DNA from: Pseudomonadota bacterium
GTDB lineage: Bacteria > SZUA-182 > DTGQ01
Direction: 5' to 3'
Length of the DNA: 50,469 bases
Assembly (NCBI GenBank): GCA_030625085.1
Contig: DAOURK010000013.1
Location: 1-50,469 of the forward strand
The notes beneath the pieces were generated by a model. That model did no database searches, was not told the origin of the DNA, and worked only from the letters and a program-made list of their open reading frames with translations. Of this stretch, positions 1 to 50,469 are shown piece after piece. Position 1 is the first letter of the stretch, and the number at the start of each line of letters is the position of its first letter. Made by a program: the position numbers and the translations under genes.

Positions 1-1098
1 GATGGGAATATTAGTGCAGATGGAGGTGATGGTCAAATAGGCCTTCATTCTGGTGGTGGTGGATCAGGTGGGAGCATCTATTTGACAGCAGATGTGTTGA
101 CAGGTGAAGGGGGTATATCGGCGAAGGGAGGTAACTCGCAAAAATCTCCGTATAATCACTTTGGTGGTGGTGGCAGTGGAGGCAGGATCGCTGTCTACTA
201 TAACACAAACACTTTCACAGGCACTATGTCAGCCTATGGAGGATCTGGGTATGAGTATGGTGGAGCTGGGACGATTTATACCAAATCATCCGGTCAAACA
301 TGGGGGGATTTGCTTGTAGATAATGGTGGGAATGCTGGTGCAGGTACTAGCTTGGAAATGCTGGGCAAACACAACATTTCTCAGGTGCAGCAGGATAATG
401 GTCAGTGGCACCTTGCACTTGAAACACCAATGGAAGATATGATTAATACAGGTGAACTTGTTTCGGGAACAGAAGTAGCCTATCACAATTTCACTTTACT
501 GAACGATGTTATGCTTAATATTATGTTAGAATGCGTTGACAGTTATAGCGGCATGTTGTTGTTTACAGATGATGGTGATCTAACTGAGGATGATTATATT
601 ACAGATCTTTTTCAAAATTATGAAGATATTGGAATAAAAAAGAGCTGGGGGACAGTGGAGCTGACTGCCGGGGCCTATATTATTGCAATTGGTACTAATC
701 CTTTAAGTGTATCAGCGGCAGTTGCCGGTGCGAAAAATACAACTTCCAGTATTGGAGCATATAAGCTTTCGATAGAACTGGATCAAAGTCTAAGGCCTAT
801 TCCTGCATATGTAAGCCCTGTTGGTTATTATGTTGATCTGGATGCATCCACTTATGAAGGGCCATATTATGAAATCGTGGGTACAGAGGGAAATAATAAA
901 TTAATTATTTTATCAACAGATAATCTTTCCGGCTTTGTTAATAAGGATGTTGTGGGTGTGCATCAGGTAAATACATTACGAGTGCAAGGAAGTTCAATTT
1001 TGTATCTCGGTGAAGATATGATTTTTGTGCATGATTTTAGTAATTCATATTTGGATGCCTCAAGCCAAATACTGCCATGGGAGGGAATGCTATATTGA
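1..1098 (+). CDS. C-terminal part of a glycine-rich surface protein
   Basis: The frame is open at the left edge, so the N-terminus lies outside the window; 365 residues are visible. The first ~95 residues are glycine-rich, and the motif GGGGSGG occurs twice, 37 residues apart, each time followed by a short beta-like segment (SIYLTA, RIAVYY). This is typical of long repetitive exported or outer-membrane-associated proteins. The last ~220 residues look like a beta-sandwich of the pre-peptidase/DVUA0089 type, with an acidic DDGDLTEDD segment and a later LTAGAYIIAIG strand. There is no catalytic motif and no sorting signal such as LPXTG at the C-terminus. A perfect hairpin follows the stop. An adhesin or matrix role is inference only; the family is not identified more closely. 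Confidence 0.7.
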   Translation, partial: DGNISADGGDGQIGLHSGGGGSGGSIYLTADVLTGEGGISAKGGNSQKSPYNHFGGGGSGGRIAVYYNTNTFTGTMSAYGGSGYEYGGAGTIYTKSSGQTWGDLLVDNGGNAGAGTSLEMLGKHNISQVQQDNGQWHLALETPMEDMINTGELVSGTEVAYHNFTLLNDVMLNIMLECVDSYSGMLLFTDDGDLTEDDYITDLFQNYEDIGIKKSWGTVELTAGAYIIAIGTNPLSVSAAVAGAKNTTSSIGAYKLSIELDQSLRPIPAYVSPVGYYVDLDASTYEGPYYEIVGTEGNNKLIILSTDNLSGFVNKDVVGVHQVNTLRVQGSSILYLGEDMIFVHDFSNSYLDASSQILPWEGMLY

Positions 1099-1134
1099 TA
1101 AACTATAGGTTTTCACATATTAAATTTCACCCTG

Positions 1135-1190
1135 TAGCACAAGGGCTTTAGCCCTGCTAAATATAATGTAGGGCTAAAGCCCTTGTGCTA
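1135..1190. repeat. Perfect 21-bp inverted repeat (hairpin or REP-like element)
   Basis: Arms 1135-1155 and 1170-1190 are exact reverse complements around a 14-nt AT-rich loop. The element lies 36 bp after the stop of the glycine-rich gene. There is no run of T directly after it, so it is not a classical intrinsic terminator, although it could still end or stabilise the upstream transcript. Such palindromes around AAGGGCTTTAGCCCT are usually multicopy in their host genomes; I see only one in this window. Confidence 0.75.
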
Positions 1191-1322
1191 AATTCTGTCT
1201 GAATATGGATGGTAAAATTGTTTTTCAGAAAATCTATAAACAAAATTTGTAATAAATGCGAATGACCAAAAATTAACATTCAAAACACTAAGGGATAATG
1301 AAAACTTGGGGAGCTATGACTT

Positions 1323-2147
1323 ATGCGCTATTTAGTAACAGTATTGCTTGTATCTATTCTCTTTGTATTTGTTTTATTTAGTTGCTTTGATGGCGACAAG
1401 ACACCAAACCTGGCTACAATTAACGGCAAATCAATTACCCGGGCCCAGTTTGATGCGTACTTAAAGTTCAAACGATTGCCGACAAAAGATAAAAAATATC
1501 GCCAGAGGCTGCTGGAACAATACATTGAACGTGAAGCTTTGGCATCCGTCGTAGAGAACGAGGATCTGCTGGATAAAAAATTGATCCATGCCGAACTTAA
1601 CGAGTTCCGCAAGGAGATGTTAATCAGCCGCTATTTTGAAAAGTATTTAAAGGACAAGGTCACAGACCAGGCAGTGCGCAACTATTACAACACCCATGCT
1701 TCGGATTATGAAGAGCGTAAAGCCCATGTAGCGCATATTTTGATTCGCACAAACAAAAAAATGAGCGAGCCGGAGCGCATGGCCAAGCTTACAACCGCCC
1801 AGGATGCCTATTCAAAGGTTCGGTCCGGCAAAGATTTTGGGGAAATTGCCAAGGATTATTCAGAAGATACTGTTTCTGCCAAAAAGGGTGGTGATCTTGG
1901 TTGGATGAAAGAGGGAAGCATAGGTCCTCTTTTTTCAGAGACAATATTTGATATGAAACCGGGAAATGTATCGGAGCCTTTTGAAACCACGTTTGGTTTT
2001 CATGTGGTCAAGCTGATTGAAGGCCCGAAGATAGTAAAACGCCCCTTTGATGGAGTAAAAGGGGATATCCGGTATCAGTTGAGAAATAAAGCAAAAAAGG
2101 CTGAGATGGAGAGACTGATGTCAAAAGCCAGAATAGAAAGAAACTAA
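1323..2147 (+). CDS. SurA/PpiC-like peptidyl-prolyl isomerase lipoprotein
   Basis: A 274-residue protein with a short hydrophobic N-terminus ending in VLFSC, a probable lipobox, so a periplasm-facing lipoprotein is expected. Residues ~28-120 resemble the helical SurA N-terminal chaperone region (ATINGKSITRAQFDAYLKF). Residues ~130-235 are a parvulin (PpiC) domain: VAHILIRT, then the GKDFGEIAKDYSED helix, GGDLGWMKEG and FGFHVVKL, all signature elements of the family. Known role of the family: proline isomerisation and chaperoning of exported proteins. GGGGAG at 1308-1313 is a good ribosome site for this ATG. It is first in a run of four tightly spaced + strand genes with a second SurA-like lipoprotein and two giant exported proteins, so helping those fold is a reasonable inference. 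Confidence 0.88.
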   Translation: MRYLVTVLLVSILFVFVLFSCFDGDKTPNLATINGKSITRAQFDAYLKFKRLPTKDKKYRQRLLEQYIEREALASVVENEDLLDKKLIHAELNEFRKEMLISRYFEKYLKDKVTDQAVRNYYNTHASDYEERKAHVAHILIRTNKKMSEPERMAKLTTAQDAYSKVRSGKDFGEIAKDYSEDTVSAKKGGDLGWMKEGSIGPLFSETIFDMKPGNVSEPFETTFGFHVVKLIEGPKIVKRPFDGVKGDIRYQLRNKAKKAEMERLMSKARIERN

Positions 2148-2176
2148 AAAAATTGCCGGGAAGCTGCGTAAATAAA

Positions 2177-3082
2177 ATGAAATGGAAAAAAATGAAGCGT
2201 AAAAAAATCACCTTGAATGGATTATTCCTAATTCTCATTTTGGGACTGATTGCAGGATGCACGGAAACACCATCCGGTCGGACTAAGCAAGATAAACACA
2301 AGCCGACAGTAAACCTGAAAGGCGATGATATCATACTGGCCAGTGTTAATGGAAGCCCGATCACCAAGTACGAGCTTGAAAAAACCATTCAAAAATCCCT
2401 TGGCAAATATTTTACCGGCAAGCTGGATAAGGAGGGGAGGAAAAAGGTGCTTGAGAGTCTTGTCATGAGTCGTGCCATTGCCCTGGCCCAGGAGAAGGAT
2501 TTATCTGACAGGGACCAGGCTGTACTTGATAAAAAGCTTAAGGCCCATCGGGAAGAGTTGCTTGTTATGCAGTATCTTGCCACACATGCCCCGCCTGAAC
2601 CGGTAAGCCGAGAGATGATTAAAGAATACTATGATAAACATCCGGAACGGTTTGGCGGCAAGACTATTCGAACCTATGAGATGATTTCAACCAAACAAAT
2701 GGTGAGATCTCAAGAACGTGATGAGCTGATTGAGTTGCTGAAGAAGCCGGCGGAAAAGAAAGACTGGAGTAAATGGGCCAATGACCTTCAAAAGAAGGGA
2801 TATCCGGTTACCTACAGGCAGGGGCAGATGAATAAAAATGTACTGCACTCCAAATTATTCCAATTAATGAGTTCGTTAAAAAAAGGAGAAACTTCACAGC
2901 TCAGTTTTATTAAGGGTCTTGCGTATCTGGTAAGGATGGCAGATGAAAAGTTAGTTGAACCAAGGCCGTTAAAAGAAGTGAGTGCTCAGCTCCGAAAGTC
3001 TCTGGCCCCTATCCAGTTTAAAAAGGCCATAAAACAGGCATCGGAGCAGGTATTGGAAAAGGTTGAGGTTATATATGAATAA
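2177..3082 (+). CDS. SurA-N-like lipoprotein, putative periplasmic chaperone
   Basis: About 301 residues from the ATG at 2177; a second ATG at 2192 and an upstream TTG at 2153 are alternatives. The N-terminus is a lipoprotein signal (GLFLILILGLIAGC, Cys lipobox). The following region (LASVNGSPITKYELEKTIQK, then VLESLVMSRAIALAQE) matches the SurA/PpiD N-terminal chaperone fold. The C-terminal half aligns in layout with a parvulin domain, but the characteristic GGDLG and FGxHxV elements are missing, so isomerase activity is doubtful. It starts 29 nt after the upstream PpiC gene and its end overlaps the next gene by 8 nt, which indicates one operon. It is probably a divergent paralogue of its neighbour that has kept only chaperone function (inference). 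Confidence 0.75.
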   Translation: MKWKKMKRKKITLNGLFLILILGLIAGCTETPSGRTKQDKHKPTVNLKGDDIILASVNGSPITKYELEKTIQKSLGKYFTGKLDKEGRKKVLESLVMSRAIALAQEKDLSDRDQAVLDKKLKAHREELLVMQYLATHAPPEPVSREMIKEYYDKHPERFGGKTIRTYEMISTKQMVRSQERDELIELLKKPAEKKDWSKWANDLQKKGYPVTYRQGQMNKNVLHSKLFQLMSSLKKGETSQLSFIKGLAYLVRMADEKLVEPRPLKEVSAQLRKSLAPIQFKKAIKQASEQVLEKVEVIYE

Positions 3083-6000
3083 AGGTAAAAAGGGCTGTTT
3101 ATTTCTTTCATTTATATTATTCGGTTTTTTAATCAGCTTTATCAGGCCAGCCAAAGCCCAAGAAGCGGGGATTTCCGAATCAACCCTGATATGTGTGGAT
3201 TCAAAGGTTACTGTATCCATTGATACCGTCAGATATGATCGGCGTACTCAAAATTCCATCCATATAGCTACTGTAACCAATAATTCTTCTGAGACGCTCC
3301 CCTGCCCTATTTATCTCATGATTCATTCTGTTACGCCGGATACTATACCTGTGCTTAATGCAGATGGAACAACCACCGAAGGCCACCCTTATTATGATCT
3401 TTGCACTGGTGGCCTTGTGCCGGAGGCAGGCTTGGGTCCGGGAGAGGTTAGCGCATCCATAAGATTAGAATTTTATAATCCCACACGGGCGCGCTTCACC
3501 TCTGATTTGAGTGTCTTTACAAAAATAATTAATACTCATCCATCTGATCTTACGGTAATGGAACATGAGCCGGCAACATTTTCAATAACAGCGATAGGTT
3601 CGGATTTAAGGTATCAGTGGCAACAATACGGCGTTGATATTCCCGGTGCAAACCAGGCAACATATACTATCCCTGAGGCCGTCTATTCTTATAACGGGGC
3701 AACATTCAGGTGTGTGGTGAAAAATGATGCAGGCAGTAGCACCAGTGATGTTGCGACATTGACGGTTATTGATAATCAGCCGCCTGCATTAACAATCAAT
3801 GGGCCTGCTGAGAGGACCACTACAGATGAGTTTGCTGTGATAACAGGTGTTGTCACAGATACCGGAAGTGGCATGGGCGATGTTGAAGCGATTTCTGATC
3901 AGTATTCAGGCCAGAAATTTGGCGCATTTGTAAATTCTGCCGGTGCCTATTCTGCGGAAATTCCCTTGCGCGCCGGACAAAACCAGATCACAGTTTCAGC
4001 ACTGGATGTGCTCGGGAATGCGTCTCAGAAGAATGTAAAGGTAACCCTTCAAGTGGCGGCATTGCCAAGCATTTCCATCAATACGCCTGTTAATGGGACC
4101 ACAGTAAACGAAGATCCAATTACCCTGTCAGGGCTTATTCGCTCCAGCCTTACCCCTGATCAGATCAGGGTGGTGTTTAATAACACAGTCAAGTTTCCCA
4201 TAGGGGCAAACAATGAATATGCATTTACATTTGAAAATATCCACCTGAAGGAAGGGCCGAATAGCCTGGTTGTTACCGCAGAGACATTGCACGGAAACGG
4301 AACTGCCCAAGCAACGGTAAATTATCGTATTGTCGATGTGGATGAGGAGGAGGAACAGGTGCGGCCTATTATTGAGGTGCAATTGCCTCAGCCGGAGGTT
4401 TATATTCCGGACGATTCTCTTATGATAAGCGGCCTTGTCCGCAGTGAAAATGGCCTTCAGACCATAACTGTCAATGGACAGGATGCAGCATTTGTGAGAG
4501 CCGGGTCCGTATTTTCTTTTGATTATGAGCTTCTGTTTTCCGATCCGCAGCAGGAAGAGATAGAAATCGTCATAAGGGCAACAGATGAAAACGGCCATTC
4601 CTCCACGGTGACCTATACTGTCAAGCGGGATGCAATTGCTCCGGTTATCCAGTTGACATCTACAGGGCTGTTGATTGCGCCTGATGTTAATGCGGTGACC
4701 AAGACGCCATATTTGATTACAGGGATAGTTACCGAAAAGAACCTGGCCGGTGTTTCCATCAATAATCAGATCATCGAGGTTATCCCGGCCGGAGAGTCAG
4801 ATGAATGGTCATTTGAGGCAGGTGTTGCCCTGCTCAGGGGAGAGCCGCGGGATTTGATAATAGAGGCATGGGACATGGCAGGGAACAGCATAAGCCGGGA
4901 AGTGATACTCAGCCTCTCTTCAAACCTGGATATTGAGGTAATATCACCCGGGAATGGGGAAGAGCTTATTGCAAGCGAAGACCCAGCAGATATTGCTGTG
5001 GTCATCCGCATACCGGCCATTGCAGCAGATGATCAGGTAAGTGTCTGTATTGATGAGACAATTGAAACAACTTTAACTGTGTCAGGCTCCACGGCCGGCG
5101 GCACGGTAAGCATTGCTGAGGCTGACGGAGAGCACAGGATGGAAGTGGAGGTCAGAAATAGCAGTGGAGAAGTACTGGCAGAGACAGCCATAACATTTTC
5201 GATCATAAATTCGGAAAATATCCCACTTGCCTTAAACCGACAGGATCCTGAAAACAATGCCGAAGGTGTGGAGCCGAATGCGTTTATTGCTTTTTACTTC
5301 AACAAACCCATTGATCCGGCGCTGCTTGAGATTGAAGTTCTGGAGACAGCCCATGGTAAGGTTTATAAGGAGGCGGAAGCGGGCGCTGATATTACAAAGC
5401 TGAGCAAAATCGAGCTTGTCGATGTTCACAGGGACCAGGCATCTGTTTCAGGTGGTATTTCACATTTTCCACAAAACACTATGGCCGCCTTTTATCCGGA
5501 AAAGGATTTTGCCTATGGCGGCACAATATACGTAACTGTGCTTTACAACAATGAGGAGTTGTCACGTTCCAGTTTTAAGGTCCGGCCTCTTCCTACATTT
5601 ATTCAAGGATTTGTTGCCGATCAGTTCATGTCGCCGCTTGAGGGCATCAAGGTTGAATTACCGGACCTTGGCCGGAAAGCGACCACTGATAAAGACGGCA
5701 GTTATGGTTTTGGCTTTGGAGAGCCGGCAAGCCTTGCTATTCCTCCAGGCCATTATAAAGCGGTTATCAATCCGGAGTTGAACAATCGAGCTTTTGGGAC
5801 TGTAGCACGATGGATCAATGTGGAAGAAGGGCGATTGAATACTATTGGCATTACAAAAATACCCATATTAAATCCGGATGAGCCCTTCAGGCGTATTATG
5901 TCTAACCAGCAGCAGGCTGTCCTTGCAGGCGGCGAGCTGATTTTGGATTTAAGCAAGGCAACCTTGATATTCCCTGATGGAAGAGAGAGGGGAAATATTC

Positions 6001-6401
6001 ATGTTCAGTTTATGCATATGAGTCACCTTGCTTACTCCTCTCTGCCGGCAGCTATGCCCCATTGGGTATTTGCCGCTCAACCTATGGGCATAGGGGTGGC
6101 AGGCTCTGTTGGCATAACCCTTTCCATGCCCACCATCTATGGCGGCCATGATTATGTATCCCGGATCGGAAAGCGGGTCATCCTGCTTGGGTTTAATCCA
6201 TCTGCTCTGCAGATTATGCCGGTAGGGGTGGGGTGTGTGGATGTGGATAATAAGCAGGTAATAAATGAAGGGGAAGTGGAACTTGAGGGCCTTGATTTTA
6301 TAGGGTATGCCCTGGTCGATGCAGACAACCAGGAGATATTGGAGCGCTTTGCCAATGGAGAGATAAGCTTAAGACACATGATAGGAGAAATAGAAAAGTA
6401 A
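3075..6401 (+). CDS. Large exported multi-Ig-domain protein
   Basis: 1108 residues. The ATG at 3075 is chosen because GAGG lies 6 nt upstream and a clean signal peptide follows, with cleavage likely after AKA (AKA|QEA). The gene overlaps the preceding lipoprotein gene by 8 nt. The N-terminal domain (~20-140) is followed by an I-set-like Ig domain (LRYQWQQYGVDIPGA ... FRCVVKNDAG). Then come several bacterial Ig-like repeats with the pattern ITVNGxxxxV...G...F.FxxxxLxxGxNxIxVxAxDxxGN, a Big_5-type domain (DPENNAEGVEPNAFIAFYFN) and a carboxypeptidase-regulatory-like domain (IQGFVADQFMSPLEGIKVEL ... DKDGSYGF). There is no enzyme motif and no anchor sequence. It is probably a structural or adhesive surface protein, secreted or periplasmic. 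Domain names are from memory of family patterns. Confidence 0.8.
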   Translation: MNKGKKGCLFLSFILFGFLISFIRPAKAQEAGISESTLICVDSKVTVSIDTVRYDRRTQNSIHIATVTNNSSETLPCPIYLMIHSVTPDTIPVLNADGTTTEGHPYYDLCTGGLVPEAGLGPGEVSASIRLEFYNPTRARFTSDLSVFTKIINTHPSDLTVMEHEPATFSITAIGSDLRYQWQQYGVDIPGANQATYTIPEAVYSYNGATFRCVVKNDAGSSTSDVATLTVIDNQPPALTINGPAERTTTDEFAVITGVVTDTGSGMGDVEAISDQYSGQKFGAFVNSAGAYSAEIPLRAGQNQITVSALDVLGNASQKNVKVTLQVAALPSISINTPVNGTTVNEDPITLSGLIRSSLTPDQIRVVFNNTVKFPIGANNEYAFTFENIHLKEGPNSLVVTAETLHGNGTAQATVNYRIVDVDEEEEQVRPIIEVQLPQPEVYIPDDSLMISGLVRSENGLQTITVNGQDAAFVRAGSVFSFDYELLFSDPQQEEIEIVIRATDENGHSSTVTYTVKRDAIAPVIQLTSTGLLIAPDVNAVTKTPYLITGIVTEKNLAGVSINNQIIEVIPAGESDEWSFEAGVALLRGEPRDLIIEAWDMAGNSISREVILSLSSNLDIEVISPGNGEELIASEDPADIAVVIRIPAIAADDQVSVCIDETIETTLTVSGSTAGGTVSIAEADGEHRMEVEVRNSSGEVLAETAITFSIINSENIPLALNRQDPENNAEGVEPNAFIAFYFNKPIDPALLEIEVLETAHGKVYKEAEAGADITKLSKIELVDVHRDQASVSGGISHFPQNTMAAFYPEKDFAYGGTIYVTVLYNNEELSRSSFKVRPLPTFIQGFVADQFMSPLEGIKVELPDLGRKATTDKDGSYGFGFGEPASLAIPPGHYKAVINPELNNRAFGTVARWINVEEGRLNTIGITKIPILNPDEPFRRIMSNQQQAVLAGGELILDLSKATLIFPDGRERGNIHVQFMHMSHLAYSSLPAAMPHWVFAAQPMGIGVAGSVGITLSMPTIYGGHDYVSRIGKRVILLGFNPSALQIMPVGVGCVDVDNKQVINEGEVELEGLDFIGYALVDADNQEILERFANGEISLRHMIGEIEK

Positions 6402-6462
6402 AATTGAGAATTCCGCTTAAACGGTTTTTAGGGATTTATCTTATACATTAGGACGAATAATA

Positions 6463-9400
6463 ATGGCTCAATATTTTTATTTTAGGAAATATAAAATAGG
6501 CTTTCTGCTGATAAGTGCATTTTTTTCATTAATGATTATATTTTACGCTACTATTGCTTATACTAGTGGTGGCTTGAGCGGACAGGTCGGTACTATTGCA
6601 GCAAAAAGTATAGTACTAAGTGATAAAGGAAATCCTATCTGGGTTGAGTATGATAAAAATGGAAATGTTGTGAGGAAAATTTGTGAAGATGATGGTGATA
6701 TGGTTATGAGTCCAGCGGCTTATAGGGCCTATGCCGGTGATCGTCCTGTCTCAATACCTGACTCTGCCCGTTCTGTCCTTGTTGGTAGAAATGGTGATAT
6801 CATTGCTACATCAGATATGAATATTGGCTACCTGGTTGCCTTTTACACATCAAAAGATATTGCTGATCCAGTAAGCGCCACTGATGGCAAAAAAAGCATG
6901 TATAAATACAAAATGGGTGATGATTTATGGGGACCTATATCTGGGGCTAGAATTTGGGCAGGCGCTATGAACTGTCAACCAGGTTACTCAGATGAAAAGG
7001 GCACCTTTGTTGTCAATTATTACATTCCCTCTTGTCCTGGGCATCTTTATGTAGAATACCCGATATACCTTGAAGCTGAGCTACGCTACCAACGTTTTAA
7101 TCCAAAGAGTAGTTCAACAGGCTTTTATTATGAGGGGCAGATTTGCTATGATGGTTGCTCGGGTTATTCAGAAGGGATTTCCCCATTATCTTTACTTGAA
7201 GTTGCTGCTAAAGTTCAAATAGCTGCCAATGAAGCATCAATGCCTATTTATATGGTTCGAAGTAATTTTTCGATTGATGTGGCATTTGTCACAGGACGAG
7301 CATCAATGGAAAGTGGATCAGATATAGTATATATTGCTAACAACACTGAGTATTCTTTAAAATCTAGCTCTATTGGCCAAGGCCTGCTAATGAGTATCAA
7401 CCAGTTAGACCTTAAAAATACTGACGTTTATATTTATCGAATGTCAAACGATCAATTAGTTGCTACACTACATGGACTTAAATCAGGGCAAGTCAGCATA
7501 AGTGATGATAAAAAATATATCATAAACTATCAAACAATTATTCGCGGTCCAGCCGCTAATAATAAAAATGATTTTACTGAGTTTGAAGCCTGGCGAAAAA
7601 TGAACAACATAGATTCCTCGTCTGACTTGTGGAAAAGAGAAGCTGACCATTTGCGAGTCGGTGAAAAGGTTAAAGTTATTATAATAAATCGGGCTACTGG
7701 ATATATAGGTTCATCTGTTGGAACGTATGGTGGAGAAATAGTTGATGCAACAGGATCGCAGACTGTTTATTCTTCTAATATTAGTGTTTACCCTGGTGAT
7801 GTTACTATGAGGCCTCCAAATCTTGAGATAAAAGCTGAAAGAAAATATAAAATAGAGGCGGGACTGACAGAAGGAGAAGAGCCCGAATATATAATTGGTT
7901 TTGAAGGCTCTGCCCTGACCAGTGATCATTATATTGCTGTTATTACTGAATGGTATGATTGGGACGGCACTCCATTACCCGATGATTTGCCCGGTTATAC
8001 TGGTCGTCTGGCAAAGGTGGTAGATACTAATATTCTTCAACAGGCTTCAAATCAGATAGCTAATTTTGGCATAAAACCTGGTCATCACACACAGCTTGTA
8101 CGACTTCCGCAGCCGGGAATTGAAGAAGCTCATTATTATATTCATGTAAATGGAGAGCCCATTACTGGGAATTCGAATTTCTTATCTACAGGTACCGGTG
8201 CCGATGCATTAATATATCGGCCTAAACATTACGTGCCGGTTAAAGTACCATTTTTTGATGAAGCTACAACAAATGCCAGGCGTGCCATAAATCCATATTC
8301 AGAAGCGGTTTATAACTGGGAATATCGGCCGGAGATGCAATTTTCACTTTTTGATCTCAAACTTAAAAAACTGCAGATTGTTCTTGAGGGTGAGGATCCG
8401 GATGATAGTTCAACAGTGATTTCGTTAGGTAGCTATATTATCTATCTTTCTCCATTTTTAAGATTATTAGATGACGTTAATATAGCAAAACTTTTTTACT
8501 GGGCACTGAATGCTGGAGATTTTGACCCATTACCTCCATTTGGTACGGAAAGAGAACTTGTATTCTCGATAGGCGAACATGAGGTGATAGCTGAAGCAGG
8601 GCCAGATGGAAGTGTAGATTTTAATCCAGAGGCGTTATCTCTAATTGATCCTACTGATATATTGGCTATTAGACTTTATCAGAATAATGATAAAGAGAAT
8701 GTGCTGTGGGAGCTCACTTTTACTGGCTTGAATATACAGGGGCATTTGCCCGGACAAATTACAACCATTAGAACGGAAGAGAATGTAATAGCAGAGAAGA
8801 ATGAAGATGATCCTTTTAATCTGGTTGTTTTAGTGAATGATGATAATGATGATGAAGACCCGGTATCAACTCCTCCTAATCCACAACCAGCGGATAATGA
8901 TGATAAAATTGTTAGTTCTTTTGATGATGATATTATTAAAATAACATTAAGACAGAATATTACGCCAGGTAATAACCAAGGGACGCTGATGTTAAGTGTG
9001 CCTTCAGGAGCTTCTGATATTAGAGTCTTCAATTCTAATCCCCTAGATTCTAGTCCTTTCTATTCATTAGTTGATGCTGAATTAATTGACTGGAGTGTTG
9101 ATTTAAGTAGTCCATCGGGTGACTTGTATGAATTAGCAGCATTTCAAGTAATAGATATTTATCTTGAAGGGCTAAATCCTAATCCTGATGTAACGATGAA
9201 ACTTGCATATTTAGATATAAATGGGAATGAAATATATTCCGATGAGGTTCATATTGCTGTACTAAAGGTGGATCTGGATATTGACTCAGATAATAATAAT
9301 GCTAATAATTTACCTGATAGAAATGATGATGAAGAAATAATTGAGGATATTGAAGGTTGGAAGCCAGGAAAATTAATCGTTGTGAACAATAGGGATGCTG

Positions 9401-12225
9401 ATAAAGATAATATACCCGATTTTGCTGATTTTGATATTACAAATAATAGTGCTCAATTTACTCCATTAGTCTTGGAATTACCTGAACCAATAGATATAAG
9501 TAAAGCTAAAATAAGGTTTACTTACTCAGAAAGTGATCCTCAAGGAGTCACAGGTTCTGGGACAGATGGCGATCCATATAGACCCTCAAGTGGTCATATT
9601 CGCATATGGACGAAAAATGCTAATGAAATTAGAGGAACACAGGACATTAATTCTGGAGGCAATTTTATTAGGTCAACTTCTAATGCTGTTAATGCTGAGT
9701 TCATGGCTACTGATCTCGGTTTTTCAAACAGTACAAGAACTGTTACTTTTTATGTTGAAGGAATAAATGCTAGTACAGAAATTGCAGATCAGGAGATACT
9801 TATCGGAGTAAATATAGATGATTATCAAACTTTTGAAGTTTGTAAAGATATGGTTAGGGTCACAGTTATTGATATGGATTTAGATATCGATTCTGATAAT
9901 AATAATGGGTTTAATCCACCTGCTCGGTCTGCTAAAGAAGATGAAATCGAAGATTATTTGAATGAACGTGGAAAAATTATTTGTGTTAATGATGGAGATA
10001 TTGATAAAGATGGGATCCCCAACTTCGCTGATGGCTTTGATATATATAGTAATAGTGGATCATCTGCTGGAGGATACTTTACTCCTATAATACTTGGGGT
10101 ACCAGAAGCAGTAGATAATGAGTTAGATAAATATAAGGTCAGATTCACTTATGTTTCTTCAGATCCAGATGCCGTTATTAGGCAGGGAGATGGATCTGAT
10201 GAAAATCCCTACAATTATCAATCAGCCCCAGGCTCAGGCTATCTTCGTATATGGACAAAGGACGGAATGAATGATCGAAAAAAGGCAGATATTAATAATT
10301 CAGGGGACTTTATTAAATCAGATGAATTATACAAATTATCTGATCTCTGTCAGGTTGCAGATTATTATGAAAGAGAACTTAAATTATATATTGAAGCAGT
10401 TAATCCCTGGCCTTGGACAAATACGGAAGGGCAGCGGGTCCAGGTTGATGTGTTTAGAGATGAACTATATATTGGGGAAGACACAATCAGGGTGACTGCC
10501 TTAAAAATTGACTTAGATATAGACTCTGATAATAATCTTCAAATACAGGATGAAGATGAACTTGTTGAAAACAAAAAGCCTGGCTTGATTTTTTGGGCAA
10601 ATGAGAATGCTATTAATGACGATGTAATAAATGATTTCAAAGATTTAGAGAATTTTACGACTTTAATCCTTCAAGATATATGCTTGCACTTACCTGAGGG
10701 CTATAATTATTATCTTGAAATGGATAAGATTACAGGATCTCCGGCGATTCGAGTTTTTCCAAAGTTTGGAGATGAGTTAAGATATCTTAACGATGAGGGG
10801 ACGGCTTATGCTCAACTTAAAGTTGCTTCTAATTCTACTCCTTTAGGTGAAGTATCGGAAAACCAACCCTTATTATTAGATCACGAAATATTTCAAAATT
10901 TTCCTACTACAAAAAGGTTTTTGTTTGAGGGAATAAAGGCAGGGGAATTTCGTCTTCGCCTAGCTCTGAGAGATTCTAATGGTATTTTAGTTGGTAAAGA
11001 TGAAGTTATAATTACTCTAAAGTGGTCGATGTTCCCAGTGATTGATTTTCGGCAGTGTGAAGGTGATAATTATGATCCAGCGTTTTGCATGGAAGCTGTT
11101 ATTGATCAAAAGCGAATCAGCCCGCTCATGGATCTAAAAAAAGAAAAAGTAGTGGTTTTTGTGCATGGTTATGCTGTTTCTTTAGATAGAGCTTTTAGTT
11201 CGTCTTGGACAGTCTTTAGAAGGCTTTATTGGACAGGCGTTGTCAATCCCGCCGGTACATCAGACTTTTTAGGGATTGCTTGGAGGGGAGACGAAGGCGC
11301 AATAACAAAGCCTATGAATCCATTTTTCAACGACAATGTGTTTAATGCTTTCCAAGCAAGTATCCCAATAGGGCGTTTCCTTAAAGATTTAGGTGACGAT
11401 CCCAATCACAAGCGCGTTGTTAATGTTTTGGCCCATAGCCTAGGAAATGGCGTGGTGAGTAATGCGATTAAGGCTACGGATGGCATAAAAATCGATAAAT
11501 ATATCCTTCATGAGGCTGCAGTAGCAGCAAATGCATATAATGCAAATTATGATGGTGAAGGTGTTCCTACTTTTAAACCGCTTGTAGGGAAGGCAAGTAG
11601 ATATGGATATCCAGACGACATCTATTATAGCTTTATAATAGAATATCCCCCTTTTTCCTCCTGTCTTCATGGAATGAATTGTATATACGAAATATGGGCA
11701 GAACCACGATGGACCCAAGTAAAATATCTCGATAAGTTGGATAATAATGTTGATTATTGGGATAGTTATTTTTCAGTAGAACATGATAGAATCCCTGAGG
11801 TAATCGGTGATCCTTGGGGAAATTATTTCATAGAAGTACCGGATAAAGTAAAGCAGATGATAAATACATATTCTGACCACGATCCCGTTGTAGGAGTAAT
11901 TTGGCAAGAAAATCAAATATTACATAGGCCTGATCTTTGTTTAGGTACATATGATTGGGAGAATCTTCCGGATTCACCTACTAAATCCGAAAGAGAATGG
12001 GCAGAACTTGCTTATTATTTTGGCGCGGTATCTCGGGCTGCAGGATTTAGAGCCATACCTGATGTACGTATTAAGAATATCTATGGTGTACCCTTAGGAA
12101 TCAAAAGAAAATGGAGTGATAAAGATCATAGGAATAAAGAAGTCCATAGTGCTTTCACTGATTATTCTTATTACGAAGTTTGGCCGTTTTGGAAATATAT
12201 CGCTGGTGAGCTAAAGCAATATTAA
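6463..12225 (+). CDS. Giant exported protein with DLDIDSDNN repeats and C-terminal alpha/beta hydrolase
   Basis: 1920 residues. AGGAC at 6450-6454 precedes the ATG, and a signal-type hydrophobic segment covers residues ~12-34. The long N-terminal part is beta-rich and unrecognised. A very acidic linker lies near residue 790 (NDDNDDEDPVSTPPNPQPA). Three related modules follow, each opened by an aspartate-rich DLDIDSDNN motif (near residues 935, 1138 and 1349) and followed by DKDxIPDFADF-type elements, which suggests calcium-binding thrombospondin-3-like or EF-like loops. From ~1560 an alpha/beta hydrolase appears: VVVFVHGYAVS, then LAHSLGNGV with the likely nucleophile Ser ~1659, and a candidate histidine in SDHDPVVG. 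The substrate is unknown; esterase or lipase chemistry is inference. It sits between the Ig protein and an Rhs gene, so a role in surface assembly or secretion is plausible. Confidence 0.75.
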   Translation: MAQYFYFRKYKIGFLLISAFFSLMIIFYATIAYTSGGLSGQVGTIAAKSIVLSDKGNPIWVEYDKNGNVVRKICEDDGDMVMSPAAYRAYAGDRPVSIPDSARSVLVGRNGDIIATSDMNIGYLVAFYTSKDIADPVSATDGKKSMYKYKMGDDLWGPISGARIWAGAMNCQPGYSDEKGTFVVNYYIPSCPGHLYVEYPIYLEAELRYQRFNPKSSSTGFYYEGQICYDGCSGYSEGISPLSLLEVAAKVQIAANEASMPIYMVRSNFSIDVAFVTGRASMESGSDIVYIANNTEYSLKSSSIGQGLLMSINQLDLKNTDVYIYRMSNDQLVATLHGLKSGQVSISDDKKYIINYQTIIRGPAANNKNDFTEFEAWRKMNNIDSSSDLWKREADHLRVGEKVKVIIINRATGYIGSSVGTYGGEIVDATGSQTVYSSNISVYPGDVTMRPPNLEIKAERKYKIEAGLTEGEEPEYIIGFEGSALTSDHYIAVITEWYDWDGTPLPDDLPGYTGRLAKVVDTNILQQASNQIANFGIKPGHHTQLVRLPQPGIEEAHYYIHVNGEPITGNSNFLSTGTGADALIYRPKHYVPVKVPFFDEATTNARRAINPYSEAVYNWEYRPEMQFSLFDLKLKKLQIVLEGEDPDDSSTVISLGSYIIYLSPFLRLLDDVNIAKLFYWALNAGDFDPLPPFGTERELVFSIGEHEVIAEAGPDGSVDFNPEALSLIDPTDILAIRLYQNNDKENVLWELTFTGLNIQGHLPGQITTIRTEENVIAEKNEDDPFNLVVLVNDDNDDEDPVSTPPNPQPADNDDKIVSSFDDDIIKITLRQNITPGNNQGTLMLSVPSGASDIRVFNSNPLDSSPFYSLVDAELIDWSVDLSSPSGDLYELAAFQVIDIYLEGLNPNPDVTMKLAYLDINGNEIYSDEVHIAVLKVDLDIDSDNNNANNLPDRNDDEEIIEDIEGWKPGKLIVVNNRDADKDNIPDFADFDITNNSAQFTPLVLELPEPIDISKAKIRFTYSESDPQGVTGSGTDGDPYRPSSGHIRIWTKNANEIRGTQDINSGGNFIRSTSNAVNAEFMATDLGFSNSTRTVTFYVEGINASTEIADQEILIGVNIDDYQTFEVCKDMVRVTVIDMDLDIDSDNNNGFNPPARSAKEDEIEDYLNERGKIICVNDGDIDKDGIPNFADGFDIYSNSGSSAGGYFTPIILGVPEAVDNELDKYKVRFTYVSSDPDAVIRQGDGSDENPYNYQSAPGSGYLRIWTKDGMNDRKKADINNSGDFIKSDELYKLSDLCQVADYYERELKLYIEAVNPWPWTNTEGQRVQVDVFRDELYIGEDTIRVTALKIDLDIDSDNNLQIQDEDELVENKKPGLIFWANENAINDDVINDFKDLENFTTLILQDICLHLPEGYNYYLEMDKITGSPAIRVFPKFGDELRYLNDEGTAYAQLKVASNSTPLGEVSENQPLLLDHEIFQNFPTTKRFLFEGIKAGEFRLRLALRDSNGILVGKDEVIITLKWSMFPVIDFRQCEGDNYDPAFCMEAVIDQKRISPLMDLKKEKVVVFVHGYAVSLDRAFSSSWTVFRRLYWTGVVNPAGTSDFLGIAWRGDEGAITKPMNPFFNDNVFNAFQASIPIGRFLKDLGDDPNHKRVVNVLAHSLGNGVVSNAIKATDGIKIDKYILHEAAVAANAYNANYDGEGVPTFKPLVGKASRYGYPDDIYYSFIIEYPPFSSCLHGMNCIYEIWAEPRWTQVKYLDKLDNNVDYWDSYFSVEHDRIPEVIGDPWGNYFIEVPDKVKQMINTYSDHDPVVGVIWQENQILHRPDLCLGTYDWENLPDSPTKSEREWAELAYYFGAVSRAAGFRAIPDVRIKNIYGVPLGIKRKWSDKDHRNKEVHSAFTDYSYYEVWPFWKYIAGELKQY

Positions 12226-12790
12226 TACGAATTAATAGTTGGTTCGAACCTGCCAATGGTTCATTATTGAGAGGGAAGGTACGATCTTAATGTATGTAGG
12301 TACTTAAGCCCTCCCGGATAAGGTTTGGCAAACTGTCCGGTAGAGTAACATCATATTCAATTGGTGGTATAGAGGTCAGCGAGGTGAAGGGTGTATGGGG
12401 GCCTGAATCTGCCCCTTAGCCCCGAGAAAATTGAATTTTGGGTGCGTGCCGATCCCGGCCCGTCGCGCGGTGTAGGCAACACGGATGACGCGTTAAATGC
12501 GAGTGTTATCCGTCCCCCAGGAGGCTCAGCCAGCATTGAGCTGAACAATGATTATGGAGTAATCAGGCGAGCATAGGAAAGGCCAAAAGGTTCTTGGTGA
12601 AACATCCCAGATCGAGAGGATAGTATCGAGTATGGTTAATCAACGTAATAGAAGATACCAGATGACGCCGATGCGAGGGATGGGAATCGGATATCCGCAG
12701 AGGATTAGCAATGAAGCGGCTAATCATTGCAGAGAAGGACTAAAAATTGTAAAAATAGCGGAGAACCCCAATCCCCCACAATTTTTATAG
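12226..12790 (+). other. Structured non-coding stretch, possibly a group II intron remnant
   Basis: No convincing protein is encoded in any frame across this ~565-bp gap, yet its base composition is more balanced than the other gaps and it is rich in short GNRA-like and purine-rich motifs (GAGGTGAAGGG, GGTGAAACATCCC, CAGATGACGCC). The general look, including a TTAGCCCCGAG segment and a GGTGTAGGCAAC segment, reminds me of domains I-III upstream of group II intron reverse transcriptases. No RT gene and no recognisable domain V (AGCC...GTT hairpin) is seen. It replaces the expected 5' end of the following Rhs gene. Low confidence; covariance-model searching would decide. Confidence 0.3.
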
Positions 12791-12801
12791 GTTGGTGGGA
12801 A

Positions 12802-12824
12802 AAATTGGGGACGGACCCCAATTT
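12802..12824. repeat. 23-bp palindromic GGGGACGG element, copy 1
   Basis: Nine-base arms AAATTGGGG and CCCCAATTT flank ACGGA. The identical 23-bp unit recurs at 21087-21109. Half-copies with the core TTGGGGACGG occur at 18121, 18137, 18517 and 18729. It lies at the broken 5' edge of the Rhs gene. Confidence 0.8.
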
Positions 12825-12877
12825 CCCCAATTCCCCAGGAAAAAATCGATGAATTCTATACTCTTGTTCCCGGAGCT

Positions 12878-15800
12878 GTGCCTTTTTCTAACTTTAAAAT
12901 AGAAATGCCTCCCCCGGATCCCAATGGGACCAGCCGGCTTTTAATTTCGGAGACACGAGGCGGCGCCACTACGTCTCACGTATATTCACATAATCCCCAA
13001 GAAAATTCCTGGTCTCTCATTAAGGGAAACGGATTGCAGGATAAAACTCGTGTAACACAGACAGGCACTATATCCGGCGACCGGATTGTTACAGAAACAG
13101 TAAAAGACGATTCCGGCAAAGTAGCCTATATAGTTCAGACCACATACCACACCTTCCCATGGGGTGAAGATGTTATTGAAATAGTAGAAGATCCTGACGG
13201 GGCTGCACTGACCACTACCATGTCCTACTTTGAAAATCCATCTATGACCGGCAGTTATGAGAGAATAGAATCCCGTATTAACCCTGACGGATCATGGGTA
13301 CGATATGAATATGATAATGAGGGCCGTACAATCCTGAAAGTGCGGTCATGGCTTGATGCACCCATAGGTGCGTCAGCCTTAACAGCTCATGCCACTTATT
13401 ATGACTATACGCCTGTTGACCCAGATGATAATGGATTGTCAGAATTTCAATATCTGCCGCGCACGGTAACTGAACGAATTGAGGGGAATATTACAGCCAG
13501 GACCTATTATGCTTATTGGAAAGGACCCTCCGGAGAGCGGATTGAGATAATCGAACGGTGTGTCAAGCCCACAGAATCATATGGTGATGTGAGCAGTCAG
13601 AGAACAATAACGACCTATTATCCGTCAGGGGATAATATCCTTGATTCAGGTCGTATCAAAAGCGCTGTTTATTCTGACGGACTTATGGATACCTATACCT
13701 ATGAATACGGCAGCTATGAATCCGGTCATATCTCAATCGGCGCCGGCAGAGACATTTGTGAAACCGTGGTTCATGGGACAGTCAACAATCCTGAAGGAAT
13801 TGCCTATAAAACAACGAAGGAAACAAGTATTCAGGATGAATTCGGAAACACAGTGCTGCAGGAGACGCATGTTTATACAGGGGAAGGATACCAGCGAATA
13901 CAGTGGACAGAACAAACCTATGATGATGACGGCCATGTGACCAAGGTGTCTCGCTCGGACGGCACCCAGACCGACAGCACATGGGGATGCTGTAGCAAAG
14001 AGTCGGATACCGATGCCCGGGGAATTGAAAGGAATTACTCCTATGATGAGCTTAACCGACTGGAAATATCCACAAAACAGGGTACAAATGCTGATATTAC
14101 AACCAGCTATACCTATGATGCCATCGGCCGTCGCCTGACTGAAACTGTCAGTGCGGGAGAATTAAGCCAGGTTACAAGAAATGTTTATGATCTTGCCGGT
14201 CGTAGGCAAAGCATGACAGGTCCTGCCGGGTTTTCAACCGTGTATGCTTATAGCCGGGGCGGCAGTGTGGCCACAGTAACGAGGCCTGGCAATGTTACTG
14301 AAATTTCAGAAAGATACATTGATGGCAGGACAAAGAGTATTACCGGTACAGGTGTTATCCCGCGTTACTATAGCTATGGCATTAATGCAGATGGAACAAG
14401 ATGGACACAGGTGAATACCGGCAATGAGTCTTCACCTATGTGGGAAAAGACAACAACAGATATGGTGGGCAGGACAATCAAAGTTGAAAGACCGGGATTT
14501 ACCAATGTTGAAATAACTGCAAATTACTATGACCATATGGGCAGATTGATAAAAACAACCTCTCCCGGCCAGGCGGATACCTTGTATGCCTATGATGAAC
14601 TGGGTAACCAGGTTCAAAGCGGCCTGGATGTGGATAACAACGGCAGTCTGGAGCTTGCTTCTAATGATCGTATCACCGAAAGTGAAACATTGTATACACC
14701 GGTTAATGAGAGCTGGTGGCAAAGCGCCGCTCAACGCATTTATGCCACCGAATCAGATGGAACAGGCACAACTGTCAGCACGCAAAAAACGCGACTTACC
14801 GGGTTGGGTGCGGGCGGAATGACCAATGAAGCAGTATCAATTGATATTCACGGCAATCAGTCAGTTACCCAGACGTTTATTAACAGGGAGGCAAAGACAG
14901 AAACACGTGTCATCGATCATCCGGATTCTCCAATAAATAGTATTTCTGTTTCGACCAATGGTGTGCTCACCTCATCACAAACCAAGACCGGGATAAATAT
15001 ATCTTACTCCTATGATGCACTCGGCAGACAGACAGGTATCAATGATCCGCGGACAGGCTTAACTACAACCCATTACAATGACAAAGGGCAGGTGGATTAT
15101 ATTGAAGACCCGGCAAATAACCGGATTAATTATGCCTATAATCCTGATACCGGAAGAAAGTCTGCTGATACCAATGCCTTAAATAAAATTACTAGGTATG
15201 AATATAACAGCAGGGGCCAGATTATTCGCACATGGGGGGATGCCACATACCCGGTTCAGTATGTCTACGACAACTATGGCCGTATGAGTGAAATGCGTAC
15301 ATATCGGGGCGGAACCAATTGGAATAGTGAAACATGGCCAACCGGAGCCGAGGGAACAGCAGATGTCACCAAGTGGCATTACCCGGAATCTACAGGCCTG
15401 TTAATCGGCAAGGAAGATGCTGCCGGGAAGAGTGTATCTTATACCTATGGTGCAGGCGAAAGCCTTGCCACCAGGACATGGACAAGGACAGATAGCGGCA
15501 ACCCTGTGATAACCGCCTATTCATATGATGATGCAACCGGCGAGTTAACCGGCATTGCTTATTCTGATGCCACGCCAAATATTTCAATTGCCTATGATCG
15601 GCTGGGGCGCCCGAAAATAGTAACAGATGCGGTTGGCACACATACTTTTGCTTTCAACAGCCATCTCCAGCTTGAATCAGAGACCATTTCCGGTATCTAT
15701 AATAAAATGATTAATCGCACCTATGCAAATAGCGGCGTTATTGGCAGGGCAAGCGGGTTTACCCTGGGAGCGAATTATAATGTCACTTATGGTTATGAAA

Positions 15801-17743
15801 ATATAGGCCGGTTTCATTCAGTTTCCTGGAGTGCAGGCGGTATTTCAAAAACAGCAACCTATTCCTATGTGCAGAATTCCGATCTGATTAACCAATTGAC
15901 AACAAATACCGGACAAAAAACCACCTATTCCTATGAACCCCAACGCGATTTGCGCACCCAGGTTAAAAATGAGTTTGGCGGCAGCCTGATATCACAGTAT
16001 GATTATGGCTATGATGCGCTGGGCCGCAGGAATTCCGTTGCCAACAGCGGCCTGGCCTTCTCTCATGTGACAAACGCTTTTAACCTCTATGATTACAATG
16101 ATAGAAATGAGATTATTGAATCTGCGCGATACCTTGGCGCAAATATATCAGAAATCAGTAATCCGGTTCAGTCCGAATACCGTTCATATAACTATGACCC
16201 TATTGGTAACCGGAAGCAATCTGCTGAGGGCACAGCCGCGCAAACCTATGCGGCCAATATGCTCAATCAATACAGTCAGATCACAACCAACAACGGTCAA
16301 CAGATGACCGATAGTCTGACTTATGATCCGGACGGCAACCTTACCTCTATGGCCTCGTCTGATGGAACAACCAATTTCACCTATAATGCCGAAAACCGGC
16401 TTATTGCTGTTAGTCCACAGATCCTTGTTGATGGTGATAAAAGGATTGAATTTACTTATGATTACATGGGTAGGAGGGTTCAAAAAAAAATTTACTCATG
16501 GCAGACTGATCACTGGGCACTGATAACTGATAACTTATATATCTACGATGGCTGGAACCTGATCTGTGAAATTATATCGGAAAATGGACAACCTGCAAAG
16601 AATAAATACTATGTATGGGGCCTTGATTTGAGTCAGAGTCTCCAAGGGACTGGTGGAGTCGGCGGACTTCTTGCCTCTGTTGAGCCTGCATCAGGAAGTA
16701 CCTATTATTATCTCTATGATGTGAATGGGAATGTGGGTCAACTTGTTGCCGGCGCAGACGGTTCGATTGCCGCTCAATATGAGTATGATCCTTATGGGAA
16801 TGCGATCGTAGCGGTGGAAAGCGTGGCTAACGATAATCCGTTCCGGTTTAGTACAAAGTATTGGGATGGGGAGGTTGGATTATATTATTATGGGTATAGG
16901 TATTATTTGCCGGAACTTGGACGGTGGGTCAATAGAGATCCGATTGGGGAGAGGGGTGGAGTAAATTTATACACCTTCGTTTCCAATGTTCCAACATCCG
17001 GTTTTGATTTGTTTGGATTGAATGGGTTGCTTGATTGGTTGAAAGAAACCTTTGCCCCCACGGGTTCTTTTCTAACTGGAGCGTTTGATAACTCTAGTTT
17101 CGGCTATTTGGGCCAAATTGATCGATCAGCATGGATCGAAGCACATTATCCAAATTGGCTAAAAGAAATCAAAAGACAAATACAAACGAAAGTATTTGAA
17201 AAGATTGACTCGCTGTGCAGGGATGATGATCGTACCAAGTATGAGTTAGATATTTCTGCCATAGATGTACAGATAATAACTGAAAGGACTGAAATGAAGA
17301 CGGGAAAGAAAGCGAATGAATGTAAACATGGAGATGCCCCTCAAACCTGGCATGAAGCAGAATTCTTCATGAATGTTTTTAAATTTAGTATAGACGGCGG
17401 AATAGCCGTCATAGAATGGTATCCAAATGGAAACTACAGTTGGTATGCAAATCTTGTTGCCATTGACGATATGGGGCTTGATGCTAGTGATCCGGTTTTC
17501 TCAGAAGCTGTATATGATTTCTTTGGTCTCGAAACAATGAGGTTAGAGGATTTTAATTGGTTTATCAAGGGGCCTTTGATGTATAATTTTCCTGATCGTG
17601 ACAATATGGTAAGGGGCAGTTGGACTACTTCAGGCGCTGGGGTGTGTTGTAGCGGAAATATTGTGGAAAAATACTGTACTAATTTGCGTGCTGCTACTGA
17701 TAACCTGGTTGTTATTGAAGAGTGCCTTGCTGATGATAAATGA
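12878..17743 (+). CDS. Rhs/YD-repeat protein, 5'-truncated, with unrecognised C-terminal tip
   Basis: 1621 residues from a GTG at 12878. Family-like sequence already reads in frame upstream (from about 12845, TLVPGAVPFSNF), where it is cut off by the GGGGACGG palindrome and a stop at 12788, so the original N-terminus and signal are lost. Residues ~380-1330 carry dozens of YD repeats (YxYDxxGR, YAYDELGN, YTYDAIGRR), which build the Rhs beta-cocoon. The conserved core ends near residue 1380 with YDPYGN ... GLYYYGYRYYLPELGRWVNR, then DPIGERGGVNLYTFVSN and DLFGL. The following ~240-residue tip (17024-17743) is unlike any toxin I recognise. It contains a CC pair (GVCCSGN) and several other cysteines. 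Known for the family: tips are often toxins released by autocleavage. No immunity gene directly follows, which argues against an active interbacterial toxin. Confidence 0.85.
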   Translation: MPFSNFKIEMPPPDPNGTSRLLISETRGGATTSHVYSHNPQENSWSLIKGNGLQDKTRVTQTGTISGDRIVTETVKDDSGKVAYIVQTTYHTFPWGEDVIEIVEDPDGAALTTTMSYFENPSMTGSYERIESRINPDGSWVRYEYDNEGRTILKVRSWLDAPIGASALTAHATYYDYTPVDPDDNGLSEFQYLPRTVTERIEGNITARTYYAYWKGPSGERIEIIERCVKPTESYGDVSSQRTITTYYPSGDNILDSGRIKSAVYSDGLMDTYTYEYGSYESGHISIGAGRDICETVVHGTVNNPEGIAYKTTKETSIQDEFGNTVLQETHVYTGEGYQRIQWTEQTYDDDGHVTKVSRSDGTQTDSTWGCCSKESDTDARGIERNYSYDELNRLEISTKQGTNADITTSYTYDAIGRRLTETVSAGELSQVTRNVYDLAGRRQSMTGPAGFSTVYAYSRGGSVATVTRPGNVTEISERYIDGRTKSITGTGVIPRYYSYGINADGTRWTQVNTGNESSPMWEKTTTDMVGRTIKVERPGFTNVEITANYYDHMGRLIKTTSPGQADTLYAYDELGNQVQSGLDVDNNGSLELASNDRITESETLYTPVNESWWQSAAQRIYATESDGTGTTVSTQKTRLTGLGAGGMTNEAVSIDIHGNQSVTQTFINREAKTETRVIDHPDSPINSISVSTNGVLTSSQTKTGINISYSYDALGRQTGINDPRTGLTTTHYNDKGQVDYIEDPANNRINYAYNPDTGRKSADTNALNKITRYEYNSRGQIIRTWGDATYPVQYVYDNYGRMSEMRTYRGGTNWNSETWPTGAEGTADVTKWHYPESTGLLIGKEDAAGKSVSYTYGAGESLATRTWTRTDSGNPVITAYSYDDATGELTGIAYSDATPNISIAYDRLGRPKIVTDAVGTHTFAFNSHLQLESETISGIYNKMINRTYANSGVIGRASGFTLGANYNVTYGYENIGRFHSVSWSAGGISKTATYSYVQNSDLINQLTTNTGQKTTYSYEPQRDLRTQVKNEFGGSLISQYDYGYDALGRRNSVANSGLAFSHVTNAFNLYDYNDRNEIIESARYLGANISEISNPVQSEYRSYNYDPIGNRKQSAEGTAAQTYAANMLNQYSQITTNNGQQMTDSLTYDPDGNLTSMASSDGTTNFTYNAENRLIAVSPQILVDGDKRIEFTYDYMGRRVQKKIYSWQTDHWALITDNLYIYDGWNLICEIISENGQPAKNKYYVWGLDLSQSLQGTGGVGGLLASVEPASGSTYYYLYDVNGNVGQLVAGADGSIAAQYEYDPYGNAIVAVESVANDNPFRFSTKYWDGEVGLYYYGYRYYLPELGRWVNRDPIGERGGVNLYTFVSNVPTSGFDLFGLNGLLDWLKETFAPTGSFLTGAFDNSSFGYLGQIDRSAWIEAHYPNWLKEIKRQIQTKVFEKIDSLCRDDDRTKYELDISAIDVQIITERTEMKTGKKANECKHGDAPQTWHEAEFFMNVFKFSIDGGIAVIEWYPNGNYSWYANLVAIDDMGLDASDPVFSEAVYDFFGLETMRLEDFNWFIKGPLMYNFPDRDNMVRGSWTTSGAGVCCSGNIVEKYCTNLRAATDNLVVIEECLADDK

Positions 17744-17860
17744 CCAGCTGCTAGGTTGGGTTAATTTGGCGTCCTAAAAAACCCTCTGTGTCAAAATGAA
17801 TGAGACACTTAATATGTGATAAATTAATGTCGAGGGGACAGCAGAAAAAAGGGACCAGAA

Positions 17861-17930
17861 AAAAAGGGATAGATTTATTTTTGGGCTGCGATTTCAGGAA
17901 TCTATTTCTTGATCACATAACTCGGCATTA
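17861..17930. repeat. Dispersed repeat family, copy A
   Basis: Begins with an A-rich/GGGA lead and AGATTTATTTTTGGGCTGCG, then a CAGGAATCTATTTCTTGAT block and CATAACTCGGCATTA. Very similar stretches occur at 18221-18300, 18571-18652, 20062-20140 and 21131-21212. A fragment with only the lead occurs near 18074-18100, and another near 33598-33625. Confidence 0.8.
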
Positions 17931-18220
17931 CCACATTACCACACATTCTGGTCGGTGAATAGGCGGGGTCAGTGGAAGCCTTGGGGTCCCCCATTAAAGG
18001 TTTTGTCAAGAAAAAAAACACTTCTCCCTTAAAAAATTTGTAATTTTTTTTTCGGCGGCAACATGCCACCCGGGAAAAAGGGGACAGATTTATTTTTTAG
18101 AGGACAAAAATTGGAAAAAATTGGGGACGGAAAAAATTGGGGACGGGTTCACATTTTTTTATTTCCCTAACTTCAGAACTCAGTAAACTGGACGCAAGGA
18201 CCAAAAGGATTTAAAATTTT

Positions 18221-18300
18221 CAAAAAAAAAGGGATTTATTTTTTGACTGCGATTTCAGGAATTGATTTCTTGATCACATAACTCGGCATTATCTGACAGA
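18221..18300. repeat. Dispersed repeat family, copy B, continuing into a mazF duplication
   Basis: Same family as copy A (GACTGCGATTTCAGGA, TTTCTTGATCACATAAC, CGGCATTATCTGACAG). Unlike copy A, the similarity to copy D at 20062-20140 does not stop at the repeat but runs on for ~165 bp through the 3' end of a mazF gene, so B and D share a longer duplicated unit. Confidence 0.8.
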
Positions 18301-18334
18301 ATTTTTCACAACGGCTTTAATGAGGCAAATTTTA

Positions 18335-18465
18335 CTACCCATCACCAAGAAGCATTTGTAAAGTCTCTTTAAGATTTTGTCTATCCTTTTCTTCCAGCCG
18401 TCCAAGCTTTCTCAAAATAAGTCCTTTCTCCACAGTGGTAAAAATCGGCTTGATAACAGAGTGTT
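18335..18465 (-). pseudogene. 3' fragment of a mazF/pemK-type toxin gene
   Basis: This stretch is nearly identical to the last ~130 bp of the intact mazF-like gene (20178-20308), including its stop codon, with only three base differences that I can see. Similarity ends abruptly after GAGTGTT at 18465, where unrelated sequence begins. It encodes only the C-terminal ~43 residues of the toxin, so it is inactive. Together with the flanking repeat it records a duplication of at least ~240 bp. Confidence 0.8.
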
Positions 18466-18570
18466 CAAAAGCCTTGGGGTCAGCCCTTGACATTGGACAT
18501 TTTGCATAAGAGAAATCGGGGACGGGTTCACATTTTTTTATTTCCCTACCTCGGACAAGCCAGAGGTGAC

Positions 18571-18652
18571 CAGAAAAAAGGTGACAGATTTATTTTTAGA
18601 CTGCTATTTCAGGAAACTATTTCTTGATTACATAACCTCGGCATTATCTGAC
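18571..18652. repeat. Dispersed repeat family, copy C
   Basis: Carries GGTGACAGATTTATTTTTAG, CTGCTATTTCAGGAA, TTTCTTGATTACATAACC and CGGCATTATCTGAC. It ends about 100 bp from the 3' end of the first yoeB gene. Confidence 0.78.
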
Positions 18653-18752
18653 TGTAGTAATAGACGGGGTCTCCCTTGACATTGGACAAACTGAAATTCT
18701 GAAATTGGAACAAATAAAAATAATTGAAATTGGGGACGGGACAAGTTTAAGA

Positions 18753-19007
18753 TTAATAATGATAGCGACAACTTACAACGATGATTAACTTTTCTTCTAT
18801 CTTATAGACTAAACGATGCTCATTATCAATACGCCTTGACCAACAACCAGATAGCTGATACTTTAATCTTTCTGGTTTTCCTATTCCCTCCTCCGGGTTT
18901 CGGAGGATATCCTTTAATAGTGTCCGTATCCGCTTCACTATCCGCTTGTCGTTATCTAAAAACCATTCAAAATCCTTCCAAGCTTCCTCTGTAAACTGGA
19001 TTTTCAT
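18753..19007 (-). CDS. yoeB: YoeB-type mRNA interferase toxin (copy 1)
   Basis: 84 residues, the usual length for YoeB. It starts FTEEAWKDFEWFLDNDKRIVKRI, has the family core GIGKPERLKYQLSGCWSRRID and ends with HRLVYKIEEKLIIVVSCRYHY. The Glu and Arg/His positions in GxGKPE, RRIDxEHRLVY and the C-terminal RYHY correspond to the catalytic and mRNA-binding residues of RelE/YoeB toxins, which cut mRNA on the ribosome. The start overlaps the yefM stop by 4 nt (ATGA type), so the two are translationally coupled. A second, clearly different yoeB lies at 30001-30255. This copy appears complete and probably functional. Confidence 0.93.
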   Translation of the reverse strand: MKIQFTEEAWKDFEWFLDNDKRIVKRIRTLLKDILRNPEEGIGKPERLKYQLSGCWSRRIDNEHRLVYKIEEKLIIVVSCRYHY

Positions 19008-19261
19008 AGGTTTTCGTCAGGGTAAGGTACGAGTTTGCCGTCTTTAATATTTTGTAGCGATTTTTCTAAATGGCTTCGATTGGCAGGTGAGCGTAATAGA
19101 TATGCTGTTTCTTCTATGTTTCGATAATCTTCCAGGGAAATTAAGACAGCTTGCTTGTTACCTTTATTGCTCACAATAATAGTTGGTTCGGAATTTTCAC
19201 AAACGTCTTGTATAAGCGAACGTAAATTTTTTTTTGCATTACTATATGTTACTGCTTTCAC
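19004..19261 (-). CDS. yefM: YefM/Phd-type antitoxin (copy 1)
   Basis: 85 residues beginning at a GTG, with GGAGAT 5 nt upstream (complement of 19267-19272). The N-terminal half shows the Phd/YefM DNA-binding fold (VTYSNAKKNLRSLIQDVCENSEPTIIV, SLEDYRNIEETAYLL). The tail (SLQNIKDGKLVPY) is the disordered part that wraps the toxin. It should neutralise the adjacent YoeB and repress its own operon. A sigma-70-like promoter lies directly upstream. Compared with the second copy (30252-30503), the N-terminal framework is shared but the sequence is quite diverged, so the pairs are not recent duplicates. Confidence 0.92.
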   Translation of the reverse strand: MKAVTYSNAKKNLRSLIQDVCENSEPTIIVSNKGNKQAVLISLEDYRNIEETAYLLRSPANRSHLEKSLQNIKDGKLVPYPDENL

Positions 19262-19282
19262 GTATTATCTCCATGAAACATC

Positions 19283-19312
19283 AGTGTATAAAGTAAAGTT
19301 ATAAAAGGTCAA
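19283..19312 (-). promoter_or_regulatory. Putative promoter of yefM-yoeB copy 1
   Basis: On the minus strand, TTGACC (19307-19312) and TACACT (19283-19288) are separated by 18 bp, 22 nt before the GTG start. No TGTACA operator, like that of the second copy, is visible here. Confidence 0.5.
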
Positions 19313-19369
19313 TCCTGACTGGGTTAGTAAGATTCTTATGTATTTTTTCTGCCTTTAAATTCAATTTCT

Positions 19370-19738
19370 TTACCTACCTTCCGATCCTGAATGGAGTTTT
19401 ACAACTCCTTCGACTTTTCTTTTGACAATTATAGCATCAACAAGCGTCTTTATGGTTTTCCTGTCTTCATCTGAGAGATTTTCTGCTTCTCTGAATTTTT
19501 CCATAAGTTCCAAATCCTTAAACTCCACTCTCTTGTCACTTGGTACATTATCAAAGATCAGATAGTCAGTAGTTATATCAAGGGCTTTTGCAATTTTACC
19601 TAAATTTTCCATGCTTGGCGTAGATCTTTCTGTTTCGTACTTACTTATAAGCATCTTATTAATGTCTGCACGATCTGCCAAGTCCTGTTGCGAAAAGCCT
19701 TTTTCTTCTCTTAGTTGCTTTAATTTTTGTGAAAACAA
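19370..19738 (-). CDS. XRE-family HTH transcriptional regulator
   Basis: 122 residues. An N-terminal Cro/CI-type helix-turn-helix covers residues ~5-60 (LKQLREEKGFSQQDLADRAD, then ISKYETERSTPSMENLGKIA), ending ALDITTDYLIFDN as in many phage-like or TA-associated repressors. The C-terminal ~50 residues are helical and charged (EAENLSDEDRKTIKTLVDAI), probably for dimerisation. GGAG sits just upstream, and a TATACT box lies ~40 nt before the start on the same strand. It is separated by ~110 bp from yefM, so it is a separate unit. The target is unknown; its own upstream region is likely. No partner toxin gene is adjacent. Confidence 0.88.
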   Translation of the reverse strand: MFSQKLKQLREEKGFSQQDLADRADINKMLISKYETERSTPSMENLGKIAKALDITTDYLIFDNVPSDKRVEFKDLELMEKFREAENLSDEDRKTIKTLVDAIIVKRKVEGVVKLHSGSEGR

Positions 19739-20177
19739 TGGAATCTCCTGAATCTCCTATTTGTTTATTAAATAGTATACCATAACTTTTTTGAAATTGA
19801 CGTTTTGGATACTTTAAAGTGCTTTTTTTTCAATTAGCGGCTTGACAAAATATACATATGTTAGTACCCCAATAAGATACTATGTATTTTTTGATTTCCA
19901 TGAATTATTTAGTTGACAAGTTTTTTAAAGGGAGATCTTGGGAAGAAAAAAAGGCCATCAACTTGATAACTTTGCCGAGTCCTCAGTTGATGACCTTCAA
20001 GGAAACACATCAGAGAGGATTATCTGGCTGACGGCTCTTTTTTCTATCGTATCTCTCCGAGAGAAAAGGGGACAGATTTATTTTTGGGCTGCGATTTCAG
20101 GAATCTATTTCTTGATTACATAATCGCCTCATTATCTGACAGAATTTTTCACAACGGCTTTAATGAGGCAAATTTTA
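19739..20177. other. Intergenic region with hairpins and a repeat
   Basis: About 440 bp between the XRE gene and mazF. It contains a near-perfect stem between 19951-19960 and ~19987-19996 (GGCCATCAAC pairing with GTTGATGACC with one G-T pair), a small CTCTCCGAGAG hairpin near 20055, and copy D of the dispersed repeat. A short TTG-initiated frame at 19938-20123 runs into the repeat and is not considered a gene. Confidence 0.55.
20062..20140. repeat. Dispersed repeat family, copy D
   Basis: GGGGACAGATTTATTTTTGG, GCTGCGATTTCAGGAATC, TTTCTTGATTACATAATC and CATTATCTGACAG. It abuts the 3' end of the intact mazF gene. The same arrangement exists in copy B next to the mazF fragment. Confidence 0.8.
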
Positions 20178-20534
20178 CTACCCATCACCAAGAAGCATTT
20201 GTAAAGTCTCTTTAAGATTTTGTCTATCCTTTTCTTCCAACCGTCCAAGCTTTCTCAAAATAAGCCCTTTCTCCACAGTGGTAAAAATTGGCTTGATAAC
20301 AGAGTGTTTGAGAAGACCTGCTTGCTTCCATTGAGTAATACCCATTTCACCAAAAAATGGTTGGGATCTAATCTGGCTCGTTGCAGCCATGAGGATAAGA
20401 TCAGGACGTTCTCGATGATAAGCACTGGAACTAACCACAATGGCAGGCCGCTTTTTGCTCGTCGCCTGATTGGTGAAGGGGAATGGGACAAGGACGACAT
20501 CACCAAATTTATAACTTGTCATAGTCTGCGTCAT
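20178..20534 (-). CDS. MazF/PemK-type endoribonuclease toxin
   Basis: 118 residues (114 if the ATG at 20522 is used). It begins FGDVVLVPFPFTNQATSKKRPAIVVSS, the diagnostic MazF/PemK beta-barrel start, continues with PDLILMAATSQ and GLLKHSVIKPIFTTVEKGLI, and ends with the usual helical segment LGRLEEKDRQNLKETL. Known role: sequence-specific mRNA cleavage, blocked by the cognate antitoxin. The start overlaps the antitoxin stop by 26 nt (14 nt from the second ATG). The 3' third of this gene is duplicated at 18335-18465. It is complete, so probably active. Confidence 0.92.
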   Translation of the reverse strand: MTQTMTSYKFGDVVLVPFPFTNQATSKKRPAIVVSSSAYHRERPDLILMAATSQIRSQPFFGEMGITQWKQAGLLKHSVIKPIFTTVEKGLILRKLGRLEEKDRQNLKETLQMLLGDG

Positions 20535-20736
20535 CTGGATTATCCCATACCTTTTGGAAGGCTTTTTCGGAAAGCTTGGTAGCTGCCTGTGTCAAACGTC
20601 GGTCAATATTTCGCTGGCGCAGGAAATCTACAAAATCTTCCACCTCTTCGACTTTTTCAGGTGTCAGACCACGAATTTTTTCAATGAGGCTTTGCTCTTG
20701 TTTTGTAGTGATTTCCCTCTTTTCTTTTATATTCAC
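20509..20736 (-). CDS. Antitoxin partner of the MazF-like toxin
   Basis: 75 residues from the GTG at 20736, chosen because AGGGAG lies 7 nt upstream; an ATG at 20775 would add 13 residues but has no ribosome site. The protein is small, acidic and helical (IEKIRGLTPEKVEEVEDFVDFLRQR) and ends WDNPDDADYDKL, which resembles the DUF2281 and similar toxin-binding tails found next to MazF. The VEDFVDFL segment is a hallmark of these antitoxins. A classical AbrB or RHH DNA-binding domain is not obvious, so self-repression is uncertain. It overlaps the toxin start. Confidence 0.82.
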   Translation of the reverse strand: MNIKEKREITTKQEQSLIEKIRGLTPEKVEEVEDFVDFLRQRNIDRRLTQAATKLSEKAFQKVWDNPDDADYDKL

Positions 20737-20894
20737 GATTTGTCTCCCTATTGTGAGAGTTGAGGTACTAATCATTAATATCTTACCATAATTTTAACAA
20801 ACCTAAAAATCCTATTTAGCTACTTTATGAATAAAATCCTTTAGCTTAATTTGTAAAAAGATGAAAAAATTAATCCTAAGGAAAATTGGGCTCG

Positions 20895-21090
20895 CATGGA
20901 GGTTTCGATTTTATCATTCGTTTAAGTCGTCTTGGTTGGACGCAGGAGCGAATAACTGCGGTAGTGGGGACGAGTCAGGGCAGGGTTGCCAAATTATTAA
21001 TAATACCAATTTTGGTGAAATTAATAATTTACTCTCCCAAGACCGGGACATGAGTTATATCGCCGGTCATTATCAAATGTGCTTAAAAAT
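20895..21090 (+). pseudogene. HTH fragment of a ParB-like/DNA methylase protein, frameshifted
   Basis: Frame 3 encodes FDFIIRLSRLGWTQERITAV and VGTSQGRVAKLL, a helix-turn-helix typical of ParB-like proteins. Family-like sequence resumes in frame 2 as NFGEINNLLSQDRDMSYIAG. The two halves need a frameshift near 20998. Both ends are missing, with a palindromic element at the right edge. In the family I recall, this segment lies between an N-terminal ParB-like domain and a DNA methylase domain; relics of the same type occur at 23641 and 34690. Confidence 0.5.
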
Positions 21091-21109
21091 TGGGGACGGA
21101 CCCCAATTT
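21087..21109. repeat. 23-bp palindromic GGGGACGG element, copy 2
   Basis: Identical over 23 bp to 12802-12824: AAATTGGGG, ACGGA, CCCCAATTT. It sits at the truncation edge of the HTH relic, as copy 1 sits at the truncation edge of the Rhs gene. Confidence 0.82.
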
Positions 21110-21130
21110 CCTATTTCCCAATTTTTCACA

Positions 21131-21212
21131 AAAAGTAAAAAGGTGGCAGATTTATTTTTGGGCTACGATTTCAGAATCGATTTCTTGATTACATAATCCC
21201 CCCATTATCAGA
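21131..21212. repeat. Dispersed repeat family, copy E
   Basis: GGTGGCAGATTTATTTTTGG, GCTACGATTTCAGAATC, TTTCTTGATTACATAATC and CATTATCAGAC. It ends ~85 bp before the recognisable start of the ntpB relic. Confidence 0.78.
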
Positions 21213-21295
21213 CAATTATGATTCTCGACACTAATTGACTAACAGACTAATTTCTATGGATAGTCTTGGCTGATTACAGTTGTTCAGCATCAATT

Positions 21296-21832
21296 AAAAA
21301 CGTTAAGGGCTCCATCACCCAGATGCCTATCCTGACCATGCCGGAGGATGATAAAACTCATCCCATCCCCGATCTGACCGGATATATTACTGAAGGGCAA
21401 ATTATTCTTGGACGCGGTATGCACAGGAAAGGGATCTTTCCTCCCATTGACGTGCTTCCCTGCCTGTCTCGTCTTCGAGATAAGGGAATGGGCAAGGGTA
21501 AAACCCGCGAAGATCATGCCGGATGGGCAAACCAACTTTTTGCCGCCTATGCCAGGGGTAAAGAATCAGAAGAGTTGGCGGTCATTTTGGGCGAGGCTGC
21601 TTTGAGCGATACAGACAAAATCTTTTTGCAATTTTCCAAACGATTTGAAAACAAATTTGTTCGACAGGGCCCCTATGAGGATCGCACCATTATTGAAACT
21701 CTGGACATTGGCTGGCGTTTGTTAGCTATGCTGCCAAGAAAGGAATTAAAAAGGATCAGCGATGATGAAATCGCCAAATACATGCCGAAGAATAAAGAAT
21801 CGGAGCCTGCCGAAGAAACGGTGAAAGCCTAA
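21296..21832 (+). pseudogene. C-terminal ~178 residues of V-type ATP synthase subunit B
   Basis: From [19 protein letters not shown] onward the sequence follows V/A-type ATP synthase subunit B closely: [18 protein letters not shown], LHxR-like [38 protein letters not shown] and the C-terminal helices ending [20 protein letters not shown]. The natural C-terminus and stop are kept. A full subunit B has ~430-460 residues, so the N-terminal barrel and most of the nucleotide-interaction region are missing, and no valid start precedes it. It cannot work as an ATPase subunit. A piece of subunit D is found at 29418-29549, on the same strand and in the order expected of the operon. Confidence 0.85.
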
Positions 21833-21859
21833 GGAGTTGTTTGTCTTCCTTTGATAGGT

Positions 21860-22906
21860 TCATGTTTTTTTCTCTTTTTTTTCGTCCGTCAACTTCTTGA
21901 TTATTTTTTCAAAATCACCGCCTAGCCGATCTTTTTGCTGAACCCGCTTTTTGTTAAACTTCACGTATTCCCCCTCGGCCAAATCTTTGGCCATTTCATG
22001 AGAAATCCTTCCGGCATGTTCCAGGATGTCACGTTCATTGAGCGACAGGAAGCCATCCAATTTCTGTATCCATCCGATCATGTGCATGGGGATGCGGCGC
22101 ATGGCCTGGCCTTCAGCAAATATCAAATATTGCTCCACCAAATTATTCAAGGCCAAGAGTTCTTTCTCGGTGAGATAGTTTTTGGCGATGGTTACATCGT
22201 GTTTACGTACCTTGGCTCCCCGCCAGTTGGTCAGCCCCATGTTGGATTTATCGCTGTCAGCCCGCTCATGGATAATTTCCGCTGCAGTCTTTCCAGTAAT
22301 GGCCCAGTGCATTTTGTTCTGGACTGTTTTGAAAAAATTTATACTGATCTCCAGAGTTGGGTCATAATCAATGCTGGTGGCGTAGATATCCGTAATTTTC
22401 TGATAAAACCGCCGCTCGGAGGTGCGAATATCCTGGATGCGGCGGAGCAGTTCTTCAAAGTAATCGAATGGCTGATCCGGGTTCTTCAGACGCTCGTCAT
22501 CCAGGACAAAACCCTTGATGATATACTCCCGTAGTCGCTGAGTAGCCCAGATGCGAAAGCGTGTAGCCACATGGCTTTTTACTCTATAGCCTACGGAGAT
22601 AATCATGTCTAAGTTGTAGTAATCCAGACGCCGCTGGACCTCCCGCTTTCCCTCTCTGCGAACTGTCAAATATTTTTTGACAGTTGCCTCCGGGGTCAGC
22701 TCACCTTCCTCATAAATGCATTGAATGTGATGATTAATGTTTTGCTTGGAGCTTTGGAAGAGATCGGCCATGAGCTGTTGAGTCAGCCAGACTGTCTCCT
22801 CTTCCATCCGCACATCGATTTTGACTTTGCCGTCTTCCGCTTCATAGATGAGAAACTGCCCCTTGCCGGAATTAGCAACATTATCGGGTAGCAGATCTTT
22901 GCTCAT
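21860..22906 (-). CDS. RhuM-family protein
   Basis: 348 residues. It is recognisable as the RhuM 'virulence protein' family by FLIYEAEDGKVKIDVRMEEE, TVWLTQQLMADLFQSSKQNI, RRLDYYNLDMIISVGYRVKS and the FRIWATQRLREYIIKGFVLD segment. The C-terminal half (DYDPTLEISINFFKTVQNKM, HWAITGKTAAEIIHERADS) is also complete. The biochemical function of the family is unsettled; it is common beside restriction-modification and defence genes. The ATG overlaps the stop of an upstream gene remnant (TCATGA junction). Its 3' end faces the ntpB relic 27 bp away. A second copy truncated after ~92 residues lies at 29556-29831, beside an ntpD relic. Confidence 0.88.
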   Translation of the reverse strand: MSKDLLPDNVANSGKGQFLIYEAEDGKVKIDVRMEEETVWLTQQLMADLFQSSKQNINHHIQCIYEEGELTPEATVKKYLTVRREGKREVQRRLDYYNLDMIISVGYRVKSHVATRFRIWATQRLREYIIKGFVLDDERLKNPDQPFDYFEELLRRIQDIRTSERRFYQKITDIYATSIDYDPTLEISINFFKTVQNKMHWAITGKTAAEIIHERADSDKSNMGLTNWRGAKVRKHDVTIAKNYLTEKELLALNNLVEQYLIFAEGQAMRRIPMHMIGWIQKLDGFLSLNERDILEHAGRISHEMAKDLAEGEYVKFNKKRVQQKDRLGGDFEKIIKKLTDEKKEKKT

Positions 22907-23030
22907 GACTGCACCGCCTCCTCAATGAGTTGTTCTACGCGAGTTTTGGCTTGATCCACCACCAATTGGCCCTCCTGAGAATGACCAAATGTTTGATTTC
23001 GGCCTTTAAGGTTCTTTGTTTCATTGTTTG
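22903..23030 (-). pseudogene. C-terminal remnant of an unidentified gene upstream of RhuM
   Basis: In the frame ending with the TGA that overlaps the RhuM start codon one reads ETKNLKGRNQTFGHSQEGQL followed by VVDQAKTRVEQLIEEAV. The sequence looks like a genuine helical C-terminus and the stop/start overlap is operon-like, but an in-frame stop appears ~45 codons upstream and no start is present. I do not recognise the parent protein. RhuM genes often sit inside type I restriction-modification loci, so an hsd-type gene is one possibility. Confidence 0.4.
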
Positions 23031-23070
23031 TTTATCTTTAAACTTCTTAAACGCAGCTTTATGTCCTCCC

Positions 23071-23259
23071 TCAAGGGATAAAGCTCTTTAGGTAATATTT
23101 GGTCTTACCCGCATCGCGGCCTGTTTCAGCGGTTTTCGGATAAATTGCCAGAATCTCATGGATTGGTTTCCCCAGGCCCTCGAACTCAGTTGACTCATAT
23201 TTGATACCCGGTTCTTTGAAAATGCGGTCAATGATTTCCTTGGTCATGATACTTGTCAT
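23071..23259 (-). CDS. Small hypothetical protein, possibly a gene fragment
   Basis: 62 residues from the ATG at 23259, which has GGGAG 8 nt upstream; an upstream TTG start at 23274 is less likely. The sequence (TKEIIDRIFKEPGIKYESTE, IHEILAIYPKTAETGRDAGK, YYLKSFIP) looks like coding sequence, and the TGRDAGKxxYYLKS element gives the impression of the start of a larger protein cut short, perhaps from the restriction locus suggested by the neighbouring RhuM gene. No domain can be named. It lies just upstream of the remnant preceding RhuM, on the same strand. Confidence 0.4.
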   Translation of the reverse strand: MTSIMTKEIIDRIFKEPGIKYESTEFEGLGKPIHEILAIYPKTAETGRDAGKTKYYLKSFIP

Positions 23260-23274
23260 TAAGTCTGCTCCCAA

Positions 23275-23640
23275 GAAATTTTATTAAAATACTTCATTTG
23301 CCAGTATCGGGCTCGACTAAGAAACTTACAATTACTGAGTAGCCGTACTTTAAATTTGTGGCATTATTAAGAGTGGATTCTTCTCAAATTGACAATTTTA
23401 ATAATAGGTTTCAAATTTGCACTCAGCAATGCATCGACTGCATTCCCTGCTGTAATAGCAATGTGCTTGACATCAAACATCTAGATAGCTAGAAAAATAG
23501 TTATTGATATCAGTTAATAGGCATAATACAATACATCATATTATTAGTCAAAATAATTAAGTTTTGAATTAATTTTGTAATACTATATATTGGAAATTAA
23601 TACTCATGGATCTTAGAAAAGATAAAAACATAAAGTGAAA
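23275..23640. other. AT-rich gap without identifiable features
   Basis: About 365 bp, very AT-rich, with no gene-like frame on either strand. A few TTGACA-like hexamers occur (for example near 23387), but no convincing paired promoter. It separates the minus-strand RhuM block from the plus-strand methylase relic. Confidence 0.5.
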
Positions 23641-24052
23641 ATGATGGAAGTAAAAATAGCCGATTTAACATGGTCCCCCTTTATTTATCCCAGAGGGGGA
23701 AGAAGCGAAGAGACTGTTAAGGCATATGTTGAGACCGGTTAAGCCCAAAGGACAAAAAGCGTATTGCGCGCGATATAGCCTCATCGGACACTTCACCAAA
23801 ATAGCCTTCCTGAATGCTGATTGGCGAGATTTTCAATCCACGCCTGCTTTAAAGGAAAATGCTGATAAGGCCATTACTATCTTTGATTATCACAGGCTCC
23901 TCTCCAAAACAGGCTGGAAAGTAACCCACCGCATAGAGTGCCCTTTATCATCCGAGCGTATGAGTGGCGATGAAGTACTGAAGATGCAGGATAAGCGCAT
24001 TTTAGGAACTGTTGGGAGGAGCTTGATTATGGCCAAAAGGGTCTTTTTTTAA
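23641..24052 (+). pseudogene. ParB-domain DNA methylase relic: both ends kept, middle lost
   Basis: The first 33 codons (23641-23742) read MEVKIADLTWSPFIYPRGG followed by EETVKAYVETG and stop; IADLTWxxxIYPR is the start of a ParB-like nuclease domain. About 10 nt later, in another frame (23750-24052), the sequence reads as the C-terminus of an N4/N6 DNA methylase family I recall as a ParB-methylase fusion: IAFLNADWRDFQSTPALKE, FDYHRLLSKTGWKVTHRIEC and MQDKRILGTVGRSLIMAKR. The HTH region and catalytic domain, normally several hundred residues, are missing. The product is certainly inactive as a methylase; a short peptide from 23726 could be made but has no known role. Confidence 0.6.
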
Positions 24053-24066
24053 GGCCATAATGTTTT

Positions 24067-24093
24067 GCAGTATTTGAAGAAACCATATTTATG
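24067..24093 (+). repeat. Copy of a leader-like repeat ending in ATG
   Basis: GCAGTATTTGAAGAAACCAT followed by ATTTATG. The same leader, with GGAG in place of GAAG, occurs at 29914-29940. Here the terminal ATG is a possible start of the transglycosylase gene. Confidence 0.6.
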
Positions 24094-25638
24094 AACCGGG
24101 TCAATAAGGATAAATCCTCACTTGTCATCAAATTACCTTCCTTCCATCCCTCTATAAAAAAAGACTTGCAAGTGCATTCATTTTTTGATTATTATTTACA
24201 TATGTGTAAGAAACATGTTTTTTATAATTTTATACTATATTGTTTGACCATCTCTATTGGGTTTACCTCCATTTTGCTCCCCAAGACGACCCTTGGCGGA
24301 GAAAATCCACTGCCTGTTTTAGACTCACATTTAAAAAGGAAATATCAAGATGATCTTGATGCTCTTCTCAAAAAACGTTACATTAGAGTATTAACCACCT
24401 TCAACAAAACCAACTATTTTCTCAGCGGCGTGCAACAATTTGGCTTTGAATATTCTCTCTTAAAGGATTATGAAAAATCGTTAAATAAAACCATCAAACG
24501 TTCTGAACTAAAAGTGGTATTGGAATTTATCCCGGTTTCTCGTGATAAGCTTCTTCCCATGCTTATAGATGGTTTAGGTGATATAGCTGCTGCAGGGCTC
24601 ACCATTACTCCTGAGCGTCTCCAAAAGGCTGATTTTACCAATCCGTATCTGACCGGCATTGATGAAGTAATCGTAGTTCATCATATGGTCAAGGATCTAA
24701 AAGCCCTCGATGACTTATCTGGCCGCCAAGTATTTGTTCGGTCGAGCAGCAGTTACTATGAAAGCCTCATCTCATTGAACCAAAGACTTGTGGAAGAATC
24801 AAAAGCGCCAGTACAAATCATCGAAGCAGATGAAAATTTAGAGACCGAAGATATTCTAGAAATGGTAAACGCCGGAGCCATAGACATAACCGTTTCAGAC
24901 AGTCATCTAGCCCAATTGTGGTCAAGTACCTTTACGAACATCAAAATACTCAATCATCTTAAGATCAGGCAAGGGGGGGAGATCGCCTGGATGGTTCGAA
25001 AAAATAATCCCCTTCTTAAAGCATCCTTAAACCGCTTTATAAGGACCCATCGAAAGGGCACTTTACTTGGCAACATTTACTTTAATAGATACTATAAAAA
25101 TAACAAGTGGATCAAAAATCCTCTTAGTTCCAAAGAGCAAAAAAAACTGGACCGCTACCTAGATCTTATTAAAAAATACAGCCAACAATATGGTTTTGAT
25201 TGGATGCTTATCTTGGCTCTGGCTTATCAGGAATCCGGATTAGACCATAGCAAGAAAAATCCTTCCGGTGCTGTGGGTCTTATGCAGGTTTTGCCTTCGA
25301 CCGCCGCTGATAAAAATATAAACATAGGGAATGTGGATGTGGTGGAAAAGAATATTCACGCTGGAGTAAAGTATCTTGATTTCTTAAAAAATCGTTATTT
25401 TAACAGTCCGGACGTGCGTGAAAAGGATCGTGTCCGTTTTGCCTTGGCTTCATACAATGCCGGCCCGAGAAAAATTAGAAGAGTTAGAAAATTAGCTGAA
25501 AACATGGGACTTGATCAGAATATATGGTTTAGAAATGCTGAGATGGCTGCCCTGAAAATCATAGGTCAGGAAACAGTCGGTTATGTGAGCAGTATCAATA
25601 AATACTATATTGTTTATAAACTTGGTCTTGCCAAATAG
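24091..25638 (+). CDS. MltF-like membrane-bound lytic transglycosylase
   Basis: 515 residues from the ATG at 24091. The ATG at 24202 (residue 38) is an attractive alternative because a signal-anchor (FYNFILYCLTISIGFTSILL) then starts at the N-terminus. Residues ~95-340 form a family-3 solute-binding-like domain (IRVLTTFNKTNYFL, GFEYSLLKDYEKSL, DIAAAGLTITPERLQKADFT). Residues ~360-510 are an SLT lytic transglycosylase domain with the catalytic Glu in LALAYQESGLD, GAVGLMQVLPSTA, the VEKNIHAGVKYLDFLK helix and FALASYNAGPRKI. Known role of MltF: cleavage of peptidoglycan to 1,6-anhydromuropeptides in the periplasm. The gene stands alone between a methylase relic and a degraded region, so it may have been carried in with the island. 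Confidence 0.9.
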   Translation: MNRVNKDKSSLVIKLPSFHPSIKKDLQVHSFFDYYLHMCKKHVFYNFILYCLTISIGFTSILLPKTTLGGENPLPVLDSHLKRKYQDDLDALLKKRYIRVLTTFNKTNYFLSGVQQFGFEYSLLKDYEKSLNKTIKRSELKVVLEFIPVSRDKLLPMLIDGLGDIAAAGLTITPERLQKADFTNPYLTGIDEVIVVHHMVKDLKALDDLSGRQVFVRSSSSYYESLISLNQRLVEESKAPVQIIEADENLETEDILEMVNAGAIDITVSDSHLAQLWSSTFTNIKILNHLKIRQGGEIAWMVRKNNPLLKASLNRFIRTHRKGTLLGNIYFNRYYKNNKWIKNPLSSKEQKKLDRYLDLIKKYSQQYGFDWMLILALAYQESGLDHSKKNPSGAVGLMQVLPSTAADKNINIGNVDVVEKNIHAGVKYLDFLKNRYFNSPDVREKDRVRFALASYNAGPRKIRRVRKLAENMGLDQNIWFRNAEMAALKIIGQETVGYVSSINKYYIVYKLGLAK

Positions 25639-26375
25639 ATAATCTTCTGAGTCCGGCATCGAATTGGCTGGAAATTCCAAAAAGGGGACGGTACATCGTT
25701 CGTTTTGCAGTTTTTCGCCGAGTGCTTCCAACTCATGAGATTATTGATAAGCGCATCACCAATTTTACCCTCCGCTTTGAGCATCTTTAATACCTTGGCT
25801 CGAAAGATCCCTCAAGAGGTTCAAGATTCACTTTGGGCATAACGTAAAAGACCCCTGCTCTTCTAAAAAGCTAAGGAAAATATCTTTGTTTTTGTTTGCT
25901 TCAATGAGCTTGATATTAGCTTGCTGTAATTCTTTTGTCCTTTCTTCCCGCATTATGACGAAGAAGGTAGCCTAAATGCTTTTAATAGCGGTACTATTTA
26001 TAAGATAAGGAATCGGAAACTGTCGAAGAAATACAAGTATAGCGTTGTTTTTATGACGTTTCTATTAGTTGGTTCGCCGTTTTGCTCCGGCTTCCTCCGG
26101 ATAAAACCTCGCAATTTCGCCCTTGCCTTTCGCTAGTTGGTCATATATCATCTAAGAAAGTGGTAATATATTGATCCAAAAGGATTTTTCATCCCTTACT
26201 CATGCCATGCCAGATTTAATCAAGCGCTCCACTCAAAACGGCTTATGCGGTAAGAATAATAGATAAGTCGTAATCAGAATTGGTATCAGTATCATGGAAA
26301 CATTATAGATGTAAAAGAGGAATAGCAAAACATGTTATCCTTTTACGCAAGATCGATCATATTAAAACCTTAGTG
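25639..26375. other. Degraded intergenic region
   Basis: About 735 bp lacking an intact gene. It holds a GGGGACGG core near 25684, a probable transposase scrap (25700-25800, minus) and a 41-codon minus-strand frame (25828-25953, MREERTKELQQANIKLIEAN...) that looks like the helical tail of a lost protein. The stretch before the ABC-3C operon has no clear promoter. Confidence 0.45.
25700..25800 (-). pseudogene. Possible IS91/IS801-type transposase fragment
   Basis: The minus strand reads VLKMLKAEGKIGDALINNLM and SWKHS, which resembles the segment ahead of the C-terminal domain of Y2 transposases of the IS91/IS801 group (xLVxNLLSWRHSGF). Only ~33 residues remain and no ends can be defined. From memory of the family; weak. 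Confidence 0.33.
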
Positions 26376-27281
26376 ATGATGGATGAAATTAAAAGAAGCT
26401 GGTATAAAACAAGGTGTGAAAATCAGTTCCTGAAGTTTAAACGGGAACGATTCCAGGATTGGTTTGCAGATATAATGACAAAAGCATATCCGGGCGATTT
26501 TCAACGAATACGCCCATCACAAGGCGATCAGGGTTGTGATGGATATTGCCTCTCAACGAAAACAGTCTATGCGGTATATGCACCACGACAAATTCCCAAA
26601 AGTGAGCTCGAAAGAAAAATAAAAAGCGATTTTGAAAGGGCCTTAAATGAATTAAAGGAAAAAATGAAAGGATGGTTTTTTGTTCATAATGACCCGGATG
26701 GTTTAGCTTCTACAACAGCAGTAGGTATATTGGGACAAATATCAACAGATCATCCTGAAATCAAGATAAAAACAATGTGTTTTGAAGAAATATGGGCAGT
26801 GGTTGAAACCTTAGATGGAAATCAAATGGTCGAATTATTGGGGTTAGGGCCTGCGCCGGATCTTGAGAGCATGCAGAAAATTCAGATGAAAGAAATTATC
26901 GGCGTGCTAAATTATATAGAAAAGCGAGAAGTCCCTGCCAATGTTCCGGTGGATATTCCCAATCCTGAAAAGTTGGAATATAATCAACTTAATACGGAAG
27001 TAAAAGAATTACTTAAATCCGGAAGACGCAAAGAGAAATTAGTTCAAAACTATGTTGATAGAGTAAGAGCCCCTGATTATGGCGAGCGCTTAGCCCAATC
27101 ATTTAGAGAAAAGTATCGAACTCTAAAGGATAGTGATTTTACTCCAAACGAAATTTTTGATGAATTGAGAAAATTTACAGGTGGTGATTATTTTCAGAAA
27201 GCACCTAAGTTAGCCGCTGTGCTAGCTGTTTTATCTTATTTTTTTGAACGATGTGATATTTTTGAGAATCCACGAGAATAA
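26376..27281 (+). CDS. ABC-3C system effector: predicted restriction-endonuclease-like N-terminus
   Basis: 301 residues from the ATG at 26376; the open frame extends upstream but has no better start. The N-terminal ~70 residues (QFLKFKRERFQDWFADIMTK, AYPGDFQRIRP, GDQGCDGYCLSTKTVYAVYA) match a nuclease-like fold seen at the start of many ABC-3C effectors, with GDxGCDGY as the acidic site. The usual Gln/Lys after it is not evident (VYAVYAP), so catalysis is uncertain. The middle is predicted helical. The C-terminal ~70 residues (SFREKYRTLKD ... ALAVLAVLSYFFERCDIF type) correspond to the domain that pairs with the ABC-3C middle component. Its stop overlaps the next start by 1 nt. Inferred role: the toxic or nucleolytic arm of an antiphage system controlled by the ATPase. 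Confidence 0.72.
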   Translation: MMDEIKRSWYKTRCENQFLKFKRERFQDWFADIMTKAYPGDFQRIRPSQGDQGCDGYCLSTKTVYAVYAPRQIPKSELERKIKSDFERALNELKEKMKGWFFVHNDPDGLASTTAVGILGQISTDHPEIKIKTMCFEEIWAVVETLDGNQMVELLGLGPAPDLESMQKIQMKEIIGVLNYIEKREVPANVPVDIPNPEKLEYNQLNTEVKELLKSGRRKEKLVQNYVDRVRAPDYGERLAQSFREKYRTLKDSDFTPNEIFDELRKFTGGDYFQKAPKLAAVLAVLSYFFERCDIFENPRE

Positions 27282-27526
27282 TGATTTTACCTACTAAACA
27301 TATTAAGCAGGATCGTTCCTTGATTGGGGTTGGTGCAGAAATTCTTCTGCTGTTGGATAATTCCAAAACAATTTCATCATTGTGGAACCGATTTCAAAAA
27401 CGGATAGAATCAATAGAGGGAACTGGTGAAATTTCCTTTGATTGGTTTATTCTATCTTTGGATCTTCTCTATGCACTAGACACAATAGATTATCAGCGCG
27501 GGCGTGTTTGGAGGAATAAACAATGA
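27281..27526 (+). CDS. ABC-3C middle component, small (MC6-like)
   Basis: 81 residues. It starts MILPTKHIKQDRSLIGVGAE and contains LLLLDNSKTISSLWNRF and FDWFILSLDLLYALDTIDY, the pattern of the short ABC-three-component middle proteins (MC6 type) that link effector and ATPase. TAATG and ATGA overlaps join it to the genes on both sides, so the three products should be made in fixed proportion. It has no catalytic motif; it is probably an adaptor with a winged-helix-like fold (IDYQRGRVWR end). Its order, effector-middle-ATPase, is the canonical one. Confidence 0.75.
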   Translation: MILPTKHIKQDRSLIGVGAEILLLLDNSKTISSLWNRFQKRIESIEGTGEISFDWFILSLDLLYALDTIDYQRGRVWRNKQ

Positions 27527-29280
27527 TTCATAGGGTATTTAGCAGCACCCTGTCATCCTTCAAAGAACTTAATTTTCACCAAGGATTAAATGTCTTATTG
27601 TCTGAAAAAAGCACAGGCGCGACAGAAAGACAAACACGCAATGCCGCGGGTAAATCCAGTATGGTAGAGATTGTACATTTCTTATTAGGATCGGATTGTA
27701 ACAAAAAATCTATTTTTCTTTGCCCGGATCTAATAACGCATAGATTTGGTTTAAAGTTTGATTTAACTTCTTCTCAGATAGAGGTTGAACGGGCAGGGCA
27801 AGAACCATCGCGTATAATTATTAATAAAGGGGACACTTCCAGTTGGCCTGTTGCTAGTTCTTTGGATAAAAAAACAGGGGAGATTTTTTTAAGCAATACC
27901 AAATGGAAAGAAATTTTAGGTAAAATAGTTTTTGGAATATCAACAGAATGGCCAAGATTTTCTCCGACTTTTCGTTCACTAATATCTTATTTCGCGCGGC
28001 GGATGGATGTTGGCGGCTTTAAAAATCCTAAACAGCAAAGTGAAAAACAAGCGGAGTGTGATCAACAAGTTGCGATTTCTTTTTTACTGGACATTGATTG
28101 GGATATCCCACGAGAGATCGAAGAAGTCAGGCAAAAAGAGAATTCGCTTAAAATCCTCAAAAGAGAACTGAAATCAGGTGTCCTGGGGAGTGTTATTGGC
28201 ACTGCATCTTCACTCAAAACAAAATTGACTATTGTTGAACGTCGGTTTAAAAAACTGCAACAGGAAATCAATTCCTTTCATGTATTACCGGAATATCGTG
28301 AGTTGGAGCATGAAGCTTCTGAACTGGTGTTGAAAATCAATGATCTATCTAATCAAAATGTGATTGATGAAGAATCAATTCGGGAAATAGAAGAAGCCAT
28401 ATCTTCAGAAAAACCGCCTAAACAAACAGAGGTAAGGAAAATATACAAAGAAGCAGGTATTGTTTTACCTGATATTGCCTTAAAACGCTTAGAGGATGTG
28501 GAGCGATTTCATAGTGCGATTGTCAGTAATCGTCGATCACATTTAAAAGGTGAATTGGATACCCTTAGAAATAAAATTGACAAACGCCGGCGGGAAATGG
28601 AAAAGATAGATCAACGTCGCCGTCAAAATATGGAGATACTCAACACTCATGGAGCTTTGGATCAATCTGTCAAACTTCAGCAAGAACTGAATCGACTTCA
28701 TGTTGAAGTAGAAGAGTTGCGCAGACAACATGAAATCGCCGAAAAAATAGAAACAACCGGCGCAGACTTATCGATTGAAAGAAAGCAACTTTATAAACGT
28801 TTAATTGACGACTACAAAGAACAAGAAGAGCTATTAAAGGAAGCGATCATCACTTTTGAGGACCTTTCAAGTGAATTATCGGAACGTGAAGGGAGTTTAA
28901 CCATAACTCCTACAGAAAGAGGGCCGGAGTTTGATGTGCAAGTCGAAGCGAAAAGAAGCAGAGGGATTACAAATATGCAAATCTTTTGTTTTGATATGAT
29001 GCTTATTGTGTTATGTCAAAAAAGAAAAACTGGCCCGGGTTTTTTAATTCATGACAGCCATTTGTTTGATGGAATGGATTCTCGTCAAGTTGCCAAAGCC
29101 ATAGAGATAGGCGCCAGAACAGCCGAGGAACATAAATTTCAATATATTGTTACCATGAATTCCGACATGGTTCCCTTTGCTGAATTCAGCAAGAATTTTC
29201 GTTTTAATGATTATGTTCTTCCTGTTAAACTCACCGATGCCACAGTGGATGGAGGACTTTTTGGCTTTCGGTTTGACTAG
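27523..29280 (+). CDS. ABC-3C ATPase, DUF2326 SMC/RecN-like
   Basis: 585 residues. The N-terminus (FSSTLSSFKELNFHQGLNVL) leads into a P-loop of the family form RNAAGKSSMVEIVHFLLG, lacking the first glycine as is usual in this group. Residues ~190-440 are long coiled coils (ENSLKILKRELKSG; ELDTLRNKIDKRRREMEKID). The C-terminal ~140 residues are the DUF2326 lobe with IQ-like MQIFCFDMMLIVL, the Walker B-like GFLIHDSHLFDGMDSRQVAK and the following MNSDMVPFAEFS strand. Known for the family: an ABC ATPase that acts as the sensor or motor in three-component defence systems. It is the last gene of the three-gene operon and is intact. The trigger is unknown. Confidence 0.85.
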   Translation: MIHRVFSSTLSSFKELNFHQGLNVLLSEKSTGATERQTRNAAGKSSMVEIVHFLLGSDCNKKSIFLCPDLITHRFGLKFDLTSSQIEVERAGQEPSRIIINKGDTSSWPVASSLDKKTGEIFLSNTKWKEILGKIVFGISTEWPRFSPTFRSLISYFARRMDVGGFKNPKQQSEKQAECDQQVAISFLLDIDWDIPREIEEVRQKENSLKILKRELKSGVLGSVIGTASSLKTKLTIVERRFKKLQQEINSFHVLPEYRELEHEASELVLKINDLSNQNVIDEESIREIEEAISSEKPPKQTEVRKIYKEAGIVLPDIALKRLEDVERFHSAIVSNRRSHLKGELDTLRNKIDKRRREMEKIDQRRRQNMEILNTHGALDQSVKLQQELNRLHVEVEELRRQHEIAEKIETTGADLSIERKQLYKRLIDDYKEQEELLKEAIITFEDLSSELSEREGSLTITPTERGPEFDVQVEAKRSRGITNMQIFCFDMMLIVLCQKRKTGPGFLIHDSHLFDGMDSRQVAKAIEIGARTAEEHKFQYIVTMNSDMVPFAEFSKNFRFNDYVLPVKLTDATVDGGLFGFRFD

Positions 29281-29417
29281 TCGTTCTTTATACGCCAAAA
29301 ATTTAACAAATGAGTCAAGTTTTTAGGTTAAATGATTCTAGATTTTCTCGCTCCGTATGATTTGACTATTCCCATTGAAACACCCGGTAAGGAATCCCAT
29401 TAAGAATAATAAAATTC

Positions 29418-29549
29418 TCCCCATCCCTTTTTAGCGAAGCTGTGCCATTAATGGTTAAAGTTGCTGAAGTGGAAAGGAAGATTGAAATGTTGACCGATGA
29501 GATTGAACGGACACGGCGCCGCGTGAATGCCCTGGAATATGTAGTAATC
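29418..29549 (+). pseudogene. Fragment of V-type ATP synthase subunit D
   Basis: The frame reads FSEAVPLMVKVAEVERKIEM followed by LTDEIERTRRRVNALEYVVI, the signature C-terminal segment of V/A-ATPase subunit D, the central coiled-coil rotor stalk (EEIEKTRRRVNALEYVLIP). It is cut off directly after VVI, where sequence of a truncated RhuM gene begins on the opposite strand. The N-terminal ~120 residues and the last helix are missing. It lies ~7.6 kb from the subunit B relic, on the same strand and in operon order. Confidence 0.8.
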
Positions 29550-29555
29550 GAGGCG

Positions 29556-29831
29556 CCGCTGGACCTCCCGCTTTCCCTCTCTGCGAACTGACAAATATTT
29601 TTTGTGAGTTGCCTCAGGGGTAAGCTCGCCTTCTTCGTAAATGCATTGAATATGATGGCTGATGTTCTGCTGAGAGCTTTGGAAAAGATCGGCCATGAGC
29701 TGTTGGGTCAGCCAGACTGTCTCCTCCTCCATCCGCACATCGATTTTGACTTTGCCGTCTTCCGCTTCATAGATGAGAAACTGTCCCTTGCCGGAATTAG
29801 CCCCATTATTGGGCAGAAGTTCTTTACTCAT
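29556..29831 (-). pseudogene. Truncated RhuM-family gene, 5' 92 codons
   Basis: The first ~92 residues match the intact RhuM at 21860-22906 almost exactly (differences only at about seven positions, for example MSKELLPNNGANSG against MSKDLLPDNVANSG). The shared sequence also extends ~16 bp upstream of the start (GAGGAGGCGGTGCAGTC leader). After RRLDYY it runs into the antisense of the ntpD fragment, so the last ~30 residues of the frame (to 29448) are junk. The start codon and ribosome site remain, so a short N-terminal peptide could still be translated. It is in direct orientation with the intact copy. Confidence 0.85.
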
Positions 29832-29850
29832 GACTGCACCGCCTCCTCAT

Positions 29851-29936
29851 TTATGACTCGAGTCATAAGTGTATTATTTACGTAAACCATATTTTATAAC
29901 CCGGGTTATAAGTGTAGTATTTGGAGAAACCATATT
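29851..29936. promoter_or_regulatory. Two tandem 43-bp units with 18-bp perfect palindromes
   Basis: Unit 1 starts with TTATGACTCGAGTCATAA (29851-29868) and unit 2 with TTATAACCCGGGTTATAA (29894-29911). Both are perfect palindromes of the form TTATRACYC/GRGTYATAA and start exactly 43 bp apart. Each is followed by a related 25-bp tail (GTGTAKTATTTNNNNAAACC then ATATT). The second tail contains GGAG and runs into ATG at 29938, whose frame ends after six codons. The tail recurs before the transglycosylase gene at 24067. Best read as paired operators plus leader of a lost gene. Confidence 0.6.
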
Positions 29937-30000
29937 TATGACAAACAAAAGACGATGATTCTCTAGATGATGTAAATCAACTTTCCAGTGGCTAAAACTT

Positions 30001-30255
30001 TCAATAATGGTATCTCAATTGAGCTATCATTATCCGATCTTTTTCAATTTTATATATTAAACGGTGCTCATTTGTAATTCGGCGTGCCCAGTATCCTGAT
30101 AAATTATGCTTTAGTGGTTCTGGTTTTCCAACACCTTCATACTTATTTCTTTGAATATCCTTTATCAGCTCATTTATGCGTTTCAGGATCTTCTTATCTG
30201 TACGTTGCCAATACAGGTAATCCTCCCAGGCATTTTCTGAAAAAATCAGCTTCAT
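30001..30255 (-). CDS. yoeB: YoeB-type mRNA interferase toxin (copy 2)
   Basis: 84 residues with the complete YoeB pattern: FSENAWEDYLYWQRTDKKIL, KRINELIKDIQRNKYEGVGK, PEPLKHNLSGYWARRITNEH and RLIYKIEKDRIMIAQLRYHY. The conserved Glu of GKPEPLK, the Arg pair in ARRI, the NEHRLIY block and the C-terminal RYHY needed for ribosome-dependent mRNA cleavage are all present. This copy is closer to textbook YoeB than the one at 18753. It overlaps the yefM stop by 4 nt. Nothing suggests inactivation. Confidence 0.95.
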   Translation of the reverse strand: MKLIFSENAWEDYLYWQRTDKKILKRINELIKDIQRNKYEGVGKPEPLKHNLSGYWARRITNEHRLIYKIEKDRIMIAQLRYHY

Positions 30256-30503
30256 TCGATCAATTCTCGCTCTTTACCTTTCCCACTTTCAAGCTCTTCT
30301 ATTGATTCCAGCAAACGTTTGGCGTTTCTAGAATTTTGAAGAAGGTATGCAGTTTCATTCAACGACTCATAGTCTTCAAGAGAAATCATGATAACCGCTT
30401 CACTGTTTCTACGAGTAATAATTACAGGATCATGGTCTTCGCAGACTTTTTTCATTGTTTGAGCTAAATTACTCCGTACGGCAGTGTATGAAATTGCTCG
30501 CAT
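30252..30503 (-). CDS. yefM: YefM-type antitoxin (copy 2)
   Basis: 83 residues beginning MRAISYTAVRSNLAQTMKKV, then EDHDPVIITRRNSEAVIMIS and LEDYESLNETAYLLQN, a complete YefM/Phd N-terminal dimerisation and DNA-binding domain. The acidic C-terminal tail (SIEELESGKGKERELIE) is the toxin-binding segment. It binds and blocks YoeB and, as known for Escherichia coli YefM, represses its operon through TGTACA palindromes; two such boxes are present just upstream, one overlapping the -10. AGGAG lies 8 nt before the ATG. Confidence 0.95.
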   Translation of the reverse strand: MRAISYTAVRSNLAQTMKKVCEDHDPVIITRRNSEAVIMISLEDYESLNETAYLLQNSRNAKRLLESIEELESGKGKERELIE

Positions 30504-30524
30504 TTTGATAATCTCCTATATAAT

Positions 30525-30570
30525 TGTACATGTACCTTTTATTGTACATGAATCTATAAAAGGTTGTCAA
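30525..30570 (-). promoter_or_regulatory. yefM-yoeB copy 2 promoter with TGTACA operators
   Basis: On the minus strand TTGACA (30565-30570), an 18-bp spacer and TACAAT (30541-30546) form a near-consensus sigma-70 promoter. TGTACA palindromes lie at 30543-30548, overlapping the -10, and at 30525-30530, with starts 18 bp apart. TGTACA is the known core of the YefM operator in E. coli, so autorepression is well supported by the sequence. Confidence 0.7.
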
Positions 30571-30677
30571 ATGCTTTTAAAGGCTGATCGTATCCAGTGA
30601 CTTGCCAGGGATTCATTGAGCCTGATAAGGTGGGTTTTTCTTTGGAATTGAGGGGCAATGAATTGTAAATAAATTGC

Positions 30678-31322
30678 TTACCCTGTATATGCACAGACTC
30701 CGGTTCTTGGAGAATTCACTACGGGAAGCAACATATCTTCGCCACATTCATGTTCATCCGCACAGGATTGACACAACCATCCGGCTTCATCCCATTGGCA
30801 TTCAGTGCAAATTTGCACGGCAGGGGATTTTCCGCATTCATTGCATAGAATTTCAGGCGCTTCATTTCTCGCTAAAATTTGAATAGATTTATTTTTTTGA
30901 ATAGAACCTTTGTATTCGGCTATTACCTTGACTAATAGTTCTGTGGTGCTTCCGAAATCATATTGATACAATAATTCCATCCCCGGACTTAGAACGTTCT
31001 TGAGTTTTCGATTCATTGGCAGGTCATTTCTTTGATAACTGAATGCGCTCATATGTCCGCAACATTCCAACCAGATATCTCTGAAAAATTGATCCAAGTC
31101 TTTTAATCCTGATTCGCTTTTTACTTTTAGATGTAACCAGTATTCAGGGGAGTCGGAGCCTGTAACCAGAATATGAAAGAAAGGATGTCTCTTTAAGTCT
31201 TTTTGTTTTAATGAATTATCTATATCTTTAGGTAAACATGATTGTAAATGCTTTGTCATACCGGCTTTGGTAAATTCAGAACCACATAATAAACATTTTG
31301 CTTTCAGGGCTTTTTCTGCCAT
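30678..31322 (-). CDS. Plasmid pRiA4b ORF-3-like protein with zinc-finger motifs
   Basis: 214 residues from the ATG at 31322, chosen because AGGAG sits 9 nt upstream; an ATG 24 nt further up lacks a ribosome site. The N-terminus has a CxxC-x9-H-x3-C zinc finger (CLLCGSEFTKAGMTKHLQSC). The central region (YWLHLKVKSESGLKDLDQFF, RDIWLECCGHMSAFSY and GMELLYQYDFGSTTEL) is the pRiA4b ORF-3/IS1096 TnpR-like domain, function unknown. The C-terminal third holds a second cluster of cysteines (LCNECGKSPAVQICTECQWD, LCQSCADEHEC), probably binding zinc. The family is common on mobile elements. It forms a pair with the downstream-strand TPR gene, 48 bp apart. Confidence 0.8.
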   Translation of the reverse strand: MAEKALKAKCLLCGSEFTKAGMTKHLQSCLPKDIDNSLKQKDLKRHPFFHILVTGSDSPEYWLHLKVKSESGLKDLDQFFRDIWLECCGHMSAFSYQRNDLPMNRKLKNVLSPGMELLYQYDFGSTTELLVKVIAEYKGSIQKNKSIQILARNEAPEILCNECGKSPAVQICTECQWDEAGWLCQSCADEHECGEDMLLPVVNSPRTGVCAYTG

Positions 31323-31370
31323 TTTAAAATTCTCCTCTTTTTCCAATAAGGGAAGATATTGTCTATGGTT

Positions 31371-32357
31371 TTAACTCAGTTTTTTATTGTCGGTCCCTTT
31401 TATTTCTTCGATAACAGATTGAATATAAGATCTTTTTTTCATCGGATATTCTTTGTAATATTCAATTGATTCAATCTTATCGACTTTAAATTTTTCGTTA
31501 TCTTTCAAAGATTCTGTAACCGCTCGATTAACAATAGCAAGTTCATAATTAGGGTCAATTTCAATGGCCTTGTCGAATGCCCGAAGAGCTTGTTCTTTTT
31601 GACCCAATTTTGCATAGCAAATTCCTATGTTCCCATAAGACTGAGGATGTTTTTTGTTTATAGCTATACATTCTTTAAAATAGAAAATAGCTTTTTCCAG
31701 GTTTTGTTTGTTCATATAGAAAAAGGCCTTCTCAAATTTTTCTATAGACTTGAGATAGGTTTCCAAATTAATGCCTTCATTTTTTAAAGTTTGTTTTTCT
31801 AAGTCAGATAGGAAACCTTTGGCCTGCTTTACCTGCGCATCTTTTGGATCACCTATTTCTATAACTTTCTGATATGCTTTTATCATATTCCCTACATCCA
31901 ATTTTTTCTGATAAGTAACCGCTTTGTTAAAGTGGGCTTCCATAAAATATGGAAATATAATTGTGGCTCTATCAAAATATTCTATGGCTTCATCATATTG
32001 CTCTTTGAAAGCATATAATACACCCTTGGCATATTGTACTAAATGATTGTGGGGGTGATCTTTCATTAATTCAGTAATCATTGCCTCCCCTTTTTCAAAA
32101 GACCCTTTTTCAATCAATTGCAAGGCATCATCAACAGATTTTTCAACTTCTTCGTTCAGTTCAATGATAAAATGTTTGTCCCCGGATTTTAGGTGTTTTG
32201 CGGTCTGGTATTTCTCAGAAAATTTATAATAGGAGCATCCTTCACACCCCTGATCTCGAATTAAAGCACAACATCTCGGGCAAATCAATTCATTATTATT
32301 TAATCTACATGCTCGTTTTCCTCTGGATTTTTTGCATATGACGCATTCTTTTGTCAT
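31371..32357 (-). CDS. TPR-repeat protein with N-terminal zinc-binding head
   Basis: 328 residues. The first ~45 contain CVICKKSRGKRACR, LICPRCCALIRDQGCEGC and YYKF, a treble-clef-like cysteine set. From ~75 onward come at least five tetratricopeptide repeats (ALQLIEKGSFEKGEAMITEL; HLVQYAKGVLYAFKEQYDEA; SYGNIGICYAKLGQKEQALR and others) with the usual small/aromatic spacing, ending in a charged tail. No signal peptide, so it is cytoplasmic. Zinc head plus TPR suggests a protein- or nucleic-acid-binding scaffold; the partner is probably the neighbouring zinc-finger protein encoded just downstream on the same strand (inference). Confidence 0.78.
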   Translation of the reverse strand: MTKECVICKKSRGKRACRLNNNELICPRCCALIRDQGCEGCSYYKFSEKYQTAKHLKSGDKHFIIELNEEVEKSVDDALQLIEKGSFEKGEAMITELMKDHPHNHLVQYAKGVLYAFKEQYDEAIEYFDRATIIFPYFMEAHFNKAVTYQKKLDVGNMIKAYQKVIEIGDPKDAQVKQAKGFLSDLEKQTLKNEGINLETYLKSIEKFEKAFFYMNKQNLEKAIFYFKECIAINKKHPQSYGNIGICYAKLGQKEQALRAFDKAIEIDPNYELAIVNRAVTESLKDNEKFKVDKIESIEYYKEYPMKKRSYIQSVIEEIKGTDNKKLS

Positions 32358-32384
32358 AAAATAACCTTTTCAATTATGGATGAT

Positions 32385-32597
32385 TTATTGTCTTCCACTA
32401 TTTTTGCATAATCGTATGTTTTTATCTTTTGAATGCAGTATTTTTTCATAATTGATACCGGGCGACATTGGATCTGACCTGAACTTATTAACGAACTCAA
32501 GAACTTTACCTTGCTGTTTGCGGGGAATTTTCGAAAACCCGGTTAAAAAATCCGTAGCTACAGCAACCTTTATTTGATTTTCTTTAACGGGCATCAT
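32385..32597 (-). pseudogene. N-terminal fragment of a superfamily I (UvrD-like) helicase
   Basis: The 70-codon frame starts normally (VKENQIKVAVATDFLTGFSK, IPRKQQGKVLEFVNKFRSDP and MSPGINYEKI). This matches my memory of the N-terminal ParE/RelE-like region of long UvrD-type helicases in related bacteria (AFSRIPRKQQGKVLEFxNKF). After KDKNI the match ends with unrelated residues and a stop, so the helicase core is absent. The frame might also pass for a small RelE-like protein, but it lacks the second half of that fold. Function is therefore unlikely. Family assignment moderate. Confidence 0.5.
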
Positions 32598-32800
32598 ATA
32601 AACGATACCTCCTAATGTGTAAGTACAATTGTGGTTAACTCATATAGCCCTTTTCGCGGAGTAGCTCAGATGATGCCTCATTCATTCTCTTGATCAAGTC
32701 TTCCCGGGTCAGTCTCATGCTTGCCGGCAATTCCTTATATTTGGGAGCATGGAGAGGGTACTAAGATTTTTGATATATCTGATTTTAAGAAGGAAAAAAG

Positions 32801-32989
32801 TTACAAAAACTCAATATGATCAAGCATTTCATTGACATCCAATACTTGGTTCATAAGTAGCAAGCCACGTATTATGTCACCAATATTAGCCTCTTTAACT
32901 GTGAGAACATCCATACCTCGACGTCTGAGCCCACTTACAACGGCTGTAGGTACATGTTCATCTGTATAAAATTTAATCTTTTCGCTCAT
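32801..32989 (-). pseudogene. DUF5615 PIN-like toxin with in-frame internal deletion
   Basis: 62 residues where the family has ~110-120. The N-terminus (IKFYTDEHVPTAVVSGLRRR, GMDVLTVKEAN) and C-terminus (IGDIIRGLLLMNQVLDVNEM, LDHIEFL) are both typical DUF5615. The middle ~50 residues, which carry the second group of acidic residues (usually FTxDxDFL) of the PIN-like active site, are missing, and the join keeps the frame. The protein may be produced but should be catalytically dead. It overlaps the upstream DUF433 antitoxin gene by 17 nt, keeping the original operon layout. Confidence 0.75.
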
Positions 32990-33284
32990 ATAGCTTTCGG
33001 GTAATCTTTGATGGAACTTTCTGACATAACGCGTCTATGAAGGCTCCACTATCCTTGATCGCTTTATCGATTTCATCGCGATGATCATAATAATAAGCTA
33101 AAGCCGCATATATATCCGCTAAACTCAAGTCATACTCATTCGCAATTTCATCGGCACTTCGGCCTATTCTCTCATGCCAGATTACAATATCTTGGACAGT
33201 AATGCGATGACCGGCAATGCGGGGCTTACCATTAACTACACCTGGTGTAATTTCAATGTGCTGATCCAAGGTTTTAATTGACAT
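32973..33284 (-). CDS. DUF433 antitoxin
   Basis: 103 residues: LDQHIEITPGVVNGKPRIAG, HRITVQDIVIWHERIGRSAD and the helix-turn-helix-like segment IANEYDLSLADIYAALAYYY, which together define DUF433 (Sphl-type antitoxins). AGGAGA lies directly before the ATG. In intact modules it precedes a DUF5615 toxin, as here, but the toxin of this locus has lost its middle. The antitoxin has no visible damage, so it may persist as a lone regulator or neutralise related toxins elsewhere (inference). The C-terminal ~25 residues (DALCQKVPSKITRKLYERKD) overlap the toxin start. Confidence 0.88.
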   Translation of the reverse strand: MSIKTLDQHIEITPGVVNGKPRIAGHRITVQDIVIWHERIGRSADEIANEYDLSLADIYAALAYYYDHRDEIDKAIKDSGAFIDALCQKVPSKITRKLYERKD

Positions 33285-34011
33285 AATGTCTCCTGTCCTA
33301 TCAGTGAATTATGGGGTTGTCCGATCCCCTTTTATTACTTGTTATTTGTATGATATTCTCAACCGACCCCAAGATGTTTAATAAAATCATGTAATTTGCT
33401 TTGTAAAACTGTATATAGAATACAATAAAATTTGGGGAAAAACAAATAAATGCAATTGATTTTAAAACTGATTGTGTAATTCTCGCGGTTTGTATTAAGA
33501 TTTATGTTTATATAACGAGACATACGATTCAGGAACAGCGAGCGCCTGGCTTAATGGAAAAATTTGCCAGCCCTGATTTCCTTCCTGTCATGTAGAAAAA
33601 AGGGAACTGATTTATTTTTTTCCTCATTGCCATATGGCTAAATTACTTGATTTAAACTAAAAATCAAAGATATCGTCTACAGCCATTAATACATTAAGAC
33701 AATTTCATGGCCATGGCAAACAACATTACGAAAATTAATATCCCCAAGTACTTAGGCTTTCTGCGAATTAAAGATTGAATGAATAGATTAATTAATCGTT
33801 GCATTTAATAATGTCTTGTGTTGCATGCAACAATGCCTGCCTTTTTCTCCCCACTCCTAAAATCATTTTTCTGAAAAAAATACCCGACATAACCATCTAT
33901 AAAATAATGGCTTGCAATATTTATTCTTCTTTATAGAGCCATTTGGCACTTCCATTGCAATATCCTTAAGCATTGAAGCCGCCCAGTGACTCTAAGGAAA
34001 GTCAACATGCC
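33285..34011. other. Gene-free AT-rich region
   Basis: About 725 bp with no supportable gene. It contains a fragment of the dispersed repeat lead (33598-33625, AAAAAAGGGAACTGATTTAT) and a pair of GCAATA-containing segments near 33913 and 33955. Nothing else stands out. Confidence 0.5.
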
Positions 34012-34200
34012 ATGACTAAAAAATTTCATGATTTAGAACATAATAATATGTTGAATAATATTACTGAAACCGTGCGTTGTAACAAAAGCGGACGGCAGAT
34101 TGCCAAAAGCAATTTAAAATGCCTGGAACCGGGGCCTTGTAAATATCGAGCGAATTGTGTAATTTATGCCTTTGGACAATTTGAAAAGTTTAACAACTGA
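34012..34200 (+). CDS. Small cysteine-containing protein
   Basis: 62 residues from the ATG at 34012; AAGGAAAG lies ~13 nt upstream, and a TTG at 33973 would add 13 residues. The C-terminal half has four cysteines (VRCNKSGRQIAKSNLKCLEP then GPCKYRANCVIYAF), perhaps a metal- or Fe-S-binding site. I do not recognise a family. It is the first of three small plus-strand genes spaced 16 nt apart or overlapping, ending with a J-domain protein, so a small operon is likely. Confidence 0.6.
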   Translation: MTKKFHDLEHNNMLNNITETVRCNKSGRQIAKSNLKCLEPGPCKYRANCVIYAFGQFEKFNN

Positions 34201-34216
34201 TTGGGAGCAAAAAAAT

Positions 34217-34324
34217 ATGAAGCAATTCACTATCACTGAATATGTTTCCGCCCTTTTTCTCCCCCATACGGATACTTCATTATTTCCTCATGTGGAGGAT
34301 AAGATCTATGAACATGAACGATAA
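34217..34324 (+). CDS. 35-residue ORF coupled to the J-domain gene
   Basis: MKQFTITEYVSALFLPHTDT followed by SLFPHVEDKIYEHER. GGGAG lies 9 nt before the ATG, and the end overlaps the J-domain start by 17 nt, a typical leader or coupled arrangement. It starts 16 nt after the stop of the small cysteine protein. It is too short for family recognition; it could be a real small protein or a translational coupling leader. Confidence 0.45.
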   Translation: MKQFTITEYVSALFLPHTDTSLFPHVEDKIYEHER

Positions 34325-34619
34325 ATTCAGCTTTGAAAAAATCGATGCTGCCAGAAGGTTATTAAACCTGGAAGAGAAAACCACAATTATGGGAATAAAA
34401 ACTGCCTATCGGAACTTGGCCAAAAAATACCATCCCGATACCACCCGGGAATCAAAAGAAATTTCTGAAGAAATGATGCGAGAACTCAATGATGCTTTTC
34501 AAATTTTGATGGAATATACCCTAAACGTCCCCATTTCCTTTAAGAAAGAAGACTTGTCCACGCAAAATCTTGAAGAAGCTCTATTTGAACAATTTAAGGA
34601 TGATTGGCTCTATGCATGA
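34308..34619 (+). CDS. J-domain (DnaJ-like) protein
   Basis: 103 residues from the ATG at 34308, selected because GGAGG lies 9 nt upstream; an earlier frame start at 34242 is unlikely. Residues ~8-70 form a J domain: helix II AYRNLAKKYHPDTTRESKE with the essential HPD loop, then MRELNDAFQILMEY. The C-terminal ~35 residues are acidic (STQNLEEALFEQFKDDW). There is no G/F region, zinc finger or client-binding domain, so it is a type III J protein that would direct DnaK/Hsp70 to a specific partner, perhaps one of the small upstream products. Confidence 0.85.
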   Translation: MNMNDKFSFEKIDAARRLLNLEEKTTIMGIKTAYRNLAKKYHPDTTRESKEISEEMMRELNDAFQILMEYTLNVPISFKKEDLSTQNLEEALFEQFKDDWLYA

Positions 34620-34689
34620 TTAGGTGGTTTAAAACTATCACATGCCGGCAGGTTACCCCGAGCATCTTCTTCTTTTGCATGGTACCGAC

Positions 34690-35065
34690 AACATGAGCGA
34701 TCAATTGCGGGAATACGACCCGGCTACTCATCCCCAAAAAGCTTACCACAGGCATTGAAGTTCCAGCAATCCCAGGTGCGCAAGCACCTATTCAGCTCTT
34801 TAAAGCGCTCAAGGCCATCCTTGCCCCTCAAAGCTATTGACCATACCATCGGTTCCGGCCATCAGTGCTTTTTTGCAACCTGCGAAACAGTATAACCTCT
34901 TGATAAATCAGCATCTAGTAAAAAAGGCAGCGTTGCCATTTTTACTAGATGGTTAGATACTGTCTTTTGAAGGGCGCCAAATCTCTTGGCAATCCTGTCC
35001 TGAAGAAGGTTTATGGAACTGGCCAATGAACGATTCGTGTAAATTGCATCTTGCAAGTCTATCAT
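34690..35065 (-). pseudogene. ParB-HTH DNA methylase relic: nonsense codons and lost catalytic middle
   Basis: The minus strand encodes NRSLASSINLLQDRIAKRFG and DADLSRGYTVSQVAKKH, then a TGA (34862-34864), then continues in the same frame with WPEPMVWSIALRGKDGLERF, KELNRCLRTWDCWNFNACGK and LFGDE, a TAG (34724-34726) and PGRIPA. Shifting frame gives QLIAHVVGTMQKKKMLGVTC RHVIV. The first part is the region just before the methylase domain in ParB-methylase fusions; the last part is their extreme C-terminus. The catalytic motifs between them are deleted. It is the third relic of this family in the window and differs in sequence from the one at 23641. Confidence 0.6.
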
Positions 35066-35542
35066 TTAGCTATTATTGCTTTGATGATACTGGCCGGATT
35101 GGCTAATGACCTAAAATCCTTTAATCGCCGATTGCCAGCTCAGCTATTATTTTTTATTTTTAAGTTACCTAATAATAATAAATATGTGTTATACTAAAAA
35201 TAATTGTAATTTTATTTGTTTTTATATTATCATTTCAAACGACATAAAAAATAAACTTTTAGCATTTATTCATCAAAAAATCAGACTATTAAAATTGATT
35301 GGGATGATTTCAGACCTCGTTTTTTAACCGGGATATTATATTTGATGTATTCGTAAAAAGTCATTTTTAGAAAATTTGGGTCGTATAAATTCAAGAAGTT
35401 ATGTTGTACATATATCCCCATTTTGGACTTTTTACGAGACCATCATATTTATATAATGAGAAGAGTAAAGGAAATAAGTTGGTATCTCTCATGTTGATAA
35501 CAATATCTGTTAGCTTTTATTCGCAGCTAAAGGAAAAATCGG
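35066..35542. other. Upstream region of the helicase-methylase island
   Basis: About 475 bp, strongly AT-rich between 35140 and 35300, with a MITE-like inverted repeat at 35351-35437. No gene. The promoter of the defence island should lie here; a TTTATATAATGAG stretch near 35450-35460 is a possible -10 region. AAAGGA at 35529-35534 is the ribosome site of the helicase gene. Confidence 0.5.
35351..35437. repeat. MITE-like element with 12-bp terminal inverted repeats
   Basis: TCGTAAAAAGTC (35351-35362) and its exact reverse complement GACTTTTTACGA (35426-35437) bound an 87-bp unit with no coding content. A further base-pairing of flanks is weak. Elements ending in CGTAAAAAGTC are familiar to me as common short repeats in deltaproteobacterial genomes, though only one copy lies here. 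It sits ~105 bp upstream of the helicase gene. Confidence 0.6.
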
Positions 35543-38467
35543 ATGGACACACAGGCTAATGTTTTCGCTCCTGGTGCCAGGGTTCTGGTGCGAGATGCTG
35601 AATGGCTGGTCCGAAGAGTTGATCGCACCTCCACGGGCGGCCAATCACTACTAGTAGTGGGAATATCCGAGCTGGTTAAAGACAAAGAGGCTATCTTCCT
35701 CACTGAGGTTGATAAATCCATTGAGGTGCTTGATCCGGTTAAAACCGCACTGATTCACGATACATCAAGCTCTTATCAGGCTTCGCTGCTCTATATGGAG
35801 AGCATGCTCCGGCAAATGCCGCCGACAGATGAGAACCTGTATATCGGACACAAGGGGGCCATGGATTATGTGCCCTACCAATTAGATCCAGCAATTCAGG
35901 CACTCAAACAACCGCGACAGCGCATCCTTATCGCCGATGCCGTGGGCCTGGGCAAAACAATTGAAGCAGGCATCCTGCTTAGCGAACTGATTCGGCGCGG
36001 CCGGGGGAAACGCATCCTGGTAGTTGCCATCAAGAGCATGTTGACCCAGTTTCAGAAAGAGCTGTGGTGCCGATTTACCATCCCTCTCACACGTCTTGAT
36101 TTAGTGGGCATTCAACGTATTCGCTCACGCATTCCCACCAATCAAAACCCCTTTTACTATTACGATAAGGCCATTATCTCCATTGACACCCTCAAGCAAG
36201 ATGCAGAATACCGCACCTATGTGGAGAATGCCTATTGGGACATCATTGTCATTGACGAGGCACAGAATGTAGCCCAACGAGGCAGCGGCTCCTCCCTTCG
36301 CGCCAAACTGGCCCAACTCCTGGCCCAGCGCTCCGACACGCTTATCATGCTATCAGCCACACCCCACGACGGCCAAGCCCGAAGCTTTGCCAGCCTCATG
36401 AATATGCTGGACCCTACGGCCATTGCCAACCCAGATGACTATGGGCCGGAAGACATTAAGGGCCTTTTTATCCGGCGCTTTAAAAAAGATATCCAGGATC
36501 AGGTTGGCCTGGCTTTTAAGGAAAGAAAGATCAGTATTTCCCATTGCACAGCATCACCTATAGAGGAACAGGCATATACTACCTTTGTCAATACCACCTT
36601 CACCCGGCTTGACCAGCGGCAAGGTGCAGGCGAGCTTTTCAAGACCACCCTTGAAAAAGCCCTTTTCTCAAGCCCGGCGGCCTGCCTTTCAACAATCCAT
36701 AACCGGATTAAACGCTTACAAAAAACAGAAGATCCGGCCTTCGAAAATGACATCCGGCTCCTGGAGGAGTTGGCTAATCAGGTCATGCTCATCCTGCCGG
36801 AACATTTCAGCAAGTACCGAAAACTGCTGAAGATTATACAAGACTCGAAGCATGGCTTTAGCTGGAAAGGTAAGGACCCTCTTGACCGGTTGATTATTTT
36901 TACCGAGCGCATTGAAACCCTGTTATTCCTTAAAAATCATCTTCCCCCTGATCTTGGCCTTAAGGATGAGAAAGCGGCCATTCTTTATGGCAGCATGTCT
37001 GATGTGGATCAACAAAAAATTGTCGAGGATTTCGGCAGGGAGGAAGCCCCTGTGCGCCTTTTGATCGCCTCTGATGTGGCCTCGGAGGGTATTAACCTTC
37101 ATTATCTTTCTCACCGGATGATCCATTTTGACATCCCCTGGTCGCTGATGGTTTTTCAACAGCGTAATGGCCGCATTGACCGCTATGGCCAGGAATGCAC
37201 CCCGCATATACTCTACCTGGTTACCGAAAGCCTGAATGCAAAAATCCGGGGTGATACACGCATCCTTGAACTTCTCATTCAAAAGGATGAGCAGGCAGTG
37301 AAAAATATCGGCGACCCTTCCGCCCTTATGGGGGTCTACGATATCGAGGAAGAGGAGAAGATTACCGCCCGGGCCATCGAGCAGGGCCAAAGCCCTGAGG
37401 CTTTTGAATCAACCCTCAAAGAAAAACAAAAACAGTTACACAAGCGTTTTGGGGCAAAAGAAGCAAAAGATGCGTCTCCCTCATCCGGGAAAGGCGATGA
37501 TTTTGATCCCCTGGCCCTGCTGATGGGCCAGGACAAGCCGCCTGCAGGCGAAAATGCGACCACTGCGGCCAAAACCATATCCTCCCTGTTTAAGGATGAT
37601 TTAGCTTACCTTCATGCTGCTATACAGCACTTTCGACAGACTGAGCATTTGCAGGTGGAGTTTGATCTTCATGCCGGCCGTGTAGAACTGACAGCGCCTG
37701 AAGACCTCAAACACCGGTTCCGGTTTCTCCCCAAAGAAATATGGCCGGATGATGGAGGGTTCATTCTTTCAGCCAACCAGGCAACCATTCAGGAGGAGAT
37801 CAAGCGGAGCCGCAAAGATGAGCAGACCTGGCCATGTGTCCACTATCTGTGGCCCCTCAATCCGGTCATGGAATGGATAAATGATAAAGTCATGGCTGCC
37901 TTTGGCCGACATCAATCACTAGTACTCACCTTGCAAGGTGCAATGAAACCAAATGAGGCGCTATTCATCCTCTCCGGACTTATTCCAAACCGCAAAGGGC
38001 ACCCACTGGTCCATCGCTGGTTTGGCGTCAACTTCACCAATAACCAATTTTCCGGCATTGAAGACTTTGAAGCGCTCCTTGATCGCCTTGGCCTTGGGCG
38101 CCAATCTTTTCCAAACCGGGGTCAAGGCACCGACATCCAAACCTTACAATTGCTGCTCCCTGAAGCAATCAAGCAGGCTAGGCTATGGATGAGTGAACAG
38201 CGCCAGTCCTTTGAGCGCACAATCAATAAAAAACTCAATGATCACCTTAAGGCTTTAGAACTGCTCGAGCATAAACAGTATATCCAGCTTGATTTTCGTT
38301 TTGCAGAAAGCCGCCTTTCCGAAAAAATAATTCTCAGCCGCAAAGAAGCGGAAAAAAGAAAAATCAAGAAAATCTTCGATGATTACCTTGATTGGGTTCA
38401 AGAGACCATGTCCACCGAGGACAAGCCCTACATTCAGGTCATTGCCGTATTGAGAGGGGCTGACTGA
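35543..38467 (+). CDS. SNF2-type helicase, DrmD-like
   Basis: 974 residues. The N-terminus (FAPGARVLVRDAEWLVRRVD) is a small beta-rich domain, as at the start of DISARM DrmD and RapA-like proteins. Helicase motifs: I, IADAVGLGKTIEAG (~129-142); II, VIDEAQNV (~236-243); III, MLSATPHDGQ (~269-278). The C-terminal RecA lobe has LIIFTER, LIASDVASEGINLHYLSHRM and the arginine-finger motif QQRNGRIDRYGQ. The rest is a long helical tail. Known of the family: dsDNA translocases without strand separation. The stop overlaps the methylase ATG by 1 nt (TGATG), so the two are coupled. Inference: the translocase of a methylation-linked defence system. DrmD is the best match; a generic SNF2 restriction helicase is the alternative. 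Confidence 0.85.
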   Translation: MDTQANVFAPGARVLVRDAEWLVRRVDRTSTGGQSLLVVGISELVKDKEAIFLTEVDKSIEVLDPVKTALIHDTSSSYQASLLYMESMLRQMPPTDENLYIGHKGAMDYVPYQLDPAIQALKQPRQRILIADAVGLGKTIEAGILLSELIRRGRGKRILVVAIKSMLTQFQKELWCRFTIPLTRLDLVGIQRIRSRIPTNQNPFYYYDKAIISIDTLKQDAEYRTYVENAYWDIIVIDEAQNVAQRGSGSSLRAKLAQLLAQRSDTLIMLSATPHDGQARSFASLMNMLDPTAIANPDDYGPEDIKGLFIRRFKKDIQDQVGLAFKERKISISHCTASPIEEQAYTTFVNTTFTRLDQRQGAGELFKTTLEKALFSSPAACLSTIHNRIKRLQKTEDPAFENDIRLLEELANQVMLILPEHFSKYRKLLKIIQDSKHGFSWKGKDPLDRLIIFTERIETLLFLKNHLPPDLGLKDEKAAILYGSMSDVDQQKIVEDFGREEAPVRLLIASDVASEGINLHYLSHRMIHFDIPWSLMVFQQRNGRIDRYGQECTPHILYLVTESLNAKIRGDTRILELLIQKDEQAVKNIGDPSALMGVYDIEEEEKITARAIEQGQSPEAFESTLKEKQKQLHKRFGAKEAKDASPSSGKGDDFDPLALLMGQDKPPAGENATTAAKTISSLFKDDLAYLHAAIQHFRQTEHLQVEFDLHAGRVELTAPEDLKHRFRFLPKEIWPDDGGFILSANQATIQEEIKRSRKDEQTWPCVHYLWPLNPVMEWINDKVMAAFGRHQSLVLTLQGAMKPNEALFILSGLIPNRKGHPLVHRWFGVNFTNNQFSGIEDFEALLDRLGLGRQSFPNRGQGTDIQTLQLLLPEAIKQARLWMSEQRQSFERTINKKLNDHLKALELLEHKQYIQLDFRFAESRLSEKIILSRKEAEKRKIKKIFDDYLDWVQETMSTEDKPYIQVIAVLRGAD

Positions 38468-41400
38468 TGGCCATTGATCTTACCGGAATTACCAATGAAA
38501 ATGAATTTTACACCCACCACTACCTGAGCGCTATCCTTGAGAATGACCTCAAGGATGTTTACAAAGAATGGAAGCGCCGGGAAGAGGAAGAGAACATCAG
38601 CCCGCCTTATGCTGAATTGCGCAGTTTGGCCAAAGATTACTTTGCCGTGCGCAATCGCCTGGAGCGAGAGCGCCGGCCGGAGGCCCGGCTGCTTAGGCAA
38701 AGAGAGTTTCTGGCCACCTTACTGCCTGTCCTGGGCTATGTCTTCAAGCCTGAATTAAGAGAATTGGACGATAACACACTCTTGCCTATAATCGGTGAGG
38801 TAACAAAGCCAAACGGCGCACCTGAACTATGGATCATTGAAGCCTTGGACCTTTCAGGCGAAAACTCAGATCCCTTAGAGCTTACCTTGTGCTCCTGTCA
38901 ATTCACCGATGCGGAGGAAGACAATAAAACCTTACCCGAGACATCCCTTTCGGATATTATCACCCGCCAGGTTTTCGGGCGTACTGAGCCGCCGCGCTGG
39001 GTGATCCTGTCCAGTGACGCCCAACTGATATTAATCGACCGCAGCAAGTGGAATGAAAAGCGTCTTCTTCGTTTTGATCTTACCGAAATTCTCAATCGCC
39101 GGGAGGTTTCAACCCTCCAGGCCACAGCCACCCTCTTACACCGCCAAAGTATCTGCCCTGAAGAAGGCTTGAGCTTATTGGATACACTGGATGAGAACTC
39201 CCACAAACACGCCTTTGCTGTTTCCGAAGATTTAAAATATGCGCTCCGCGAAGCCATTGAGCTGCTGGGCAACGAGGCTGTCTGGTACTTGCGTGAGAAA
39301 ATACACGAGAAGGTTTTCGGCCGTGATCTTGCCCGGCAATTAACCAGAGAATGCCTACGCTATATGTACAGGCTGCTGTTTCTCTTTTACATTGAAGCGC
39401 GGCCCGAACTTGACTATGTGCCCATGAAGTCCGATGCCTTTCGCCTGGGATACAGCCTTGAGTCTCTGCGTGATCTTGAGCTGGTCAAACTTACCACTGA
39501 GGAATCTAAAACCGGCACCTTCATGCATGAGTCATTGCAGCTTTTATTTGAAATGATCTATAACGGCTTTCCCCTGGAACAGGCCAGCAACTGGCCATTG
39601 ACAATAATCCGGAGCACCATATCTTTTGGGTGCCTCCCCTTCGCTCTCACTTATTTGATCCTGCACGCACGCCTATTCTTAATCGTGTTACGTTTCGCAA
39701 TCAAGTATTACATCGCGTGATCAATCTTATGTCTCTCTCCCGCCCTAAAAACCGAAGAGAACGACGTGGCCGCATTTCCTATGCTCAGCTTGGCATTAAC
39801 CAGCTTGGCGCTGTCTATGAGGCACTGCTCTCTTACCAGGGATTTTTTGCCGAGGCAGACCTCTACGAAGTAAAGAAGGCCGGTGAGTCTTATAATGAAC
39901 TGGAGACCGCCTATTTTGTGAAAGCCGATGCCCTGGAACAATACACAGAAGAAGAAAAAATTTACCACGATGACGGCACCCTGAGAAAGTATCCGAAAGG
40001 CACTTTCATCTATCGCCTGGCCGGGCGCGACCGGGAAAAATCCGCTTCCTATTACACCCCGGAAGTGCTCACCCGCTGCCTGGTCAAATATGCCTTAAAG
40101 GAACTGTTAAAGGATAAAACCGCGGACGACATTTTGCAGCTTACTATCTGCGAACCGGCTATGGGTAGCGCCGCCTTTTTGAATGAGGCCATTAACCAGC
40201 TTGCTGAAGCCTACCTCAGTCTCAAACAAAAGGAACTTGGCCGGACCATATCCCATGAAGACTATACGCGCGAAAGACAAAAAGTAAAAATGTACCTGGC
40301 CGACAATAATGTCTTTGGGGTGGACCTTAACCCTGTGGCTGTAGAGTTGGCCGAAGTATCTTTATGGCTCAACACCATTCACAAAGGCGCTTTTGTTCCC
40401 TGGTTCGGTATGCAACTGGTCACCGGCAACTCCCTGATTGGCGCCAGACGGCAGGTATTCGCCTCTCATCTTTTGAGTCGATCATCCAGATCAGCCCCCC
40501 TATGGCTGGATGAAGCCCCGCAAAGAGTAATGCCGGGGAACGAAAGACCGAAGCATACTATCTATCATTTCCTCCTGCCTGATAGAGGCATGGCGGATTA
40601 TAAGGATAAAGTGGTCCGTCAGATGGCGGAAACAGAAATCAAAAAAATCAAAGAGTGGCGAAAGGATTTTATCAAGCCCTTTACTGAAGGTGAAATAAAA
40701 CGATTAGAAGCCTTATCTGTTGCTGTTGATCGCCTGTGGGAACGACATATTGAACAGCAGCGCATCATCCGTGCACGCACCAGTGACCCTGTTCAGGTTT
40801 TTGGGCAACCCCGGCCTGAAGGGAAACGAAAGCTCACTTCCACTGAATGGAAAGACCGGGTATTCTACCAGGAGATGCTTTCAAAAGATATACACAACTC
40901 CAGTCTCTACCGCCGCCTGAAGCTGGTTATGGATTACTGGTGTGCACTCTGGTTTTGGCCTATTGAAAAAGCGAATTTGCTGCCGTCGAGGGAAGAATTT
41001 TTTCTGGAATTATCTCTCATTTTGGAGGGCAATGTCTTTGACAGGGTGTATGCCCATAAGGAACAAATGGGCTTGTTCCCGGATACACGGCCAAAGCAAT
41101 TGACTTTGAAATTAGTAGATGAATTTGGGCATGTTGATGCAGACCGGCTCTGTCGGGAAAGTGCACGCTTGGGATTGGTAAACGAGCTTGCCGAAAAGTA
41201 CAGGTTCTTGCATTGGGAGCTACAATTTGCCGATATTTTTACTGATCGGGGCGGCTTTGATCTTGTGCTGGGGAATCCTCCGTGGATTAAGGTAGAATGG
41301 AATGAAGGCGGAGTAATGGGTGATGCAGAGCCGCTGTATGTTTTGCGAAAATATAGCGCTTCAAGGCTGGCGCAGATGCGGGAAAAGGTAATCGAGCACT

Positions 41401-43190
41401 TCAATTTGCGTGGCAATTACTTCTCCAATTACCAAGAATTCGAAGCAACCCAAAATTTTCTCAATGCCTATCAGAACTATCCTCCATTGAGAGGTGTCCA
41501 GACGAACCTGTATAAATGCTTCTTGCCTCAGGCATGGATGATTGGTTTATCAAAAGGAGCAGCGGCCTTCTTGCACCCTGAAGGTATTTATGATGACCCT
41601 AATGGTGGTGCATTTCGAGAAGCACTTTACCCAAGGCTCCGTGGGCACTTCCAATTTCATAATGAATTAAAGCTATTTGCCGAAGTACATCACGTCACAA
41701 ATTTTAGCATTAACATTTACTATAACACCTCGGCTGATCCTTTAAGGTTTATTCACCTTGCCAATCTTTACTCGCCTCATACTGTGGATGCCTGTTTCAA
41801 TCATAACGGCCGAGGTCCGGTGCCTGGTATCAAAGACAATGAAAATAAATGGAACCTGCACGGGCACTCTGACCGGCTTATTCAAATCGGAAAAAATGAA
41901 TTGGCCTTGTTTGCCAGGCTTTATGATGCAACCGATACACCTCCGCTTCAAGCGCGATTGCCTGCCCTTCATTCAGTGCAACTTATTCATGTATTAAATA
42001 AATTCGCTGCCTATCCAAAGCAGCTTGGCGATCTTCATGAGGAATATGTCTCCACTGAAATGTGGCATGAAACAAACACTCAGAAAGATGGGACCATTCG
42101 CCGCAAGACCTATTTCCCAAATAGTATAGAAGAATGGGTGCTTTCCGGGCCGCATTTTTTTGTGGGTAATCCCTTTAATAAGACACCCCGCCATAAGTGT
42201 ACCTTAAACTCAGATTATGATGTTCTTGACTTAACAATCTTACCCGATGACTACCTCCCACGCACTAACTATGTCCCTTCCTGTGATCTTACAGAATACT
42301 TTCGTCGCACACCAAAGGTTCCTTGGGGAGAAAAAAAATCAGTGGTAAAATTTTACCGGGTTATTAACCGGGAAATGATAGGGCAATCTGCAGAACGAAC
42401 ATTTATACCTGTAATTATACCAAAAGGTATAGGGCATATAAATACCTGCCTGGCAACCTGCTTTCATGATACAATCGATTTACTTAACTATTATTGTTTA
42501 GCGATCTCTTTGCCAATTGATTTCCGGGTTAAAACCACCGGAATGGGACATGCCAATAAATCATTAATTAATAAACTACCGATAATATCTAAAAAAAGTA
42601 TATTCGGCACCGCCCTACATTGTCGTACTTTGCTATCGGTCTGCCTCACTACCCACTACGCCGAACTTTGGGCTGAAGGCTGGAACAATGTCTTTGTCCA
42701 GGATCGTTGGGCCAAAGATGATCCACGACTCAATAATAATAAATTTAAAAATCTCACTTCCAAATGGCACCGCAATTGTGACCTCCGCACTGACTTCGAA
42801 CGACGTCAAGCACTTGTCGAAATCGACGTACTTGCTGCCATGTCCCTCTCTCTCACTCTTGACGAGCTTAAAACTAACTATCGTATACAATTCCCCATCC
42901 TCACCCAATACGAGTCTAATACCTGGTATGATCAAAACGGCCGTATTGTTTTCACTATCAATAGGGGTCTTACCGGCGTCGGCTTTTCCCGGCCCGAATG
43001 GAATAAAATCAAAGATATAAAAAGCGGCACTGTGGAGCGTAAAATCATAGACGACACACTTCCCGGCGGCCCTCGTGAGCGCACTATCATATATGATGCC
43101 CCCTTCGATCGCTGTAACCGAGAACAAGATTATGAGATTGTCTGGGCTGAATTTAAGCGCCGCTTTAAAAATAGACAGGACGTTGCATGA
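38467..43190 (+). CDS. Large class I N6-adenine DNA methyltransferase (Eco57I/DrmMI-like), frameshifted near 39588
   Basis: Reads as one gene of ~1574 residues if a single-base loss near 39588 is repaired: frame 1 carries the family sequence to GFPLEQAS, frame 3 continues with QLAIDNNPEHHIFWVPPLRS and HLFDPARTPILNRV. The first ~370 residues are a specificity or helicase-contact region. Methyltransferase motif I is CEPAMGSAAF (~561), followed by FGVDLNPVAVELAEVSLWLN; motif IV is the adenine-specific NPPW (~936, VLGNPPWIKVEW). The ~600 residues after NPPW are probably target recognition. The size and the partner helicase resemble DISARM class 1 DrmMI and BREX PglX. Known role: host DNA marking. 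Whether the shift is real, programmed or an assembly error cannot be told here; if real, the catalytic part could still restart internally (for example at 39729). Confidence 0.82.
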
Positions 43191-43258
43191 AAAGATATTT
43201 ATTTACTCACCCATACATAATTCTTTTAGCAGGCCAGGCATATAGGAACCAGTAATAG

Positions 43259-44884
43259 ATGAAATCTTCTTCTACAATTTCGTTAAAGACTGTTAAAAAA
43301 ATGTTTAAACCCTTTCCTTTAGACATTGTATTATTGGCGCTTAATCGGGCCTATCGAAAATGGTTGCAAGGAGATAATTCTTATAATCTACATATCTTAA
43401 AGGAATGCGAACAAGGAAATCCACTCTTTTATTGGATTGTTGCTGAAACTGCACGACATGCAATCGCATGGTGTTTGAAAAGAAGATATAACAGCCCTAT
43501 TCAGTTGAATTATGGAAAAGCCATTACTCAGCAGCAGATTGAACAACTTATGGATGTGGCAATGGCCGTCCAACTTAATTTGCCTGTACGTTCTTCGGAA
43601 GCTATGTCTCATTTAACATCGGATCCTTTTCTTGATACTGGATGTCGCTTATGGCTGCCTCAATATCTCTTACAGCGAAGTTCTCAATACCGGATTGGTC
43701 AAACCATTCTTCTTTACAAAAAAGCATCAGAAAGAAGGCAGCAGCGAGACCATCGTTTCCCATTATCAGAGTATAATTCTATCCTCTCATCAGTTCTTGG
43801 TTGCCCTCTCGATTTTTTCCTATTATCCTGTTTACAACTACAAGGAATATCTTTGAGTAACAATCCTTGTATTACTTTTCAACGGGCAATTCCTATAGAT
43901 GACAGGAAATATGACAATAGTATCTATGATTCGCATTCTTCAGGAGTTATCACTCCTTCTATAACACCTGTCATTAAATTATTAAGTGCTTCACCACATG
44001 AAATTCTTGAGAAGGCTCAACAACAGCTCGGGAGAAATGATGAATTTGTTATGATTGATGCACCGAACCCTCTCTTGTCATATCCTTTAATACAACCATT
44101 TTCGGATCGTCCTGATTACCTCATTGCTCCTGTCCCTCATTTGCTGGCCGAATGGCTATATGAACCCTTTATCGATAAGTTGTTCTCAAAATGCAATGGC
44201 ATCTTTACGAACAAGCATCTTTCGGAAATTTTTGAAGAATATGTTGGGCTTTTAGCTGAGCTATGTTCTCCAGATCATCAACCTTGGATTCATGAAAGCG
44301 ATCTTCAGAAAGGTTACTCCAATTCAGTTGTTGATTGGGTCAAAGATCTTGACGATATGGTGATATTGATTGATGCAAAACGCACCTTTATGGAAAATGT
44401 AAAGAGATACAGAAGCTTACCGGATGATTGGGAAGACCCTGTTGACTATTTGGTGAAAGGAGTTCATCAAGCGGCAACCTTTTGGAATAATGTCAAGAAA
44501 GGCAAAGTCCCGGCGCTCTTAAAGTCAAGAAACAAACCGGCTATTGCAGTTATTGTAACCCATATGGATTCTGATTATCGAGCATTACACAGCCACACGA
44601 AAAAAGCCATCGATACAAGGTGGAAAGATATTAATGCTCCTCTTCCCATCCCATGGCTCATTCTCGCCATAGATCGTTATGAGCAAATCATGACCCAATG
44701 GTCACAAATCAATGATGCTAAATGGCTGGGTAACATACTTTGGAAAGCCGCAAAAGCAGAAAATCCCAAACAAATACTTGATGAAATTCCAGTCATTCAA
44801 GAAGGCCCCCTGTGTGCTGAAGAGGAAGCTTTAGTAACCAAATTTAAAAAAGAAGTTGAGCAACAAAAAATAAGTAAAAAGTAA
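43259..44884 (+). CDS. 541-residue uncharacterised island protein with possible PD-(D/E)XK core
   Basis: I do not recognise a named family. The ATG has AGGA ~11 nt upstream and follows the methylase stop by 68 nt. The N-terminal ~130 residues are helical (PLDIVLLALNRAYRKWLQGD). The C-terminal ~220 residues contain a candidate restriction-endonuclease-like site: an acidic stretch VVDWVKDLDDMVILIDAKRT (~355-375), where Asp, a hydrophobic beta-strand and D-A-K mimic the PD-(D/E)XK pattern, followed by a helix and the strand AIAVIVTHMDSDYRA. It ends in a lysine-rich tail. Its position between a methyltransferase and an SMC-like ATPase suggests it supplies the nuclease of the system. That role is inference. 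Codon use is AT-richer than in the two genes before it. Confidence 0.6.
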   Translation: MKSSSTISLKTVKKMFKPFPLDIVLLALNRAYRKWLQGDNSYNLHILKECEQGNPLFYWIVAETARHAIAWCLKRRYNSPIQLNYGKAITQQQIEQLMDVAMAVQLNLPVRSSEAMSHLTSDPFLDTGCRLWLPQYLLQRSSQYRIGQTILLYKKASERRQQRDHRFPLSEYNSILSSVLGCPLDFFLLSCLQLQGISLSNNPCITFQRAIPIDDRKYDNSIYDSHSSGVITPSITPVIKLLSASPHEILEKAQQQLGRNDEFVMIDAPNPLLSYPLIQPFSDRPDYLIAPVPHLLAEWLYEPFIDKLFSKCNGIFTNKHLSEIFEEYVGLLAELCSPDHQPWIHESDLQKGYSNSVVDWVKDLDDMVILIDAKRTFMENVKRYRSLPDDWEDPVDYLVKGVHQAATFWNNVKKGKVPALLKSRNKPAIAVIVTHMDSDYRALHSHTKKAIDTRWKDINAPLPIPWLILAIDRYEQIMTQWSQINDAKWLGNILWKAAKAENPKQILDEIPVIQEGPLCAEEEALVTKFKKEVEQQKISKK

Positions 44885-44892
44885 AAAATCAT

Positions 44893-44913
44893 CCGGGGGA
44901 ATAATTCCCCCGG
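44893..44913. terminator. GC-rich hairpin between the nuclease-like and ATPase genes
   Basis: CCGGGGGAA and TTCCCCCGG form a perfect 9-bp stem with a 3-nt loop, 9 nt after the stop codon. There is no T-run behind it, so it may be a weak terminator or an mRNA-stability element limiting ATPase expression. The next gene starts only 34 nt later. Confidence 0.5.
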
Positions 44914-44946
44914 CGGATTAATGGTGTTTATGAGGGCAGGAGCAAT

Positions 44947-47571
44947 ATGAGCATTTCTTCATTGGATCAAATAATCAAATGGTCCTCCACACTCCCGACA
45001 TGGCAAAGTGAAGCAGTGCGCCGGTTACTACTTAAAATTGATTTGGGCCAGGATGATGAAAAAGAGTTACTTCTTATGCTGAAATCTGATTTTGGGTTAG
45101 CAGATGCTGCCCAAGTGCCTAAGGCGAAGATTTTAGATGGAAAGCAGTTCTCCAGCACCCGCTCATCTGATCTGCCAGTCTTAATAAAGAAAATGAAGGG
45201 TCTCCAGGGGGTCAATGCCTTACCACATGATTCGATCTTAAATTTTGCACCTAAGGGGTTAACCATCGTATATGGAGACAATGGTGCAGGCAAATCCGGA
45301 TATGCACGTGTTCTTAAGCGGGCTTGTCGAGCGCGAGATTCATCGGAGCCGATATTATCAAATGTATTTGATGATACCAGTCCGGGGCCTGCGCAAGCAC
45401 TATTCGCGATAACAGTAAACGGAAAGATCGATAAGGAAATCACCTGGATTGATGAACAAGATGAGAATGAAATCCTTTCATCAATCTGTGTTTTCGACGC
45501 TGGGTGTGCGCGTATAATAGTAGACCAGAAAAATCAGGCCCATTACTTACCCTATGGCGCTCATGTTTTTGAGGGGCTTGCTAATCTCATCCAACACATG
45601 CGTGAATGTCTTGAACAGGAAAAACCAAAGCCAGAGAAACCTGTTCTGGAGGGCCTTGATCCCACCACTAAAGCAGGCATATTCCTCATTTCAATCAATA
45701 GATCAACAAATCCTCAAGATATACAAGACAATACGAAGTGGAAGGAAGAGGATCAGAAACGACTTGACGAATTGACAAAGGAAATAGCAAATGCAGAAGC
45801 TAATGATCCACTAAAGCAGGCAGGCCAATTTGAAAGATGTAGTGAAAAGCTTAAATCAATAGCGCGGCAAATGCTAGGGCTGAGGGCATTTTTAAGTTCT
45901 GCGGTTTATGGGGAGATACAACATATCCTTTATGCATTGAAGGAAGCTGAGAAAGCACTAAAAATAGCCTCTAATCTCACATTGTCAAATGAGCCGTTGC
46001 CGGGCGCCGGGTCCAATGCCTGGCAAATGTTATATAATACAGCTAAAAAATTTTCTATGGAACATGCCTATCCCAACGAAAAATTTCCTCACCTCGATAA
46101 TAATACGAAATGTGTCCTGTGTATGCAACCATTGGGGGCAGAGGCAAAAGAGAGGTTCAGTCGATTTAAAGCCTTTATGGAGGACACAACAAAACAAAAA
46201 GTAGAGGGTATACAGGAAACCTTAGCACGAAAAAAAGAAGAAATTGAAAAACTTCAATTTCCTGACAATGGCCTTTTAAAAGAACGTCTGCAAGATATAG
46301 CCGAAATTGATGATAAACTCCCCAATAAGGTGTGTGACTATTTTAATTCCCTTAGAACAAGACAACAACATTTTTTACAAGTCATTACAGAACGGAAATC
46401 TTTTGAGACACCTGCGTTATTAAATTGCCCAAAGCGGGAACTGCAAAGCATTGACAAGATCTTGAAATCTAATATTCAAAAACTTCAAAAGAGCGCAAAA
46501 CCAGAGGAACTTAAAAAATTAAAGAATGAGAAACTGGAATTACAAGCCAAAAAATTAATCTCAACACAGACTTCTAAGCTGAAGGAATATGTTGATCAAT
46601 TACGCCTGGCTCACTTGTATGAAATGTGTATTAAAAAATTGAATCCCAGAAAGATTACTATGGCGGGGAAGGAAATCATTTCTAAAACGCTATCGCCCCA
46701 ATTGGAGAAAGCATTGGCAGATGAATTGCGTTTTCTTGGCGCATCCAGCTTCCCAATTTGCTTCAGGATATCAGGAAGACATGGTTCAACTGAACACCAA
46801 TTCCACCTTGAAGGTGCAAACATAAAAAAGGGATGTTTTCTTTCTCAGATCCTGAGCGAAGGAGAACAAAAAATTATTGCCTTGGCAGGTTTCCTGGCGG
46901 AGCTCCAAACCTCAAGCATGAAAAACCCGATTATCTTCGATGATCCGGTATGCTCACTTGATCATAAATTTCGTCGGGCAATTGCCAAGAGGTTGGCTAA
47001 GGAGGGCAAAGAAAGGCAGGTTATTTTATTCACCCATGATCTGCCATTTGTTTTAATGCTGAATGAGTATTGTGATGAAAGTGGTTGCGAGTGGACAATA
47101 AATTCAATAGAAAGAACAGCCAAGACACCGGGAATATGTACCAAGCACCCTCCTTGGTATGCACTTAATCTGAAAGCGCGTGTAGGCATATTAAGAGATG
47201 AATTACAGGTGATTCGTAAAACTCATACATCCGCCATTGAGAGCGAATATAAGGCTAAGGTTAGATCCTTTTATGGGAAACTGCGTGAAACGTGGGAGAG
47301 GCTTGTCGAGGAGCTCCTTTTAAACGGGGTAATACACCGGTTCGGCAGGGATGTACAGACACAGCGCATCAAACCGCTTTCTGATATATCAGATGCAGAT
47401 GTCAAACGAGTTTTCAAGGCTATGAAGATATGTAGCTGTTATATACATGACGAGGCCGCGGAATTGAATGAGCCATTGCCGACACCAGAGGTCATTGAGC
47501 TGGATATTAAAAATTTGGAAGAATACCGGCTTGAGCTTTCATCTAAAAGAAAAAGGAGTCCTAGAAAATGA
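44947..47571 (+). CDS. SMC/RecF-like AAA ATPase with coiled coils (defence ATPase)
   Basis: 874 residues; AGGAG lies 5 nt before the ATG. After an N-terminal ~95-residue helical head comes the ATPase: GLTIVYGDNGAGKSGYARVL (Walker A ~110-117), coiled-coil arms (~260-580) with a zinc-hook-like CVLCMQPL in the middle (KCVLCMQPLG), the ABC signature ILSEGEQKII (~635) and Walker B with D-loop IIFDDPVCSLDH (~660-670), then ILFTHDLPFVL. A CxxC within the coiled coil is a feature of RloC/Rad50-like proteins. The C-terminal ~130 residues (YGKLRETWERLVEELLLNGV ... KICSCYIHDE) are an unfamiliar helical domain; K/RxxxxxH in KICSCYIH hints at a HEPN-type site, unproven. Likely senses DNA ends or phage processes and activates an effector. 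Confidence 0.8.
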   Translation: MSISSLDQIIKWSSTLPTWQSEAVRRLLLKIDLGQDDEKELLLMLKSDFGLADAAQVPKAKILDGKQFSSTRSSDLPVLIKKMKGLQGVNALPHDSILNFAPKGLTIVYGDNGAGKSGYARVLKRACRARDSSEPILSNVFDDTSPGPAQALFAITVNGKIDKEITWIDEQDENEILSSICVFDAGCARIIVDQKNQAHYLPYGAHVFEGLANLIQHMRECLEQEKPKPEKPVLEGLDPTTKAGIFLISINRSTNPQDIQDNTKWKEEDQKRLDELTKEIANAEANDPLKQAGQFERCSEKLKSIARQMLGLRAFLSSAVYGEIQHILYALKEAEKALKIASNLTLSNEPLPGAGSNAWQMLYNTAKKFSMEHAYPNEKFPHLDNNTKCVLCMQPLGAEAKERFSRFKAFMEDTTKQKVEGIQETLARKKEEIEKLQFPDNGLLKERLQDIAEIDDKLPNKVCDYFNSLRTRQQHFLQVITERKSFETPALLNCPKRELQSIDKILKSNIQKLQKSAKPEELKKLKNEKLELQAKKLISTQTSKLKEYVDQLRLAHLYEMCIKKLNPRKITMAGKEIISKTLSPQLEKALADELRFLGASSFPICFRISGRHGSTEHQFHLEGANIKKGCFLSQILSEGEQKIIALAGFLAELQTSSMKNPIIFDDPVCSLDHKFRRAIAKRLAKEGKERQVILFTHDLPFVLMLNEYCDESGCEWTINSIERTAKTPGICTKHPPWYALNLKARVGILRDELQVIRKTHTSAIESEYKAKVRSFYGKLRETWERLVEELLLNGVIHRFGRDVQTQRIKPLSDISDADVKRVFKAMKICSCYIHDEAAELNEPLPTPEVIELDIKNLEEYRLELSSKRKRSPRK

Positions 47572-47670
47572 CGTTGCATATCTGATAAACTTATTAATAT
47601 ATGGTGAGGTAAAGGTTTGGATGCCGAGCCGATAGATATAGACAAGTAGCTTGTCTAAGTGTGAGGATCA

Positions 47671-48066
47671 ATGATGGAAAAAGAGAAGTTAATATCCTAT
47701 TGGATTAATAGTTCTGATATAGATTTCAAAGCAATGCAGCATTTATATGAAAAAAAGGATTTCAGTTGGTCTTTGTTTATTGGCCATCTTGTAGTTGAAA
47801 AACTCATAAAGGCTTATTATGTAAAATATATTGATAAACAACCACCATTTGTTCATAATTTACTTAGATTGGCAGAAAAGGCAAAATTAAAATTAAGTGA
47901 AGAACAGAAAGATTTTCTGGATATGGTATCAACCTTCAATATTCGAGCAAGATATGATGATTATAATCTAGAATTTTATAAAATATGTTCAAAGGAATTC
48001 ACTAAAGAATGGATAAACAAAATTACAGGGTTTAGAGAATGGATCAAAAAACAGCTTTTCAAATAG
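47671..48066 (+). CDS. HEPN domain protein of a HEPN/MNT pair
   Basis: 131 residues, helical. SYWINSSDIDFKAMQHLYEK, WSLFIGHLVVEKLIKAYYVK and PFVHNLLRLAEKA follow the HEPN (PF05168-type) pattern. The usual RNase motif Rx4-6H is not evident; RARYDDY takes the place of the RYP/RYPD end found in nucleotidyltransferase-linked HEPN proteins. GAGGA lies upstream of tandem ATG codons, and a small GACAAG/CTTGTC hairpin (47641-47655) is in the leader. Its 3' end overlaps the nucleotidyltransferase gene by 28 nt. Known of such pairs: toxin-antitoxin modules in which MNT adenylylates HEPN. Without the catalytic motif, toxicity is uncertain. Confidence 0.85.
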   Translation: MMEKEKLISYWINSSDIDFKAMQHLYEKKDFSWSLFIGHLVVEKLIKAYYVKYIDKQPPFVHNLLRLAEKAKLKLSEEQKDFLDMVSTFNIRARYDDYNLEFYKICSKEFTKEWINKITGFREWIKKQLFK

Positions 48067-48347
48067 TAAAAAAATATATTAAGTTCTTAAAAGAAAATAA
48101 ATATAATATTCAAAAAGCCTATATCTTTGGCTCGTTCGCTACAGGAAAATTCAATGAAGATAGCGATATTGATTTAGCGATAATCTTCAAAAATTTAAAG
48201 AATGGCTTTACCACGCAAGTTGACTTAATGAAATTACGCAGAAAATTTGATACCAGGATTGAACCGCACCCGTTTGATGAAGTGGACTTTAATATTTCTA
48301 ATCCTTTTGCTAAAAAAATTCTTAGCACAGGAATACAAATTTTATAA
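48039..48347 (+). CDS. MNT-type nucleotidyltransferase (HEPN partner)
   Basis: 102 residues with the minimal nucleotidyltransferase signature GSFATGKFNEDSDIDLAIIF (GSx10DxD, metal-binding Asp pair), then FDTRIEPHPFDEVDFNISNP where the third acidic residue of the triad sits. Family role: AMP transfer onto the HEPN partner, which silences it. The start lies inside the HEPN gene, so translation is coupled. Complete and without damage. Confidence 0.9.
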   Translation: MDQKTAFQIVKKYIKFLKENKYNIQKAYIFGSFATGKFNEDSDIDLAIIFKNLKNGFTTQVDLMKLRRKFDTRIEPHPFDEVDFNISNPFAKKILSTGIQIL

Positions 48348-48379
48348 TTTTATAGGGAAGTCACTCACAAAGAAAGATA

Positions 48380-48625
48380 ATGAACCAAATTGGCAAAGGA
48401 AAACCACAATATAAAATTATAATAGAAAAACATACTGATGGTTATGTAGCTTATCCTTTGGGCTTTAAAGGTGTTGTAGTAGGCCAAGGTGATACCTTCG
48501 AAGAAACCCTTTCGGATGTAAAATCTGCTATTCGTTTTCATATCGAGACATTTGGCAAGGATGTTCTCGATGTTGATCCGCCTATACTTGAGGCATTCAT
48601 TGCAGAGGCAGAAGTAGAAGCATAA
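48380..48625 (+). CDS. HicB-like antitoxin domain protein, orphan
   Basis: 81 residues. YKIIIEKHTDGYVAYPLGFK, GVVVGQGDTFEETLSDVKSA and IRFHIETFGKD follow the degenerate RNase-H fold of HicB antitoxins. The C-terminus ends at EAFIAEAEVEA without a ribbon-helix-helix or HTH segment, so it is the short, non-DNA-binding type. No hicA of the expected ~60-80 residues is found on either side, so its toxin is missing, elsewhere, or never existed (many such proteins are solitary). It follows the MNT gene by 32 nt and could be transcribed with it. Confidence 0.8.
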   Translation: MNQIGKGKPQYKIIIEKHTDGYVAYPLGFKGVVVGQGDTFEETLSDVKSAIRFHIETFGKDVLDVDPPILEAFIAEAEVEA

Positions 48626-48762
48626 GGCTTCCACATTAAAAAAATCTACACTCAAAAGAGAAAAATATTAGATACTGTTTCTAAACCGATTGTAATACCA
48701 TTTTTTTATGCTGAAGAAAAAAATAAAAAAGAGCCAAAAAGCTGTTTAAGTGAGGTTATGGG

Positions 48763-49674
48763 ATGGATAAAGATCAAATTTATAAAGTTTTAATTCAGAA
48801 CTTTTTCAAGGAATTTATGGAGTTATTTCTCCCTTACCTGGCTGAGAGAATTGATTATTCTTCGGCTGAGTTTCTCATGCAGGAGATGTTTACCGATTTA
48901 CCCAAGGGTAAACGTAAGAAGCTTGATCTTGTGGTGAAGATTAAGTTTCTGGGAGAAGATGAAGAGAAGATTATTATTATTCACATTGAAGTGGAAGGAA
49001 AAAAACAACAGGGTATTGCGCGGCGGATGTTCAAATACTTTGCCCAGCTATATCTTCGCTTTGAAAAAGATATCATACCGATAGTTATCTTTGTGGATGA
49101 TCATAAATGGAAAGAGGATGTGGATCGTGAATATCTGATATCTTATGATGAACAGTACCTCAACTTTAGATACAAAAAAATAAAGTTAAAAGATTTGAAT
49201 TATAAACAATTTTTAAATTCGAAAAGCCCCTTGGCTCATGCTCTAATGGTAAAGATGGATTTCGATAAAAAAGAACGGGTAAGGCTGAAGGCTGAAGTAT
49301 TACGGCTGATTCTAACCGGCCAAATTGATGAAGCTAGGCAAAGTATTCTATTAAATTTTGTAGAAGAATGTATGGTTTTAAAATTATTCGAGGAACAGAC
49401 TTTCAAAAAATTAATAGATGAAAAAGAAGATTATAAGGAGATTAAGCACATGGTAACCATATACGAAGAAAAAGGTATACAAAAAGGTATTCAACAAGGA
49501 GCAGTCCATCTACTTATACAGCAAATAATTCAAAAATTTGGCCCTATTTCTGAAGAGATAGAAAAAAAGATCAAATCAATAAATAAGTTGGACGAGCTTG
49601 ATGAATTAGGTATTGCCCTGCTTGATATAAAGAGCCTTGAAGAGTTTGTAGCCAAATTAGATAAAATAAAATAG
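48763..49674 (+). CDS. Rpn-like PD-(D/E)XK nuclease with DUF4351-type C-terminus
   Basis: 303 residues. The N-terminal ~170 follow the Rpn/transposase-like nuclease family: FFKEFMELFLPYLAERIDYS, then KLDLVVKIKFLGEDEEKIII and IHIEVEGKKQQGIARRMFKY, where the Asp and the ExE strand form the expected PD-(D/E)XK-type metal site and QxxxxxRMFxYxxxLY is the following helix. The C-terminal ~60 residues (GAVHLLIQQIIQKFGPISEE ... LDELDELGIALLDIKSLEEF) match DUF4351. Known of the family: recombination-promoting DNases or domesticated transposase-like proteins, often multicopy. The gene appears intact; the role here is unknown. Confidence 0.85.
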   Translation: MDKDQIYKVLIQNFFKEFMELFLPYLAERIDYSSAEFLMQEMFTDLPKGKRKKLDLVVKIKFLGEDEEKIIIIHIEVEGKKQQGIARRMFKYFAQLYLRFEKDIIPIVIFVDDHKWKEDVDREYLISYDEQYLNFRYKKIKLKDLNYKQFLNSKSPLAHALMVKMDFDKKERVRLKAEVLRLILTGQIDEARQSILLNFVEECMVLKLFEEQTFKKLIDEKEDYKEIKHMVTIYEEKGIQKGIQQGAVHLLIQQIIQKFGPISEEIEKKIKSINKLDELDELGIALLDIKSLEEFVAKLDKIK

Positions 49675-49746
49675 GGCTTTGAGGCCAATCAAAAAAGTAA
49701 GCTGCAATATAAGAATAGAAGGATGTATTGAGGGCTATTGTGTAAT

Positions 49747-49971
49747 ATGGCAAAAGTAAAAGATTTTAATAGTTCAGTAGTACCATATTTACTTAAGCTT
49801 AAGCAAAAACATTACTGGGTCGATTATGATGAGGAAGCAGATACACTCTATATCAGCTTTCGCAAACCACAATGCGCTGATGACAGTATTATGGAAGATG
49901 ATTTTATTTACCATTATGCCGGAGAAGAGTTAGTTGGAGTTACCGTGTTGCATGCAAAAACATACAAATGA
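49747..49971 (+). CDS. DUF2283 family protein
   Basis: 74 residues from the ATG at 49747; a TTG three codons upstream is possible. Contains HYWVDYDEEADTLYISFRKP, DDSIMEDDFIYHYAGEELVG and VTVLHAKTY, the DUF2283 pattern (YDxExDxLYI...). Members are small, often next to DUF4258 or other toxin-like partners and thought to be antitoxin-like, but the function is unproven. No such partner is visible here: the next frame downstream is a broken helicase stub. It follows the Rpn-like gene by 72 nt. Confidence 0.82.
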   Translation: MAKVKDFNSSVVPYLLKLKQKHYWVDYDEEADTLYISFRKPQCADDSIMEDDFIYHYAGEELVGVTVLHAKTYK

Positions 49972-50029
49972 TGGGAAGCGGATTATAAGGCCTCATTAAA
50001 AAAAATTAGAAGTATTTTAAGGACATTTC

Positions 50030-50344
50030 ATGATCCCCTCAGTGTTAGCCAAACAAATGCGCCAGGGCGTGGAAAATTTCCTGCGCACCACCTTCCCCAT
50101 TTCCACCCCCTTTTTTCATGGGCTGATCGACCGCCTGCTGGAAGAAGACGGCAGTGTCTTCAAGGGGCCATATGTATCCATACAACTCCCCTTTCGGCAT
50201 GGCCAAAGCGGCCCCGATTTTTTTCCGGATATCCCTTTGAAATACAAGCCCTATCTTCACCAGAAAAAAGCCTTTCAGCGATTGTCCGGACCTCGGGCAC
50301 GCTCAACTATTATCGCCACCAGCACTGGTTCCAAAACTCAGTAA
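50030..50344 (+). pseudogene. N-terminal stub of a DUF1998-type DEAD-box helicase, broken at Walker A
   Basis: 104 residues. VENFLRTTFPISTPFFHGLI, FKGPYVSIQLPFRHGQSGPD and FFPDIPLKYKPYLHQKKAFQ followed by RLSGPRARSTIIATSTGSKT correspond to the start of large DEAD/DEAH helicases that end in DUF1998 (normally IIATGTGSGKTE). One glycine of the P-loop is missing (TGSKT for TGSGKT), and a TAA follows two codons later; the remaining ~125 bp to the window edge show no helicase similarity. A start-proximal piece cannot be active. Such helicases accompany SNF2-methylase systems and Druantia, so it may be a lost part of the defence island upstream. Confidence 0.75.
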
Positions 50345-50469
50345 ATTAGGCTTTTTGAGCTAATATCAATCGCAAATAATTTGCTCGTTTCCATAAAATT
50401 AAATTTTTATGATCTTGTTATCAAAATCTGATATCGTCAGTTACTTTTGATAATAAAGAGAAAATCGTC

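Follow-up and report, generated by a model that had tools for sequence, protein, structure and literature searches.

A probable GapS1-type nuclease of divergent sequence at the armB-armC junction in an ARMADA operon

The window (the whole stretch of DNA that was analysed, 50,469 nucleotides) contains at positions 43259–44884 of the plus strand an unannotated open reading frame of 541 codons, which translates without a stop; the strand opposite has many stops and no rival frame. The question raised by this locus is what the encoded protein is, and whether it serves the genes on either side of it. A preliminary description had proposed that the C-terminal half follows the spacing of a PD-(D/E)XK nuclease core, and that the protein is the missing nuclease of the island and possibly a new family. 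The probable answer is a divergent GapS1-type protein, with a helical N-terminal region and a BspD6I/FokI-type PD-(D/E)XK nuclease, which is carried by an ARMADA operon, between its armB and armC genes, as self-contained cargo. The computed basis is homology to GapS1, a conserved D-X12-[DE]-X-K motif plus a glutamine, and an endonuclease fold. The features of the protein are:

43259–44884, plus strand: GapS1-family protein, 541 aa, open reading frame intact (NF047931, E = 1.1e-16, residues 177–484)
43259–44155, plus strand: N-terminal region, residues 1–299, mainly helical (pLDDT about 25–50 over most of it), with an NPLLSYP segment that includes P276
44156–44818, plus strand: predicted C-terminal PD-(D/E)XK nuclease domain, residues 300–520 (AlphaFold2, Foldseek, VIA-align)
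44234–44236, plus strand: E326, glutamate of the first helix (FE[ER]YVG), in 15/19 homologues
44333–44380, plus strand: D-X12-D-X-K, putative metal-binding/catalytic motif, D359 to K374 (D359, D372, K374; D and K in 19/19, acid at 372 in 19/19)
44468–44470, plus strand: Q404, glutamine in the post-motif helix (392–413), invariant in 19/19

The match to NCBIfam NF047931 (antiphage GapS1) extends over model positions 132–427 of 455, i.e. most of the model, and in a scan of its own genome this is the sole such gene. The score of 60.8 bits lies well below the curated cut-off of 320 bits. A tblastn search of plasmids yielded five distant relatives (Kovacikia, Nostoc, two Pseudomonas plasmids and Streptomyces). 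A profile built from these plasmid relatives (A1) was used to scan cyanobacteria and the phylum of Pseudomonas, with matches in 10 of 386 cyanobacterial genomes and 8 of 398 genomes of the latter. The resulting alignment (A2) has 19 rows with a mean pairwise identity of 23%. NF047931 matches all 19 aligned homologues, the 541-aa protein included, and two are above the curated cut-off, L039 (541 bits) and L040 (359 bits); intermediates in this one alignment link the 541-aa protein to GapS1. These matches contradict the suggestion of a new family. In the tree the protein forms a separate long branch outside the well-supported canonical GapS1 clade. By sequence comparison it is a divergent relative in the wider GapS1 family and not GapS1 proper, and with this long branch and a score of 61 against 320 bits its function could have shifted from that of GapS1. 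What is new is the divergent member; the GapS1 anti-phage family is already known, and a conference abstract describes K. pneumoniae GAPS1 as guarding against phages (PMC12908700).

Other searches gave little. Pfam and PADLOC models show no match to the 541-aa protein, and a sequence search of solved structures gave chance matches only. With the protein by itself as query, scans of genome and viral contigs yielded no relative, viral scans with the relatives as queries yielded no usable match, and no relative was detected in the phage collection. Nine genomes of its own phylum display no GapS1-like relative besides the protein itself. Single homologues have weak sequence matches to the PD-(D/E)XK families DUF234, HSDR_N and Hjc.

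The homologues are mostly solitary, on plasmids, and adjoin integrases or unrelated genes. On the conjugative Pseudomonas plasmid pJ20133-VIM, a GapS1-like gene is found near an integrase gene (L003, positions 11326–12819), and near-identical copies are present in two other Pseudomonas records (L007 and L020). In a cyanobacterium (L045, positions 5268–9991), a ZorD/DpdE-like SNF2 helicase is followed after 57 bases by a GapS1-like gene; helicase and GapS1-like gene together are a possible two-gene variant.

The genes that surround the 541-aa reading frame in the window are:

35543–38467, plus strand: ArmA-like BrxHII/RapA-type helicase (DrmD, E = 8.7e-96; BrxHII, 8.3e-65; 52% identity to the gene in the ArmA position of Aulosira)
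38467–43190, plus strand: ArmB-like PglX-type methyltransferase in two open reading frames (38467–39720 and 39630–43190), both halves matching PDLC03614 consecutively, about 56% identity to Aulosira ArmB
44947–47571, plus strand: AAA_13/PDC-S06 ATPase (PDC-S06, E = 8.8e-230); relatives alone beside BREX or R-M genes
47671–48347, plus strand: HEPN gene paired with an MNT nucleotidyltransferase, after the ATPase and before the ArmC stub (Pfam HEPN, 1.1e-19; Polbeta, 4.8e-17), likely a toxin-antitoxin module
50030–50344, plus strand: N-terminal stub of an ArmC-like YprA helicase (50% identity to residues 1–106 of Aulosira ArmC)
50330–50469, no strand assigned: terminal part of a repeated element, lying at the contig edge and cutting the ArmC-like gene; the genome has eight near-identical copies of the element, several of them at contig ends; probably the end of an insertion sequence

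The same cargo stretch includes a DUF4351 protein (Rpn/transposase-like) at 48763–49674.

The nearest downstream gene is the ATPase, and the two could form a two-gene system with the ATPase as the sensor and the nuclease doing the cutting, in the manner of Gabija or PARIS. The two reading frames, GapS1-like and ATPase, share a strand, lie 62 bases apart and are both intact, and ATPase-nuclease pairs are common in defence. This pairing is nevertheless unlikely, because neighbourhoods elsewhere do not share both genes. No PDC-S06-type ATPase was found near any other GapS1-like gene in the neighbourhoods examined. Three of the closest plasmid relatives of the ATPase are solitary, with BREX, an integrase and an R-M system as neighbours, and no GapS1-like gene is annotated beside those three. 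In addition, PADLOC lists the PDC-S06 ATPase as a single-gene candidate. It is probably a separate candidate defence gene. The nuclease of the ATPase was rejected as the main reading on this neighbourhood evidence, from GapS1-like loci and loci with relatives of the ATPase.

From an alignment input of four rows only, AlphaFold2 gave for the whole protein a poor N-terminal half and a confident C-terminal half, and for residues 300–520 alone a pLDDT of 77.6 and a pTM of 0.80. The order of elements in residues 300–520 is helix, short strand, strand, strand, helix, strand, helix, strand, with helices at 318–336 and 392–413 and strands at about 344–345, 360–363, 368–373 and 428–434. The model displays an alpha-beta-beta-beta-alpha-beta core, whose second and third strands carry the motif: D359 is just before strand 360–363, D372 closes strand 368–372, and Q404 is within helix 392–413. 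The top Foldseek match of this region is the nickase Nt.BspD6I (probability 0.99, E = 0.012; none of the Foldseek E-values reach 0.001). VIA-align gives a Z of 12.7 over 178 residues with Nt.BspD6I (rmsd 3.9), followed by R.BspD6I2 (Z = 11.5), FokI (9.4), HindIII (8.2) and McrC (8.1); the lower rows are mostly restriction enzymes or defence nucleases (Can2, Avs3/4, Shedu, Hachiman HamA). Against the viral structure library, no match was significant. In the predicted model, residues 300–520 have a restriction-endonuclease fold of the BspD6I/FokI type; a restriction-endonuclease fold was what the preliminary description had named as support for its call, although a common fold is no proof of activity.

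The motif itself lies in VVDWVKDLDDMVILIDAKRT, residues 357–376, where the codons of D359, D372 and K374 start at 44333, 44372 and 44378. The spacing D-X12-D-X-K is as the preliminary description had it, and it is conserved beyond chance in the homologues. A PD-(D/E)XK active site predicts an invariant aspartate and lysine, an acid two positions before the lysine and a downstream glutamine, and A2 matches this. The preliminary description had singled out the aspartate and the lysine beforehand, and its PD-(D/E)XK call withstands both of the checks it set, fold and conservation. Across its 317 gap-free columns only M1, P276, D359, K374 and Q404 are invariant in the 19 rows, D and K thus being retained in all of them at 23% mean identity. 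Position 372 is acidic in every row (E in 14, D in 5), Y328 is kept in 18/19 and E326 in 15/19.

The fold could be present with the domain inactive, having a structural or DNA-binding role, since inactivated PD-(D/E)XK domains are frequent among defence proteins and position 372 is D and not the commoner E. This is considered quite improbable. The motif of FokI is D-T-K (D-X-K), and D at 372 is therefore no defect; the best structural matches are active nucleases; and the invariance of D, K and Q across very diverged relatives implies selection on the active site. D359, D372 and K374 would bind Mg2+ and cut DNA.

The flanks bear on the proposal that the protein supplies a nuclease missing from the island. 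ARMADA is a disARM-related defence system, ArmA–ArmD, in which the YprA-like helicase ArmC has a C-terminal Vsr domain, predicted to be the active nuclease (PMC12458937). Because ArmC carries this domain, ARMADA is not short of a nuclease (PMC12458937). Plasmid loci with a 50–56% identical ArmB have the gene order ArmA-ArmB-ArmC-ArmD. A survey of plasmid loci and cyanobacterial genomes gave 13 loci with a readable armB-armC junction. Eight show a direct join or a short gap (L008, L010, L011, L012, L013, L016, L099, L101); at the other five, L009, L015, L096, L097 and L100, genes of other kinds are inserted. A GmrSD-type gene, a DpdF/GajB-like fusion, and an SNF2 helicase accompanied by a dynamin-like GTPase are examples. 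Several of the inserts at these five junctions are defence-like, and the junction looks like a recurrent insertion site. A GapS1-like gene is present at none of the 13 other readable junctions, and therefore the 541-aa gene is taken as cargo and not as an ARMADA component. No ArmA or ArmB was found near GapS1-like genes elsewhere in the neighbourhoods examined, and no GapS1-like neighbourhood has the same ATPase or methyltransferase. The idea of a missing island nuclease is thus not supported, and as the main reading it was rejected on the evidence of the armB-armC junctions and the GapS1-like neighbourhoods.

The state of the host operon can also be compared with that of its cargo. The preliminary description had placed the gene between a methyltransferase and an ATPase; these are indeed its neighbours, but the methyltransferase is two open reading frames of one broken gene. 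The lesion lies at 39570–39590: relative to the sister genome G003, the window has about ten bases fewer near 39570–39585, and the resulting frameshift splits ArmB. G003 reads through this lesion (the window has 86% identity to G003 in ArmA and 88% in ArmB), and the ARMADA locus of G003 runs off its contig. The ArmC-like gene breaks off in its Walker A region, about 104 residues in, at the start of the repeated element; as the source is a draft assembly, this lesion at a contig edge is to be taken as provisional. The remainder of ArmC has no good match in its own genome. The ArmB and ArmC-like genes are broken, whereas the reading frames of the GapS1-like gene and the ATPase are whole.

A lineage-specific ARMADA nuclease subunit serving the methyltransferase or the helicase would accord with the position of the gene inside the operon, on the same strand and 68 bases after armB, but is highly improbable, the gene being missing from the 13 other readable armB-armC junctions and intact in a broken host operon, published ARMADA having its Vsr nuclease in ArmC (PMC12458937), and GapS1-like genes occurring elsewhere without ArmA and ArmB.

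For the GapS1-type cargo protein, the following mode of action may be proposed. The C-terminal domain would carry out metal-dependent DNA cleavage via D359, D372 and K374. The N-terminal part may sense infection or a DNA feature, and then restrain and release, or aim, the nuclease. By analogy with characterised GapS1, a single polypeptide would probably be enough for defence, and on that account the gene is regarded as self-contained cargo. It would have landed between armB and armC as cargo and not as a subunit. Adjacent genes might nevertheless act together with it (compare the cyanobacterial relative behind its helicase).

These observations assign to the GapS1 family a 541-aa protein that had no annotation, and name D359, D372, K374 and Q404 as the residues expected to be needed for activity, so that the mechanism of a poorly described family becomes directly testable. 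They also suggest that defence genes can ride inside another defence operon, which matters when function is assigned by operon membership. A wider picture is put forward tentatively: the armB-armC junction may be a site at which unrelated defence genes insert recurrently, the GapS1-like gene among them, GapS1 proteins may be FokI/BspD6I-like nucleases of a deep lineage, spread by plasmids and able to work alone, and the 541-aa copy may be outliving the decay of its host operon.

Elsewhere in the window, positions 26280–29280 display an ABC-three-component-like pair, a CTD10 protein and a PDC-M68B ATPase (E = 6.9e-155), which is a candidate defence system. A PDC-S05 protein is found twice, at 21860–22906 and at 29448–29831, the second truncated after about 97 near-identical residues. 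An open reading frame of 1920 aa at 6463–12225 has no Pfam match.

With respect to known systems, the closest likeness is to GapS1 (NF047931), which is also one protein of similar length, with the profile match over residues 177–484. The members above the cut-off (L039 and L040) share D-X12-[DE]-X-K and the glutamine with the 541-aa protein, and the motif of L039, VVDFLVTEEDDMLLIDAK, is very similar to VVDWVKDLDDMVILIDAK in the 541-aa protein. The differences are a score of 61 bits against 320, a long branch of its own, an identity of about 15–20%, and a location inside an ARMADA operon. The cleavage domains of Nt.BspD6I, R.BspD6I2 and FokI have in common with predicted residues 300–520 their fold, and the D-X-K is as in FokI; identity is 7–16%, however, and the likeness comes from the predicted fold and not from sequence. 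Also unlike these enzymes, the N-terminal part of the 541-aa protein is not known as a site-specific DNA-recognition domain. As to ARMADA, the flanks at 35543–43190 and the stub at 50030 correspond to ArmA, to ArmB and to the beginning of ArmC; the published system has no GapS1-like component, and its nuclease is the Vsr domain at the C-terminus of ArmC (PMC12458937).
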